Notes under the pieces: generated by a model | What the model was told of the DNA's origin: nothing | What the model saw: the letters and a program-made list of their open reading frames with translations, nothing else | The model's database searches: none | DNA from: Turritopsis dohrnii | Taxonomy: Eukaryota; Cnidaria; Hydrozoa; Anthoathecata; Oceaniidae | Assembly: GCA_027922465.2 (NCBI GenBank) | Contig: BQMF02000586.1 | Coordinates: 168,918 to 232,917 of the forward strand | Length of the DNA: 64,000 nt | Reading direction: 5' to 3' | Program-made: the position numbers and the translations under genes | In this document: positions 1 to 64,000 of the stretch, in pieces | Numbering within the stretch: position 1 is the first letter of the stretch | Layout of the letters: each line of letters starts with the position of its first letter

Positions 1-739
1 GTTGAAGTGTGTTGATATTAACAGTGGAAACAGTAAGAGTAGAACGAAGCAGTTGACAAATATCCAAGTAAGAAAGAAACAAGGAATGCGAATACTTGGC
101 TCTGTCGATGATTTTGCCTTGGTAAAAGCTACTAACTTAACTTGTAATAGTTCGTTATCTCGAAGAGCTCAAAAAACAAAGAACCAATTATGACAACTTC
201 TATCAGAAGTGATATGTTAATAAAGAGGGATCAATTTTAGTACCTGTGTATTCGTGCTAGAATGGAAACCATGAAAGAAAGCTTACAAAATTGATAATCG
301 AATTGGTTCTGGACACTATATTTATATCTCTACAAGTGAAACAAACAGTATAAAACATGGGAGTATATAATTACATCAATACTGTCACATCAGTTGTTAC
401 AAATAGAATGCAATTATACCACGACCCGTGTACTTCATTTTTGTCATTTCGTGACCTCCCTCACCAAATTTTCAAAAATTTTCAAGTTTTTCTCCTGCAG
501 TTTTTGAGAAATAAAGTCACATTTTTATTAATTTAAGCGATATACTCGATATATCAAGTAAAAAAAACCCCAAATGAATATTCTAACCTTTTCATCGATG
601 CGCAAACTCAATCATTCCGTTCTGTGAAATAAACTTCTCTGTGTTTATCTTATCCATTTTGCCAGCGTAAATGACGGAGAATTAAGGCAGTTTACTGATA
701 AAACATTTGAAAATCATTGCTACGCGAACAAATTGGATA
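1..739. other. AT-rich non-coding stretch
   Basis: No supported gene. A 63-codon open frame at 2-193 has no ATG start and no recognisable motif. I see no repeat structure before the MITE that begins at 740. Confidence 0.5.
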
Positions 740-1884
740 CCCAGCAGGCACCAAACGTTATACTAACGTTAGTGTTACGTTATTTTTTACGTTGTGGTAA
801 CGTTAGTGGTTGGTTAGAATGGAAGTCTTTTTTAAATTAGTATAACGTTAAATACTTACGTTAGTACAACGTTAAATACTTACGTTAATATAACGTTAAA
901 TACTTACGTTAGTATAACGTTAAATACTTACGTTAGTCTAACGTTAGAAAGTTACATCAGAACAACGTTAAATTTCGTTAATCTACGTTGTATTAACAAC
1001 ATCAAAATGTTATGACATTGTAATGACTTTTAAAGTCATTATAAACAAATCCCGGTGTCCATCCCAACAAAGCAAGTAAAATGACAAAAAAAAAACAGCG
1101 AATAGTCATAGAAGTTGATATTTACCTTTAATTGACAAGAAAAGCATATTTTTATGTCAATATTTACGCATGCCTAATAGAAGAAAAAGAAACAAATATA
1201 AGTGAAGGTGTAAAACGAATGCTTGTGGTTACGGCAAATTGCAATATATGAAAATCAACGGAAATTCATGCTATCCATTCTAACCAACCACTAACGTTAC
1301 CACAACGTAAAAAATAACGTAACACTAACGTTAGTATAACGTAAGTTAACGAAATTTAACGTTATACTAACGTAAGAATTTAACGTTAGACTAACGTAAG
1401 TATTTAACGTTATACTAACGTAAGTATTTAACGTTATACTAACGTAAGTATTTAACGTTATACTAATTAAAAAAAGACTTCCATTCTAACCAACCACTAA
1501 CGTTACCACAACGTAAAAAATAACGTAACACTAACGTTAGTATAACGTAAGTTAACGAAATTTAACGTTATACTAACGTAAGAATTTAACGTTAGACTAA
1601 CGTAAGTATTTAACGTTATACTAACGTAAGTATTTAACGTTATACTAATTAAAAAAAGACTTCCATTCTAACCAACCACCAACGTTACCACAACGTAAAA
1701 ACTAACGTAACACTAACGTTAGTATAACGTAAATTAACGAAATTTAACGTTGTCCTGATGTAACTTTCTAACGTTGTACTAACGTAAGTAGTTAACGTTG
1801 GAGTAACGTTGGATTTACGTTGGTAACGCTAAACCTAGAACCAACGTTAGACTAACGTTGAATAAACGTTGGGTGCCTGCTGGG
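740..1884. mobile_element. Foldback MITE made of AACGTT palindromes, CCCAG termini, TA target duplication
   Basis: The element opens with CCCAGCAGGCACC and closes with its inverse, GGTGCCTGCTGGG. The dinucleotide TA sits directly outside both ends (738-739 and 1885-1886), which suggests a TA target-site duplication. Both arms are built from short self-complementary blocks around AACGTTA spaced by ACTTACGTT-like segments, so the arms can pair along their length. The right arm contains three successive copies of a block beginning CATTCTAACCAACCA (about 1277, 1482 and 1667). The central 1010-1260 part is non-palindromic. There is no coding capacity, so mobilisation would depend on a transposase elsewhere. 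Confidence 0.8.
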
Positions 1885-1886
1885 TA

Positions 1887-3218
1887 AGTATTGATGACAA
1901 TGGTTTAAAAACTACGTTTGTATCGTAAAGAGTAAAACATATTCGCGAAAACCAAAGAAGGGTTGCAATATCATATATAAAATATCAATATCATCCTAAA
2001 AGTGTTATAAACACTTTAACTGACGTCACCAAAATTGAACGAGCCAAAAAGAAAAGAGAGAAAAGAAAAACTAAGCGTTTTATTAAACGATTTTATTGCT
2101 GGCAAATATAGAAATTTACGTCTAAAAACAAGATTTAAGTCAAAATATCCAGAATTTCTTTTTAATCAACCACCAAATTGGCGACAAAGTGAATTGGTAT
2201 TCCTCGGTAATCAAGATGGTGGGGCGGTACTTTTAGATGACAATAACGAATATTTTTCATTTTTATATAGGGTCTGTTACAAAAATCCTTGTTTTACGTC
2301 GGACGGACAAATGTATACTTAGGGCTACATAAAAAACAAATATGAAAAATATTTCTATAAATACAGTATAGTTACAGTACAATATGTGCTTCTATGAAAA
2401 CATTATGTCAACTAATGGTTACGAATGCAAGGTGGTTTCTATACTGTGTTTACATTATATACTGTAGTGATTAGTTGATATTTATACATACTCCATTTCA
2501 TACATTTGTGATATTAATCATTTTCTTTTAGAGCGTTGTTGACAACTGTATTATATGAATGCAATTTTTTTTTATTTTTTTCTGAAAATCATACTCAAAT
2601 CACTCCTCCACAGGTGATGTCTAGCCATTGAAACCTACTTTTAAAATGTTTTAGTTTGAACCTTGTTTCAATTTTTGTTATAATCTGTTTGAAGGATATA
2701 CTTAGGATATAAATCATTTGGAAGATTTTGTACAAAGTCTCATTTTCCAAGAAACAATGAAAGAGTATCAAGGTTACATTAAATGAAGATGTTCTAATCA
2801 GAGTTGTTTTTATGTTGGAGTGTTTATATAGAAATCACACAGTTAGTGTTGTTTTATTAGGGCTACTGGTACCGAAAACTGGGATTTTCATCTGTCAAAT
2901 ATTTATTCTATGCTTCCATGGTTCTTTGTTATTTTTGATTACCGTAAATACTGTTAATTTTGTTTGTTAATTAAGATAATTATTCATGCACTTAGTTAGT
3001 TTATATTTTTATTTCGCCAGTGTATAAATAAATCTTACAATCTATGACCGTAGATAATGGCTGGAGCTAGCAGAAGGCTGAAGTGCCTTTTCACCAAACC
3101 CCTTGCAGTCAGATATATACAAAATAACTAGTTTACTTTCAATATACCTACGAATAATACTACAATATTACATGTCTATGTAGGAATATACAAGCAAGAG
3201 GATAGCGTCCGGATTTAG
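1887..3218. other. Non-coding stretch with one weak ORF (2035-2322, +)
   Basis: The only long frame, 2035-2322 on +, encodes about 95 residues with a lysine/arginine-rich start and starts from TTG rather than ATG. It could be an exon of a host gene, but I see no convincing splice signals and do not recognise the protein. The rest (2323-3218) is AT-rich with no gene. Confidence 0.3.
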
Positions 3219-3955
3219 TAAGTAAGTAAGTAATATCAGCAAAACGAATATGAATATGAAAAGGACTGCCTAACAAAATTGGGAAACTTCAGTGTCATTA
3301 CTAAGTAACCCTGATTTAACAGATCTTTTGAATTGATTGAGAGACCGGGAGTTTTTTTCTACATTTTGCAAAATATTGTTCCATAAGGTAGGACCACGAT
3401 ATAGAATGGAGAAAGTGCTTATTTTCAAGCGTTTTTGAGGGATTTTAAAGTTGTTTTCCGAGTATCTAGTATTATATTTATTATTAATGATCAAAAATTG
3501 TTTATGAAAAATCATTGGGGTTAACTCAAGTTTATTTTAACATAAACGTTAAAATTTGGTATACGTTTAATTTGTAGATATTTAGGATCCCAAGTTTGGT
3601 AAATAAAGGTTCGGAGGGAGTAAATCGATCTACTCCGAAAATAATCCTGCAAGCGTGCTTTTGTTTGCAGTATAGTTTCTTAAGCTTAGTTTGGTTAGTA
3701 CTTGCCCATACTATATTGCAATAGGTTAGGTGACTATGTATAAATGAAAAATATAGTAGTTTTAGAGACTTTAAGTTGACATATGGTTTTGCTATACGAA
3801 GTATTCCAAGATTTTTAGATATCTTATTTTAGATATCTTATTTTGTCAAGAAGAAGAGGAATTTTCTCTTTTTATCTCATTATTGTTAATTGAGAGTGTC
3901 GGTAGTTTCAATGGAAGATCATCGACGCTTGATGGTTTACAAAACAAGACATATA
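3219..3955 (-). pseudogene. LINE ORF2, C-terminal part (3' segment of a split LINE)
   Basis: On the minus strand, 3846-3955 and 3270-3515 encode pieces of the region downstream of a non-LTR reverse transcriptase: a thumb-like segment followed by the typical C-terminal tail (RGPTLWNNI then an S-hydrophobic run near the stop). The frame is broken between the two pieces. The 3' side ends near a TAAG microsatellite at about 3219-3233, a common LINE tail. The part at 3846-3955 continues directly from the RT core at 4967-5600 once the inserted element 3956-4966 is removed. The copy is 5'-truncated and dead. Confidence 0.75.
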
Positions 3956-4966
3956 TGGTTGCTAAAATGTAGCAATATTCAATAACATCATATAATGTTT
4001 GTGATATACTATATATATTCAACCAACACATTATATATATTCAACCAACACATTATATATATTCAATGAAACATTATATTATAGATTAATAATTCGTATT
4101 GTTCAGTGATACTATATTTATGTTCAACGACACATTACATATTCAATAAAAAATCGAACATATTCAATGAAATATGTATTTAATATGTTCAGCAAAATGT
4201 CTTCGTGTTCAATAAACCATATTCCATTTAAATCATAATTTTTATAGTAACTACTTATATAATAACCTTGCGTTGTATAGTCTGTGTTTTAAACTGTCTG
4301 GTCCTCGAAATCTAAAATCGTGCAGGTCATCCTAGCAGGACGAATCTTGTCAAACTTCAGCTCAAGTCAACAAGTAGCTGCCAGTCGTGTTTTAAGGCCA
4401 GCTTTTTCTTTTTATTTCCTCTGCGAATATTTTCAAACGCTTCATTAGAAGAGAAAGCAGACTAGCTGATTGGTAATAGTCCTGTTGAAAAGCAAGTAGC
4501 GTGACGATCATTTTGTCCAGAACCACTGAGAACACACTTAACTCATCCAAAGAATAATCCTTTTGCCCAATACGATTTACTAAAAGGGCTATTTGATGGA
4601 AAAATTCCTGAATAGATGGATCTCTATGAATGATGTTTACTGTAGCTGCCGCCATATTTTTTTCTAGTTCCCGCGAAAATTAAGCCAAACGATATTACCT
4701 GTTCAATTTCCAGACCAGATTACAAACTAGTATTTCGTTGACCATATATTGTGTGGTTGAATATAATTTCAATCCATTGCATATATAAGAAGTCACAAAC
4801 CTGATAAAATATCGTGAACATATGATAACTTATATATAATATATACAACGAGCATTATAAATATAGCATATTAATAAATCTCACCGAATATTTCATTTCG
4901 ATAGATAATATTGTATGATTGAAAATATAAAATACTTCATTGAATATTGCTACATTTGAGCAACCA
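3956..4966 (-). mobile_element. TA-flanked TIR element, copy 1 (1,011 bp), inserted in the LINE
   Basis: The element starts TGGTTGCTAAAATGTAGC and ends with the inverse of TGGTTGCTCAAATGTAGC; the terminal inverted repeats are about 28 bp. TA flanks both ends (3954-3955 and 4967-4968), as for Tc1/mariner-type insertion. It contains AT-rich blocks with repeated ATTCAACCAACACATTATAT-like units and one 87-codon ORF. A second copy lies at 45121-46121. It encodes no recognisable transposase, so I treat it as non-autonomous. Removing it restores the interrupted LINE reading frame, which confirms the borders. Confidence 0.9.
4392..4655 (-). CDS. 87-aa ORF inside TA element, function unknown
   Basis: The frame starts at an ATG (MAAATVNIIHRDPS) and ends at TAA. 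It is mostly helical in look, leucine-rich in the middle (LLSLLMKRLKIF), with a basic C-terminus (KRKSWP). It shows no DDE or HTH motif I can recognise. The copy at 45557-45823 encodes the same protein except for one inserted threonine, so the frame is intact in both. It may be a captured host exon or a small element-encoded protein; because the two element copies are very similar overall, an intact frame is only weak evidence of function. Confidence 0.5.
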   Translation of the reverse strand: MAAATVNIIHRDPSIQEFFHQIALLVNRIGQKDYSLDELSVFSVVLDKMIVTLLAFQQDYYQSASLLSLLMKRLKIFAEEIKRKSWP

Positions 4967-5615
4967 TAGACATATTTAGTTTTATTTACATTTAGAGAAA
5001 GTGTATTACTTCTAAACCACTCTTCTACATATTTAAGTTATTTGTTAACAATGTCAAAGAGTGATTTAATATTTTTGTGCGAAGAAAATAGGTTAGCGTC
5101 ATCAGCAAAGAGAACAAATTTTAAGATATAAGATGCTAGGTAAAGATCATACAATAAAAAAGTGATGGACCAAAAATAGACCCTTGGGGTACACCACATT
5201 TTAAAAGTTGAAGAGGGGTTCTTTTTGTTTCATACGTGACACATTGTTTTCGACCAGTGAGATAATCTTTAAACCATAAGAAATTATTATTACATACACC
5301 ATAGTGTTTTAGTTTCGACAGAATAATTTTATGATCTACTGCATCAAACGCCTTCGAAAGATCAATGAAGACTCCTAATGTGTAAAGGTTATTAGTAAAA
5401 GCATTACTGAGATCACTTATTAGATTTAATACTGCATTGTCAGTTGAATCTCCTTTTTGGAATCCGAATTGTTTCTGGTATAGCATGTTGTTGTAGACAA
5501 GATGTTTATAGAGTCTATTGTACATTACGCTCAAGGATTTTTGAAAAGCAGGGAAGTACAGAAATGGGTCTATAGATTTCATATGGAATGTATTACTCAT
5601 AGTGTGTACATGCTG
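4967..5615 (-). pseudogene. LINE reverse transcriptase core (5' segment of the split LINE)
   Basis: The minus-strand frame 5136-5600 carries the reverse-transcriptase fingers and palm: FIDLSKAFDAVDHKI, then GVPQGSIFGPSLF. Further downstream (5075-5115), in another frame, is FADDANLF, the catalytic DD box. After it comes a segment ending in a LNVNKTKY-like motif that runs up to the insertion at 4967. The order and motifs are those of jockey/CR1/L2-type LINEs. A frameshift lies between the GVPQG and FADD boxes. The 5' end is truncated near 5,615; no endonuclease domain is present. Confidence 0.85.
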
Positions 5616-6113
5616 CGTATCCGAATATCAAATTATACCATGAAATATTTTTGTGTTCCATTTGTTGCAATATACATAAGCAAAAATGAATATTAGTCGG
5701 AAGGTTAATTATGTACACATTTACTTAATAGAGCAGCACAGATGTAGCTAATATGATATTCCATTGTTATAAAGGTTATTCGTTTTTTTTCCCGAGTCAG
5801 ATTCGTTACTTGCACGATTGTTAAAAAGGTTTTGACATTAATAAAATAAAAAGCGCTCTCAACCAAAACAAAACTGGAAAATCAGTTGGTTCTGATAGGG
5901 AGGTCACGTAAAGTATTTACCAGAGCTTTTTTCTTTTTTTTGTTATGAATCATGATCTAAATGTAGACGTCATCACAAAAATATGTCTTTCAACAACCAG
6001 TCGTTACACTGATTATGAATTTATTTCTCTTTCATTTAAATTTATTGAGATGATTCAATTCATGTTCCCAGAGACTGGGGGAAATTGGCATACACAGAAA
6101 TGATATTTCTTGA
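5616..6113. other. No gene seen
   Basis: AT-rich sequence without a supported gene or a repeat I could define. Confidence 0.4.
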
Positions 6114-6362
6114 CCAGATAAAAATCGAAGTGAGTATGCTATTCAATGTGACCAAAATACAGTTGAACAAAGTGGGTGTCAACTATGGTTTTCACAAAGA
6201 AAAAGCAGAATAACCTCAAGTAACGCCCATAGAATCCTCACAGGAAAACGGAATTTAAGTCATTGGCAGATGATCTCATCCATTCAAAAATATACCGACG
6301 ATTTTTTCTCAGTTCGGGCAAGATGCTATAAAACATGGGAGGATATGTGGATCTATTGCTAA
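6114..6362 (+). pseudogene. YqaJ-type exonuclease fragment
   Basis: An 82-codon open frame between TGA (6111) and TAA (6360) encodes EQSGCQLWFSQRKSRITSSN followed by AHRIL. This is the characteristic start of the YqaJ/lambda-exonuclease-like fold (QS..W...RK.RIT.SN). The rest of the nuclease (the D and E-x-K catalytic region) is not found downstream in one frame. No ATG start exists. YqaJ-type proteins are abundant in multi-copy gene families of marine invertebrates, and this looks like a relic of one. Confidence 0.6.
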
Positions 6363-7299
6363 AGACTTATATAAAATTATTTCTAATAAGTATGAAATAA
6401 AGAAACTTTTTCTACTGCACTTCAGACTTTCGTCATGAGTTTGTTTACATTTTAATCAAGTATGCCCTAGTTCTGAATAAGGTTAAGAGAAACATCATAT
6501 CATTTTTGGAAAGGTGTATTGCAAAAAAAGAAAAGTTAAAATAACTTACCTTATGACTATCTTTCTTTTTCTCACAAACTACTCTTGATTATATCTTCAT
6601 TGAGACAAATAGCGATAGTTAGCGAAAGTATATTAATTTTATTAATGTTGTTTTATGTGATATGATCTTCTATTTACATGAAACTAGGAAGTCTAAGAGT
6701 AGAATACTTTTTTCTGTTTTCTCAAACTAGTTTGACGACCTCACGCAGCGTTTAATTATAATGAAATTTTTCTGAGTTTATTCATTTCAAGTTATGGTGA
6801 TTAACTAGCATAACTCGAATTTCATTCTGTCTTCTCAAACCATTTTGATAATCTTGCACAATTACGTAATACGATATCTTTCTATTTCCTTTAACATAAT
6901 GATGATTTACTGATATTCTCGTAATTTCATGTGATTAGTTACAGTACAACCCTATTAAAGGGGAAGTTCAGTCTAATTTTTAAGATTTCCCCGTAAGGGT
7001 AAATCTTATTTATTTCGGCTTTCTGGTCTATCCTCTAAGAACTGCGCGACACCCGTTTTTCGCCCGGTTCCGAATCGGTTATCAATTTCAAAATGGTTGT
7101 TATTAATGGATGATTTTTGGGCTGATGTAAGTTTATGTTTATGTTATTCGTTCATTCATATTGTTATTATTGAGATTCCCCCATTGAGACAAGTTTTATT
7201 TATCATTATCATCATTCACAACATTTACCCCCAGCATGCCCTTTAAGTGGTAAGCTGCGAGGATAACTTGCCCTAGCGAAGCCTGAGTGTTATGCTGCG
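6363..7299. other. No gene seen
   Basis: AT-rich. The part from about 6,950 to 7,330 may be the 5' flank or terminus of the Helentron that follows, but I could not fix a border. Confidence 0.35.
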
Positions 7300-7367
7300 A
7301 GGGAGAACAACACCAGGTGTATTTCATGATTATCACATAGAGAAAGCTAATTGAATGTATTATCATC

Positions 7368-8120
7368 ATGAGTTATGACATAGTTAAATCAGTACTAGGA
7401 TCATTCCACCAGGGCCATACTAAATTTGGTACTACAGCAGGTATTCAGTGTTCATGTAATTCCCTTCTTTCACTTTGTTGGTCATCCATGAGAAGGGCTA
7501 GAACATGGACCAATCTTGATTTAGATTATGTGTTAGAGCAGGGAAACATAAATTTTAGAAATGTTGGTATCCCAAGAACTCTTTTCTGTGATGAACTACC
7601 AAGAACAGTATATATTGCAGACCAGGAACTTGCTGTTGAATACTTAAATACAACTGATGGAGAATTTTTCCAAGGTGGTGCAATTAACTTCATAGATATG
7701 AATTATGTCATCCAAAGTCATTCTACAGGCATAATTGTTTTCATTGAAGGTTACTGTGTGTCAATAATATTTGATGACAATTTCTATGTTTTTGATTCCC
7801 ATAGCCGTGATCAAAGAGGAGAGCATTGTACCCCGGGAACATCTGTTCTTCTTAAATTTCAAATTCTGTCACATGTGAAAAATTACCTTATTGCTACATA
7901 TCTAGGTTCAAAAACATCATGTTATTTCCAAATGAAATACGTAAAAGTGGTAACTGAATTCACTGATAATGTGAAAAAAAGTATTTTTAGCAATTTCAAT
8001 TCTAAGAGGAGGGCTTTTTGGAATAAAACTTATGGAAAAAGAGTAGCAATGAAAAAGTGTGAAGAAAGAGATACCTTGAAACAAGGCTATGAAGGCACAA
8101 AAAAGAAAGCAATACTTTGA
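7368..8120 (+). pseudogene. Helentron-associated cysteine peptidase-like protein
   Basis: The frame begins at ATG. Residues 20-33 read FGTTAGIQCSCNSL, with a Q-x(0)-C..NS signature (Q27, C28), and residues 140-148 read YVFDSHSRD with a candidate catalytic H145. This Gln-Cys / Asp-Ser-His arrangement matches the papain-like deubiquitinase fold of herpesvirus tegument (C76) and OTU-type peptidases, domains known from Helitron-like elements. After about residue 235 the frame is lost and a lysine/arginine-rich tail continues at 8089-8301 in another frame. It presumably formed one protein with that basic tail. Function in transposition is unknown. Confidence 0.65.
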
Positions 8121-8301
8121 AAAAAAGGATACTGAACAACATATAGCTAAAAAGGCACGCATGTGCAAAACCAGTAAAAATTATTACACAAAAATTAAGG
8201 GTACAAAAAAACATGAGGCTAGAAAGAGACAGAAGCGTGAAGCAAGTAAACGGTATTACTATGATCATAAGAAGATGAAGAATAATGTTAATGTATTTTA
8301 A
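8089..8301 (+). pseudogene. Basic linker region of the Helentron first protein
   Basis: A 70-codon frame overlapping the end of the peptidase-like ORF. It is very rich in Lys, Arg and Tyr (for example ASKRYYYDHKKMK), resembling the basic, probably nucleic-acid-binding region that precedes the Helitron zinc fingers. The overlap in a different frame points to a frameshift near 8090 rather than a separate gene. Confidence 0.5.
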
Positions 8302-9831
8302 AAGGACATTACCAATGGACCCTATTTTATTTATGTTTGTTGCAACAGATGCTTATATAAACGATCAGTAAATTTATTTAAATACGAAAAATACTATTTC
8401 CCTGGAATTCAGGAATATTTATGTGTGGTCCAAAGTTTTGATAAAAAACACTATATATGTAAAACCTGTGATAAGAAATTAAAAAACCATAAGGTTCCAT
8501 CACAGTCTGTATTTAATAAGTTGAATTTGTTTGAATTACCATCACACTTGAGTGGTGTAAGAAAACTTGAAAGGGTTTTAATATCACGTAGAATATTATT
8601 TACTAAAATCGCAATAATGCCAAAAGGACAATTTCCTAAAATCAAAGGAGTTGTATGTAATATTCCTGTAGAAACTGAAAATATTTGTGACATTTTGCCT
8701 CGAGGAACACAGACTAGTGGAGTAGTTTTTGTTCAGTTAAAACGTAAATTATCGCATATGTCTCGTGTTTTTTCAGAACCTGTTCGTCCAGGTTTGATGT
8801 TATCATTACTCCAATATTTAAAAGAAAACAATCATTTGTATGCAGACATACAAATTAACACAAGTTATGTGTTAGATGATATTCTCCCAAAGTTCATAGA
8901 TGAAAATTCCATTGGTTTTGTTTTAAGCCAAACAGCACCCTTAGAACTTAAGTTTGTTCATGATGATATGGTTGCTCAAATTGTTTGTAGTGATAATCTA
9001 GATTGGAGCAATGAAGATCCTCTTGATACTTTTCGTGCCAATGCGAATGAGACTAAGTTAATCTCTGAGGTACCTCATCTCATTGTTGACCATGAAAATG
9101 CAATTGTAGCTCCTGGTGAAGGAAAAACACCTGTTCCTATAATTAGTGATGAGTTTTGTGAAGATTTGTCACATCCTCACTTATTTCCAACTGGAAAATT
9201 TGGATATAAAGTTAACAGAGCTATTCCATTGTCTCCTTCAAAGTATTTCAACCAGCGCCTTCTGAATTATTCGCAAAAATTTGCATCAGACTCTGATTAC
9301 ATTTTCTTTGCCCATCACATCGTGCAGCAGTTAAATCTCAAAAATAAGATAAATATAGCCCTAAAAAAAGTTGCAGGAGCAAATATTACAGCAGGGATGT
9401 TGAGTCAAGATTTTAATAAGACTGTAAAAAAGTATCTTGCTACTGATGAAGCTTACAAATTTATGAACACTGTGAAGGGTACACCTGCATATTGGAAAAA
9501 TATGTTGTCAGATGTTCTTGCTATGGTAAAACAGTTAGGTCTGCCATCCTATTTTATGACATTATCTTGTGCTGATGTTCGTTGGGATGAACTGGTTATG
9601 ATCATATCGAAATTAAAAGGCGAGGATATTTCAGTGGAAGAAGCACAGGGGCTTTCATATTTTGAAAGATGTAAGCTTTTAAATGACAACCCAGTATTAG
9701 TTGCTAGACATTTCCAGTACCGAGTTGAAAGCTTTTTTAAAAACATCATCTTAAATGGGCAACTGGGAAAGACTTTATATTATGCAATACGAGTAGAATT
9801 TCAAGTCCGTGGCAGCCCACATGTACACTGA
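8302..9831 (+). pseudogene. Helentron Rep, N-terminal part: zinc fingers to HUH motif
   Basis: An open frame without ATG runs from about 8302. It starts with a cysteine cluster (VCCNRCLYKRSV), then YICKTCDKKL, the paired CxxC fingers found at the N-terminus of Helitron proteins. Near 9150-9200 is SHPHLFPTGKFGY, the HPxLFPxG box conserved before the Rep domain. The frame ends in RGSPHVH, the HUH metal-binding motif of rolling-circle replication initiators, immediately followed by TGA (9829-9831); the conserved LLWI continues after the stop. Rep would nick DNA at the element end. Confidence 0.85.
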
Positions 9832-10823
9832 TTATTATGGATTTCTGAAATGCCAAAGCTGACCTCAGGAACTAAAAATGAATATATTAGGTTCGTTGAT
9901 AATGTTGCGTGTGCTAGTCTTCCAGATAAAACAGTATGTCCTCGACTTTATGATCTAGTTACTTGTATCAAGTGCATTCCCATTCAAAAACTTGCAAAAA
10001 ACAGAGAAATAAGGAATGCCGTTTTGGTTTTGGTCACTTTTTCACTGAGAAAACGTTGATTGCAGAGCCTTTGCAAAAAGATATTCCCGAGTTTGAAAAG
10101 CAACGAATTCTTGAAAAACGCCTAGCAATTCTAACCAAGGTTAAAAAATACATTGACGATTTTTTGAATCCTAGAATAAACAATTTCTTGTATCCTGAAA
10201 AGCCTAACTATTGTGAAATGGAATCAACCTTAAATATTTTGAATTCTCTGGGTATTTCAATAGAAGAATATGAATCAGCATTATCTGTTTCACCTGATGA
10301 TGATTTTCACTTGCATTTGAAACGTGCACCAAATTCATGTTTTATCAACAATTATTTTGAGGAAGGGCTTTTAGCATGGGAAGCGAATCTTGATATACAA
10401 CCAGTATTCAATCATTTTAAAGCTGTCACTTACATGTGTGCATACTTTAGCAAATCTGAAGATAAATGCTCTGAAGCCATGAAGCAAGCCTTGATTGAAG
10501 CTAAGGAGTTAGGATGTTCAGTTTTTGATGCAATGATAAAAGCCGCAAAAGCATATAGCAGTAATCGAGAATGTTCTGTACAGGAGGCTGTGTACCAGGT
10601 TATGCCAGAGTTATGGTTAAGGAAATGTTACCCCACAATTGTCTTCATCAACACAAATTTCCCTGAAATGAGATTTAGAATTTTCAAGTCTGAAAATGAA
10701 ATTGAAGAGTTACCTGAGGAGAGTAAAGAGATATTCAAACGTAACATGCTAGATAGATACTTAGATAGACCTAATAAGACTTTTATGAAAAGAAAATATG
10801 GTGTGCTTGATGACATGTGTTAG
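9832..10823 (+). pseudogene. Helentron Rep, C-terminal part with two-tyrosine motif
   Basis: After the TGA the same frame continues to about 9960, then switches to the frame of 9963-10823. The latter starts with YQVHSHSKTCKK and CRFGFGHFF, a histidine/cysteine-rich metal-binding segment of Helitron Rep. Around 10425-10460 is VTYMCAYFSKSEDKCSEAMK, which contains the two tyrosines (Y-x3-Y) that would attack the DNA strand. The frame ends at TAG 10821-10823, an in-frame nonsense codon: the following helicase is in the same frame. Confidence 0.85.
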
Positions 10824-13112
10824 GCTGAATTCCATGCATACTACACATTAGATTCTAAAGATAACAATGAAGAAAATAATGATAGCCAGCCAATAGTCCT
10901 AAATGAAGAAATATCTGCAGAAAATCATAGTTCTTGTGAACTTCCTTCCACCATTCCCCTAATGTCATCAAAAGAAAAGTTAAAATGTAGAAGAGTCCGA
11001 AGGGTGCTTCGTTATTACACTCCAAATAGGCACAAGTTTCCAGAGAAGTATGCACACCATCTACTTATGCTGTTTTATCCTTTCAGACAGGAGGAAGAAG
11101 ACTTATGTATTTCAGGATCATATTCATTGAAGTTAAATGAACCTAAAGTAATTGCTTTAGTTGAACGAAACAAAAACATTTTTGAGCCTGATGGAGAACA
11201 GGTAGACTTTGCTTTAACTAATTATAGAGATGATCTGACACACAATCAAGATCCGTTTGGGCAGCAAGAAAATGATGAGATACTTGGTCAGATAAATGCA
11301 GATGGTGACCAAAATGTGAATAGTGAAGAAGATATTTACTTTGAAGAGCTATCAAGATGTGAGAATAACAGCGTGGATATTGATTTTCCTGCCTGCAGTT
11401 ACACAGCACAATTATTGAGTGATGATCAGTTGAACTCAAAAATAGTGTCGTTGAACAAAAAACAAAAAGAAATTTTTGATGTGGTATTCAGTTGGGGTAA
11501 AAGGATGATTCAAAGCATGAACAGTTTAGCTCAACAACAAATACAACCAATTTACATTTTTCTTACTGGCGGTGGTGGTGTAGGAAAGTCCCATCTTATT
11601 AAATGTATGTACAATGCAGTGAGTAAGGTCTTGATGCATAGAGGGTGTGAAATTGACAAACCTAGAGTAGTTAAACTTGCTCCTACTGGTATTGCATCTA
11701 TAAACATTGAGGGGACTACAATCCATACTGGTCTTAGTATACCTGTAAATGCTTTCATGCCACTAAGTGACAAACAACGGAATATAGCTAGGAATAAATT
11801 GTCTGAGGTGTACTTATTTATTATTGATGAGATCTCAATGGTATCATCAAAACTTTTGTTTCATGTTCACAAGAGGCTTTGCGAAATTTATGGCATCCCA
11901 GAACAAGTACCGTTTGCTGGGAAAAGTGTAATTGTATGTGGTGATCTATATCAACTGCCACCTGTCATGGCTAAACCGGTTTTTTCTACAGAAGGTCCTT
12001 TAATTAGTGTTTTTAGGCTATGGCATATATTTAAGCTTGCTGAACTGGAAGAATCTATGCGGCAAATTGGGAATACCACTTTTATAGACTTACTAAATAA
12101 TATTCGGGTTGGTAAATTAGATGAAAATGATGAAGTGTTGATACGAAACAGGTTCATCTCAGAAGATGATGCTCATTATCCACAAGAAGCACTGCATTTA
12201 TTTGCTGAAAATTCAGCTATTAAAGCTCATAATACTAAGATGCTAAATTTGCTGTCAGCTGAATTGTTTTTAATCCCAGCCATTGATAACTTTAATAAAG
12301 AGATAAACGTAAGAGAGATTGATAGACTGCAGCATAGACCACAAAGTGATACTGGTGGTCTAGCGACTTTATTGGAGATTAAAGTTGGTGCACGAATCAT
12401 GCTTACAACTAACATTGACATTGATGATCGTTTGATAAATGGTCAAATAGGGACTGTTTCTCAAATTTTTGCTTCTGAAAATTTATTTAAACTTATTTAT
12501 GTCCGCTTTGATGATGAAAAAGCTGGTAGGAAGAAGCAATATAATGATCAATATGCTGTAGAACATAACTGCATACCAATTGAGCGTGCAGAAGCTAATT
12601 TCCATATCAGTAAAAATAGGCCTTTGTCCCCTATGGTGAAGCGGACTCAATTTCCACTGATGCTTTCTTACGCATGTACAGTACATAAAGTTCAGGGCCT
12701 AACTTTAGATGAGGTTGTCATAAATTTTGATTTAGTCAAGCAAAGAAACTTTAACCCTGGACAAATGTATGTAGCTATGAGTCGCGTGAAATCACTTAAT
12801 GGTCTTCATTTCACTGGCAAATATAGTATATCTGCCTTTACATGTAATGAGAAAGTTGAAGATGAATATAGTAGATTGAGAAAAAAAGATTGTAGATTAC
12901 ATCCAATACCGGATTTTGTTGTATCAGATACTTCATTAGTTATCAGTCTTTTAAATGTACGTTCATTGTGGCATCACTTAGGTGATTTAAAAGGTGAATG
13001 TTGCTTTATGGAAAGTGACATTGCTTGTCTGACTGAAACACAGCTGAAGAGAGAAGGGAATCACAACTATATAATACAAGTACAAAAAGATCTTGCCAAT
13101 TTTCAATACTGA
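10824..13112 (+). pseudogene. Helentron PIF1-like SF1 helicase and start of endonuclease
   Basis: The frame is open from 10824, with an internal ATG at 10962, and encodes over 700 residues. Walker A is IFLTGGGGVGKSHL, Walker B is LFIIDEISMV, followed by GDLYQLPPV, and the C-terminal motif YVAMSRVKSLNGL. These are the PIF1/RRM3 helicase motifs of Helitrons; the helicase unwinds the strand being displaced. At the C-terminus (12940 onward) SLLNVRSLWHHLGDL and CLTETQL open an AP-endonuclease-like domain, the Helentron hallmark. It ends prematurely at TGA 13110. Confidence 0.9.
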
Positions 13113-13562
13113 CAATAAGTTTCAAAGTTTAGCTGTTGCTCATAAAAGTGATATGATTGTTAGAGAAGTTTCACATACTCCTGGTTTCACTGTTCTCCAA
13201 TTTAGAAAAGAGACTTTTCACACAGACAGTTTTGTCTTTTGTTGTTATATAGAGTAAATGCTTCTACATTGCATACCTTTTTTGATGGTTTGAGTTATTT
13301 TCTTTTAAATTTTGATATTGATTTTGTTTTAGGTGATTTCAATCTTAATGCATTAGACAAAGCCTCAAATCCAAATTTACAACAATGCTTGATGCACTTT
13401 GTAGAAGTAGTGCGAAAACCAACACACATCTCTGGATCACTGCTGGATCAAGTTTATGTTCGAAAAAATATTGCAGAAGTGTTTAAAGTTTCATGTATAA
13501 CGAAACCTGTAAATTTTTCAGATCATGACATTGTGAAAGTTAAACTTATTTCTAAAATTTAG
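13113..13562 (+). pseudogene. Helentron endonuclease domain, middle and C-terminus
   Basis: In another frame 13090-13240 encodes a middle portion (KSDMIVREVSHTPGFTVLQF), and 13239-13562 returns to the helicase frame with VLGDFNLNAL, SGSLLDQVYV and FSDHDIVKVKL. These three boxes (GDFN, a distal D, and SDH) are the catalytic and metal-binding boxes of the exonuclease-endonuclease-phosphatase fold. Two frame changes make it inactive here. Confidence 0.8.
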
Positions 13563-14834
13563 AGTTTATAATCAATGAGGTTAGATTATGGGTGCAGCTT
13601 CATGGTACCTCAGGAGATTTTGGACCATGCCTGTTTTAAGGTGTATTGTTTGTCCCTCCCCTCTCTCTCCCAAAATAAACAGATGAACAAATTTAAGTTG
13701 ATTTTAAATTTTAATGGCTATATAAAAGGTAATTCTTAAGCATGGTCCCTTTAATATTTGGTTTGATCTAAAGAATTTTTTATGTTGTGAAGCCTCTTTT
13801 ATTAGATCCATTAGTGCAAAGTATAATGAAAATTACTATTATTACAAAACGAAACAGTTGTATATGTATATATATATATATTCAGTAGTCTTAATACGAT
13901 CAAAGTTGTTTATGGTAAATGAAGTGTTCCTGTTTATGTTTCCTGTTACTTGTATACTAGTGAAGTGAAATCAATCAATACTTTAAAGTAGATTTGACAT
14001 CTACAAACTGTGAAGTATGGCTTCAATAATCAGCTGTCCTGCTGAAAATTAATTGATGCATTTCTAGTGGTAAAGTTAGTCAGTATTATTGGTGGTGAAC
14101 CGTTCAAAGTTAATTATTTTGTCAAAGTGATGGAATGAAAAATAACTGTAAAATGCTTGTCTTGGTGTTGTTCATTGTTGGTAGCTGTGTATATTGTACG
14201 GCTTGGTTAAACAGTCTTTCAGAAGAGCATACAATGAATATACAGTCATGAACAATCTTTGACAAATGGACCATTGCAATTATTAGGACTCATATATCAT
14301 ATGTATTGTGTATTTGCAGGACTTTTTAAGCTGAAGCAATTTTGCCCCTTCTTGATATTGTATTAGAATATGAACAGTCTTACAGAAGAGTATACAAAGA
14401 ATACAGTCACGAACAATCTTCAACAATTAGTTATGTGTATTTTTGAGTCGATTTAACTTCAACTACTGTTTTACCCCTTGCGTTCGTTTACAATGTGCTC
14501 TTCATCCCAAATTGGATAGAAAGTGATCAATTTCGAATAAAACTGACACAGTTCAACGGATGGATACATGTACAGACTTCACCAAATTTTTGCCCCGCAC
14601 CAGATTTTTCATCAAAGGACTGGGTCGAGTGTGATGTAGGGGGTAATATTCTTTCTTCAGCACATGTAGAGGTTATGGCCTATTGTGCAAACTAGACTCT
14701 CGGGTGTAATACAAAGGAAAAAAAGGGAAAAATATAATTGGTTTAAATAGATCACGTGCACAAATCGAAAGTAAAAATTTCTCTCATCACCCACGAGGCC
14801 TTCCCCGTTCGCACATGGGTACTATTTGAACGTG
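13563..14834. other. Non-coding; (TA)n tract and a roughly 155-bp direct repeat
   Basis: A TATA-repeat tract lies at about 13860-13880. Two related segments, about 14207-14360 and 14362-14480, both begin near AACAGTCTTNCAGAAGAG and contain CATGAACAATCTT/CACGAACAATCTT, then CCCCTT further on. They may belong to the Helentron 3' end or to an independent repeat. A 66-codon frame at 14495-14695 is not recognisable. Confidence 0.4.
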
Positions 14835-16452
14835 ATGTCTTCGTCAAAGAAAATCGACAAGAAAGGTAATTTTCGTGTTTTTGTAGTGTCTTGCTTTAAT
14901 ATGATCTCTCTTTCAAATTAGTGCACTTATTTTTCTTTGTTAATATGAATCAAGCGTATGTATTTTGTTACATCATTCATATTTTAATCGAAGATTGGTT
15001 TCTTTGAACAAAAAATATAATTTAGAAAACAGACTTTAATGGGATTTCTAGTTATGAAAATCATAATTCCTCTTGTTTAATTGCGTGTTGACTTGAAAAT
15101 ACTGACATTTCTACAGTTGTTACATGGCTAAACAGTACAAGAAAGCTTCAGAAACTGCATGTCACAAAATTTACAATCATGTTTGCAAATTTTAGGTAAA
15201 AACTCAAACACAAATAAAGAAGAAGCTGCTAAGAAAAAAGATCAGGAGAAATGTGAAGGTATAAAGTAGATATGCATTTCAGCGTCTCTTGCTTGGATTT
15301 ACAAAACAAATTATGTCTTATAAGCAATTTAACACCTCAATCGCAATTTTCATTAAAAATCGACTTAATTTTGTTTGCTAGCTGCAGAGTTAAATATTGT
15401 TGTATTGTAAATGTCTGGCATGTGTAATTTGCTTTCTTTTCATAGATGGCTTGGAATGCTTTGTGCATAATGTCAGTCCTGTTAAGAAATCATCAACTTC
15501 AGGTTGCAATTACTTTGAATGCATGTTACAACTTCACGATTCTGCTAAAAGAGCAGTGTGTTTTTCTCCATCTAAGAAAAGGGCTTTGAGTGAAGCATCT
15601 GAATCAAAGATACCAGTCAAGATATCAAAGTTTAATTTGTCAAAAGGCAGTATATTAATGAATGAGCAATCAAGTGTCAAAATTGTTAATCCAAATGACA
15701 TCAGTTTTGATTACAATGGAAACCTTGCAAAAGATGCAATTGTTACCCTCCGTGATGTTGAGTTCATGGCTAGTGGACAACTGGTTAATGTCAGAGCTGA
15801 AGTGAAGGAAGTCGGAGAAGTTGTTAACCACATTGGCCGGAATGGAAATGTTGAAAAACAGGAAGTCTTGTTAAGGGACTCAACACGACATATGAAGTTG
15901 TATCTTTATGGTGATTATGTGAGATCATTGGATGCGAACACCTGTTATCTTTTAAAAAATGTACGGTTACACATCTTGAAGCATGCTTGTTACCTCAACA
16001 CCCCACTTAATGATAAATTTGAGTGCTTCCCTATCCAACCAATGAACAATTTAATGGATTCTGATGGAGATCTTGCCGAAACCAAAGTCAAAATATCTTG
16101 CAAAGTCATAGGTGTTTCCAATTTGTACAAGCGATTCAACTGCCCACAATGTTTTAAAAAAGGCGAAGTCACTGGTAACTTGATCAACTGTGAAAGTTGT
16201 GATATGACCGTCCGTCGTGATGCTTGTCAACAGACTTGGTTGGGAAATTTGCTTATTCAGGATTTGCAAACGATGAAGACGATCAAGGCTGTATTTCGTA
16301 ATGATCAGATGCATTGTCTGGCAGAAATTTTGGCTGTAAAGTTGGATAATATGGAAGAAGATGACTTGGCTAAAAAATTACTTGATTTCTCTGGAAGACT
16401 GTTTGTGTATCTGGACATTGTAACAAAGGAGATCATTACATTACAAAAGTGA
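14835..16452 (+). CDS. Three-exon gene, RPA1-like OB-fold and zinc-finger protein
   Basis: I predict exon 1 at 14835-14865 (ATG TCT TCG, donor AAAG|gtaatt), exon 2 at 15196-15258 (acceptor ttttag|GT, donor GAAG|gtataa) and exon 3 at 15446-16452 (acceptor cttttcatag|AT, stop TGA). Both introns are phase 1 and join in frame to give 366 residues. The N-terminus is short and lysine-rich. The middle has a beta-rich OB-fold pattern (RAEVKEVGE then VLLRDSTRHMKLYLYGDYV), as in RPA DNA-binding domains. A CPQC...CESC four-cysteine finger follows, as in the RPA1 C-terminal domain. It probably binds single-stranded DNA. It lies just downstream of a Helentron in the same orientation; some Helitrons carry RPA-like genes, so it may be element-linked or a host multicopy gene. 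Confidence 0.65.
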
Positions 16453-17390
16453 TGTGTTTGTCCTTTGGCTTTTGTTAGCATTTGAGTGTCAATCCCCAAT
16501 GCGCACGACTTTGCATTTTGTTTTGTTACATGATATAACATATAACTGCAAATTTACTGTTACTTTTTATTAAGCTGCTTTGCTTTTCCACATTGAACTT
16601 AGTTAATTCTAAACTTATCATTTGACTTTTGTTAGTATTCGAGGTGTGGAGCAAATCTACAGGACATTTTCCTATAGATATTCAGAAGGTTGGCCATGTT
16701 TCTTGTTAGGAAGGACATTATACATGATATAGCGACTGTGATGTAACATTTTATCTATACTATTTTAGTTGTGTTATTTCTGAAAGAAACTTTGAACTAC
16801 TATTTGTATGTGTATCTGATCTCTGCTGTTGTTTTCAGTATATATTCCTCTTGAAGTATATTCCAGTTTCTGCCATTGAATTTATAAATAAATTTAGATA
16901 GATCCTATAAATCCAAACCATCTTTTTAAAATGTTGAGAAAAGTATGTTCATCTGGCAAATCGTTACTATTTTACCATTAATGGAGTAAAAACAGTTATA
17001 AAAGCATTTGAACAAATGAGGCAAATCCCGAACCTGAATAACCCAGACAAATTTGACATTCACACCGAAAAGACTAGATTTCGCAACTATCACCAGGCTC
17101 GCAACCGTTAAGCATGGTTCACATGAGATGGGCGCATTTTGATATTCACACTTAAGGAAAAATTTGTTTGGAACTGACTCGAATTGTGAGGAAATGAAGT
17201 CTTTCCGTGAAGAAGAAGCTTTCTCTCTTGCTCCTACTCTGGAAAAGACAAGTCTAGGGAAATCTTATTAATCAACTTTGTTGATCTTGTTTTTTATTTT
17301 TTCGTTTTAACTTGTTGTGCTTAGAAAAGTTAGAAAAAACCTTTTTGAATTTTTGAAAATGCTCTTTTCGTTCAAAAGCTTTGAACAGAG
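16453..17390. other. 3' flank of RPA-like gene; no other gene seen
   Basis: An ATAAATAAA stretch near 16882-16892 could serve as a polyadenylation signal for the RPA-like gene. No further gene is apparent. Confidence 0.35.
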
Positions 17391-17707
17391 GAGGAGTTCG
17401 ATCCTTCGGTTAGGTTGAAAGAACTCAGTATTAGATTTTACTTCCATTTTTACTTATAAAATCTGAATTACACTTCAAGCGCTTCGCGCCCTTACGTAAT
17501 TCGTTAATTTTATTACGTAATAATTTCAGTCGATCTAATACTGAGTTCTTTCAACCTAACTGAATGATCTCCCTGGATCTCGGTGCTGTGCAAAAAGGCC
17601 GGGAAATGGTAACTCCTCCTCTGTTCAAAGCTTTTTTTTTTTTTTAATTATTATAATAATAACAATTATAACTATTTCATTACTTTATCCACATTTTAGG
17701 ATTTTCC

Positions 17708-17918
17708 TCAAACCCATAAAACTTTACGAAAAGCTCTACCTTTTCTCCAACCTTTGTGCAATTTTCCATAATCAAACTTATATTGATTCTCAAGACGAGC
17801 CATTTTATCTATTTGCAAATGATGAATTTGAATTGCTCTGGAAGCTGACACTAAAGCGATTAATGTAGTTAACTTCAAGGTTAAGTCCTTGGCAGACAAA
17901 TGAGTGTTTTCATCCCAA
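17708..17918 (-). pseudogene. DIRS tyrosine recombinase, catalytic-domain start
   Basis: The frame encodes SAKDLTLKLTTLIALVSASR, the first catalytic helix block of DIRS recombinases with the conserved arginine at its end. It continues into the DIRS recombinase N-terminal part at 18253-18485 once the SINE between them is removed. The later H-x-x-R and tyrosine boxes are not visible before the left terminal repeat, so the domain is truncated. Confidence 0.7.
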
Positions 17919-18253
17919 TTTTTTTTTTTTTTTTTTTTTTTTTTGAATTTATTTTACCGAGGCTAGAATTTTGCAGTGAACACACTGATGTGGGCCTCCA
18001 CCAGGAATGTGTACCTCAGATTTTAAGGCAGAGAACTTGCACATACTAGACTGATAGGTGATTGTGGTCTTAAGTAATTTTTGGCACTCGTTCATTACAT
18101 TCATAATTTCATACAGCCTTCTGCTGCATACATTAACTTTCTATAAGTGTTCATGTCACATTAGTATTCTTTTACAGAGCCGAGATTTGAACCACTACCA
18201 ACTATCACCCTTGTATTACAAGCCCACCGTCTTACCAAGTGAGCTATACACCC
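17919..18253 (-). mobile_element. tRNA-derived SINE inserted in the DIRS recombinase
   Basis: On the minus strand the element starts with a tRNA-like head: box A TAGCTCACTTGG at 18235-18246 and box B GGTTCAAATCTC at 18182-18193. The body continues to a poly(A) tail, seen as T's at 17919-17944. The flanks share AAAAATGGG/AAAATTGGG, a plausible target duplication. Removal reconnects the recombinase frame (KKKW followed by DENTH). Pol III promoter boxes look intact; mobilisation would need a LINE in trans. Confidence 0.8.
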
Positions 18254-18485
18254 ATTTTTTCTTGATGTAATTTAAAACTAATTGTACGTCCCATATGAAG
18301 GTATACTTAGGTTGGGGAAGTCTTGCATTGAAAATTCCAGTCATGAGTTTAGAAACATCAGGGTGTGACCCAACTTTCTCCCCATTAACATTATCATGGT
18401 AAGCTGAAATTGCAGACCTATGGCAATTAATAGTTCTATACTCATAACATGCATCAAATAATTCTGCTAAGAAATTCAGAATCAT
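18254..18485 (-). pseudogene. DIRS tyrosine recombinase, N-terminal SAM-like domain
   Basis: The frame encodes NFLAELFDACYEYRTINCHR and SAISAYHDNV, then GIFNARLPQPKYTFIWDVQ, a very typical DIRS recombinase N-terminal (core-binding) domain. It is cut at the SINE. This domain clamps the DNA while the catalytic domain nicks it. Confidence 0.8.
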
Positions 18486-18555
18486 CTCTACATTACATGA
18501 AACCGGATTAATTTGTTTCCTAGAACACCAGCCAGCCCACTTTCGCCAGGCCGAT

Positions 18556-18581
18556 TCATAACCCCCTGTTGAAGATTCTCT

Positions 18582-18619
<38 letters not shown>

Positions 18620-18885
18620 ACCACCACCATTTTCATCAAATACCTCAGAGCTGTTGTATTGTCTATTTGAAAATGAATAGATTTCACTGACTTCTCTTTC
18701 ACAAAGCTGAAAAGAGCTAACTTCACTGCCAACAGCTCTAGAATATTGACGTGATATTCCTTCTCATTTTCTGACCAAACACCCCTTTTAGTCTGACCCT
18801 GACATGATGCGCCCCAACCTATCCTTGACGCATCCGTTTGAATAATCAACTGTGGAGGGTCCTGTACAAGACATCTTCCATTCTA
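18556..18885 (-). pseudogene. DIRS RNase H with a poly(G/C) run
   Basis: The frame reads LIIQTDASRIGWGASCQGQ, then EKEYHVNILELLAVKLAL and IDNTTALRYL: the D, E and D catalytic positions of RNase H. A run of about 33 C's at 18586-18619 (G on the coding strand) follows and would code glycine; it may partly be slippage or an assembly artefact. The domain would remove RNA from the RNA-DNA hybrid. Confidence 0.75.
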
Positions 18886-19483
18886 AATTTCTAAACAGGA
18901 ACTCGTAAAGTTTTCCTGACCATTGAAAGCGAACATTGGTTCTGGAGAGTTTGTGTAATGGAACGGAAAAATAAGCGTCCTTCATGTTTAAGTTGCACAT
19001 GAAATCTCGTTGCTGCATCATGAATTTGAGATAATGCAAACCTTCCATTTTGAAGTGTATGTAGGGAATGCGTTTGTTCAATTCCTTTAGGTTTATGACA
19101 GGTCGGTATCCCCCGTCCTTTTTGTCCACTAAAAATACATTGCTTATTATCTGATCTGGATGAAATTTGCAAGGTCTTATTGCGCCTTTCCTCAACATCT
19201 CGTTTATCTCCACATCCACCAGTTCCTTTTGGGCTTTGTTCATGTGAAGGTTTTTTGGAACTTTGCTTTGTGCTGGTTTCTCTTTCAATGGAATTTCGTA
19301 ACCCTCTATTATAGACAAAATACTTGTGTCCTTTGTCAATTTCTTCCATGCTTCGACAAAGTAACTTAGCCTCCCTACCAGAAGCACAGCAGGAATCACC
19401 AGTCCAAACAACTTTTTTGTTACTGGGTGGACATTTTGAAGTTCCGAATCTGGATTTTTTGGTGGAGTTGGAGATGTTGACAC
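18886..19483 (-). pseudogene. DIRS reverse transcriptase, fingers only (palm deleted)
   Basis: The frame encodes EINEMLRKGAIRPC, then SNVFLVDKKDGGYRPVINLK and MKDAYFSVPLH: RT motifs 1-3 in the DIRS/gypsy style, including the first catalytic aspartate. After LYEFLFRN the frame jumps straight into sequence belonging to RNase H, so the part with the YxDD box is missing. The junction is near 18885. This explains why the copy cannot be autonomous. Confidence 0.8.
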
Positions 19484-19561
19484 GCTGAGAATAGACTGTC
19501 TTTTTTGGCATACCTTGTCCTTGGAAGCTGCTATTTCTTCCTCTTTGGTAGTAGAAGCACC

Positions 19562-20438
19562 TCAAAAGGGCTGTTGGTAATTATTAGTGGCCCTCTTGGA
19601 AGATGAAGACGATGATGATACCCATAAAGTCTTCTTTTTGGCCTCTTTTGTTTTGGTGTAGGCATTCCGAAACTCTTCACCAAGCAGGGAATTTCCTTTA
19701 CCGATAATGTCTCTTTTTTCTTTGATAGTTGTCTTCGCTTCTGTTGCTGGCATTATGAGTTATAAGGCATTGTGCAGCCGATGGTATGTCATCGTATTCA
19801 TTGCTTGCCCAGCTAATTTGACTGTCTGCTCTGTCTGTTTGAGAAGCAGTTCCAAGTCAATCTCAATGTTGTCCTCCTGACTACTAGAAACTTGCTCTAG
19901 ATATTGCCAAAGCTTGGACAGGGGGCCATACACCTCTCTTGTCCGTTGTTGACAGTACACTCTCCAGTAAACTATCCAGTAATGTCTCAATGTTGGTCTT
20001 TTTGTGTTTTGCGATCTCCTTTAAAAAATCATCCATTACCTTAACCTTGGTAATGTTTTTAGGTACTGGGTTTTCATGTAAAATTTTGTCCTTTAATTCC
20101 TTTTCCGATAAGTACTTGTTGATGTACTGGTTCACGTAGTCTCCTTGATTACTATCCTACTCATACTCGTATTCTTCCTCCGTCGTTTTTACGTGAAAAC
20201 GAGACTCCTCCAACCTGGACTTGGATCGTTTCTTCTTTTTCTTGCGTCTCTCCTCTTTTTCGTTTTCATCACTGTCAGACGATGATGATGAACTGCTGCT
20301 TGAAGTCGATGATGACGACGAAGATACATTTCGACGTCTTCTGTGTTTTTTTGATTTACGTTTACTTCGACTGCGTTTTCTTTTTCGTCCCCTGTGACCA
20401 CTCTGGTCCACAGGGCTTGTATCTCCGCCACCCTTCAA
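19562..20438 (-). pseudogene. DIRS gag-like region, broken into several frames
   Basis: From 20438 to 20157 a frame encodes a highly basic stretch followed by a long serine run and an acidic/basic mix (KRKRSRSKRKSKKHRRRR), typical of DIRS ORF1. It continues in shifted frames at 19884-20135 and 19562-19990. The serine/arginine look resembles splicing factors, but position directly upstream of the RT and inside the terminal repeats assigns it to the element. Confidence 0.65.
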
Positions 20439-20862
20439 GCATGGGGGAGTATTAGAGATCGCTGATTTTTTTACTTTCCACTTCTTCAGTCTCGTTTGTT
20501 GTCGTTTCTGCCATTATGAAACAAATACTTTTGCAATAATTCACCCGATATTTACAGATTAAGATAATATGATAAACACTTGATATACTCGAGCTCCTTG
20601 TCGATCGACGACGAAACGTTGAAAGAGGAGGAGTTTTTTCACGGCACCGAAATCCAGGGAGATCATTCGGTTAGGTTGAAAGAACTCAGTATTAGATCGA
20701 CTGAGATTATTACGTAATAAAATAGTTTAAACAGATGTTCATTATGAATGGTAAAATGACGTCACGCCGTGCAGAAAAAAACAATTTACGAGAAGAAAGT
20801 TTATTAATGAAAAACAATCACTAGTAATACATCGTTTTATTTTTATTTTCTTGATTCGAAAA

Positions 20863-21778
20863 ATGCCAGGTTGCTCTGCGATAGGTTGTACAGATCAGCC
20901 CACAAATTGTTCTTTAACATTTCACCAAATTCCAAGTCAAAGGAAACGACCAGAACTTCGAAAAAGATGGCTTGCCAATATAAAAAGAAGTGGAACGCTG
21001 CCAAAAGACTCAGGGTTTTATATCTGTTCCCAACATTTTGAAGAAAGTTATTTTGAAAGAGATTTGAAGGTAAGATGTTTTAATTCTTTATCGCATAAAA
21101 ATCTTCTCGAACATTGCATTGATTTAGGAGGTTGTCTTGATTTAGGAGGTTGGCTTATAGTTTTTTCGTTTATTAGAAACATAACAAGTTTTTCAAAGAT
21201 GACTGAAAAATGTTGAAAATTCTTTGCATTTTTCGCTTTTCTTGCATAGGCAGAGCTTTTCTATAAAAAAGAAGGAGCCAAAATGTTGAAAGATGATGCA
21301 GTTCCAACATTATTTGCGTTCAGTAAACCAGCACCAAAACGAAAGTCATCGATTGCAAGAAGTGAAAGGATCGAAAAAAGGATGGCAAGTAATGGAATAA
21401 CGTGACTGTATTCCTAGACCTCAATTTCGCATACACTGATAAAAATGAATAGCTTTCCCAACCTCGAACCCAGGGTCTCTTGCTTTGTTGTAGCTTGTAG
21501 CTTTCCCAGCAATGAGAAAGTAATGCTTTTTTCAGTTACTAGATGAAGTCTTAGTGGAGATGTCTAAGACAATGGAAGAGGAATCAACCAAACATGCTAG
21601 TACACAAACTGAGGAAACAGAAGTGTGTCTGAAAAAGACAAGGATGGTTAACAAAGGGACCCAATATGATGAAGATGATGCAATGCTAACAACTGATTTT
21701 ACCGACACAAAGTTGAAAGTAAAGATGGCCTTTAAAACAACAAAAAAAAAACAGAAATTCCGATGTCAACAAAATTGA
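20863..21778 (+). pseudogene. Kolobok transposase, THAP-domain exons
   Basis: Exon 1 (20863-21069) starts MPGCSAIGC and encodes a full C2CH THAP zinc finger (C4, C9, then CSQHFEESYF); donor AAG|gtaaga. Exon 2 (21250-21384) follows acceptor cttgcatag and includes LKDDAVPTLF, the usual end of the THAP region; its donor looks like GC-AG type (ATG|gcaagt). Exon 3 starts at 21536 after ttttttcag. All three are phase 0. The frame is then lost in an A-run near 21740. THAP fingers bind the transposon ends. Confidence 0.8.
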
Positions 21779-23372
21779 TTTAAATTTGAACGACGAAGTC
21801 ACCGAAGAACACATTGAAAGTGACGTTGATATCACTAGTGAGCATGACACTTCCTTTCATCTCAGTCAGGCAGAAGAAAGTGACGAAAGAGACAATGAAA
21901 TTGACACTAACTGTGATGCCATCATTTATGCCTGATAATCCGTCAATTTATTTGGTTTTTTGGACATCTCATCATGAGTTGTTAAACATTTGCTTTCGTT
22001 GCAAAGCTCCAGCCATCATCACAAACGTTCGGCAGCAAGGTGTCATGATAAAAAGTTCACTTCGTTGCATTAACCACCACTTATCTTTTTGGCGTTCAAC
22101 ACCTCTTATCAATAGAATGTCTAAAGGAAATTTGACAATTTCTGCTGCTCTTCTTTACTCGGGTAACGCGTTTTCCAGAATTCAAGAGATGCTGAAGATT
22201 TGCGGAGTTGGATTTATTAGTCGGACGTGTTATCATGAAATTAAAAAGAAGATCCTTTTTCCGGTTGTCAACCATATTTATTCTACCAACCGCAAAAAAC
22301 GGCTTCATAATAGCAATAGTGAAGACGGATTGGATTTGGTTGGAGACGGGAGATGTGATTCGCGTGGCTTCAATGCAAAATATGGCACATACACCGTCAT
22401 GGACGTGAGTACTAATGCAATACTCGATTTCTCTGTAGTCAATGTCGGAACAGTTGCTAGCTCATCGCACATGGAAAAGCAAGGTCTTTTGGATTGCTTT
22501 AATTCGCTTGAAAGGGAAAACATGAAATTAAAAGGACTTACTACAGATAGACACGTCCAAATAAAAGCTTACATGAAAAAAAACCGCTCTGATATCAGAC
22601 ATCAGTTTGATGTATGGCACGTCGGTAAAAATATTAAGAAAAAACTTATAAAACTTGCAAGTAAAAAAGATTGTGGATCTTTGAGAAGCTGGATAAGCTC
22701 TATAATAAACCACTTTTGGTGGAGTTGTGCTAGCTGCGAAGGAGATCCCGTTCTTCTTACAGAAAAGTGGTTGAGCTTGCTTTACCAATTCATCAACAGG
22801 CACACCTAGTAAGATGCTATCAAATATAAAAGTTGCGGACACTCTAGGTTGTCAAAGGGAGATCGGCGACAGAAGTTATGGCTTATTAAAGGATCACCGG
22901 CATATGTATCCTTAGAAAGTGTTGTGAAGAAAAAACATCTTCTTAGGGATCTGGGTTATCTCATTGACTTCAAACATACAGGCAAATTTGAGGTGCATCA
23001 TTCATTGTATAACAAGTTTTGTCCAAAAGACTACATTTTAGTTCGAACGGCATGGTTACACGGAGCCAACTCGCAGTCATGGACTACAATTGTGCAGTAA
23101 ACTGCCAGCAAGCCATGACAAAAGAAAGTCAACTTCGTTTAAAGCAGAGCTTCTATAAAGTGACACAATCTTGGGTTGTCAAAAGCATCTCAGAAAAAAA
23201 AGATAAGAAATATTTACTGGAACTTATGAACGAAACATTAAAATGCAAATGGCATACTATTTTTCACGAGCTCCCAAGACTACCTGACAACGTACCGAGA
23301 TATTTATCTTCAAAAGAAAAACGGAATAAAGAGGAAGCAATACAAAACAAACGCACACGATTGTCTATGTAA
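21779..23372 (+). pseudogene. Kolobok transposase, DDE catalytic region
   Basis: The main frame (about 21930-22809) contains LVGDGRCDSRGFNAKYGTY with the first catalytic aspartate, LKGLTTDRHVQIKAYM with the second, and HQFDVWHVGKNIKKKL downstream. TAG TAA at 22807-22812 stops it, but the same frame continues to about 23030, where a shift leads into 23019-23372 (LAVMDYNCAVNCQQAMTK, then LKCKWHTIFHELPRLP). These blocks and their order match Kolobok transposases. It is clearly inactive. Confidence 0.8.
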
Positions 23373-23539
23373 ATAGTTGTAAATATGAATTTAATAACGT
23401 TTTTTTTTAGTTTCCGTATTATTAATATTACTTACGAATTTTTACAATGAGGACAAACATTTATTTGAAAAATTTACACCTTTATCAATATGTGTCCTCA
23501 ACGAGAACTGGTTCTACTGAACGCTGTTGCTCTTCCGTT

Positions 23540-24483
23540 TTACTTTCCATGAACGGCACATAAATCCCATTTTTCTCTGGGAAGGTGTTCCTTATCGCCC
23601 ATCAAGCACATGATGGAATAACTTTTACGTATCCCTTTACCAAGTCTATTGTGTATCCACCAGGTGTATTGTTTATATGCTGCAAATTTCAATGTTCTAA
23701 AGCAATAACATTTTCATATTCATAATTTAGATGAAGGGAGATGATTATTAAACAGAACTTTAATGCTTCTGTGATGGCAATACACGTTTCTCCTGAATAA
23801 AGATATGATTTTCAGTCTTACTAGGCATTTTATTTATTTGGTATTGTTTTACGTGGCTAGCCTCACTCAGTTGCTATTGCATCTGCTTTCCAGGAGCGGC
23901 CACGGCTTAGGTTGGACGCTTCGAAGTATTTGACACTCTCCTGAGTGACACAAACCCAACCAAGGGCCTTTGCTCTTTTGGATGACCTCCTGCAACACCC
24001 GATGTATCATCTACCCAATTTCCCTCACATGGAATGGGTCGACCCGGCGCTATGGCACATTCACTCGCGCATGGTGAATCGCCGCCAATGGGGTTGAACC
24101 CCGATCTCTCGCATGAATTACGAGAGTGATAACAACTATACTACGGCTATACTAGGCAGCTGTTCCTTCTAAAATCATTCTGATAAAGCGTATTTTTACC
24201 TTTAAACAAACAGTCTGGAATTTCATTAGTGTCTCCATAGCACAAACGTTCTGTGTAGGTATTCATTGGTTTGCAGAACTTTCCACAAAGACACCAATCA
24301 ACATTTCCTATACGTGAAACTTGCTGGTCCTCATCATTTCCGTTTTCTTCTTCATCACTACTACTGCTGATACTTCCGACTTCTCTCCATAGTTCAAAAT
24401 CAAATGGTTTGACTTTGCTTATATTAGGAATGTCGTCCAAAATTCATCATTTTCATCTGAAGAGCTATTTGTTTCAGCCATAC
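23540..24483 (-). pseudogene. Kolobok second ORF with P2X7-tail-like zinc domain, split by a SINE
   Basis: On the minus strand an acidic N-terminus begins at ATG 24481-24483 (MAETNSSSDENDE), shifts frame near 24445 and continues with WCLCGKFCKPMNTYTERLC. After the SINE the domain resumes at about 23690-23550 with WWIHNRLGKGIRKVIPSC and EKNGIYVPF. These are the two halves of the cysteine-rich domain found at the P2X7 receptor C-terminus and in many transposon-associated proteins. The domain binds metal; its role in transposition is unknown. Confidence 0.7.
23860..24155 (-). mobile_element. tRNA-derived SINE in the P2X7-like ORF
   Basis: On the minus strand the head has box A TAGTATAGTTGTTATC (24127-24142) and box B GGGTTCAACCCC (about 24089-24101). 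Between them a CTCTCG/CGAGAG stem surrounds a 9-nt loop, too large for a working tRNA. The body runs to about 23860. The insertion introduces a stop into the P2X7-like frame. Confidence 0.65.
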
Positions 24484-24652
24484 TTTTCACGTGTGAAACG
24501 ATGTTTAATAAACACTTTATTTTTGATAAAACTTTTTTTCTCTCAAACATGCTTTCTGCACTGAGTGACGTCACACGCTGAACAGATTAAAAATCTTATT
24601 TTTTTCAAAAGAAAGACATGACGAAAAAACGTTTTTTGAAAAAAATAAATGA

Positions 24653-24908
24653 ATAAGATTATTATATTTTGAAGTTGGAGTGACAAAAGAGTCAGAAAAG
24701 CACTCCGAACTTCATAATGTCAGAGGCAGCAAACGTCCTTTCGCTGTGCCAAAGAAAGCAGATGCAAAGTATATCCTCAGAAAAGGTGTTGAAAAACATA
24801 GTAACCATGATCAGTTCTTTTGTAGCGAAGAAGACTGGGTTTTACTGTATCCTGACCATAAGGAGGTAAAACATATACCAGGGTCAGAAGTTCCTTTCAC
24901 TGTGGAAG
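24653..24908 (+). pseudogene. Unknown gene, exon fragment A (interrupted by two transposons)
   Basis: An open frame without ATG (candidate acceptor before TTGGAGTGAC) encodes RGSKRPFAVPKKADAKYILR, then FCSEEDWVLLYPDHKE and GSEVPFTVE. At 24909 a transposon begins. After removing it with one GGAAG duplication, the frame continues at 27990, then, after removing the BEL/Pao element, at 34418. I do not recognise a function. It is likely a member of a repeated gene family rather than a single-copy host gene. Confidence 0.5.
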
Positions 24909-27900
24909 CAGGGGCGGATCTAGGATTTTTTTCTACCAGGTCCGAATCTTCAAAACAAAATAGTGAATGCCTAAACCTCGCCCCCCACCATGGTTGGGGG
25001 GCAAAGAAAATTTTCGAGTCTGAATCGCCTAAAAACGCTATTTCGTGCTATTTCGAGGGTAAAAAAACGAAGCGGAAACTTCAATTTCTTTCGAATAAAG
25101 ACAAACTACAAATCGTAATAACTTGGATATAGATGGTTCGATGTTGTCTTATTTTCATTTTCATATTTCCCTCTTTATGCAAATGAAGAAAGCAGAACAC
25201 TAGATTTCTCCACCACCAAACCTATAAAAGGAAATATCTTTGTAGAAATATAATGAACAATGGCATGGAAAACAGCACTGTTTCTGCCAATATCAGGCGT
25301 CATCAGCACAACTAGGTTAAAACAATAGTGTAATAACCAGTTGTGGACAGCACAATATTAAGATTGATATAATATTAACGCAACATTGACATTACACATA
25401 GCCACACTTAACAAATAAACAAGTCATGTCATCAGAGATGCTAATCATATTTGGCCTCTCACATTTAAATGTCAGTTTTCAATATTTTCTTCTCAATAAT
25501 TTTACATAAAATGAAAAGGAAAATCATGATCAATTCATACAGATGAACTCCAAAATGGGGTACACTGTTAGACATTGTAAATCTAATTCTCATTCTTCTA
25601 TTATCAAGTACAATTTGTTTCAATGTACAGTTTATGAATACACCATAACTAGTCTTTTCTAGCCAGAATTAAGTTGATAGTTTGTAATAAGAATTAAAAA
25701 AAGTAAAGTGGTGAAGTATTTGCCATATTATAAAGTTAAAAGTGTAAAATCTTTTTTAGCATAAGCTTTTCGGTAAAACCATCTTCAGTGCAAAATAATA
25801 TTATTTTGTAAAAGTAAAATATCCAAGGAAGCTTGCAAAAAATTTATGATGTGTAAGTATGAGATCAATTTGTATGATGCATATCCAATATGTATCCTAA
25901 GGCTAGGATACTTCCATTGAATGCTTACTTGTTTACCTGAGTTACTCTTAACAAAAATTACTAATTATAATGGTTGTGATTAATGAAGATGAAAGTTATC
26001 CGTGAACAACAAAATTTAACCTTCCAGAACAAACAATACACAAGGGAGACAAAAAGGTACATCCAAGGACAGCGAATAGGTAAAACTTGTGTTTTTGTAT
26101 TTGTTGAAGCAGTAACAAGCAAGAAGGCAATATCATCAGGTTTAGAGATGGAAGTACTTGAAGTAGCAATTATTATAGAAACAGTTATGTCAGTTGAAGA
26201 AATAATAATAATCATATTTGGTTTGAATTATGAAAAAGAGTAACTTCAAATTTTTCAGCAGAACTACTACAAAAACTGGAACATGAAGGTAATTTCAGGA
26301 TTACAAGTTTTTAATGAATAATGTTACCAGAAGCTTAAATGTTTTTTCTAACTGAGATCAAAAATTATTAATCTGATGATGACCTCTGGAAATATAATGA
26401 AATGAAATGAAATACCTTTTCAATGAATCTCAGAAAAAATATTTAAGCTTTACCTAGCATTATTGTCGTATGCCTGAAACAAAATGTTTACATGTTTCAT
26501 TTGTCTACCTAAATTTTGAATTTTATCCTATTACATAAATTTTTAGGGATACAAACACATATAACAAATAGAATTAAACAGAACAGGTTGTAATATTTCC
26601 CCCTGGTCTTAAGTGAAATACCATGAAGTGTATACAGCAGTATAATTTTCCCAGTTGGTGTAGTTAAAATTCTGGGAGTAAAAAGACTCTTCCATAGACA
26701 TCTACAGGAAAGAGCAGAAGAGACCCACAGTCAGGTACAACACCCTGTATTATTTCAGTTAATAATAGAAGAAAGTCTCCAATCTAACATTAAACCAACC
26801 CAATATATACAACATGCGTAATAAACAGCTTTTTACATGCAACAACTTTACATATATACATTCATGAAAAGGACAGTTATGATCGTTAACAGATAAAGAA
26901 CAGTCAAGAACAGTTCGACAACTTCTAAAAGGAACTATCTCACCTTGATGTTGTTGCTTTTCAGAAAAAACTTTACTCGAAACAGGATATGTAACGTATA
27001 GTGTGATGAATTAAGAAGTAACTCCAAGCACAATAAAATTCTCACATTATCAAATAAGTTGTCACCAACAAGAGCATCAGAAAAGTCAATTACATCCTGT
27101 GTTGTATCTGAACTGAAATAATAAACAACCAGCCATCTTTAATTTTAGAAATGAAAAGAAACCAAAAAATTCCTTATTAAAACAGATCAAAAATCAAATA
27201 TATCATACACAAAATCAAATTATTCTATTCAAATTAAACAAATCCTTTACCTTAGCCATCAACCTATGCTCAACTGGTAAAAATTTCGATGCACATTATT
27301 GTACATCAAAAAAGGACCTTGTTTAAACTGGCAAAGTTCGACAGATTTCCACAATCCTACATAATCAAAACATTGTGACTCATCTGTGCCGACAACTTTG
27401 TTATCAAATCTTCGTAAATCGCGAATATATAACAACCATTGCTATCAAACGCAGCTTTCACCTTTTCAAACCTACTTCACTGCAGAGGGCGATAAGCTTG
27501 ACCTATTTGCAAAAACTATAGTCTGGAAGACAAAGCACCAATCGGTCCAAAAACACACGGTCAAAAGTCACTTATCCAAAACTACAAGTGAAATTTTAAC
27601 CGAGGCTTGATAGGTCAATTGTTTAGCAATCTATTGTTCTCAGGATTTTAAACCAATGGAATGCGTTAAAATGCAGTGGCTTCGAAAACTCAAAGTGGGC
27701 AACATGGTCCTTAGCCTACTCGCTTATGTACGATTTCCAAAGTTTAATTCAGCCGGAAAAATCGTTTATTGATCTGAGACTATCGAAAAATGAGTGATCA
27801 AAAAGTATGGACTGTGTTTCATGACGTATCACTTCTCAAGGCTAATTCCCGTAAAGATTTGATCGGCACGGCGCGCACGGGTGCAACAGAGCTAAGAACT

Positions 27901-27984
27901 AAATTGCGCTCGTTTAAAATTTTTGATTTCATTTGATTTTACCAGGTCGGTTGACCAATCTGACCACCCTTGGATCCGCCCCTG
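24909..27984. mobile_element. TIR element of 3,076 bp with CAGGGGCGGATC ends
   Basis: The left end is CAGGGGCGGATCTAGGAT and the right end is the inverse of CAGGGGCGGATCCAAGG. GGAAG flanks both ends (24904-24908 and 27985-27989), giving a 5-bp target duplication. The CAGGGG start is hAT-like, though hAT usually makes 8 bp, so the superfamily is uncertain. The interior, 25140-27900, shows no transposase: the longest frames (25983-26243 +, 27386-27610 +) are not recognisable. I treat it as non-autonomous or gutted. Confidence 0.8.
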
Positions 27985-27989
27985 GGAAG

Positions 27990-28033
27990 GTTATAAAAAA
28001 TAATTGTGCAAACCCTACAGTAAGGTTGACCTT
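27990..28033 (+). pseudogene. Unknown gene, exon fragment B
   Basis: Forty-four bases between the two insertions. In the frame of fragment A they encode GYKK, a TAA stop, then LCKPYSKVDL. The stop is a nonsense mutation: the frame otherwise stays open through fragment C. Confidence 0.5.
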
Positions 28034-28250
28034 TGTCGCGGTTGTTTGTTGTGTCACGTAACCAAACGTAGAATGTAGCTGTGCTACATGACACGAATGA
28101 TCACAGTGAGAGAAGGTACAGCGTGCCGTAGACACGTCTTCGAAAACGTGCTGTGAGAGTATATATACCGTTTTGTTGCACAACATATTCCAGAGAAAAT
28201 ATAGTATTCATAGAGACAATTTGTCGTGGCGAAAACCCATATTCCCGACA
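28034..28250 (+). repeat. BEL/Pao 5' LTR
   Basis: 217 bp, bounded by TG and CA. A TATATATA box lies about 125 bp in, suitable as promoter. Near-identical to the 3' LTR. Confidence 0.92.
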
Positions 28251-28881
28251 AAGTGGCACCGCTGATGGGAGATTGTAGATAAAACAGCGATTTATCTGCA
28301 AGCTGTGTATTGTTATCAAGTCGTCGTATCGTAAGCAAAGAATTTTCTTAAAAGTACTAACTTCTAACTAATAATCAACTATCGAAAGCGGAAGAACTGT
28401 GGAAATTCAGTTGGTTATATATATTATTTTGGACGAACAAACTTTACGTTGTTTGCAACTTAAAATTTAAAATTTTCGAAGTTGCTACCATCTCTATTTA
28501 CAAGTGCAAACACGTCCTTCATAAACGCCGAGTCATTCATTTGAACTTTAAACTAATGAACTGAAAGATCGAACGATCAATCTTAGAGACGAATTGCGAT
28601 CAGAAGTGAATAAATAAAACGAATTGGCAGGTGTGCAGCGAACGTTATCAATAATAGAAGCACGTGAGCAGTTGACGATCAAAAAGAAAGTGAGCAGTGA
28701 ATATCAATACAGAAACACGTGAGCAGTGACTTTTAATAACAGAAGCAAGTGAGCAGCGACGATCTACGACTGGTTTGTCAAACATAAGAAAAAAGGTTAC
28801 CATGGCAACGTTAATGCAAGTTAATAAAGATATAAATACTATCTTCAAGATGCTTAATCTAACAGAAAGGCTATACCGAAA

Positions 28882-30311
28882 ATGCTAGCAAGAAGGAAGT
28901 TAAAGGAGTTAGAAAGAACGCTTAAAACAATTGAAGAACAACGGGAAGAAGCGCATCAGCTAAAAACGTCTGCTCAAATGATCATGTTCAGAGACGAAAA
29001 GGGAGAAGAGGAAGTTGATGCGTATGGTGAGCAGATAGATGAAAAACTCATAAGATCTGAAGAACTGTGCGACCAATTACAACAAGCCATAGAATCCATA
29101 AAGAAAGAAGAGAAACGCCGAGCATGTGCTGACCGAGAGAAGACAGAAAAAGAACAAAGAAAGCTTAAGTATGAAAAAGAGTTGGAATTAGAACAGATGA
29201 AATTGGAGATGAGAATGAAAATCGAAGGAAAATCAAGAGATGTGATCAGAGATCAAGAGATGAAGGTGAAATTACCAACGTTAATAATTTCAAGTTTGAA
29301 GCAAGTCACCTAGACTGGCAAAGATTTTGGGGGCAATTCGAATCTGAGATAGAAAAATCTACATTATCATCCGTTGCAAAATTTTCGTACTTGAAGGAAC
29401 TTTTGGAACCTAAAGCGAGAATAGCTATCGAAGGACTACCTTTTACATCCGAAGGATACGAGAGAGCAAAATCGATATTAAAAACAAGGTATGGTAAACC
29501 AAGTGAAGTAGCAAATGCTCATATACAAGCGATTATGAGCCTTCCCACAATCTACCAACCCAATTTGCAGAAGACCCACGAGCTTTACGAAAATTTAACC
29601 AATCATGTACAATCATTGGAAACCATGGGAAAGTTGAAGGAAATAAATGGATATGTTCGTCTTACACTGGACAAATTACCTTCAATACGTGCAGATCTGG
29701 TGAGATTAGATGATGATTGGCAAGAATGGACCTTTGGTCATTTATTAGAATCATTAAGAAAGTGGACAGAAAGAAATCCGTTATCGGTTCATGATCAAAG
29801 GAGACCACGCGACCTGAAGGCAGACAAACTGCTGCACATCAAAGAAAAGGAGTTTAAACCGAGAAAATGCATCTACTGTGATGAAGAAAATCACAAGGCA
29901 GCAGATTGTAAAAAAATAATCAAGTTGGAGGAAAGAAGAAAGATCGTGAGTGACAAGAAGCTATGCTTTAACTGCACTGGTAGTGGACATAGAGCTGTAA
30001 ATTGTCCTAGTCGAAGTAAATGCCAACATTGCAAGAGTAAACACCATACATCTATATGCGATAAAGTCACTCAAACACAGTCGTTAGCCACTAAACAAGA
30101 TCCTGTTATATATCCTACTGTTATGGTCATAGTAAATGGCGTTAAGTGCCGCGCTCTACTGGATACTGGAGCAGGGAGTTCCTATGCGTCAACTGCCTTA
30201 ATCGAGCGGCTGAATATGAAACCAACAAAAACCGAAATCAAGCGGATAGAGATGATGCTTCATACCGTGACGAAGAACATAGAGATCTTTAACATTAAAA
30301 TATCAAGCTGA
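28882..30311 (+). pseudogene. BEL/Pao gag and aspartic protease region
   Basis: The first frame (28882-29313) is a charged coiled-coil-like gag N-terminus. After a frameshift near 29280 the capsid-like DUF1759 region follows (WQRFWGQFESEIEKS, ILKTRYGKPSEV). Then come zinc knuckles CIYCDEENHKAADC and CFNCTGSGHRAVNC and a third C..C..H..C, and the protease box RALLDTGAGSSY. The frame ends at TGA 30309-30311 where an intact polyprotein would go on. Confidence 0.85.
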
Positions 30312-31989
30312 GATGGGAACTTTGTCATCAGTACCAATGTGAGTAAGATTGAAAAACCAACCCTGCTGTCAATACCAAATCCGAAGTATGCTGATCTTCA
30401 GAAGCAGTGGCAGCACTTGAAGGATTTGAAAATGGAAGACAATGATCTGAAAGAAGAGCTACCAATTCATTTGATCCTTGGTGCTTCGGAATACGCTAGA
30501 ATCAAAACGAGAACTCCACCTAGAATAGGAAGATCAGGTGAGCCGGTAGCCGAGCTGACAAAACTAGGCTGGACGATAATCTCTCCAGGAAGAGAAACTG
30601 ATCTGTCCAATCTGTATTGGACGAGAAGTTCGCGTGAAGATTATGAACGTCTTTGTGCCTTAGATGTTCTTGGATTAGAAGAAAGTAACGAAATTATGAT
30701 ACATCTTGAAGTTTACCAGAAGTTTAAGAACCAACTTCGTAAATCACCGGAAGGTTGGTATGAAACTGGTCTCTTATGGAAAACGGAAGGCTTGCCAGAA
30801 ACAAACGAAACAGAGAGTCTGGGAAGGCTTAACAATCTCGTGAAGAAGCTGAAAAGAAACCCTTATTTTATTGAAGCAGTACCAAGAAATCATGATGACT
30901 CAACTGAAAAAAGGAATCATAGAAAAGGCTCCAAGCAAGTCGGTGACAGGAAAAGTGTTTTACCTTCCACATCGACCAGTGGTTCGAGAACATGCAGAGA
31001 CAACCAAAGTGAGAATCGTATATGACGCCTCTGCAAGACCAACGGATTCCAGCCCATCATTGAACGATTGCCTGGAGACCGGCCCTCCATTGCAAAAACT
31101 GCCATGGGATATCATTGTCAGGAACAGATTCAAGACAGTCTGTCTATGTGGAGACATAAAACAAGCCTTTTTGCAGATTCGAATTAAAGAAGAAGATAGA
31201 GACAGTCTTAGATTTCACTGGGCGTTTGATTACCTGACAAGCAACATTGAAACATGGAGATTCACACGTGCAATATTTGGTATGGGACAATCACCATTCC
31301 TCCTCAATGGAACGATAAGTATCCACCTCGATGAGTTTAAGGAGCAGCATGAAGAAAAAAGGAAAATCATAGAAGAAATAGAAGACGACCTTTATGTTGA
31401 CGACCTCATCTCGGGAGGTGAGAACGTGAGCGAAGTTACTGGAATTAAAGAAGTTGCCAAAATTGCCTTTGCTGATGCCGGTTTTGTACTTCATAAATGG
31501 CATTCGAACAAAAGAGAGTTAGAAGACAACGTACCACTTGTATCTACTGCAGAACAGACCTATGCAAAGCAAACCCTTGGAGTGCTAGGAAACGAATCAA
31601 AGATTCTTGGTTTGACCTGGAACAAAGAAAAGGACACGATAGCTGTCGTACTACCAGATATGGAAGTTGAAAAGACAAATAGAGGCATATTGAAAACGTT
31701 AGCGTCCATCTATGACCCGATTGGTTTTGCTTCACCTACTTGGTTGGTAAACTCATCTACCGAGAAGTCTGTGAACAGAAGTTCAACTGGGATCAACCGA
31801 TATCTGAAGAGTTATCTCGAAAATGGAAACGCTGGATCGATTCACTTCCAGCTAAGGTTGAGCTGCCAAGGACACTCGCCAAGTTCGAGGAGCCCATCAA
31901 TAAAATTGAGCTACACGTGTTTGGTGACGCAAGCATTAATGGAGTATCGGCAGCTTTGTATGTATTGGTTAATCAGAATTCTGGAATAA
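30312..31989 (+). pseudogene. BEL/Pao reverse transcriptase
   Basis: 30339-31025 carries the protease-RT linker (HLILGASEYARI, GEPVAELTKLGW). A frame switch near 30900 leads to 30871-31989 with KVRIVYDASARP, VCLCGDIKQAFLQIRI, IFGMGQSPFLLNGTI and DDLYVDDLISGG: the RT motifs with the YVDD catalytic box, and LASIYDPIGFASP after it. Another switch near 31740 leads into RNase H. Confidence 0.88.
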
Positions 31990-34010
31990 CTCAAGTTTTG
32001 GTCACGTCTAAAAGTCGTCTAGCAAAGTCAGGATGCACCATGCCTCGTTTAGAGCTTATTGCCACTCACATGGCGGCAAATCTTTTGGAAAATGTGAGGT
32101 TCGCGTTAAAAAGATATCCTGTAGTTGAGTGCACCGGATGGACTGACAGTACCGTTGTGTTACATTGGGTGAGAGGAAGTGGATCATACAGAGCATTTGT
32201 GAGCGACCGAGTCGCAAAAATTAAGGAGAAAGATTACATAACATGGAGACATGTACCAACAAAACAGAATCCAGCTGATCTTGGAAGCCGAGGATGCCCA
32301 ATTGCGAAGCTAGATAGTTTATGGTGGGAAGGTCCATCGTGGCTGTCGAATAAGGAGAACTGGTCTATTGATATCAAGACAGAGCCGTCATTTGAGTCCG
32401 ATTCAGAAGCCAAGAAACTCAAGGAAGTGCTTGCTGTAACAACTAACAAGATGGAAGATCGTATTCTTCAGCTACTTTTGGCAAAGTACGAGTATTGGAA
32501 AGTATTGAGAATATGTTCTTGGATGTTCCGCTTCATTGATAACTGCCGTAAGGGAGGTATAAGTGGTCCATTAACAAACGAAGAGATAAATCGAAGTAAG
32601 CACTCATTGATCCTCATAACTCAAGAAGAATTCGAAACATCAGATGAATTCATAGAAGACAAGCTTCGTTTAAATTTGCAGAAAAATGCCGAAGGAATTT
32701 TTGAATGTAGAGGAAGAATACAAGGCCACTACCCTGTATATATTCCGACAAAGTCTGAATTAGCTGAAAAGATTGTCGAGAATGCGCACAAGAGAACGCT
32801 CCATGGGGGAGTATCACTTACCATGGCGGAGGTCAGACGAACATTTTGGATACCCAGGTTAAGACAAATGGCCAAGAAAATCAGACACAGATGTAATGGG
32901 TGCAAAAGACATCACGCTATTGCATATGCAGAGCCTCCACCTGGGTTACTTCCATCAGATAGAGTGAATGGAACAAGAGCCTTTGAAGTCTTAGGAGTAG
33001 ATTATGCCGGTCCAATCGTGTACCAAATGAAATGCAATAAAGAAGGAAAGGCTTATATTCTACTTTTCTCTTGCAGCCTTTGTAGAGCAATTCATCTCGA
33101 GCTGTTACCTAATCAGACAACTGAAGGTTTTATTCGAAGTTTGAAGCGTTTCATAGCCCGTAGAGGACGACCTAAGAAAATATACTCGGATAATGCAAAG
33201 ACATTCAAGTCTGCCGCAACATGGCTATACAAGATTATGACAAGTGAGAGATTTAACGACTACCTTGCAAGAAAAGACATCAAGTGGCAGTTCAATCTTA
33301 GTCGTGCTCCTTGGTGGGGTGGGCAATTTGAGCGTTCGGTTGGTCTTGTTAAACAGGCGATGTATAAGGCTATCGGAAGAACCTCCCTAACATTTAGCGA
33401 GTTGGAAGACGTTTTACTTGATGTTGAACAAACTCTTAATAACAGACCTTTGTCTTACGTTGAAGATGATATCCAACATGAGCTCCTTACACCTAATAGC
33501 TTGATCTTTGGGCAACCGAACAATCGAGTCCCAACTGAAGAAGATAAGCATGATATCGAGAATGGAGATCTACGCAAGAGGTTTAAGTTTATTCAAAAGT
33601 GTAAAGAAGCGACATGGCAGAGATGGTCTCAGGAGTATGTACGAGCACTTCGAGAAAGACATAATTTGGAGCACAGGATAAAGAGAGCGAAACCAAAAGT
33701 GGGGGAGGTCGTAATGATTAAGGGAGACAGTAAAAACAGAGGTAAATGGGCCATTGGTGTTGTGACAAATACCTATGCTGGTAAAGATGGAGTTATCCGA
33801 GCAGTCGAACTACGCACTGGTAAGAGCATCTTGGAGCGAGCAGTGCAACATCTTTACCCATTGGAACTTTCATGTGACATGGGAAAGACCAACATGAATC
33901 CACCGCTGATCTTGAATGCTGAAGCTAACCAGTTTCGACCGAAACGAAATGCATCTGCTATAGCGAAGGTTCAGATCGAGAACCAAGCTGAATTCATGAT
34001 GAATCAGTAA
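31740..34010 (+). pseudogene. BEL/Pao RNase H and integrase
   Basis: A 756-codon frame. RNase H: LHVFGDASINGVSAALY, MPRLELIATHMAA, GWTDSTVVLHW. The integrase zinc-binding H2C2 segment is HKRTLHGGVSLTMAEVRR then CNGCKRHH. The catalytic core has VLGVDYAGPI, IYSDNAKTFKSA and APWWGGQFERSVGLVKQAMY (the D, D and E residues), then LNNRPLSYV. This is the standard BEL/Pao C-terminus. It ends at TAA 34008 shortly before the 3' LTR. Confidence 0.9.
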
Positions 34011-34196
34011 AATACTACCATACGAAATTCATCCTTTGTTTATTTGCTAACAATAACAATCTCTTACTGTTTAAGAGTTCTTCGATACTTTAGGCCGTTG
34101 TTTTAATTATTATTCACTTGGTCGTGTAGCTAGCTGCTTTATTTTTATGTATTTATGTTCATATTTGATGCATGTTGTCATCAAATAGGGGGAGTG

Positions 34197-34413
34197 TGTC
34201 GCGGTTGTTTGTTGTGTTACGTGGCCAAACGTAGAATGTAGCTGTGCTACATGACACGAATGATCACAGTGAGAGAAGGTACAGCGTGCCGTAGACACGT
34301 CTTCGAAAACGTGCTGTGAGAGTATATATACTGTTTTGTTGTACAACATATTCCAGAGAAAATATAGTATTCATAGAGAAAATTTGTCGTGGCGAAAACC
34401 CATATTCCCGACA
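34197..34413 (+). repeat. BEL/Pao 3' LTR
   Basis: 217 bp copy of the 5' LTR, followed by the CCTT target duplication. Confidence 0.92.
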
Positions 34414-34417
34414 CCTT

Positions 34418-34582
34418 TTTCTTTGTTTGAGAACACATTTTGATTATGTTAAAATAGAATATCTGAAAGAACAGCTTCTTAAACCACTAGATGACTTAGG
34501 AAACCTTTCAAGTAATGACAGTTTGGAAGACTCTAAACTTTATGAAGGACTTGATTATGTTTTTAGCCAGATGACTTTTTGA
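34418..34582 (+). pseudogene. Unknown gene, exon fragment C with stop codon
   Basis: In frame with fragment B after excision, this piece encodes FLCLRTHFDYVKIEYLKEQL and then an acidic tail ending DYVFSQMTF and TGA (34580-34582). The exact frame continuity across both insertions is strong evidence that A, B and C were one exon. Confidence 0.5.
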
Positions 34583-34639
34583 ATAATTTACCTGATGATA
34601 GTCGGTAGGAGGGGAGGGGGGGAGGTGGGGGTGGCAGTC

Positions 34640-35109
34640 CCAATACTATGTATATATCCTACGTTTAAGTTTCCGTGCTTTTCTTGCTTGCGATTGTTCA
34701 GAATTCCATTCGCGAACAATATTCATTACGTGATCACGATTCAAAATTATTTGATGATTGATTTTAAGGTTGTGCCATATATTTCTGTAACCCTTTATAC
34801 CTGAGCTGCTCTGAATCTCAGTCTCTATAATACGTCTAACACAAGCATTTGGTGCTGTCCTTCCTTTTCTTTTAAGCCCCAATTTCAACGTTTGAGAGTT
34901 CTGACAGTTATAGAAATGTCATGGTACTCACAAAGTAGTGCAGCAATTTTTATGTATTCAGTGCCTCTGTAAAAGTGTGCCTTTATAAAACTTTCCACAT
35001 CTCCATTCATCCAATCATTAATGAATTTTCGCTGAATTCCACAGTCACGGCAAAATCTATCCATAAAATGGAACTCTCTTCCGCATCTATGGCAAAACTT
35101 AACCTTCAT
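34640..35109 (-). pseudogene. Integrase-type (rve) transposase relic, N-terminal half
   Basis: From ATG 35107-35109 a frame encodes a small zinc ribbon (FCHRCGREFHFMDRFCRDCG), then an HTH-like region ending ISITVRTLKR. After a frameshift at 34885 it continues with LKRKGRTAPNACVRRIIETE and IWHNLKINHQIILNRDHVMNIVRE, ending KARKLKRRIYT. This helical region precedes the DDE integrase core in a large family of animal elements with long-HTH transposases. The catalytic core is absent: 34595-34640 is a G-rich tract instead. Confidence 0.6.
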
Positions 35110-35679
35110 TGTTATGATAAATCTTCAAAGTATCAATCAGGATTTAGGTTTGATAACGAAATACAGATTTTAAATGCAGATTTAAAAAATATTTTTGGAT
35201 TTTAAAAGTGGGTTTGTAATGCAGATTTATAAAATAATTTAGAATTTGAAATGTAGATTGAAAAAAATATTCGTTAAATTTTAAGCAACATTACTACTCA
35301 CCTCTGACTTTGGTTGCTTATAAAAAGAAAAACGTGTGCTACTGCTACTCCAAGTCATGAGCGATTTCGTGCAACATTTACATGACATCGTTGACAAATT
35401 CGCAATTTCGGCCAAATTTGGACTTTTTATTCACAAATTTTCACAAAAAATTGCTCTAGACACAATTGAAAAGTGCTAATTTCGGTTTGGTTAAAATTGG
35501 ACAATTTGGGCCAAATTTGGACCAACGGACGAAAGTTCTCCAATTTTCAAAAAAATTTGCACAAAGCACAATTGACAGGTTTCAAATGTTTCAAAAAGTT
35601 GGTTATTCCGGCACAATCTCAACCTTTTGTGACAATGGACTTCTGGTTTTTCATGAAGTCGTAGAAAGATGTAATCCAC
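35110..35679. other. AT-rich spacer
   Basis: Short irregular repeats of GCAGATTTAAAA-type sequence near 35170-35260. No gene seen. Confidence 0.4.
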
Positions 35680-36475
35680 TTAGCATGAAGTAGCTTTAAA
35701 ATGCTCAATTTCGAATCGAATATATGCTTCTGCCTTTGTTCCACTTTGTATCTGTTTCTTTCCTTCTTCCGTGACCCATTGATGTGTACTTCGTTGTAAG
35801 TGTGCTTTGGCAATTCTATTGATCATCAAGTCGAGCGGTTGGAAGATATGAGTCATATTATTTGGTATTGGAACCATTTTCCTGTTCTTTTCGCTTACTC
35901 TTTTCTTTACCACGTCCGTCCACTGCCCTTTGAATACATCTGCGACAAGCAACCACTCTTCATTCTTCCGTTATTCAAGCTCGTTTATTTTCTTGCTAAC
36001 ATAAGGCAAGATGATTTTGTCAACCATTTCTAAACATTTTGCTTCATTAGACTGGGGAAAGTATAGCTTGTGTGGCATTTTTTTTGTCTCCCTTGATATA
36101 TAGGTTGCATCGGAAGAAATTCTCCTGCTGATTCCAAAAATACTGGTTATTTGGCGATAATTTGAGCTGTTAGTAACCGGAACAAATTTATCTCCCTTCT
36201 TGGAAAAAGCAGAAGCTGGGGTCAAGTAAAAATTCAATGGCGTTTGATCAATATTGATTACCAAATCATGCGGAATTCAAAATGCATTGATGTTCTTCTC
36301 TATGGCTCTAAGGTAAAACCAATTTCTTGAATTAATCCAGGGGCAACAGGTCGCTTTAGGTAACCCAACCTTCGGAAAATAGATTCTGCCCACGACTGGT
36401 GTAGCTCAATTGATCCTCCGTTCTCTTTTAGCAACGTGCGATCGAGTGCTTGGATGAAACCTTTTGCAATGGAAA
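35680..36475 (-). pseudogene. pogo/Tigger-type DDE transposase relic
   Basis: Read from 36470 downwards on the minus strand: a linker-like segment (SIELHQSWAESIFRRLGYLK, then APGLIQEI), VINIDQTPLNFYL with the first catalytic aspartate (36230-36264), LVADVFKGQWTDVV with the second (35920-35952), and HIFQPLDLMINRIAKAHL with the third region. These are the DDE_1 motifs of pogo/Tigger elements. Frames change near 35960 and 36265. No termini identified. Confidence 0.75.
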
Positions 36476-37059
36476 TCGTTACATGTTATCGCAAGACCCG
36501 AACCTTTGAAACTTGTAACAAAGAAGAGGAAGTTGTTGCCACTGAAGAAAATGAGAATATTTAGGATGAAGAAGGCAATTTCTTCGAATTAGATTGTGCG
36601 TCGCATAGTTTCCACGAATATCGGAAAGCGTGGATTCCTGGATTGGGGGACAAACTTTCCATATCTTATGAAAAAAGTACCGTATATGATCCATATGCCA
36701 GGGCATTATTTCAAGAAACTAAAACAACGATAACTGGATGAAAAATAATTGGACACTTCACAAGAAAAATCTCTAGATTTTCTAAATGTTTTCTTGTTGA
36801 TGGAGGTAAACGTAGTTCTGTGTTGCCAGAAACAAAATATCGAAGATCACCCCACAAGGCGGTTTAGAAATTCCAATTACATTACAGATTATAAAAAGAC
36901 GCTCTCCAACAGGTGTTTGAAAATATCGAAGAAAACGTCTTTTTGAATGTTTGATATGTAAAACCTTTCGAAGGCTGCGTTCCTTCATTAGAATTTGGAT
37001 TACGTTATTAGCGGAGTTTCGCAGACTCTAAACCGCAGACTAATTGCCATTTCGGCCGG
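36476..37059. other. No gene; first copy of a 65-bp repeat at 36988-37050
   Basis: The segment containing GCAGACTCTAAACCGCAGAC recurs at 37531-37603; each copy is followed by a GTA-type trinucleotide tract. Nothing else recognised. Confidence 0.4.
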
Positions 37060-37186
37060 AGGAGGAGTAGTAGGAGTAGGAGTCCACGGGTGTTTTAATA
37101 CGGTATTCGCTTGCGCTGCTACCGTAATAAAATGTGCTTTTCGAAAGCCTCTGAGTCGTTTAAAGGGCTTCTAGAACTCAAAGTTG
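37060..37186. repeat. Dispersed repeat, copy 1 (with trinucleotide head)
   Basis: Starts with GGAGGAGTAGTAGGAGTAGG, then TCCAC, a TTTTAATACGGTATTCGCT block, GCTGCTACCGTAATAAAATG and GAAAGCCTCTGAG. A clearly related sequence lies at 47541-47677. Confidence 0.65.
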
Positions 37187-37593
37187 AGTACGAAGTTATT
37201 TTTCGTATTTTATACGTTAGATAGAGAGGAGAGTAGTACTAGAAATCTGGGAAATCTGGCTACTAGAAGTCTGGGTAATTTTTTACGAGTTTTAATTTCG
37301 AAAATGATGTCTAGGCAATGAAAAAATAAAAAAATTAAGGTGGAGACTTTAACTTTAATTCGGGACGAAATAATGGTATTTCGGGACTTCGGGACAGTTT
37401 CGAAAAATTCGGGACAGTTGGAATCTTTGAAGTATCAAAGTATTTTCAGTTAATGGAAGTTTTAGTATGCAGACCTATTTGATTAATATTCATTTTCATG
37501 AATTCTTTAATATAATATCAAAGGAAACCTCATTAGAATTTACATTGCGTTATTGCGTTATTAGCCAAAACTCGCAGACTCTAAATCGCAGAC

Positions 37594-37657
37594 TAATTGC
37601 CATTATTATTATTATTATTAGTAGTAGTAGTAGTAGTAATAGTAGTAGTAGTAGTAG
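37594..37657. repeat. Compound (ATT)n/(AGT)n microsatellite
   Basis: About nine units of ATT followed by a longer run of AGT with one interruption. Confidence 0.9.
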
Positions 37658-37661
37658 TCGC

Positions 37662-37882
37662 ATTGTCCCTTATGTTGCTAAAAAAGAGCCCTATTGCTTC
37701 ATACTTTTGCCCTCATGTTGCATTGTTGCCCTATTGTTTCAAGTTGCCCTATTGCTGCACAACATTAGGGCAACAAGCTGTTTACTTGCGCCCTAATGTT
37801 GTGTGCATTAGGGTCATGTTCCCTAATGTTGCGCGTGTATTTAGGGCAATAAGGACGGCAACATTAGGGCCTCGATTTTGAC
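37662..37882. repeat. Inverted TTGCCCTAATG minisatellite
   Basis: Variants of GTTGCCCTATTG and CCCTAATGTTG occur repeatedly at 37670-37770, and their inverse (CAACATTAGGGCAA) at 37760-37870, so the tract can fold back on itself. No coding capacity. Confidence 0.6.
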
Positions 37883-39049
37883 TTTATGGCGCCTTGTACC
37901 AATTTGACACCTTATTTATTAAAACGGCTACCAGAGAGTCAAGAAGGAAAGTTGGCTACCAATTGATGTTGCTGCCAATTATTGTATAAAGATTGAATAC
38001 CCTACCGAGTTGATAAAGTTATTTATTGACTAAAAAATTGGTACATCTTGTGTTGTTGTGTATCTAACTGAAATTTCGTCCTTCTTGTCATCATCATTTT
38101 CTTAAAGGCGAAGTAACGAATGATGACAAATTGGGTTTATTTTGTTCATTGTTGCCTGAAGATGAATTGTTGGAATTTTCACGGCTTCAATTGATTTAGT
38201 TGTTGAGATATTCACAATTAAAGAAGTCAAACGGTCATCGCTATGCTTGATTATAAAGACGTATTAATGCGAATGGCGTTTGCGATCATCGTTTTGTGAA
38301 TGAGTGAGCGAAGTAACAAGAGGAAAAGTAAAATTATTTACCAATGGTATAATGAAAAGATTGTTAGAGGTGAATAGAGTAAAGGAAATATTTCTATCGT
38401 TTCGTACTTGTTGTTATAGATGCCCGAAAACTCACAGAAGCGCTTGACATAATTAATAAATCTAACGATTTCGTATATATCTGTGTTTATTTCACAAAAT
38501 AGTATTTTGAATTAATCATAACACGATTAAATAATCTAGTAAAGTTGGAACTTGAGTCTGAGAACTCTTGTTACGGAACGTGAAAAAATGTGTATTTGTT
38601 TCATGTTCCATGAACTTTTCGCTCAAAGCGTTAATTATTCTTATGAACAATGGCCTGTTTTAACTTAGGATTAGGAAAGTGTTCCCACATCTTTTTAACA
38701 ACGCACTAAGGAATACTGACTCGTGATCCTTTTCCCAAAGATTCATGATAATACGACCGTAGTAACGTAGAAAACTGAGGTAATTATTGCAAACGAATTT
38801 CATAGTCATAAACAATTCAAAGATTGACCCTTAAAGTATGGTGTACATGTTCTACTCATTTATTGTAATTGCATTGTTCCGAAGAAGTAACGAAGTAACA
38901 GAGTTAACTGAGGTAATTATCCCCAACTGAGGGAGCCTAAAATTCTAGTGCATATGTTGTATTCATTTATTTTAATGCCTTTAGACTTCAACAACAACAG
39001 AAAGACCAAATTCCGAGGAAATAGCTGAGGTGGGGTCTCCAATGAATGT
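37883..39049. other. No gene; a diverged repeat near 38805-38880
   Basis: A segment with TTGACCCTTAAAGTATGGTG at 38823-38845 resembles 40361-40385 (GACCCTTAAATATGGTATAC) on the other side of the LINE. The rest is AT-rich without genes. Confidence 0.4.
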
Positions 39050-40325
39050 TTTTATTTATTTTTTAATTTATTTATTACGAATATTTATACAGGATAAAAA
39101 GTTCAAAATAAGATATATACAAGATATATACAAATTCTGTTCTACCACTTTGTCCTGTTTGTTCAATGCTAAAAAATGTATTTGTTGATATACAATTAAA
39201 AATAATACAATAAAAATATTAAAATCAGAAATTTGTTAAAAACTCTTTAAGATTTGGGGCACTTCTGGTCTTAATAGGCAGTTCATTGAAGATTTTCGCC
39301 CCGTGAAAGAAAAAGGTCTTTTTTGTAGATTCAAGTCTTATTTTTGGAATTCTAAGTAACTGTCCATTATTTCGAGTATTGTTTCTCATTATTTCGAAGT
39401 AGTCGTGAAAACTCTCACAAGTATCGCCATTCAAACATTTAAATACGTTTACGCACACTTTTTTCTTCACTACTTCGTCAAGCTTTGGTAAAGTTGCTTG
39501 CCTGACGATCTTTTGGGCTCTTTCTTCAAAGGAATGTATCTTTTTCTTGTGAGTATTGCTCGTCTGTGATGTGATGATCGAACAATAGGTAAACAATGGT
39601 AACAACATAGTTTGATAAATCGCTACTGCAGCTTTCACCGTTAGCTGTGGACGAAGTCGTTGGAGCAGGTACAGACGACTACACGCTTTCTTGTAAGTAG
39701 CAACGGAGTGATCAGTTAAACTTAACGTCTGATCAAGATTCAAACCAAGGTATTTGTATTTGGTGGTGCAATTCACTGATTTACTTCTATACGTAATGTT
39801 GAGATCAATCGTCTTTTTCACTTTATGAGAAGTCCCAAATGTCATGCATTCAGTCTTACCAGATTTCATATTCAAAATAAAGTCATTCTGTTCCATCCAA
39901 TCAGCTACTCGTGCAAAATCAGCTGATAGTTTTTGTTCTAACTCATCGTGGCTTTTCGAAGACCTATAGATTACGGTATCGTCTGCGTACATCAGGATTT
40001 CACACTCAGTTGTAACATCGGAAACATTATCAAAGCTCAGCAAAAACAAAAGCGGCCCCAGTATCGATCCTTGAGGGACACCACTTGTGACAGTTTTCAT
40101 TTGAGACATTGTATTTTGGAAATTTACAAATTGCTTCCTGTTGAATAAGTAGTTGATGAAAAACTCTTTCTCTGTGTCGTGAATTCCATAGTTTGATAAG
40201 TTTGAAATAATTTGGCTATGACTTAAAGTGTCGAAAGCCTTGCTTAAATCAATGAATATGGCACCTGTTAGTCTACCTTCATCCATGTTTCTTCTGATTG
40301 TGTCTACAAATATTGTTGCAGCCAC
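39050..40325 (-). pseudogene. 5'-truncated LINE with intact RT C-terminal frame
   Basis: The minus-strand frame 39225-40325 (366 codons) holds IFIDLSKAFDTLSHSQI, TSGVPQGSILGPLLFLL and ILMYADDTVIYRSS with the catalytic YADD, then TKYKYLGLNLDQTLSL and the C-terminal domain ending NLKEFLTNF. It is uninterrupted, but the N-terminal fingers and endonuclease are missing: a classical 5' truncation at about 40325-40330. 39050-39224 is 3' UTR ending in an AT-rich tail. This LINE is of the jockey/CR1/L2 type and different from the one at 3.2-5.6 kb. Confidence 0.85.
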
Positions 40326-40625
40326 TTCAGAAGTTTATTATTATAAGTAATTTAAGTGCTGACCCTTAAATATGGTATACATATTATCCTCAATTATTGT
40401 AATTTTTTGACAAAATGAAGAAGTAAGTAATGGAGATGGGGCGAGAGAAAGAAGTCAGAGGTGTCGCTACAAAATCAAATGCTTTACTTCCCTAATTCAT
40501 TCTTTCCTATTTCATTGATGTCCTTACATGAAAAAAACCTTATCGTTATCTTGTCTTCACTTAGTTCATCACTAAAACTAAATTCAACTCACATATGGAA
40601 AGGTAATTTCAATTTACATGCTACC
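40326..40625. other. No gene seen
   Basis: AT-rich; contains the second copy of the diverged repeat noted at 38.8 kb. Confidence 0.35.
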
Positions 40626-40707
40626 TTATCGGGGATAATTTCGTCGGAGAAAAGTGGCGAAATTTTTGTCTCGGACAAAAATTTTCCCCGACGTAAATCC
40701 CCGATAA
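40626..40707. repeat. 82-bp foldback with TTATCGGGGAT ends
   Basis: Left arm TTATCGGGGATAATTTCGTC and right arm, inverted, TTATCGGGGATTTACGTC, followed by GGAGAAAA/GGGGAAAA. The two arms pair over about 28 bp with few mismatches. It may be a tiny MITE or a TIR pair that lost its interior. Confidence 0.65.
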
Positions 40708-40773
40708 ATTACTGAGTAGAATTTAACTGAATAAAGTGGACAAGTAAAGATATTATTAATCACACTTCGTAAA

Positions 40774-40820
40774 GCTCAGGAAATGAGAAATGAGAAGCAC
40801 TCATTTCTCATTTCCTGAGC
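40774..40820. repeat. Perfect 21-bp hairpin with 5-nt loop
   Basis: The left arm GCTCAGGAAATGAGAAATG continues AG; after the loop AAGCA the right arm is its exact inverse complement, ending CATTTCCTGAGC. The arms are fully complementary over 21 bp. Confidence 0.9.
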
Positions 40821-40958
40821 AATATGGTTAACCAGGTTAATAGCAACAGTGAACTGTAATTTGAGTGAGAAAGGATTCAATGGAACCTACTGTACCAGTA
40901 TGGGCGAAAGTATTTGTGATGAAGTCCTGCATACGCAATTAATGTTATTCCCTTACAG

Positions 40959-41129
40959 ATGAAGTTCTCTCATTGTATATTCGGTAATTCTTTAGTAGAT
41001 AGTATTCGTGAAATTGAAGTTAGACACCGTTTTTTCCTTAAGGAACATGATATCAAGCAAAAACTGATGGAAGCTATAGATAAGAATAATATCACTGAAG
41101 CTGGGTACGCCGCTGCCGCCATCCTCTGA
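40959..41129 (+). CDS. Possible exon or small ORF, 56 codons
   Basis: An ATG-started frame preceded by a good acceptor-like tract (TTATTCCCTTACAG). It encodes a mixed charged peptide (EIEVRHRFFLKEHDIKQKLM) ending AGYAAAAIL and TGA. Codon use looks coding-like rather than low-complexity. I do not recognise it and find no partner exon with confidence. Confidence 0.3.
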   Translation: MKFSHCIFGNSLVDSIREIEVRHRFFLKEHDIKQKLMEAIDKNNITEAGYAAAAIL

Positions 41130-41194
41130 AGTTCTATGGCAAAATTCATTTATGTCACAGTAAAACTTACCTTTCCTTTAATATTTTTAGCTAA

Positions 41195-41445
41195 TTTTTT
41201 TTTTTTAAATCACTCGCCCCACTCAAGGCCGAAGCCACTACAAGGAGTGGGGCTACATATTCCGGATGTTCATCATAGCGTTAATCTCCCCGACTAGCCT
41301 TCATTTTCCTTGAAATACATCGGGGAATCGAGCTAGTTGCAGTACCTCCAGGAGTCGCGACTTTTTCAACACCCGACCTCAGTGGGGTTTGAACCCTCAA
41401 TATTGGGTTCCTAAGCTCAATGCTTTAACTACTAAGCCACTACTG
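41195..41445 (-). mobile_element. tRNA-derived SINE
   Basis: On the minus strand the head has box A TGGCTTAGTAGTTAAAGC (41422-41439) and box B GGGTTCAAACCCC (about 41384-41396). The element ends in a poly(A) tail seen as T's at 41195-41206. A GGGGCGAG-type body lies between. Outside the head is a short tandem repeat of TGCACAACTATAC (41446-41486), maybe target-site related. Confidence 0.75.
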
Positions 41446-42177
41446 CATAATGCACAACTATACTGCACAACTATACTGCACAACTATAGCTAATGTCTGT
41501 TTGGAAAAATAAGTCTGAAGCCAATTCAAATGTCCCGTTCCAGACTGCAATGAGTAAGTAGTTTCACACTCAGCATGAAGTCTCCACCTCCACTTATATT
41601 GAGTATTGAGTTACCAATATCATCATTTTGAAATCCACCTAGTATTTGTATCTTCTTTATTCTGGCATTAAAAATAAAACAATAAAACTTACTATACTAA
41701 GCCTGGATTAAACTTCGTTAATTTTTTCGTGATTCTGAATTACTAAATTACCAAATACCCAAAACAGTTCAAAACAATCTGCTAAATATCTGTCAATATT
41801 CGTGCAACTGATCTTATCTTGCATAAAATCTCGATCGATTTAGTTCAGATCATTACATTCCAACCACCTAGATACAACTGGAACCCACTCGCTCCTTTTC
41901 TTTCTGCGTTAATCACAGACATGAATTGATCTTAGAAATAATATTTGTTTGTTTCTTTTATTTGTTGTAAAGTTTGCTATCAAATAAAATCCAGCAAATG
42001 GCAGATTAATATTAACAACGATGAGTGATAATACCGCTATTGAAGACTTTTGACTTTTTGACTGATGGTATCAATTATGAACTTATTCCCATTCTCTCAT
42101 GACCTTCTACTTTGAGTTTGTTGGTATATAGAGTAAGTTTTTCGCTACCCGTACACATTCATTTTTTTTCATCATAG
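41446..42177. other. No gene; short tandem repeat at 41446-41486
   Basis: Three tandem copies of a TGCACAACTATAC-like unit, then AT-rich sequence without a gene. Confidence 0.45.
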
Positions 42178-43480
42178 CGCAGTCACATACTTGGCTCGTC
42201 ATTTAACGTCACGAAAGCACGGTTGGGACGTTGAAAATGCTAAACGTGCTGTGCAAGAATTTGGTCTACGAAAACCAGGAAAACCGACGCCAAGCAACTA
42301 TAGGAAGACGACGTCTAGGATTTCCCCTAAATGCATCAGCTGCCAAACTAGAAGGCCAAAGTATGTCGCCCTGCTGTCACTGGCGAGAATCAGTCTAAGT
42401 ATAGCTCCTCTAGTTAAAGTGTTCTTCCGAAGAAGAGCAAATACGATCGCTATTTGGAGAAGAAATAGTCAGCGGAACAGACGAATTTTTACAAGACTGT
42501 TCTGATGGTGATGATGAAGAGTGTTTGTCGGGACAGTATGCAGGCCGACTGATGATCGCCGTGATCAAGTGATGACATGACTTCTGAAGAAAAACAGATG
42601 GATAGCGAAAACATTGAGAGTGGAGAGTAAGAAGAAGTAGATTACGAAAACATGGAAAATCAGTTTTATGTATCTTCTGTTCGAGAATATAGTCTTCGTC
42701 AAGATTTTGAGAAATGGATTTGTACGAGAGATGACGGGTAGAAAGATGCAAGACAGACCACAAAGCACAGAAGTGTGTTACAACGAATATTTCGCTTTAA
42801 TGATGCCAAATTGGATTTCCGGAATTTAATAAGCCGTAAATTTTTAAATATTATTTGTACTCGGAAAGAAAGCACGAAAATGGAACTCTTAAAACCTAAA
42901 TTGGTTCAGTGCAACATTTTCATCGATTTCTGTTAGTGAATGAAAAAACGGACTTCGACTTGACGACCGTTAAAAAGTTAAAAAGATGAAAGGCTAAAAG
43001 GTTATGAAAGTTATGAAAGGGGATTGAGAAGAGGATGCACGAGAAAACCTACAGGATTTTGATAAGTTCCCTCTGCAAGATTCTCGAAAAAATTAGACGA
43101 CAGTGATCATACTAAGGACGCACTGTCTCAACTAAAATCACACGCGTTTACCAATGCCTCGATCAATAGAACTGGATTTTGTTAGATAAGGGACTACATC
43201 ATCAGTTGTCTTGTCGTAGATAATGCTTCTCGTCCTGGAGCAATTGTAAACATTACTTTGCAGGAAAAATCAAAGCCCAACGCCAGAGTGATGATTACGT
43301 TTTTAGAGTCGCTGAACATAAGGCAAAATACAAAGGTCCGGCTCATATATCCTTCACCAATGATTTGTATCAACATGCTTCCCAATACATAGTGCATGTA
43401 AGAAACAAACTCCCAGGTATTGGCTGCAAAGAAGATTCACATGTTTTTGTTAGCTAGACTGGATCCGTATTGGTTGGAAA
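42178..43480 (+). pseudogene. Crypton-like / tyrosine-recombinase family gene relic
   Basis: The first recognisable stretch (42191-42300) encodes LARHLTSRKHGWDVENAKRA and EFGLRKP, the N-terminal region of a repeated invertebrate protein family with downstream recombinase-like domain. 42745-42850 encodes KHRSVLQRIFRFNDAKLDFR and NLISRKFL. 43215-43400 encodes RPGAIVNITLQE, then DDYVFRVAEHKAKYKGPAHI and SFTNDLYQH, resembling the arginine-containing start of a tyrosine recombinase catalytic domain. The pieces are separated by stops and frame changes. Crypton assignment is an inference from this order. Confidence 0.5.
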
Positions 43481-44032
43481 TCTTGTTTCTAGTGAATGAT
43501 CCATGCAGAGGATTCAGATTTGAAGTATGACAATCGACAGTATGGAGTGTTTTGAAGGCATTCGAGGCGATGCTGCGAAGTCCAAAAATATATGTTCTTT
43601 GCAGATTTCAAACCAATTTAGTAATAAATTTTTGATTTCGATCAAGTATATCATGATTGTTACTAAACCTGTATTCCTCTAAAGATTACGTAAGGATTGT
43701 CTGTGCATGACTTTTTGCACTATGAATTAGCCAAAAAATGTAAATATTGCCTTCTATGAAAAGGTGTGTAAACATCACTGTCTTTGCACTGTAAATCATC
43801 CATCCAAACGTTTTAACAAGGCTTATACTAATCTGTAGATGAATTCCCTCAACCGGAAAATCACTTGAACTTGGTTTGGGTGATCAGATAGATCCCCATC
43901 ATACAAAGTTCATGCTTATAAAACAAACTTTAAGTGAAGGGTGTCTTCCTGTGATTTGTGTTCTATCTTGAGACGTCCATTTGTTCTTTTAAATCGTTAC
44001 CTACAACTTGGTGTTTATCTGTTTGATTAGAA
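43481..44032. other. No gene seen
   Basis: AT-rich, no recognisable coding or repeat structure up to the MITE. Confidence 0.35.
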
Positions 44033-44689
44033 CATGGACGTATAAAAAGAGAAGGACTTACAACTTTTATAACTCTATTCAAACAACCTGGCCTCGCTTT
44101 ATTGAAATCTTGACAAAAGCACTTTTGAAACTCCCTCAAGTGTTGTTAAAAATACATGTTTCCATTGGCTTCCATGATTGTAACAACCAACCAGAAATGA
44201 ATTTAAAGATTTTATGATTATTTTGAAGCCAGGTTTTAAACTCTGATTCCTCATGACTTCTTACAGTCTCAAACATGAAATTTTCAGAATTGAATGAAAA
44301 AGCATGCTTCTTTCTGTATATTCTCAGGCATCACCCAGGCATCTTTCAAAGTACCAAATCTTTGGATATAAGTATATACCCAAAATGCCTCCTAACTCCG
44401 AGAAATTTATCTTAATTTCAATTCAACATTTTTAAAAAAGGTTGAGTAGAAGTTTCGCGATACTAAGGAATATTGCAGATGTATCTCCAAATCGTATTTT
44501 CTCTCAATTCTTTGGCTTTCCACATTTCATTAAACCTAAAGCGTCGTATAAACCCGCCCATGTGAACCAAAATCCAGTGAAATGCGAGGCGAGGATTACG
44601 TCATAGAAATGCCGACAGAATAGATTTTAATAATAGAAATGAAAGGCTTTAGTATTAGTTGTGAGTCCTTCTCTTTTTATACGTCCATG
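44033..44689. mobile_element. 657-bp MITE with CATGGACG ends, 7-bp target duplication
   Basis: Starts CATGGACGTATAAAAAGAGA and ends with its inverse; the terminal inverted repeats are about 33 bp with one or two mismatches. ATTAGAA flanks both ends (44026-44032 and 44690-44696). The CA start and 7-8 bp duplication suggest a hAT relationship. No ORF of note. Confidence 0.85.
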
Positions 44690-44696
44690 ATTAGAA

Positions 44697-45120
44697 AAAG
44701 CGTACTAATAAAGTATGATAGTAGTACTTCAAAAACTTTATGTTATCAATTTAAGGAGTCAATAGGCGTTTTCCAAGTTTCTAATTTAACACTGTTTTTG
44801 GCCAAATCAATATTCCTGGTCAAGCTTTAAGTATGCAAGAAGTGCTATTAACTATGCTCAAACTCAGTTCCAAATTTTGCCGGAGATAATTCTCACAAGA
44901 CCTCTACTTAAGATGACTACCTACTACTTGTACTTATACTTTACGAAAGCAAGACCTGAAGGGTTTCTAGAGCTATGTATTTTCACATACCCCTGGTCAA
45001 TGCGAGACTTCATTTACACCACAGCAATTACTCCAACCAGCTCAATAAATATGTTGCGATAATGCGTCAGATACCGACTGGACATAAGGACAAATTAAAG
45101 CTTAATGCTTTTAAAAGATA
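44697..45120. other. No gene seen
   Basis: Short open frames at 44877-45160 are not recognisable. Confidence 0.35.
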
Positions 45121-46121
45121 TGGTTGCTCAAATGTAGCAATATTCAATAACATCATATAATGTTTGTGATATACTATATATATTCAACCAACACATTATA
45201 TATATTCAACCAACACATTATATATATTCAATGAAACATTATATTATAGATTAATAATTCGTATTGTTCAGTGATACTATATTTATGTTCAACGACACAT
45301 TACATATTCAATAAAAAATCGAACATATTCAATGAAATATGTATTTAATATGTTCAGCAAAATGTCTTTGTGTTCAATAAACCATATTCCATTTAAATCA
45401 TAATTTTTATAGTAACTACTTATATAATAACCTTGCGTTGTATAGTCTGTGTTTTAAACTGTCTGGTCCTCGAAATCTAAAATCGTGCAGGTCATCCTAG
45501 CAGGACGAATCTTGTCAAACTTCAGCTCAAATCAACAAATAGCTGCCAGTCGTGTTTTAAGGCCAGCTTTTTCTTTTTATTTCCTCTGCGAATATTTTCA
45601 AACGCTTCATTAGAAGAGAAAGCAGACTAGCTGATTGGTAATAGTCCTGTTGAAAAGCAAGTAGCGTGACGATCATTTTGTCCAGAACCACTGAGAACAC
45701 ACTTAACTCATCCAAAGAATAATCCTTTTGCCCAATACGATTTACTAAAAGGGCTATTTGATGGAAAAATTCCTGAATAGTGGATGGATCTCTATGAATG
45801 ATGTTAACAGTAGCTGCCGCCATATTTTTTTCTAGTTCCCGCGAAAATTAAGCCAAACGATATTACCTGTTCAATTTCCAGACCAGATTACAAACTAGTA
45901 TTTCGTTGACCATATATTGTGTGGTTGAATATTATTTCAATCCATTGCATATATAAGAAGTCACAAACCTGATAAAATATCGTGAACATATAATAACTTA
46001 TAACGAGCATTATAAATATAGTATATTAATAAATCTCACCGAATATTTCAATTCGATAGATAATATTGTATGATTGAAAATATAAAATACTTCATTGAAT
46101 ATTGCTACATTTGAGCAACCA
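45121..46121 (-). mobile_element. TA-flanked TIR element, copy 2 (1,001 bp)
   Basis: Same ends as copy 1 (TGGTTGCTCAAATGTAGC...), flanked by TA at 45119-45120 and 46122-46123. Copy 1 and copy 2 are close to identical; copy 2 lacks a short TATA-rich stretch near the right side. It carries the same ORF. Confidence 0.9.
45557..45823 (-). CDS. 88-aa ORF inside TA element copy 2, function unknown
   Basis: Identical to the 87-aa protein at 4392-4655 apart from one extra threonine after HRDPS (a 3-nt indel that keeps the frame). Starts with ATG and ends at the same TAA. See that entry for what can be said about the protein. Confidence 0.5.
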   Translation of the reverse strand: MAAATVNIIHRDPSTIQEFFHQIALLVNRIGQKDYSLDELSVFSVVLDKMIVTLLAFQQDYYQSASLLSLLMKRLKIFAEEIKRKSWP

Positions 46122-46283
46122 TAAAAAGAGGGTATAAAATTTATAGTATTCATATTGTATACTTGACCGATGTTAATTAAACGTACAAACAATCAAATTC
46201 TGGCATAATTTAGGTTAGTCTGGATAATATTCCTTCTGTAATGATTTTACCCATGATACATGGGATAGTTGCACAAAAAACTA

Positions 46284-46751
46284 TCCAGTAAACACAAAAA
46301 CGTCTTCAAGACGTCTTTCAAGATACAAAAAGGACGTCTTTAATACGTCTTTATTTGGTTGAAAGCTGTAACGCTTTTAGACGAGTTCCTTTCAAAGACG
46401 TCTTAAAGCTGTATTAAAGACGTCTTTTTTGCATTTTGAAAGACGTCTTAAAGACGACTTACAGGCGTTTTAAAGACGGCTTTTGCACTCATCTTGAAGA
46501 CATCTTTTATATTCCTCTTAAAGCGTTACACATTTCAACGAAATCGAGACACATTAAAGACATCTTTTTGTATCTTGAAAGAGGTCTTAAAGACGACTTA
46601 AAAACGTTTTAAAGGCGGCTTTTGCGTTCGTCTAAAAGATGTCTTTGAAACTCATTTCAAAGGGTGACAGATTTCGACCAAATATAGACGTATTAAAGAC
46701 GTCCATTTGGTATCTTGAAAGACGTCTTGAAGACGTTTTTGTGTTTACTGG
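46284..46751. mobile_element. Foldback MITE made of GACGTC palindromes, CCAG termini, TA target duplication
   Basis: Starts TCCAGTAAACACAAAAACGTC and ends with the inverse of CCCAGTAAACACAAAAACGTC, with TA outside both ends (46282-46283, 46752-46753). The interior consists of AAGACGTCTT-type palindromic blocks spaced by CTTGAAAGAC. Its design mirrors the AACGTT element at 740-1884 although internal sequences differ. Confidence 0.8.
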
Positions 46752-46753
46752 GT

Positions 46754-47540
46754 ACCTTTCTCAGAGAATAAAGATGAATCGTACATCAACCTAACACTCT
46801 GTTTCATAGATCTTTCAAGTAAGCATCGTTGTCTCTAGAATTAGCCCTAATGTGGCGTTACGTTTTAGAGAATTTTCGAACTCATAATCAAAATCAATTA
46901 AACGTGCCAATGTAGACATGACGGGATACACCCTGGGTATGTTTGTCAGTCGGTTCTATTCTCAAAATATAAAGTACACAGAGACAGATAAAAGCCAAAA
47001 TCGCGACATTTTGCACCCTATTGTTGCACTACACCGTGTTACACTAACCTCGATTCCAAGTTCAAGAAGGTGACCAACTTGGATATTTTTATTTCTAGGC
47101 CTTCCTAAAGGGTTGAGGAACATTTCAAAAACAAGTTTTGATCTTGCTTGTGTTATGTTTTTCATTTAGAAGAACATAAATGAATCGCTTGAAAAATGGT
47201 AAAAAGTGATCGATCGTTGGAGCATGTTATGGCATAGTGATATACATACCCGTGAAGATTTTTAAAAGTCTGAAATTTTGCAAAAAAATTTTTTTGACTA
47301 TACCCGATTGGGGGAATTTTGGGGAACTATGTTTAAAAGAGGGGGAATGTCAGCAGAAATTAGGGGAAATTAAAAAAATTAGGCCAGAAAGGTTTAGAGA
47401 TCGGGGAAACGGATTTGCCCTAATGGTGCGCGCAATAGGCGACATCTGATATATGATTTGGTGGTAGTGGTCAAACCACTATTGTTTATCATCTTGGTGG
47501 GTGTGGTACGTTAGGGCACAGTTCAAATACTATTGCGTTT
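46754..47540. other. No gene seen
   Basis: Short open frames at 46962-47165 (-) and 47237-47449 (+) have no recognisable motif. Confidence 0.35.
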
Positions 47541-47677
47541 ATAGTAGTAGTAGTAGTAGTAGTAGTAGCAGTAGGAGTCCACGAGTTTTAATACGGTATT
47601 GACTTTCGCTGCTACCGTATTAAACTGTGTTTTTGAAAGCCTCTGAGCCACGTTGAGAGGTTTCCACAACTCAAAAT
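47541..47677. repeat. Dispersed repeat, copy 2 (with (TAG)n head)
   Basis: A run of about ten TAG units, then AGTAGGAGTCCACGAGTTTT, AATACGGTATTGACTTTCGC, TGCTACCGTATTAAACTG and GAAAGCCTCTGAG, clearly related to 37060-37186. Confidence 0.7.
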
Positions 47678-48658
47678 ATTCTCCATCACTCAACTATGGT
47701 GGGCAAAAAATGTTTTGATAATTGGCGGAGAACTTTCGGCAAAATTTTTGTATAACTAAACTACAGGGCTCTTACAAGAAAACATGGGTACATTCAAAAA
47801 TTGATACTTCAAAATAGATAAGTTGAAGTCATTATCCAGTTTTTTGAAGTGATAACTGCAATATGAACTGAGTTAGGATAGCCACGTAAAAACATTACCA
47901 AATAAATAAATTAACTGAAATATATCTTTTTATCATAGAAATAAACATGTTTCAGAAGGACAACATACAATAGAGTATTGAGAACTTTGTTGCGAGAACG
48001 GATTTTATTATATTCAAGCATCCGAAGTTATTAAACTCGATATTTCCGTTGTAAATAAAACAGGTGGCGCAAAATGAAACAAGCAAATTTACTTGCTATA
48101 CAAACGTGAAAAGCAGAACTTCAACATCAGTCATCAATCATTTCATAATGCAATAAATTCTAACTAGTACGTAGCTTTAGCTAAAAAATGCCCACGCACA
48201 CAAGAATTCCAATTTGTATACACAGCAAGCTATACATTCCAAGCTATACAACGGAAATAAAAACAATTTTTTTTCGAAAACAAAGGTTTTGGCTGATTGC
48301 GGGCTTGGTAAATGCTATACTTATAGGCTTAAATATTTCGTCAAAGCCAGTTTTTTAGGAAGTCTCAAAGCTGCTCAACACTCACTCAAAATCGTTTTAG
48401 AACTGTCTCGCTTTATGATCACAAGACGAGTAGCATCGAAGCTCCAGTCATAACAATTGTAACATTTAATGCATCGAAACAGGCATAAAATAAACCCTTT
48501 ATTCAAAGAGTTGACATGATGGCATCAATTGAACTTTAGGACAAACTCGATAATTGAAAAACTATTTAATCGGTCAATGGTCATTTAAAGAACAAGCAAT
48601 GTGTTATGAAGTCATTTCTATTGTTTTGAAAGAACAAGGGAGAATGGAGATAAAACTA
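47678..48658. other. No gene seen
   Basis: AT-rich sequence. A 79-codon frame at 48214-48453 lacks recognisable features. Confidence 0.35.
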
Positions 48659-49659
48659 GATGCCCTACCGGGCAGAAGTATTCCTGCAGATGACTGTAAG
48701 ACTTTCTAGAAAGATTTCAGAAAGAACTGATATTAGTTCACGCTTTAAAAAGATATGCATAATGCAGAATGATGTTGCGGTATTTTACATTTTACCTTTT
48801 AACAACGATAACAATTAAACTTTGTTGTCTCATATAAAACTTCAGTCTTGCTTCAATTTAGAGATTTTTTTAAAAAAGAGTTTAATTCAAAGTTGTATTC
48901 CCTAAAGAGTCTTCAAGAAGTAATTAAGTCATAAAAAGTTTGTCGCGTCAAGAAAAGTCTGTGCTTTAAAAGGTGAATGTTTGTTCACGGTTTAAAACAA
49001 TATGCATAATGTGGTATGATGTTCTTTGTGTTTTACAGTTTATCTTGTAGCTGTGAAAGAAGTAATATTTGTTATTTCATATAAACTGCACTGTTTTGCA
49101 TCATTTAGAGATTTTTTCAAAAAGTTTTTTATTCATAGTTATATTCCCTAAAGCATCTTCAAAAAGTAATTAAGTAATGAAAACTTTGTCACATTAAGTT
49201 TTGAAGGGAAAATCTGTGGCGTAAATAGTAATAACTTCGAATTCATTTAATTACATTCCCGAGAGCATCATAAAAGTTAAGAGACTTTGAAAAATTTTGC
49301 CGGAGATCAAGCTTAAAAAGGAACACCGTCAGTTTAAAAATCCATTCGAAAACACTCTTCCGTGGACGTTTCAAAATACTCCTTTTAAAACTATACAGTA
49401 TGAAAATCTTGATGTTGTTTGTACCTGAACTTCATAATAAAAACTTTTACTTGGCCTTGCGAAATAATAAAAATATCTGTGTTTCCTTTTTATCGTCAGC
49501 TTGATAGTATACAAATTTTAGAATCATACAATATTTTAAATTCGACTAGTCAATTAAAAAAGTGGTCATCTATTGATTAATAAAATGGGTATAAACTGAT
49601 GAGGAAGATGAGCTCTGCTTCAAGATTCCAGAGCTTTATAAAAATAGGATAGCTTACCT
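48659..49659. repeat. 1.0-kb duplicated segment, copy A
   Basis: Starts GATGCCCTACCGGGCAGAAG and ends AGGATAGCTTACCT. It reappears at 50249-50954 with an internal deletion of about 0.3 kb. Copy A also contains an older internal duplication: 48750-48975 and 48995-49200 both carry GATATGCATAATG-like and TTCCCTAAAG..TCTTCAA blocks. No ORF. Confidence 0.8.
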
Positions 49660-50248
49660 ACGAACATAAAATAGAAAATTGTATTATATTTAGAAAAAGA
49701 CTAATAGAAACCTTACGCATTTTTTTAAATCGATGTAAGCATACCGTTTTTGTAGTCGTTCATATCTGATTTGAAGCATCAAAAACTGCTTATTTATCAC
49801 GAATAACTACTAAGAGTATTAGTTTCACGTAGATTATCAGTTTGGATCATAAATGTTCTTGATTCTTTTAAGTTTTACAGCCGTACTACAACCTCTTCTA
49901 TATCCATATATTCAACAAAGAAACTTTCACAGATCTACGGATGCTTCTTCGCTTCCATTTTTAAAAGAACTACGGAAAACGTAAGAACGTTGCATAAGAC
50001 TCACATGAAACAACATTTTTACCTTGGCATCTGCGATTTAGCCATATGTTAATTATTCCTTTCACTAGAGCTTATATTTTACACTTTTAGAGTCTTTTCA
50101 AGCAAAGTACTTGTATACAATGAATATAGTGTGAGTTTAGACTGTTAAATCATAAAAAGAATGTAAGTTGGGAACATTAATGATTTGAGTGGCTATTTCC
50201 CATCGACAAATATTGGTTTAGGTTTGGACAGTGAAAAAAACAAAACAA
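49660..50248. other. Spacer between the duplicated segments
   Basis: AT-rich; no gene or clear repeat. Confidence 0.4.
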
Positions 50249-50954
50249 GATGCCCTACCGGCCAGAAGTATTCCTGCAGATGACTAGAAGACATTCTGGA
50301 GGCTTTTCAGAAAGAAAGCAATGTAAGTTCACGCTTTAAAACGATAACAACAATAACAACGATAGCAATTAACTTTGTTGTCTCATATAAAACTTCAGTC
50401 TTGCTTCAATTTAGAGATTTTTTAAAAAAGAATTTAATTCAAAGTTGTATTCCCTAAAGAATCTTCAAGAAGTAATTAAGTAATAAAAAGTTTGTCGCGT
50501 CAAGAAAAGTCTGTGCTTAAGAAGTAATAACTTCGAATTCATTTAATTACATTCTCGAGAGCATCATAAAAGTTAAGAGACTTTGAAAAATTTTGCCGGA
50601 GATCAAGCTTAAAAAGGAACACGGTCAGTTTAAAAATTCATTAGAGAACACTCTTCCGTGGACGTTTCAAAATACTCTTTTTAAAACTATACAGTATGAA
50701 AATCTTGATGTTGTTTGTACCTGAACTTCACAATAAAAACTTTTACTTGGCCTTGCGAAATAATAAAAATATCTGTGTTTCCTTTTTATCGTCAGCTTGA
50801 TAGTATACAAATTTTAGAATCATACAATATTTTAAATTCGACTAGTCAATTAAAGAAGTGGTCATCTATTGATTAATAAAATGGGTATAAGCTGATGAGG
50901 AAGATGAGCTGTGCTTCAAGATTCCAGAGCTTTATAAAAACAGGATAGCTTACC
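50249..50954. repeat. 1.0-kb duplicated segment, copy B (shortened)
   Basis: Matches copy A closely at both ends, lacking roughly 49000-49200. It ends exactly where the first viral-type unit begins (TAGAGATAGGACAGTGC at 50955). Confidence 0.8.
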
Positions 50955-51439
50955 TAGAGATAGGACAGTGCCGATTATAGGACAGAAATTGCATCCCTCC
51001 TAATTATAAGCGAGAATCCCTGTTAATTATTTTCTCATAAACATGAAATATTAACGTGGAAAATCATATGATTTCGGGTATTTCCCTTCATAAAGTTTAA
51101 GCATCACAATGTACTATAGCTATTTACTAATATTATCATCTAAGACCTTTGTTTTATAACGTGATAGGAGTTATGAAACGTGTTCAGCTTTTGTTATGAT
51201 TACATGGCATTTTTTTTATTTTGATTACATGCCAAGTTTTGATTACATAACAAAATTCTCAAATAACAACACGTAAGCAGTTTTAAATATTATTATTATA
51301 ACCACAAACTACTCAGAAATGTAAACAATTAAGTATCTCATAAAAATGTCCAGGGGAAATCCCCAATTGTAGTAAAAAGCATTTTGTAGCAGTTTAAATT
51401 TTATAACATAAATGAGCTAACAATACTCATAACACCCAG

Positions 51440-51510
51440 ATCAGCGTAGTCTAGTGGATAAGAACGCTAACTTGTAACCGCAAGGTCGTGTGTTCGAACC
51501 CCACGCAGTT
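51440..51510 (+). repeat. tRNA-like sequence at head of unit 1
   Basis: Box A TAGTCTAGTGG at 51447-51457 and box B GTTCGAACC at 51492-51500 are spaced as in a tRNA, with a TGT-like anticodon position (CTTGTAA). The anticodon stem does not pair, so it is not a working tRNA. The downstream 200 bp, including CTTGCATGAGTGCGCACTTC, are shared with unit 2, so this is either a tRNA-derived SINE duplicated with the unit or a tRNA-like part of the element. Confidence 0.6.
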
Positions 51511-51780
51511 CGTCTGAGAGGAAGTAGATATACTTCAGCGGTTGTAGATCTCTCATGTTCTGGTTGTTAAACTTGCATGAGTGCGCACTTCCCCGCAGTT
51601 GATTGAATATATCGCGGAACGGTTAGCATTTCGTCTGGGTGATTTATCACTGTCAGGTTTCTCTGGTCCATAGAGACATTCAGGTTAACGTTTTTCGATC
51701 GAAATTCAACAAACGCCAGGCCTTAGAAGTGTCAGCATGTATCCACAATGCCGGCTATTATTGCAAACTACATATGCTGA

Positions 51781-52938
51781 TCAGCGAAATATATACCATC
51801 TACCAAACATCGTGGTTATCGCTAAAATCAAAGCAATTTTCTCTTCTTCGTGAGATGGGAGTGAATCTGTTTGACTCACTCTTTTGTGAACTTCTCTCTG
51901 TGAACTTTTATTTTTTGTTTGTGTTGGAGAGCCAGTCACCTTGTTTGAAATATGATGCTCTTGCATAACATTAATCATTTTATTTCTTCCAAGGCTCAAA
52001 TTCTCATTAGATATGAGAATTTTGTTATTGTAACCAGACACCCCCGACTTGATGTTTAGATTCATGTCACTAGGTAACATGTAAATACCTTCTCCAACTG
52101 AATAATCAACTTTGCTTGAAGCGTAATTTAAAGTATCTTGATAACGTTTAATGTCATCTTGAATATCAACTCTGCGGTTAACAATGTCTTCAAAGTTGTT
52201 CATAAAAACTCTTTGGGCTGTCAAAGCGCTTGAATTATTACCTAAAATAGAAGAACAAGCTGAGGCTTGTGAACTAAGAACAAAATAAGCATATGCTCTA
52301 ACACTCTCTGAAATTTTTACAAGACCTGCTTTTGTAAAGCCTTTAGATTTTTTTATAATCCATCGTGTCATGGAGTCGTCTGTGAAATAACTTAGACCTG
52401 GCGTTGGATAGTCTCTACGTATTTTTTGATACGAGCTGTAAAAATATTGCCCTTTGTATTTTTTAGGATCAGAATCGACACCATATTCACTACAGATTTT
52501 TAAAAACTCTTCTTTGTTATAAGGATTATCGTATTGGTTGAAACTATCTTCAAAAGGTAGAGGTGTCTGCAGACGCTTAATGATTCGTCTAATATGATAA
52601 TAGACGTGAAAACGATATACTGCTCTAATCATAGGAGTAGAGCGACCTTCTTTCAGATGTTCAGAACTGACCCCACAAGCACTTGAAGCACACCAAGTGA
52701 CAAAATTGAGTTGGGTTTGCAATAATTTAAACGGTTGTTCCTGCCAAATTTTCATGCGTTGTTCATTTTCATCCATTTCGTAATTAGTAAAAATGTTGGG
52801 AAAGATCGCAGGAAAAGAACCATTTTTAGAGACAATAATTGTTTGTTTGTATAAATCTTTAGAATTCAATATCTGAAGGTCTTGTCCTCCATTTGGTTTA
52901 TAAAGCGCATTGGAAGCATATTTAAAAATGTTCTCCAT
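51781..52938 (-). CDS. ~385-aa virion-type protein with C-terminal hydrophobic segment, unit 1
   Basis: Starts at ATG 52936-52938 and ends at TGA. Conserved blocks shared with unit 2: FVTW.ASSACGVSSEHL near residue 80-95, FHVYYHIRRIIKRLQTPLP near 112-130, and SALTAQRVFMNNFEDIVNRR near 240. The last 20 residues are hydrophobic (IALILAITTMF) after a basic/Ser-rich linker, so a C-terminal membrane anchor is likely. No known enzyme motif is visible. It is divergent to the minor capsid gene with only 38 bp between the two ATGs. Likely structural or assembly role by context; function unproven. Confidence 0.7.
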   Translation of the reverse strand: MENIFKYASNALYKPNGGQDLQILNSKDLYKQTIIVSKNGSFPAIFPNIFTNYEMDENEQRMKIWQEQPFKLLQTQLNFVTWCASSACGVSSEHLKEGRSTPMIRAVYRFHVYYHIRRIIKRLQTPLPFEDSFNQYDNPYNKEEFLKICSEYGVDSDPKKYKGQYFYSSYQKIRRDYPTPGLSYFTDDSMTRWIIKKSKGFTKAGLVKISESVRAYAYFVLSSQASACSSILGNNSSALTAQRVFMNNFEDIVNRRVDIQDDIKRYQDTLNYASSKVDYSVGEGIYMLPSDMNLNIKSGVSGYNNKILISNENLSLGRNKMINVMQEHHISNKVTGSPTQTKNKSSQREVHKRVSQTDSLPSHEEEKIALILAITTMFGRWYIFR

Positions 52939-52976
52939 TATTTAAAAATATAATCCTCTATTCTCTAATACAAGAA
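52939..52976. promoter_or_regulatory. Divergent promoter region, unit 1
   Basis: Only 38 bp separate the two start codons. It contains TATTTAAAAATATA and TCTATTCTCTAATA, both conserved in unit 2 (59443-59487). It must hold both promoters or they overlap the coding starts. Confidence 0.5.
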
Positions 52977-53525
52977 ATGTATATCACAGTAAATGTTGCA
53001 AAAGGAGAAAAGACCTAATATCTATCTTACCCCATTCAAAATATGGATGGCTCAAAAGAAATTGCATTGCTTGAGATGTTTGCAGACAATGTAACGTATG
53101 AAATAACCGCTCCCCTAAAACTGGCTCTGTCTGTTGGAGAAGGAAAAGGAGAAAAGTGGCTACCACAAAGAACATTCACTAGCAGGGAATTGAAGGGATT
53201 TTTGACAGGCAATGTAGAACTTACCGCGTTAGACAAAAAACCTCAAGTAATCAAAACAAATAAGCTCGCTAACGTAACCAAAATTAATTTGCATCTCTCT
53301 GAACTTGACAACACTCAAAATCTTGAGGATGGACAGCTAAGTGATATTTTAATAACCGTTCCCATCGCTAATTATAGTGACATCACACAGGTTGAGCCTA
53401 AAAACCCTCAGCACAAAAAATTAAAAAATGGTGTATTTCAGTGTCTCACGTTGAAACTCACAGATCAGCGTGGCAATATGCTAAAAGAAGACCTGGGAAG
53501 AACCATTGTTTTGCACATTCGCTAA
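52977..53525 (+). pseudogene. Putative minor capsid (penton-like) protein, unit 1, N-terminal stop
   Basis: The equivalent of the 186-aa gene of unit 2. Its first 13 codons match from ATG 52977, but codon 14 is TAA (53016-53018) where unit 2 has ATA. Translation could restart at ATG 53043, giving 160 residues that keep the conserved NKLANVTKINLHLSELDNTQ block and the C-terminal VLHIR. A predicted beta-rich protein placed directly before the major capsid gene, as single-jelly-roll pentons are in many related viruses. The role is inferred from position. The difference from unit 2 is either a disabling mutation or an altered start. Confidence 0.55.
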
Positions 53526-53568
53526 ACCGAGATAAAAAGAAATAATAAATTACATATCATAATTAATA

Positions 53569-54888
53569 ATGGAGTATGGAAAAAGATTAAATCCAGAACG
53601 TTCACTTAGAACTGCCCGCGGTGAAAAAGGCTCTCGTCAAAAAGTAATTGTCACGCACAATCCGAGTGAGATCGACCAAAATCAGCTATTGTTGGTTAGA
53701 TTTCCAAATTTAGGAAGCGATGATGTTATTATTCCAGGAACAACTAATCTAAGTTTTGATATTGAACTCGAATCGAAAGCTGACTCAAAAAGAACATTGG
53801 TCAGTAACATTGAGAGAGCTATCGTTAAAAAGTTGGCTGTCAAGTTCGAAGGTAGCGAGATATTGAGTATCGATGACTTTGATCTTTTTGGGTGTTACAG
53901 AGATTTATGGTTAACCAAGTTTGAAAAGAGAAACTCGATAAGACAGGGTATCATCATCGACGATGGGTGTACAGAAAATTGTATGAAATTAAGGATTGGT
54001 GCTTCTGATAAAGACACCACTGATGCAGAAGACAAGGCCATTGCTGACACCTATAAAAACAAGTTTGTCATTCCACTTGACTTTGAGATGTTAGATAGTA
54101 CTATCCCATATTATCAAGCGGGTTTAGGGAATAGGTTATGCTGCGAGATCACATTTCACGATTATAACCGAGTTGTTTATTCTGACCCCCCAACTTCTGC
54201 CGCAGGTCAAAGAAAAACCCCAGACGGTAAATACAAAATATCTAACATCTCACTTGAATATGAGATTGTGACACACTCCACATTGGCTAGACAAATCACA
54301 TCTGAATACGAAAACATGGCTTTGCTCTATGATAGGATTTTGCGGCACAGACAAATTAGAGTAAACAAGTCAGACACAACGTGGAATTGGTCATTCAACA
54401 CACCTGCCAAATCTTTGAAGGGTATCTTAGTTCTGTTTGAAGAAGAAGAAGAATCCTACAAGCGAGATACCGGTAAATTCTACAATCCAAAGATCAAAAA
54501 GGTATCAGTCATCGTTGAAGGCAAGCCTAACCAACTTTTTGCTCAAGGGATGCAGCCGTTTGAACAATACAATGAGATTTGCAAGTATTTTGCTGAAGGA
54601 AAACCAAAAGATAATAGCGTCGGCGAAAACCGAAAGCGGCCGAGATTACATGATGTAAAAGTCTCTGATTACTTGACAAAAAAGTATGCTCTATGGTTAG
54701 ATTTCAGAACAATTGATGAGAATGTCTTGCATGGGACCGGTCGAAAGATTGAAAATGCGAGTGAAGGCATCACCTTACAGATTGAAAAGACAGCTGAAAC
54801 TGCAGGAAACTTAAACGCTTATATATATCTAATAATGGACGCTCAATTAAACATACAAGACGGTCAACTTATGTCTGCATTATATTAG
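53569..54888 (+). CDS. Putative double-jelly-roll major capsid protein, unit 1
   Basis: 439 residues from ATG (MEYGKRLNPERSLRTARG) to TAG. It is beta-rich throughout, with NQLLLVRFPNLGSDDVIIPG, a SFDIELES strand early, FVIPLDFEMLDSTIPYYQAG with a F/Y-rich turn in the middle (about 173-192) and LNAYIYLIMDAQLNIQDGQ at the end. The FVIPL...YYQAGLGNRL block before a second strand set resembles double-jelly-roll capsid proteins of Polinton/PLV-type viruses and related invertebrate proteins. Size fits a small DJR capsid. It sits between the penton-like gene and the packaging ATPase, the classical order. In the first 71 codons 12 of 13 changes against unit 2 are silent. Confidence 0.68.
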   Translation: MEYGKRLNPERSLRTARGEKGSRQKVIVTHNPSEIDQNQLLLVRFPNLGSDDVIIPGTTNLSFDIELESKADSKRTLVSNIERAIVKKLAVKFEGSEILSIDDFDLFGCYRDLWLTKFEKRNSIRQGIIIDDGCTENCMKLRIGASDKDTTDAEDKAIADTYKNKFVIPLDFEMLDSTIPYYQAGLGNRLCCEITFHDYNRVVYSDPPTSAAGQRKTPDGKYKISNISLEYEIVTHSTLARQITSEYENMALLYDRILRHRQIRVNKSDTTWNWSFNTPAKSLKGILVLFEEEEESYKRDTGKFYNPKIKKVSVIVEGKPNQLFAQGMQPFEQYNEICKYFAEGKPKDNSVGENRKRPRLHDVKVSDYLTKKYALWLDFRTIDENVLHGTGRKIENASEGITLQIEKTAETAGNLNAYIYLIMDAQLNIQDGQLMSALY

Positions 54889-54892
54889 TAAA

Positions 54893-55498
54893 ATGGACAC
54901 ACTTTACATGAAAGAGCCTCACACAGCATTATTCGTTGGACCAACATCGTGCGGTAAAACTGCCCATGTTGTAAAATTATTAGAAAACTGTTACTATGAT
55001 CACTTTGATTTCATCGTGATTATATGTCCCACCTTGAGGTGGAATCAGACTTACAGAGATCGGAAGTGGTTCTGGAATGACAGCTATGTGATTTTAATTG
55101 AACCGGAAGGATCTTTGTATGAATGGATTAAGAAAATGGACTTTTTCTGTGCTGGATACAAAACCTTATTCCTCGTTGATGACATCATCGCTGATGAAAA
55201 ATTGGACAAAAAGAGACAGTGTTTGCTTGAATTGGCAATTAGTGGTAGACATCGAAATCATTCGCTATGGTTACTCACACAATCATACACGGCTATACCT
55301 AAAAATTTACGACGGCAAGCTAAAATGTTATATGTGTGGCATCCAAAAGATAGAAACGATCTAGCCACTATACATGAAGAGAATGATGTCATTGATTCGC
55401 GAGAAGAATTGAAAAATGTCAAAGAAAAACTGAAAATAGGGAAACACGCGTGTCTAGTCATGAGAATGGAACACCCAAGAACGTATGTGATTTGCTGA
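54893..55498 (+). CDS. A32/FtsK-like genome-packaging ATPase, unit 1
   Basis: 201 residues. Walker A is FVGPTSCGKT (residues 14-23), Walker B TLFLVDDII (91-99), and a sensor-like LWLLTQSY (125-132) follows GRHRNHS, the pattern of A32-type packaging ATPases of DNA viruses with double-jelly-roll capsids. It would pump DNA into the procapsid. The ATG follows the capsid stop TAG after only four bases (TAG TAAA ATG), in both units, which suggests shared expression. ATPase length is short, as in Polinton-like viruses. Confidence 0.85.
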   Translation: MDTLYMKEPHTALFVGPTSCGKTAHVVKLLENCYYDHFDFIVIICPTLRWNQTYRDRKWFWNDSYVILIEPEGSLYEWIKKMDFFCAGYKTLFLVDDIIADEKLDKKRQCLLELAISGRHRNHSLWLLTQSYTAIPKNLRRQAKMLYVWHPKDRNDLATIHEENDVIDSREELKNVKEKLKIGKHACLVMRMEHPRTYVIC

Positions 55499-55558
55499 TC
55501 AGGTTGATGTTATTTGTTACATGACTCTTGTAACAAAGCTATAAGACTTGCAAGACTG
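55499..55558. other. ATPase 3' region, PPP1R15-like ORF absent in unit 1
   Basis: Directly after the ATPase the sequence matches unit 2 (GTTGATATATTTGTTACATGACT) but the 300-400 bp with the 83-aa gene of unit 2 are missing; the 44-bp repeats follow at once. Confidence 0.6.
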
Positions 55559-55663
55559 TTATAAGAAGATAGCAAACTCTTGTACAGCAAATTACAGCAA
55601 AATTATAAGAAGATAGCAAACTCTTATACAGCAAATTACAGCAAAATTATAAGAGAATATAAG
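55559..55663. repeat. 44-bp tandem repeats, unit 1 (two full copies plus partial)
   Basis: Unit TTATAAGAAGATAGCAAACT... at 55559-55602 and 55603-55646, then a partial copy at 55647. Each contains TTATAAGA and, inverted, TCTTATA/TCTTGTA, so each repeat has a palindromic core. Candidate origin, or a late promoter array. Confidence 0.75.
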
Positions 55664-55686
55664 AAAATTATGACAAGCACAACAAA

Positions 55687-55782
55687 ATGATACAATATGT
55701 CAACTTCATGTTATTAAGCATACTGCTGGTCTCGCTATTTTGATTTTATTCTGTATTAAAAAAATACCTCTCTCTAATAAAA
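55687..55782 (+). pseudogene. Small membrane-peptide leader, stopped in unit 1
   Basis: From ATG 55687 the frame encodes MIQYVNFMLLSILLVSLF and then hits TGA (55741-55743). In unit 2 the matching frame is open and runs on into the next gene. The hydrophobic stretch would be a signal anchor. Confidence 0.5.
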
Positions 55783-56322
55783 ATGGCGGAAACAGCGATC
55801 GATAATTTAATCGGCTACGATATTCCAGGTGAATTCCCACCACCACCTTCAGATGGTAAAAAGCAAAAATTGCTCGAGTGTGTCTTAACTGGAAATAGCA
55901 AGCTATACTTAGGGAAAATGTACACGGAAGAGCAAATTAACAAACTCAAAGATGAAGAGGTAGAAAAACTTTTTAGTATTTACGAGGCTAAACTATCAGG
56001 TCAAATGGTAAAATCCTTGGGGAAATCACTCATACGCACTTATTCCATGGGAGCTTGTGCAACGTTAGGAATAAACAATCAAGATGCATTGAGCAATGAC
56101 TTGGAAACTGACCCCTTCTTAAACTCTGCTCTTCAAAGATTTACATGTGACTTATATTATAAATTCGGCTCATTATTAGCACCACTCAGTGTTGGACTTA
56201 TTACCGGGAGGCATTACCTTAATGGAATAAATTTAAATAAATCCGATGATAATATAAATACAGCAGATAATAAAAATGTCAGAAGAACAGAATCCCATTC
56301 AAGTGACAACGAAAAACCCTAA
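55783..56322 (+). CDS. 179-aa conserved protein, function unknown, unit 1
   Basis: Starts ATG 55783, 13 codons after a CTCTCTAATAAAAATGG context. Blocks: KLYLGKMYTEEQINKLKDEE, EAKLSGQMVKSLGKSLIRTY, DPFLNSALQRFTCDLYYKFG and PLSVGLITGRHY. Alpha-helical look, no enzyme motif. Probably a virion or assembly protein by position. Its last 47 bases overlap the next ORF in another frame. Confidence 0.7.
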   Translation: MAETAIDNLIGYDIPGEFPPPPSDGKKQKLLECVLTGNSKLYLGKMYTEEQINKLKDEEVEKLFSIYEAKLSGQMVKSLGKSLIRTYSMGACATLGINNQDALSNDLETDPFLNSALQRFTCDLYYKFGSLLAPLSVGLITGRHYLNGINLNKSDDNINTADNKNVRRTESHSSDNEKP

Positions 56323-56614
56323 AAAGGTTGAAGCAGGTAAGAGGTTGGCAGAATACAACCGTAAAAAACGAGAAGAATTGAAACAAGTGTCACCTCAAAA
56401 AGAAGTGGAGAAGCCCGAGGACTCTCTCAGCAAACCAAATGAACAACCTATGAACAACACCTATGGTGGAATAATAGCTCTCGGTTTAGTTGGTGGATTT
56501 GCTTATTTTGTGTATAAAAAGAAAGAGCAAATATTACCCCGTGGGTCACCACCCACCCCACTTCCAAAAAAATCTAAAATACCGGTGAAAATCAATAAAC
56601 ATGAAATGGAATAA
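56276..56614 (+). CDS. 112-aa single-pass membrane protein, unit 1
   Basis: A basic N-terminus (KNPKKVEAGKRLAEYNRKKR), then IIALGLVGGFAYFVY (residues 65-79) as a membrane helix followed by KKKEQILPRG and a proline/lysine-rich tail. It overlaps the 179-aa gene by 47 bp. Positive-inside logic gives either topology; the basic tails suggest DNA or membrane-lumen contact. Confidence 0.7.
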   Translation: MSEEQNPIQVTTKNPKKVEAGKRLAEYNRKKREELKQVSPQKEVEKPEDSLSKPNEQPMNNTYGGIIALGLVGGFAYFVYKKKEQILPRGSPPTPLPKKSKIPVKINKHEME

Positions 56615-56659
56615 AAGGATAATCTGGCAATATATAATCTCACAATATATGTAACAAAC

Positions 56660-56887
56660 ATGGACAAGAAAAGTATCGTCAACGATTTATATCACGCATC
56701 AGTCGTCTGCGTTTTTGCTATCGGCTACTCTATGCTAGGAAAAAAGGTATTAAAAATGACACCTCCCTTAATTCAAAAGTTCGAATTGGAAGATACGGCA
56801 AAACTAGTTGCCATTATCGCCGCTGGTGAAATAACAAAGGATTACTTAATCAAACAAAAGATTTTGCCTGAAAATATCAATATCTAA
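56660..56887 (+). CDS. 75-aa small membrane protein, unit 1
   Basis: ATG 56660. A hydrophobic stretch (ASVVCVFAIGYSMLGKKVL) in the N-terminal half and a second mild one (KLVAIIAAGEI). Six amino-acid differences from unit 2. The next ATG follows two bases after its stop. Confidence 0.7.
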   Translation: MDKKSIVNDLYHASVVCVFAIGYSMLGKKVLKMTPPLIQKFELEDTAKLVAIIAAGEITKDYLIKQKILPENINI

Positions 56888-56889
56888 AT

Positions 56890-57312
56890 ATGGCTTCTAT
56901 CGCAATGATGTTAGGTGGAGCTTTAGCTAACGCTTTGGCTTTCACAGGATCAAGCTATCTGTTTTCAAGTTTATCCAAAGACAGAATCGATAAGGAAAGA
57001 AAACGTCATGATTTGGCCATAGAAAAATTACAAAAAGCACAGATTGAATGGCAGCAAAAACGACAGGAAAGGATCGATTTCATCAATAAACAACTAGCGC
57101 TCGAAAAGAAGGCTGAGACTAAATTCGTAGAGCTAAATGATGCAATGAGAGAGTACAATAGGGTGTTTGGTAATCATCTTGAACCATTACCACGGCAGCC
57201 TGTATTGAGCGACTTTTATACACCGACTCATGATCAACATGAAAGGGAATTGTATTTTATAGCTCTGAGTATGCTTGGAATTGGTGGAATTGTGTGGTAT
57301 TTTGAAAGATGA
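56890..57312 (+). CDS. 140-aa protein with N-terminal hydrophobic segment, coiled coil and C-terminal membrane segment, unit 1
   Basis: ATG 56890. Hydrophobic start (MMLGGALANALAFTGSSYLF), then a charged coiled-coil-like region (KRHDLAIEKLQKAQIEWQQK, EKKAETKF) and a C-terminal hydrophobic segment ending LSMLGIGGIVWYFER. It is intact here and begins in the same place in unit 2. Probably a membrane-bridging virion protein; the family is not recognised. Confidence 0.7.
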   Translation: MASIAMMLGGALANALAFTGSSYLFSSLSKDRIDKERKRHDLAIEKLQKAQIEWQQKRQERIDFINKQLALEKKAETKFVELNDAMREYNRVFGNHLEPLPRQPVLSDFYTPTHDQHERELYFIALSMLGIGGIVWYFER

Positions 57313-57369
57313 AGACCATCAACAAAAATTATGTTACACGATATATGTGACATATACACTTTCAGGTGG

Positions 57370-57576
57370 TTACCGTCTAGTGACAAGGTAGGTATAGATC
57401 AACCCTCCAACCCCTACAATCAGAGCCCATAAATTTTGACTTAACCAACCTACAACTTCTTTTGCTCTGTTCAATATCCATGATACGATAGACCCAATTA
57501 TTCCAGGTAAAGCCTCTGCCGCTTTAGATGTCAATCTGCCTAGAAGTGATGCTAACGCTTTGAGTTTTTTATCCAT
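57370..57576 (-). CDS. 68-aa hydrophobic, glycine-rich protein, unit 1
   Basis: ATG 57574-57576. Starts KKLKALASLLGRLTSKAAEA, then ALPGIIGSIVSWILNRAKEV and LWALIVGVGGLIYTYLV. The first half looks amphipathic, the second is a membrane helix. Such proteins are candidates for membrane-active virion peptides. Converges with the 140-aa gene 57 bp away. Confidence 0.6.
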   Translation of the reverse strand: MDKKLKALASLLGRLTSKAAEALPGIIGSIVSWILNRAKEVVGWLSQNLWALIVGVGGLIYTYLVTRR

Positions 57577-57879
57577 TCCTTTGCATCGTCCTTTTTATCA
57601 CCACCTTTAGAGATAGGAAAGTGCGGATGCTAGCGCAAAATCATATGATTTCGGGAATTTCCCTACTATAGCTAATATTATCATATAAGATCTTTGTTTT
57701 CATAACGCGATATGAGTTACGAAATGTGTTATTTTGATTACGTAAGCAGTTTCTATTATTATAACCACAAATTACTCATAATTGTAAACAATTAAATATC
57801 TCATAAAATGTAGTAAAAAGCAGTTTGTAGTAGTTTCATTTTTATAACATAAATGAGCTAACAATACATATGACATACA

Positions 57880-57950
57880 GATCAGCGTAGTCTAGTGGAT
57901 AAGAACGCTAACTTGTAACAACAAGGTCGTGTGTTCGATCCCCACTCGGT
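57880..57950 (+). repeat. tRNA-like sequence at head of unit 2
   Basis: Same box A (TAGTCTAGTGG, 57887-57897) and box B (GTTCGATCC, 57933-57941) as in unit 1. The anticodon-loop side reads CTTGTAACAACAAGG and does not pair either. Confidence 0.6.
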
Positions 57951-58113
57951 CTCTCATGTCCTGGTTGAAAAACTTGCATGAGTGCGCACTTCCCCGCAGT
58001 TGCGTTGGATATATCGCGGTTTGGGTAGACTTCGGTCTGGGTGATTAATCACTGTCAGGTTTCACTGGTCCACAGAGACATTCAGGTTACCGTCAAATCG
58101 ATCGAAATTCAAC

Positions 58114-58243
58114 ATAAACGTCAGGGCTTGAAGGTGTTAGCATGAACCTAAACTACTATCACATGTGGCTGTCGGGATATAAACGTCAGGGCTTGAAGGT
58201 GTTAGGATGAAGCTAAACTACTATCACATGTGGCTGTCGGTAC
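58114..58243. repeat. 65-bp tandem repeat, two copies (unit 2 only)
   Basis: ATAAACGTCAGGGCTTGAAG... at 58114-58178 and again at 58179-58243, with three differences. Unit 1 has a single, diverged counterpart (51710-51780). A weak hairpin CAAAACCCTAGG...CCTAAGGAGTTTTG follows at 58243-58275, next to the stop of the 387-aa gene. Confidence 0.8.
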
Positions 58244-58278
58244 AAAACCCTAGGGGGTTCTCCTAAGGAGTTTTGTTT

Positions 58279-59442
58279 TCAATAATAATAATAATACCAT
58301 ATACTAAACATCGTGGTAATCGCTAAAACCAAAGCTATTTTCTCTTCTTCATGAGATGGGAGTGAATCTGTTTGACTCACTACTCTTGTTTGAACTTTCT
58401 TTTGTGAACTTTTATTTTTTGTTTGTGTTGGAGAGCTAGTCACTTTGGGCGAAATATGATGCTCTTGCATAACATTAATCATTTTGTTTCTTCCGAGGCT
58501 CAAGTTGTCATTAGATATGAGAATTTTATTATTATAACCAGACACTCCCGACTTGATGTTTAGATTCATGTCACTAGGTAACATGTAAATACCTTGTCCA
58601 ACAGAATAATCAACCTTGCTTGAAGCGTAATTTAAAGTATCTTGATAACGTTTAATGTCATCTTGAATATCAACTCTGCGGTTAACAATGTCTTCAAAGT
58701 TGTTCATAAAAACTCTTTGAGCTGTCAAAGCGCTTGAATTATTACCTAAAATAGAAGAACGAGCTGAGGCTTGTGAACTAAGAACAAGATAAGCATATGC
58801 TCTAACACTCTCTGAAATTTTTACAAGACCTGTTTTTGTAAAGCCTTTAGATTTTTCTATAATCCATCGTGTCATGGAGTCGTCTGTGAAATAACTCACA
58901 CCTGGCGTTGGATAGTCTCTACGTCTTTTTTGATATGAACTGTAAAAATATTGCCCTTTGTATTTTTTAGGATCAGAATCAACACCATATTCACTACAGA
59001 TTTTTAAAAACTCTTCTTTATTATAAGGATTATCATATTGGTTGAAACTATCTTCAAAAGGTAGAGGTGTCTGCAGACGCTTAATGATTCGTCTAATATG
59101 ATAATAGACGTGAAAACGATATACTGCTCTAATCATAGGAGTAGAGCGACTTTCTTTCAGATGTTCAGAACTGACTCCACAAGCGCTTGAAGCAAACCAA
59201 GTGACAAAATTGAGTTGGGTTTGCCATATTTTAAACGGTTGTTCCTGCCAAATTTTCATACGTTGATCATTCTCTTCCATTTCGTAATTAGTAAATATAT
59301 TTGGAAAAGTTGCGGGGAAAGAACCGCTCTCAGAGACAATAATTGTTTGTTTGTATAAATCTTTAGCATTCAATATCTGAAGGTATTGTCCTCCATTGGG
59401 ATTATAAAGCGCATTGGGAACATATTTAAAAATATCCTCCAT
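58279..59442 (-). CDS. 387-aa virion-type protein, unit 2
   Basis: Same family as 51781-52938, with the same blocks. Its C-terminus ends FSIWYYYYY, because the gene runs into an ATA/TAT microsatellite just before its stop. The change leaves the hydrophobic segment in place. Start ATG 59440-59442. Confidence 0.7.
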   Translation of the reverse strand: MEDIFKYVPNALYNPNGGQYLQILNAKDLYKQTIIVSESGSFPATFPNIFTNYEMEENDQRMKIWQEQPFKIWQTQLNFVTWFASSACGVSSEHLKESRSTPMIRAVYRFHVYYHIRRIIKRLQTPLPFEDSFNQYDNPYNKEEFLKICSEYGVDSDPKKYKGQYFYSSYQKRRRDYPTPGVSYFTDDSMTRWIIEKSKGFTKTGLVKISESVRAYAYLVLSSQASARSSILGNNSSALTAQRVFMNNFEDIVNRRVDIQDDIKRYQDTLNYASSKVDYSVGQGIYMLPSDMNLNIKSGVSGYNNKILISNDNLSLGRNKMINVMQEHHISPKVTSSPTQTKNKSSQKKVQTRVVSQTDSLPSHEEEKIALVLAITTMFSIWYYYYY

Positions 59443-59487
59443 TATTATTATTTAAAAATATAATCCTCTATTCTCTAATACAAGAAA
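59443..59487. promoter_or_regulatory. Divergent promoter region, unit 2
   Basis: 45 bp between the start codons, sharing TATTTAAAAATATAATCC and TCTATTCTCTAATA with unit 1. Extra ATT units come from a microsatellite. Confidence 0.5.
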
Positions 59488-60048
59488 ATGTATATCACAG
59501 CAAATCTCGTAAGGGGTGAGAAGACCATATATCTATCTTACCCCATTCAAAACTTGGATGGCTCAAAAGAAATTGCATTGGTTGATATGTTTGCAGACAA
59601 TGTTACATATGAAATCACAACACCGATAACATTGAAAACGTCTGACGATGGGAAAGCTGAAAAGTCGATACCAAAACGAACATTCACGAGTAGGGGATTG
59701 AATGCCTTTTTAGCAGGTGCCTTTTTAGAAGGCGATATAGAAATTAAATCATTAGCCAAATACCCTCAAATAATCAAAACAAATAAGCTCGCTAACGTAA
59801 CCAAAATTAATTTGCATCTCTCTGAACTTGACAACACTCAAAATCTTGAGAAAGGAAAGCTAAGTGATATTTTACTAACCTATCACATGGTTGAATATAG
59901 TGACTTCACACATGTTCAGCCTAAAAACCCTCAATACAAAAAATTAAAAAATGGTGTATTTCAGTATCTCACGTTGAAACTCACAGATCAACATTGCAAT
60001 ATGCTAAAAGAAGACCTAGGTACAACCGTTGTTTTGCACATTCGCTAA
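59488..60048 (+). CDS. Putative minor capsid (penton-like) protein, unit 2, intact
   Basis: 186 residues from ATG. Starts MYITANLVRGEKTIYLSYPI, carries TYEITTPITL and NKLANVTKINLHLSELDNTQ, and ends TVVLHIR. It is beta-rich in look with no enzymatic motif. Between its middle and unit 1 the alignment varies most near residues 45-80. A single-jelly-roll penton role is inferred from position before the major capsid gene and from length. Confidence 0.6.
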   Translation: MYITANLVRGEKTIYLSYPIQNLDGSKEIALVDMFADNVTYEITTPITLKTSDDGKAEKSIPKRTFTSRGLNAFLAGAFLEGDIEIKSLAKYPQIIKTNKLANVTKINLHLSELDNTQNLEKGKLSDILLTYHMVEYSDFTHVQPKNPQYKKLKNGVFQYLTLKLTDQHCNMLKEDLGTTVVLHIR

Positions 60049-60095
60049 AACGAGATAAAAAGTAAAAATTAATTATATATCATAATTAATTAATA

Positions 60096-61412
60096 ATGGA
60101 GTATGGAAAGAGGTTAAATCCAGAACGTTCACTTAGAACTGCCCGCGGTGTAAAAGGTTCTCGTCAAAAAGTAATTGTCACACACAATCCGAGTGAGATC
60201 GATCAAAATCAGCTATTATTGGTTAGGTTTCCAAATTTAGGAAGTGATGATGTCATTATCCCAGGAACAACGAATCTAAGTTTTGATATTGAACTCGAGT
60301 CGAAAGCTGACTCAAAAAGAACATTGGTCAGTAACATTGGGAGAGCTATCGTTAAAAAGTTGGCTGTCAAGTTCGAAGGTAACGAGATATTGAGTATCGA
60401 CGACTTTGATCTTTTTGGGTGTTACAGAGATTTATGGTTAACCAAGTTTGAAAAGAGAAACGCGATAAGACAGGGTATCATCATCGATGATGGGTGTACA
60501 GAGAATTGTATGAAATTGAGGATTGGTGCTTCAGATAAAAAGGACGATGATGCGGAAGACAAAGCCATTGCTGACACCTATAAAAACAAGTTTGTCATTC
60601 CACTCGACTTTGAGATGCTAGATAGTACTATTCCATATTATCAAGCAGGTTTAGGTAATAGGCTTTGCTACGAGATCACATTTAACGACTATAACCGAGT
60701 TATTTATTCTGACCCTCTAGATACTGCCGCAGGTCAAAAACGTAACCCAGATGGTAAATACAAAATATCTAACAACTCACTTGAGTATGAGCTTGTGACA
60801 CAACCCACGTTGGCTAGACAAATCGTTTCTGAATATCAAAACATGGCTTTGCTCTATGATAGGATTTTGCGGCACAGACAAATTAGAGTAAACAAGTCAG
60901 ACACAACGTGGAATTGGTCATTCAACACACCTGCCAAATCTTTGAAGGGTATTTTAGTTCTATTTGAAGAAGAAAAATCCTACAAACGAGAAACCTGCAA
61001 ATTCTACAATCCAAAGATCGAAAAGGTATCTGTCATCGTCGAGGGTAAGCCTAACCAACTTTTTGCTCAAGGGATGCAGCCGTTTGAACAATACAATGAG
61101 ATTTGCAAATATTTTGCTGAAGGAAAACCAAAAGATAATAGCGTCGGCGAAAACCGAAAGCGCTTGGGATTACATGATGTAAAAGTCTCTGATTACTTAA
61201 CAAACAAGTATGCTCTATGGTTAGATTTCAGAACAATTGATGAGAATGCTTTGCATGGCACCGGTCGAAAGATTGAAAATGCAAGTGAAGGCATCACTTT
61301 ACAGATTGAAAAGACCGCTGAAACTGCAGGAAACTTAAACGCATATATATATCTAATAATGGATGCTCAATTAAACATACAAAACGGTCAATTTATGTCT
61401 GCATTATATTAG
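60096..61412 (+). CDS. Putative double-jelly-roll major capsid protein, unit 2
   Basis: 438 residues; one glutamate fewer than unit 1 in the E-run near residue 297 and about 30 substitutions elsewhere, clustered in an exposed-looking loop (around residues 145-155 and 205-215). Otherwise as described for unit 1. Confidence 0.68.
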   Translation: MEYGKRLNPERSLRTARGVKGSRQKVIVTHNPSEIDQNQLLLVRFPNLGSDDVIIPGTTNLSFDIELESKADSKRTLVSNIGRAIVKKLAVKFEGNEILSIDDFDLFGCYRDLWLTKFEKRNAIRQGIIIDDGCTENCMKLRIGASDKKDDDAEDKAIADTYKNKFVIPLDFEMLDSTIPYYQAGLGNRLCYEITFNDYNRVIYSDPLDTAAGQKRNPDGKYKISNNSLEYELVTQPTLARQIVSEYQNMALLYDRILRHRQIRVNKSDTTWNWSFNTPAKSLKGILVLFEEEKSYKRETCKFYNPKIEKVSVIVEGKPNQLFAQGMQPFEQYNEICKYFAEGKPKDNSVGENRKRLGLHDVKVSDYLTNKYALWLDFRTIDENALHGTGRKIENASEGITLQIEKTAETAGNLNAYIYLIMDAQLNIQNGQFMSALY

Positions 61413-61416
61413 TAAA

Positions 61417-62022
61417 ATGAACACACTTTACATGAAAGAACCTCACACAGCATTATTCGTCGGACCAACATCGTGCGGCAAAACGGATCGTGTCATAAAA
61501 TTATTAGAAAATGAATACTTTGATCACTTTGATTTCATCGTGATTATATGTCCCACCTTAAGGTGGAATCAAACATACAGAGATCGGAAGTGGTTTTGGA
61601 CTGACAACTATGTGATTTTAATTGAACCGGAAGGATCTTTGTATGAATATATTAAGAAAATGGACTTCTTTTGCGCCGGATACAAAACCTTATTCCTCAT
61701 TGACGACATCATAGCTGATGAAAAATTGGACAAAAAGAGAAATTCTTTGCTCGAGTTGGCAATTAGTGGTCGCCATCGAAACCATTCGCTATGGTTACTT
61801 ACACAATCATACATGGCTATACCTAAAAATTTACGACGGCAAGCTAAAATGTTATATGTGTGGTATCCAAAAGATAGAAACGATCTAGCCACCATTCATG
61901 AAGAGAACGATGTCATTGAATCGCAAGAAGAATTGAAAAATGTCAAGGAAAAACTGAAAGAAGGTAAACACACGTGCCTAGTCATGAGAATGGAACACCC
62001 AAGAACGCACATGATTTGTTAA
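61417..62022 (+). CDS. A32/FtsK-like packaging ATPase, unit 2
   Basis: 201 residues with Walker A FVGPTSCGKT, Walker B TLFLIDDII and LWLLTQSY, all conserved relative to unit 1. Same TAG TAAA ATG junction with the capsid gene. Confidence 0.85.
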   Translation: MNTLYMKEPHTALFVGPTSCGKTDRVIKLLENEYFDHFDFIVIICPTLRWNQTYRDRKWFWTDNYVILIEPEGSLYEYIKKMDFFCAGYKTLFLIDDIIADEKLDKKRNSLLELAISGRHRNHSLWLLTQSYMAIPKNLRRQAKMLYVWYPKDRNDLATIHEENDVIESQEELKNVKEKLKEGKHTCLVMRMEHPRTHMIC

Positions 62023-62073
62023 ACAGGTTGATATATTTGTTACATGACTGTTGTAACAAAAACTGTAAGACTG

Positions 62074-62325
62074 TTATAAGTCTCCTATAAGACTATTGTA
62101 AGAGAATAATTTACGTCTCAATACAGGATCTAGAATTTTACCATTATGTTTAATCCTCGATTCAAAGCGTACTCTGTCAACAGCAGCCTCTATCCAGTTA
62201 CTTCTACGAGATTCACAAGCAGAGATATAATGGACCATTACTTTATCATTAAAAGTAACCCTTTTTGTATCTTGATGGGAAAATATAATATCATCATCTG
62301 AGGATTCATCATCATCATCGAACAT
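62074..62325 (-). CDS. PPP1R15/GADD34-like PP1 regulatory protein, unit 2
   Basis: 83 residues from ATG 62323-62325. An acidic N-terminus (FDDDDESSDDD) is followed by RVTF at residues 22-25, a match to the RVxF docking site for protein phosphatase 1. Then VHYI, W44, and DRVRF with R57-I58 (residues 50-58). The order RVxF, V-x-hydrophobic, W, D-R-x-x-F-x-x-R-I is that of the PPP1R15 C-terminal domain, shared by GADD34 and by viral counterparts in herpes- and asfarviruses, which recruit PP1 to dephosphorylate eIF2-alpha. Role here would be to keep translation going during a stress or antiviral response. It has no copy in unit 1. Transcribed opposite to its neighbours. Confidence 0.72.
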   Translation of the reverse strand: MFDDDDESSDDDIIFSHQDTKRVTFNDKVMVHYISACESRRSNWIEAAVDRVRFESRIKHNGKILDPVLRRKLFSYNSLIGDL

Positions 62326-62418
62326 AATTGTTTAAGTAAACAATGTTTATTTATTTAACAATGTTAGAATATATTATTAAACATCGTCATCCTCTTATAA
62401 TTATTTTGTCAACAAAAT

Positions 62419-62567
62419 TATAAGAAGACAGCAAACTCTTATACAGTAAATTTCAACAAAATTATAAGAAGACAGTAAACTCTTATACAACAAATTTCAA
62501 CAAACTTATAAGAGGATAGCAAACTCTTATACAACAAATTTCAACAAAATTATAAGAGAGTATAAGA
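62419..62567. repeat. 44-bp tandem repeats, unit 2 (three full copies plus partial)
   Basis: Copies at 62419-62462, 62463-62506 and 62507-62550 and a partial from 62551. Same TTATAAGA/TCTTATA core as in unit 1. Repeat number differs between the units (two and three). Confidence 0.8.
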
Positions 62568-62590
62568 AAATTATAACAAACACAACAAAA

Positions 62591-63235
62591 ATGATAGAAT
62601 ATGTCAACTTCGTGTTATTAAGCATACTGCTGATCTCGCTATTTTACTTTTATTTTGTGTTAAAAAAATACCTCTCTCTAATAAAAATGGCGGAAACAGC
62701 GATCGATAATTTAATCAACCAGAGTTATGATGTTCCGGGTGAATTTCCACCTTCAGATGGTAAAAGACAAAAATTACTCGAGTGTGTCTTAACCGGGAAA
62801 AGCAAGCTATACTTAGGGAAAATGTACACGGAAGAGCAAATTAACAAACTCAAAGATGAAGAGGTAGAAAAACTTTTTAGTATTTACGAGGCTAAACTAT
62901 CAGGTCAAATGTTAAAATCCTTGGGGAAATCACTGATACGCATTTATTCGATGGGGGCTTGTACAACGTTAGGAATAAACAATCAAGAAGCGCTGAGCAA
63001 TGACCTGGAAACTGACCCCTTCTTAAACTCTGCCCTTCAAAGATTTACGTGTGACTTATATTATAAATTCGGCTCATTATTAGCACCACTCAGTGTTGGA
63101 CTTATTACCGGGAGGCATTATATCAATGAAAGGAATTTAAATAAATCCGATGATAATATAAATACAGCAGATAATAAAAATGTCAGAAGAACAGACTCCC
63201 ATTCAAGTGACAACGAAGAACCCAAAAAAGGTTGA
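62591..63235 (+). CDS. 214-aa protein: signal-anchor extension plus conserved 179-aa protein, unit 2
   Basis: From ATG 62591 the frame gives MIEYVNFVLLSILLISLFYF, a hydrophobic anchor, then runs in frame through KKYLSLIK into MAETAIDN (ATG 62687), the start used in unit 1. The downstream blocks match the 179-aa protein of unit 1, with a few changes. Whether the start is 62591 or 62687 is open; unit 1 has a stop in the extension, which supports 62687 for the core protein. Confidence 0.6.
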   Translation: MIEYVNFVLLSILLISLFYFYFVLKKYLSLIKMAETAIDNLINQSYDVPGEFPPSDGKRQKLLECVLTGKSKLYLGKMYTEEQINKLKDEEVEKLFSIYEAKLSGQMLKSLGKSLIRIYSMGACTTLGINNQEALSNDLETDPFLNSALQRFTCDLYYKFGSLLAPLSVGLITGRHYINERNLNKSDDNINTADNKNVRRTDSHSSDNEEPKKG

Positions 63236-63527
63236 AGCGGGTAAGAAGTTGGCGGAATACAACCGTAAAAAACGAGAACAATTAAAACAAGTGTCACCTC
63301 AAAAAGAAGTGAATAAGCTCGATGACTCTCTCACCAAACCAAATGAACAACAACCTATGAATTACACCTATGGTGTAGGTGGAATAATAGCTCTCGGTTT
63401 AGTTGGTGGATTTGCTTATTTTATGTATAAAAAGAAAGAGCAAATATTACCCCGTGGGTCACCATCCACCCCACTTCCACAAAAATCTAAAATACCAGTG
63501 AAAATCAATAAACATGAAATGGAATAA
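63180..63527 (+). CDS. 115-aa single-pass membrane protein, unit 2
   Basis: Same as the 112-aa protein of unit 1, with three more residues in the linker (YTYGVGGIIALGLVGGFAYF). Overlaps the preceding gene by 56 bp. Confidence 0.7.
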   Translation: MSEEQTPIQVTTKNPKKVEAGKKLAEYNRKKREQLKQVSPQKEVNKLDDSLTKPNEQQPMNYTYGVGGIIALGLVGGFAYFMYKKKEQILPRGSPSTPLPQKSKIPVKINKHEME

Positions 63528-63553
63528 AAAGAAAAAATGTATATATAACAAAC

Positions 63554-63781
63554 ATGGACAAGAAAAGTATCATCAACGATTTATATCATGCATCAGTTGT
63601 CTGCGTTTTCGCTATCGGCTACTCTATGCTAGGAAAAAAGGTGTTAAAAATGACACCACCCTCTATTCAAAAGTTCGACTTGGAAGATACGGGAAAACTA
63701 GTTGCCATTATCGCCGCTAGTGAAGTGACGAAGGACTACTTAATCAAACAAAAGATTTTGCCTGAAAATATCAATATCTAA
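63554..63781 (+). CDS. 75-aa small membrane protein, unit 2
   Basis: Six residue changes from unit 1 (V7I, L37S, E42D, A47G, G56S, I58V), mostly conservative, with the same hydrophobic layout. Confidence 0.7.
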   Translation: MDKKSIINDLYHASVVCVFAIGYSMLGKKVLKMTPPSIQKFDLEDTGKLVAIIAASEVTKDYLIKQKILPENINI

Positions 63782-63783
63782 AT

Positions 63784-64000
63784 ATGGCTTCTATCGCAAT
63801 GATGTTGGGTGGAGCTTTGGCTAACGCTTTGGCTTTCACAGGATCAAGCTATCTATTTTCAAGTTTATCCAAAGACAGAATCGATAAGGAAAGAAAACGT
63901 CATGATTTGGCCATAGAAAAATTACAAAAAGCACAGATTGAATGGCAGCAAAAACGACAGGAAAGGATCGATTTCATCAATAAACAACTATTGCTCGAAA
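63784..64000 (+). CDS. 140-aa-type protein, partial (cut by window end), unit 2
   Basis: ATG 63784, two bases after the preceding stop. The 72 codons inside the window match unit 1 almost exactly (MASIAMMLGGALANALAFTG...), with one change near the end (QLLLEK instead of QLALEK). Confidence 0.7.
   Translation, partial: MASIAMMLGGALANALAFTGSSYLFSSLSKDRIDKERKRHDLAIEKLQKAQIEWQQKRQERIDFINKQLLLE

Follow-up and report, generated by a model that had tools for sequence, protein, structure and literature searches.

Two adjacent copies of a 6.65-kb unit with a probable DJR capsid gene and a predicted packaging ATPase gene in Turritopsis dohrnii

One survey gives the double-jelly-roll (DJR) viruses found integrated in eukaryotes as elements of about 14-40 kb (PMC10120064), which bring replication genes with them. 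The locus studied here lies in a window of 64,000 nucleotides (the whole stretch of DNA analysed) from Turritopsis dohrnii and carries a repeated 6.65-kb unit with a probable DJR capsid gene and a predicted packaging ATPase gene. It raises the question whether such a unit can be the complete gene set of a virus or is part of something larger. No title or abstract in the open-access literature searched dealt with a comparable capsid-only unit of 6.65 kb. Units of this type may have been missed by survey design, as an early survey states that Polinton-like elements below 10 kb were removed as incomplete (PMC4028283).

Layout of the unit and relationship of its copies

The unit occurs twice at the right end of the window:

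50955..57607 (no strand): copy 1 of the unit, 6653 bp; start motif again at 57608, left neighbour is a repeat
57608..64000 (no strand): copy 2 of the unit, incomplete at the window end; blastn of the window against itself

Its start is seen at 50955-50975 and again at 57608-57628, 6653 bp apart and with 90.5% identity over 21 bases, the second start being located directly behind the last gene of copy 1. On the left side, the similarity of the adjoining repeat stops at 50956. The gene order of copy 1 is repeated in copy 2, and blastn aligned the copies in two large blocks with 90.7% and 91.4% identity, i.e. they are about 91% alike. The first-pass annotation, which had proposed two adjacent copies of the same 6,653-bp unit, was thus correct in adjacency, spacing and gene order and incorrect in identity. 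Because copy 2 contains an extra stretch of about 370 bp, corresponding positions of the copies are 6441-6527 bp apart on the left side of the unit and 6894-6913 bp apart on its right side. Window end 64000 aligns with 57106 of copy 1 in the blastn self-comparison, hence copy 2 is incomplete, and a tblastn search with 10 unit proteins (E ≤ 0.01) revealed no third copy in the rest of the 64-kb window. As only two copies are visible, the second of them incomplete, the head-to-tail array named in the same annotation is not established. We judge a 6.6-kb repeat with kept gene order to be no chance event. In agreement with the compact intronless genes and eukaryotic transposons described before, the ORFs of the unit are compact and open without introns, and its surroundings contain Helitron, Mutator-like, BEL/Pao and other reverse transcriptase elements.

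Gene content and selection

Two genes of the unit encode a probable capsid protein and a predicted packaging ATPase:

53569..54888 (+): probable DJR major capsid protein, 439 aa, copy 1; ORF, similarity to copy 2
60096..61412 (+): probable DJR major capsid protein, 438 aa, copy 2; model and structure matches
54893..55498 (+): predicted A32-type packaging ATPase, 201 aa, copy 1; Pfam PF04665, E 1e-9
61417..62022 (+): predicted A32-type packaging ATPase, 201 aa, copy 2; PHROG terminase large subunit, E 1.6e-11

The capsid proteins of both copies share 92.7% identity and are sisters in the capsid tree (support 97/90). Comparison of the structural model, which is of poor quality (pLDDT 46), with the PDB at E ≤ 0.001 gave 20 chains from 11 entries and 8 viruses, with a Sputnik virophage structure as top match. 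All of them come from capsids or capsid scaffolds of DJR viruses, and judged by title and length each chain would be the DJR protein itself. In a viral library, 22 matches were obtained at the same threshold, including 7 named capsid proteins, 12 unnamed or uncharacterised proteins and 1 named BTB-domain protein; two more, B646L and LO7, are presumably capsid genes. A control model of the 387-aa protein of the unit, similar in confidence, gave 0 matches in this library versus 22 for the capsid model. TM-scores by query length were low (0.16-0.28) because of the poor model. The 438/439-aa protein, earlier termed capsid-like, is thus probably a DJR capsid protein, at low model confidence. A tblastn search of a phage collection with this protein yielded no match.

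The 201-aa protein carries a P-loop and matches Pfam Pox_A32 (PF04665) with E 1e-9, exceeding the gathering score. Judged by its sequence it is an A32-type packaging ATPase, in agreement with the Walker motifs recognised initially. In a database clustered at 90% identity, the homologues number 2926 for the capsid protein, 3524 for the 387-aa protein and 4069 for the ATPase; among the matches listed for the latter, PF04665 is precomputed in 117 of 120.

The remaining genes are:

51781..52938 (-): 385-aa protein, no assigned function, copy 1; ORF
58279..59442 (-): 387-aa protein, no assigned function, copy 2; ORF
52977..53525 (+), open part 53043-53525: candidate minor capsid (penton) gene, copy 1; premature stop near N-terminus
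59488..60048 (+): candidate minor capsid (penton) protein, 186 aa, copy 2; location directly upstream of capsid gene
55783..56322 (+): 179-aa protein, copy 1; ORF
62687..63235 (+): equivalent of the 179-aa protein, copy 2; within 214-aa ORF starting 62591
56276..56614 (+): 112-aa protein with hydrophobic segment, copy 1; ORF
63180..63527 (+): 115-aa protein with hydrophobic segment, copy 2; ORF
56660..56887 (+): 75-aa protein, copy 1; ORF
63554..63781 (+): 75-aa protein, copy 2, open; copy comparison
56890..57312 (+): 140-aa protein, copy 1; ORF
63784..64000 (+): 140-aa protein, copy 2, incomplete at window end; copy comparison
57370..57576 (-): 68-aa hydrophobic protein, copy 1; ORF, copy 2 place outside window
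62074..62325 (-): 83-aa PP1-binding protein (PPP1R15/DP71L type), copy 2 only; Pfam PP1c_bdg

The 186-aa protein is perhaps a penton-like minor capsid protein, the one basis for this reading being the gene position upstream of the capsid gene, which follows a position rule given for penton genes (PMC4028283). PHROGs, NCBIfam and Pfam contained no matching family. The pairing of a 186-aa with a 438-aa protein in the first-pass annotation applies to copy 2; the counterpart of the 186-aa gene in copy 1 contains a premature stop near the N-terminus, a sign of decay. The best PDB matches of the 186-aa protein are chains of replicative DNA helicases (E 0.019 and 0.034, about 60 residues). We judged this helicase match to be due to chance, because a third of the protein is covered and the family libraries are silent; the match speaks weakly against the penton reading.

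The 83-aa ORF, absent from the initial gene list, is situated in the extra stretch of about 370 bp of copy 2. It matches Pfam PP1c_bdg (E 4.2e-7, exceeding the cut-off) and, in the PDB, PPP1R15B (7.5e-6) and DP71L (0.0013). Genes of the PPP1R15/DP71L type are known in some animal DNA viruses. Copy 1 has probably lost this gene. The N-terminal extension of the 214-aa ORF in copy 2 corresponds to a stretch of copy 1 that contains a stop.

None of the unit proteins matched a polymerase, integrase, Rep or protease family in Pfam, PHROGs or NCBIfam, virion-maturation cysteine protease included; a divergent protease is possible. Neither a protein-primed PolB nor an rve integrase was found inside the unit in a scan reaching window end 64000. 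Stretches of the unit lacking an assigned gene reach 826 bp at most (50955-51780), no gap being large enough for a polymerase, and just three of its proteins are large: the capsid protein, the ATPase and the 385/387-aa protein. This largely bears out the earlier statement that the unit leaves no room for replication genes, as little room is left for one. The 387-aa protein, which matches no Pfam or NCBIfam family, may be an unfamiliar replication protein; its low-confidence model (pLDDT 50) is mainly helical with a C-terminal helix.

Comparison of both copies revealed selection on the reading frames. Indels were counted on piecewise alignments of the copies, ignoring ORF ends. In coding DNA, 8 of 9 were multiples of three, the sole exception being a 1-bp gap close to the 3' terminus of the 385-aa gene of copy 1, as compared with 3 of 21 in noncoding DNA (intergenic stretches, 1 of 9; long noncoding region, 2 of 12). 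Third codon positions accounted for 189 of 346 differences in six genes (p 3.6e-16 versus one third). The dN/dS values (NG86; YN00) were low in four genes (ATPase, 0.17; 0.23, 179-aa protein, 0.17; 0.22, capsid protein, 0.18; 0.27, and 387-aa protein, 0.23; 0.22) but higher in two others (112-aa protein, 0.44; 0.52, and 186-aa protein, 0.64; 0.49). Identity calculated without gaps was 89.5% in the noncoding region and 85.0-97.7% in genes; being near the genic values, it means that selection is visible in indels and codon positions and not in overall identity. The reading frames were under selection, and the copies seem to have diverged while the genes worked.

Origin of the unit

The explanation we prefer, at slightly less than an even chance, is that the two endogenous copies, arranged head to tail, belong to a DJR-capsid virus or virus-like element of very small size, with the 6.65-kb unit as its whole gene set and a borrowed polymerase. 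Its genome would comprise 6.65 kb, or near 7 kb including the extra gene of copy 2, and it would package its own DNA into a particle formed from the DJR capsid protein, perhaps the penton-like minor capsid protein, the A32-type ATPase and small hydrophobic proteins. The DNA would be copied by a polymerase not encoded in the unit, most simply that of the host nucleus, and a unit-length circle or concatemer might integrate or recombine with a resident copy, giving the head-to-tail order. A small DJR virus relying on host replication was one of two origins offered by the first-pass annotation and is the better one: capsid, ATPase and missing replicase are supported, while host replication stays conjectural. 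As the right flank is located beyond the window, the unit may belong to something larger.

The unit resembles Polintons/Mavericks and adintoviruses in its DJR capsid protein and A32/FtsK-type packaging ATPase, in a penton candidate directly upstream of the capsid gene and in its apparent location in an animal genome. It differs in that no PolB, integrase or protease was matched within it, no long terminal inverted repeats were seen, and its 6.65 kb contrast with 15-20 kb reported for Polintons (PMC4028283). It is possible, if rather doubtful, that a larger Polinton-like element had its first 6.65 kb tandemly duplicated, the unit representing its capsid (morphogenesis) part, and that polymerase and integrase lie right of 64000. 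Polintons with DJR capsid genes are recorded in Hydra and Nematostella vectensis in the same survey (PMC4028283), and the listed relatives occur on contigs of varied size up to 11.5 Mb. However, foreign repeat DNA meets copy 1 at 50955 and copy 2 has the same starting sequence, therefore each copy looks like a start-to-end unit. Moreover, no inverted repeat of at least 100 bp was detected in 50000-64000 (seed 20; the right end of the element lies beyond the window), and none of 17 short inverted pairs in 50900-58300 connects both ends of copy 1.

Alternatively, though we regard this as unlikely, the unit could be a satellite or the capsid segment of a multipartite virus; an obligate helper (e.g. 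a Polinton or adintovirus) or a replicase-bearing partner segment would then replicate it and perhaps also integrate it. This option is discussed for replicase-less virion gene sets, and several segments are described as possible in bidnaviruses (PMC11071296), but no helper was seen within the window. The same source presents adabscovirus, and meldviruses devoid of recognisable PolB and integrase, which likewise combine virion genes of the adenovirus/adomavirus class with no recognisable replicase (PMC11071296); adabscovirus is a circle inferred from fish data whereas our unit was found integrated, and we liken them by description.

Very unlikely, in our estimate, is the other origin initially offered, a domesticated and locally amplified particle-producing gene set, for which gene transfer agents or wasp viral particles would be conceptual parallels. 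The selection seen on reading frames, the sister position of the copies in the capsid tree (97/90) and the tRNA-like segment common to both would fit. Homologue numbers of 2926, 3524 and 4069 at 90% clustering nevertheless suggest that the family is mobile or viral, decay is seen in copy 1 (penton-gene stop, probable loss of the PP1-binding gene), and a PPP1R15/DP71L-type gene is present in copy 2. An assembly artefact fusing two separate copies of a dispersed element is the least probable explanation, since the unit start is repeated directly at the junction and the window DNA contains no N, even though copies about 9% different are hard repeats for short reads.

Polinton-like viruses and virophages also have a DJR capsid protein and a packaging ATPase in common with the unit, which is far below the size of about 14-40 kb given for them in one survey; cnidarian capsid proteins described there as lying outside the main Maverick-Polinton cluster are, by description, likewise divergent animal DJR proteins (PMC10120064). 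If the unit is a whole viral genome, it would be an unusually small member of the DJR kind. As a self-contained DJR unit it would lower the minimal size for such viruses and make testable the existence of a DNA virus with a DJR capsid living on host polymerase alone. Thousands of homologous proteins are present in public data. Scans of viral contig and genome contig collections revealed no relative. In favour of a very small element, a 4649-bp contig appears in the homologue listing of each of the three large proteins. Contigs of 13808 and 14144 bp, roughly twice the unit in length, are listed as well. Somewhat speculatively, a widespread lineage of minimal animal DJR viruses might exist, with genomes of about 6.7-7 kb, particle and packaging genes, no replicase, dependence on host polymerase and integrated persistence, some members having a GADD34/DP71L-type PP1-recruiting gene and the tRNA-like segment being maybe a Pol III RNA gene.

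Noncoding region and tRNA-like segment

The long noncoding region of each copy contains a tRNA-like segment:

50955..51780 (no strand): copy 1 region without assigned gene, 826 bp; only short mechanical ORFs listed
57608..58278 (no strand): copy 2 region without assigned gene; counterpart of copy 1 50955..51780
51444..51511 (+): tRNA-like segment with Pol III A-box and B-box, copy 1; ends placed by eye
57885..57950 (+): tRNA-like segment, copy 2; same A-box/B-box type

This segment may be SINE-like or a Pol III RNA gene. ARAGORN called no tRNA gene and Rfam gave nothing over the gathering score in the whole window, so we term it tRNA-like only; a laxer scan of 50900-58300 gave one snoRNA match (E 0.53) away from the segment. 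The A-box/B-box scan was performed without shuffle control. As the B-box pattern was derived from the segment itself and both matches are the two copies, its shuffle test is weak. The word GATCAGCG at 51439 and 51779 might be a target-site duplication, but it is found 4 times in 50901-58400, which makes this evidence weak. If the segment is a SINE, the common ancestor of the copies was already host-integrated, and in that case a transposon-like or in-place history fits better than repeated infection. Both copies also share a 14-bp palindrome in this region, at 51061-51074 in copy 1 and 57638-57651 in copy 2.

Layout and borders of the repeated unit

The structure of this gene set is real and interesting. 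Copy 1 spans 50955-57607 and its start recurs at 57608, which gives a spacing of 6653 bp. The first-pass annotation had described adjacent 6,653-bp copies; the spacing holds, but the second copy is incomplete, being truncated by the window end at 64000, which corresponds to position 57106 of copy 1 in the alignment. The order within the unit (lengths for copy 1/copy 2 where they differ) is as follows.

Leftmost region, about 0.7-0.8 kb, both copies: no assigned gene
Minus strand, second in order: 385/387-aa gene
Plus strand, third: 186-aa gene, candidate penton gene (in copy 1 open over 160 aa)
Plus strand, directly following: 439/438-aa gene, probable double-jelly-roll (DJR) major capsid protein
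Plus strand, next: 201-aa gene, A32-type packaging ATPase
62074-62325, minus strand, copy 2 only: 83-aa ORF between the ATPase and 179-aa genes
Plus strand, after the ATPase gene: 179-aa gene
Plus strand, next: 112/115-aa gene
Plus strand, next: 75-aa gene
Plus strand, next: 140-aa gene
Minus strand, end of the order: 68-aa gene

The left edge of copy 1 adjoins a surrounding repeat: 50374-50956 and 49068-49660 share 92% identity, which breaks off at the unit start. The repeat structure occupies 48652-50956, with copies about 1.3-1.6 kb apart and a repeat of some 247 bp within it, and likewise ends at the unit start.

Replication genes and comparison with known elements

That the unit lacks recognisable replication genes, as noted from the sequence at first, was borne out. 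No unit protein matched polymerase, integrase, helicase, Rep or protease families in Pfam, NCBIfam or PHROGs (the last compared with all unit proteins except those of 75 and 68 aa), and the longest stretch devoid of an assigned gene, 826 bp, is too short to hold PolB. The 387-aa protein, modelled as mostly helical with a C-terminal helix, is the sole large candidate remaining for a replication role. The PDB matches of the 186-aa protein to chains of helicases are weak (E 0.019 and 0.034) and were judged to be due to chance.

Capsid and packaging genes are common to the unit and Polintons, to which the latter add PolB, integrase and protease, as described in PMC4028283. According to PMC11071296, adintoviruses carry PolB and integrase, and sets of virion genes in which no replicase can be recognised have already been described; PMC10120064 records capsid genes of cnidarians that do not belong to the main Maverick cluster. 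The novelty would lie in the size and completeness of the unit. By its particle genes the unit looks like a DJR virus; Polinton membership is not established. The proposal of a small DJR virus using host replication survives in modified form: a very small DJR element, present as endogenous copies and relying on a borrowed polymerase, is the most likely reading, at slightly under an even chance. The main rival, in which the unit would be the half of a bigger element that bears the capsid gene, has about one chance in four.

Kinship and divergence of the two copies

A 25-row capsid tree, built from both copies plus 23 homologues out of the list of 120, placed copies 1 and 2 as sisters (97/90), followed by homologue P0001. 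The P0001 capsid is 92.2% and 92.7% identical to the two copies, which share 92.7% with each other. For the 387-aa protein, identity was 90.9% between copies versus at most 83.9% to the four best relatives compared. In a protein database clustered at 90%, homologues at E<=0.001 numbered 2926 for the capsid, 3524 for the 387-aa protein and 4069 for the ATPase, the best 120 of each being listed. Among these listed matches, inspection by eye of contigs below 15 kb revealed one length, 4649 bp, common to all three lists and four others, 3940, 3973, 13808 and 14144 bp, in two lists each; we infer that equal sizes denote one and the same contig. No relatives were found in the IMG/VR, phage records and GTDB genomes searched.

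Piecewise alignment of the copies from 51788 and 58290 rightwards, excluding the copy-2-only stretch, showed indels divisible by three in 8/9 coding versus 1/9 intergenic cases. The long noncoding region contributed 2/12, and the pooled contrast was 8/9 coding versus 3/21 noncoding (Fisher's test, p 0.0002). Third codon positions accounted for 189 of the 346 nucleotide differences in six gene alignments, a count in which a few may appear twice, as two genes overlap by 47 bases. The dN/dS values (NG86) were 0.17 for both the ATPase and 179-aa genes, 0.18 for the capsid gene, 0.23 for the 387-aa gene, 0.44 for the 112-aa gene and 0.64 for the 186-aa gene. Copy 1 has one premature stop, in the candidate penton gene; in a neutral simulation (seven genes, 4.5% change, 1000 runs), one or none occurred in 0.1% of runs. 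Apparent stops in the 385-aa and 179-aa genes of copy 1 were dismissed, as the slices had overrun the natural stop or entered an N-terminal extension. With gaps removed, the noncoding region is 89.5% identical between copies and the genes 85.0-97.7%, a near-equality that would count against selection on the genes. Weighed against this, the indel, codon-position, dN/dS and stop evidence makes it probable that the genes were functional through most of the divergence between the copies.

Accessory segments and surrounding DNA

The 83-aa protein of copy 2 matched PP1c_bdg above the cut-off and, in the PDB, PPP1R15B chains (E 7.5e-6 and 1.2e-5) and the African swine fever virus protein DP71L (E 0.0013). 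Known members of this type recruit PP1, leading to dephosphorylation of eIF2-alpha. The predicted PP1-binding gene suggests that the host is an animal and that the element conflicts with its translation shut-off. Copy 1 lacks this ORF; a 7-bp direct repeat, seen by eye at the edges of the extra stretch, suggests loss from copy 1, albeit weakly, because the DNA there is repetitive.

The noncoding region carries a tRNA-like segment that has both an A-box and a B-box (51444-51511 in copy 1, 57885-57950 in copy 2). It may be a SINE acquired by the common ancestor of the copies, which would then already have resided in a host genome, or a Pol III gene belonging to the element, for which adenovirus VA RNA would offer a parallel. 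Further A-box/B-box segments, possibly tRNA-derived SINEs, lie on the minus strand at 24154 and 41439.

Outside the unit the window contains transposons. The stretch 7368-13112 holds a Helitron, marked by Helitron_like_N and PIF1 helicase domains, and upstream of it a protein that has a Herpes_teg_N domain. A 1-kb repeat is present at 3953-4968 and 45118-46123 (97% identity), and about 470 bp at 46282-46754 match their own reverse complement (72%), with shorter repeats inside.
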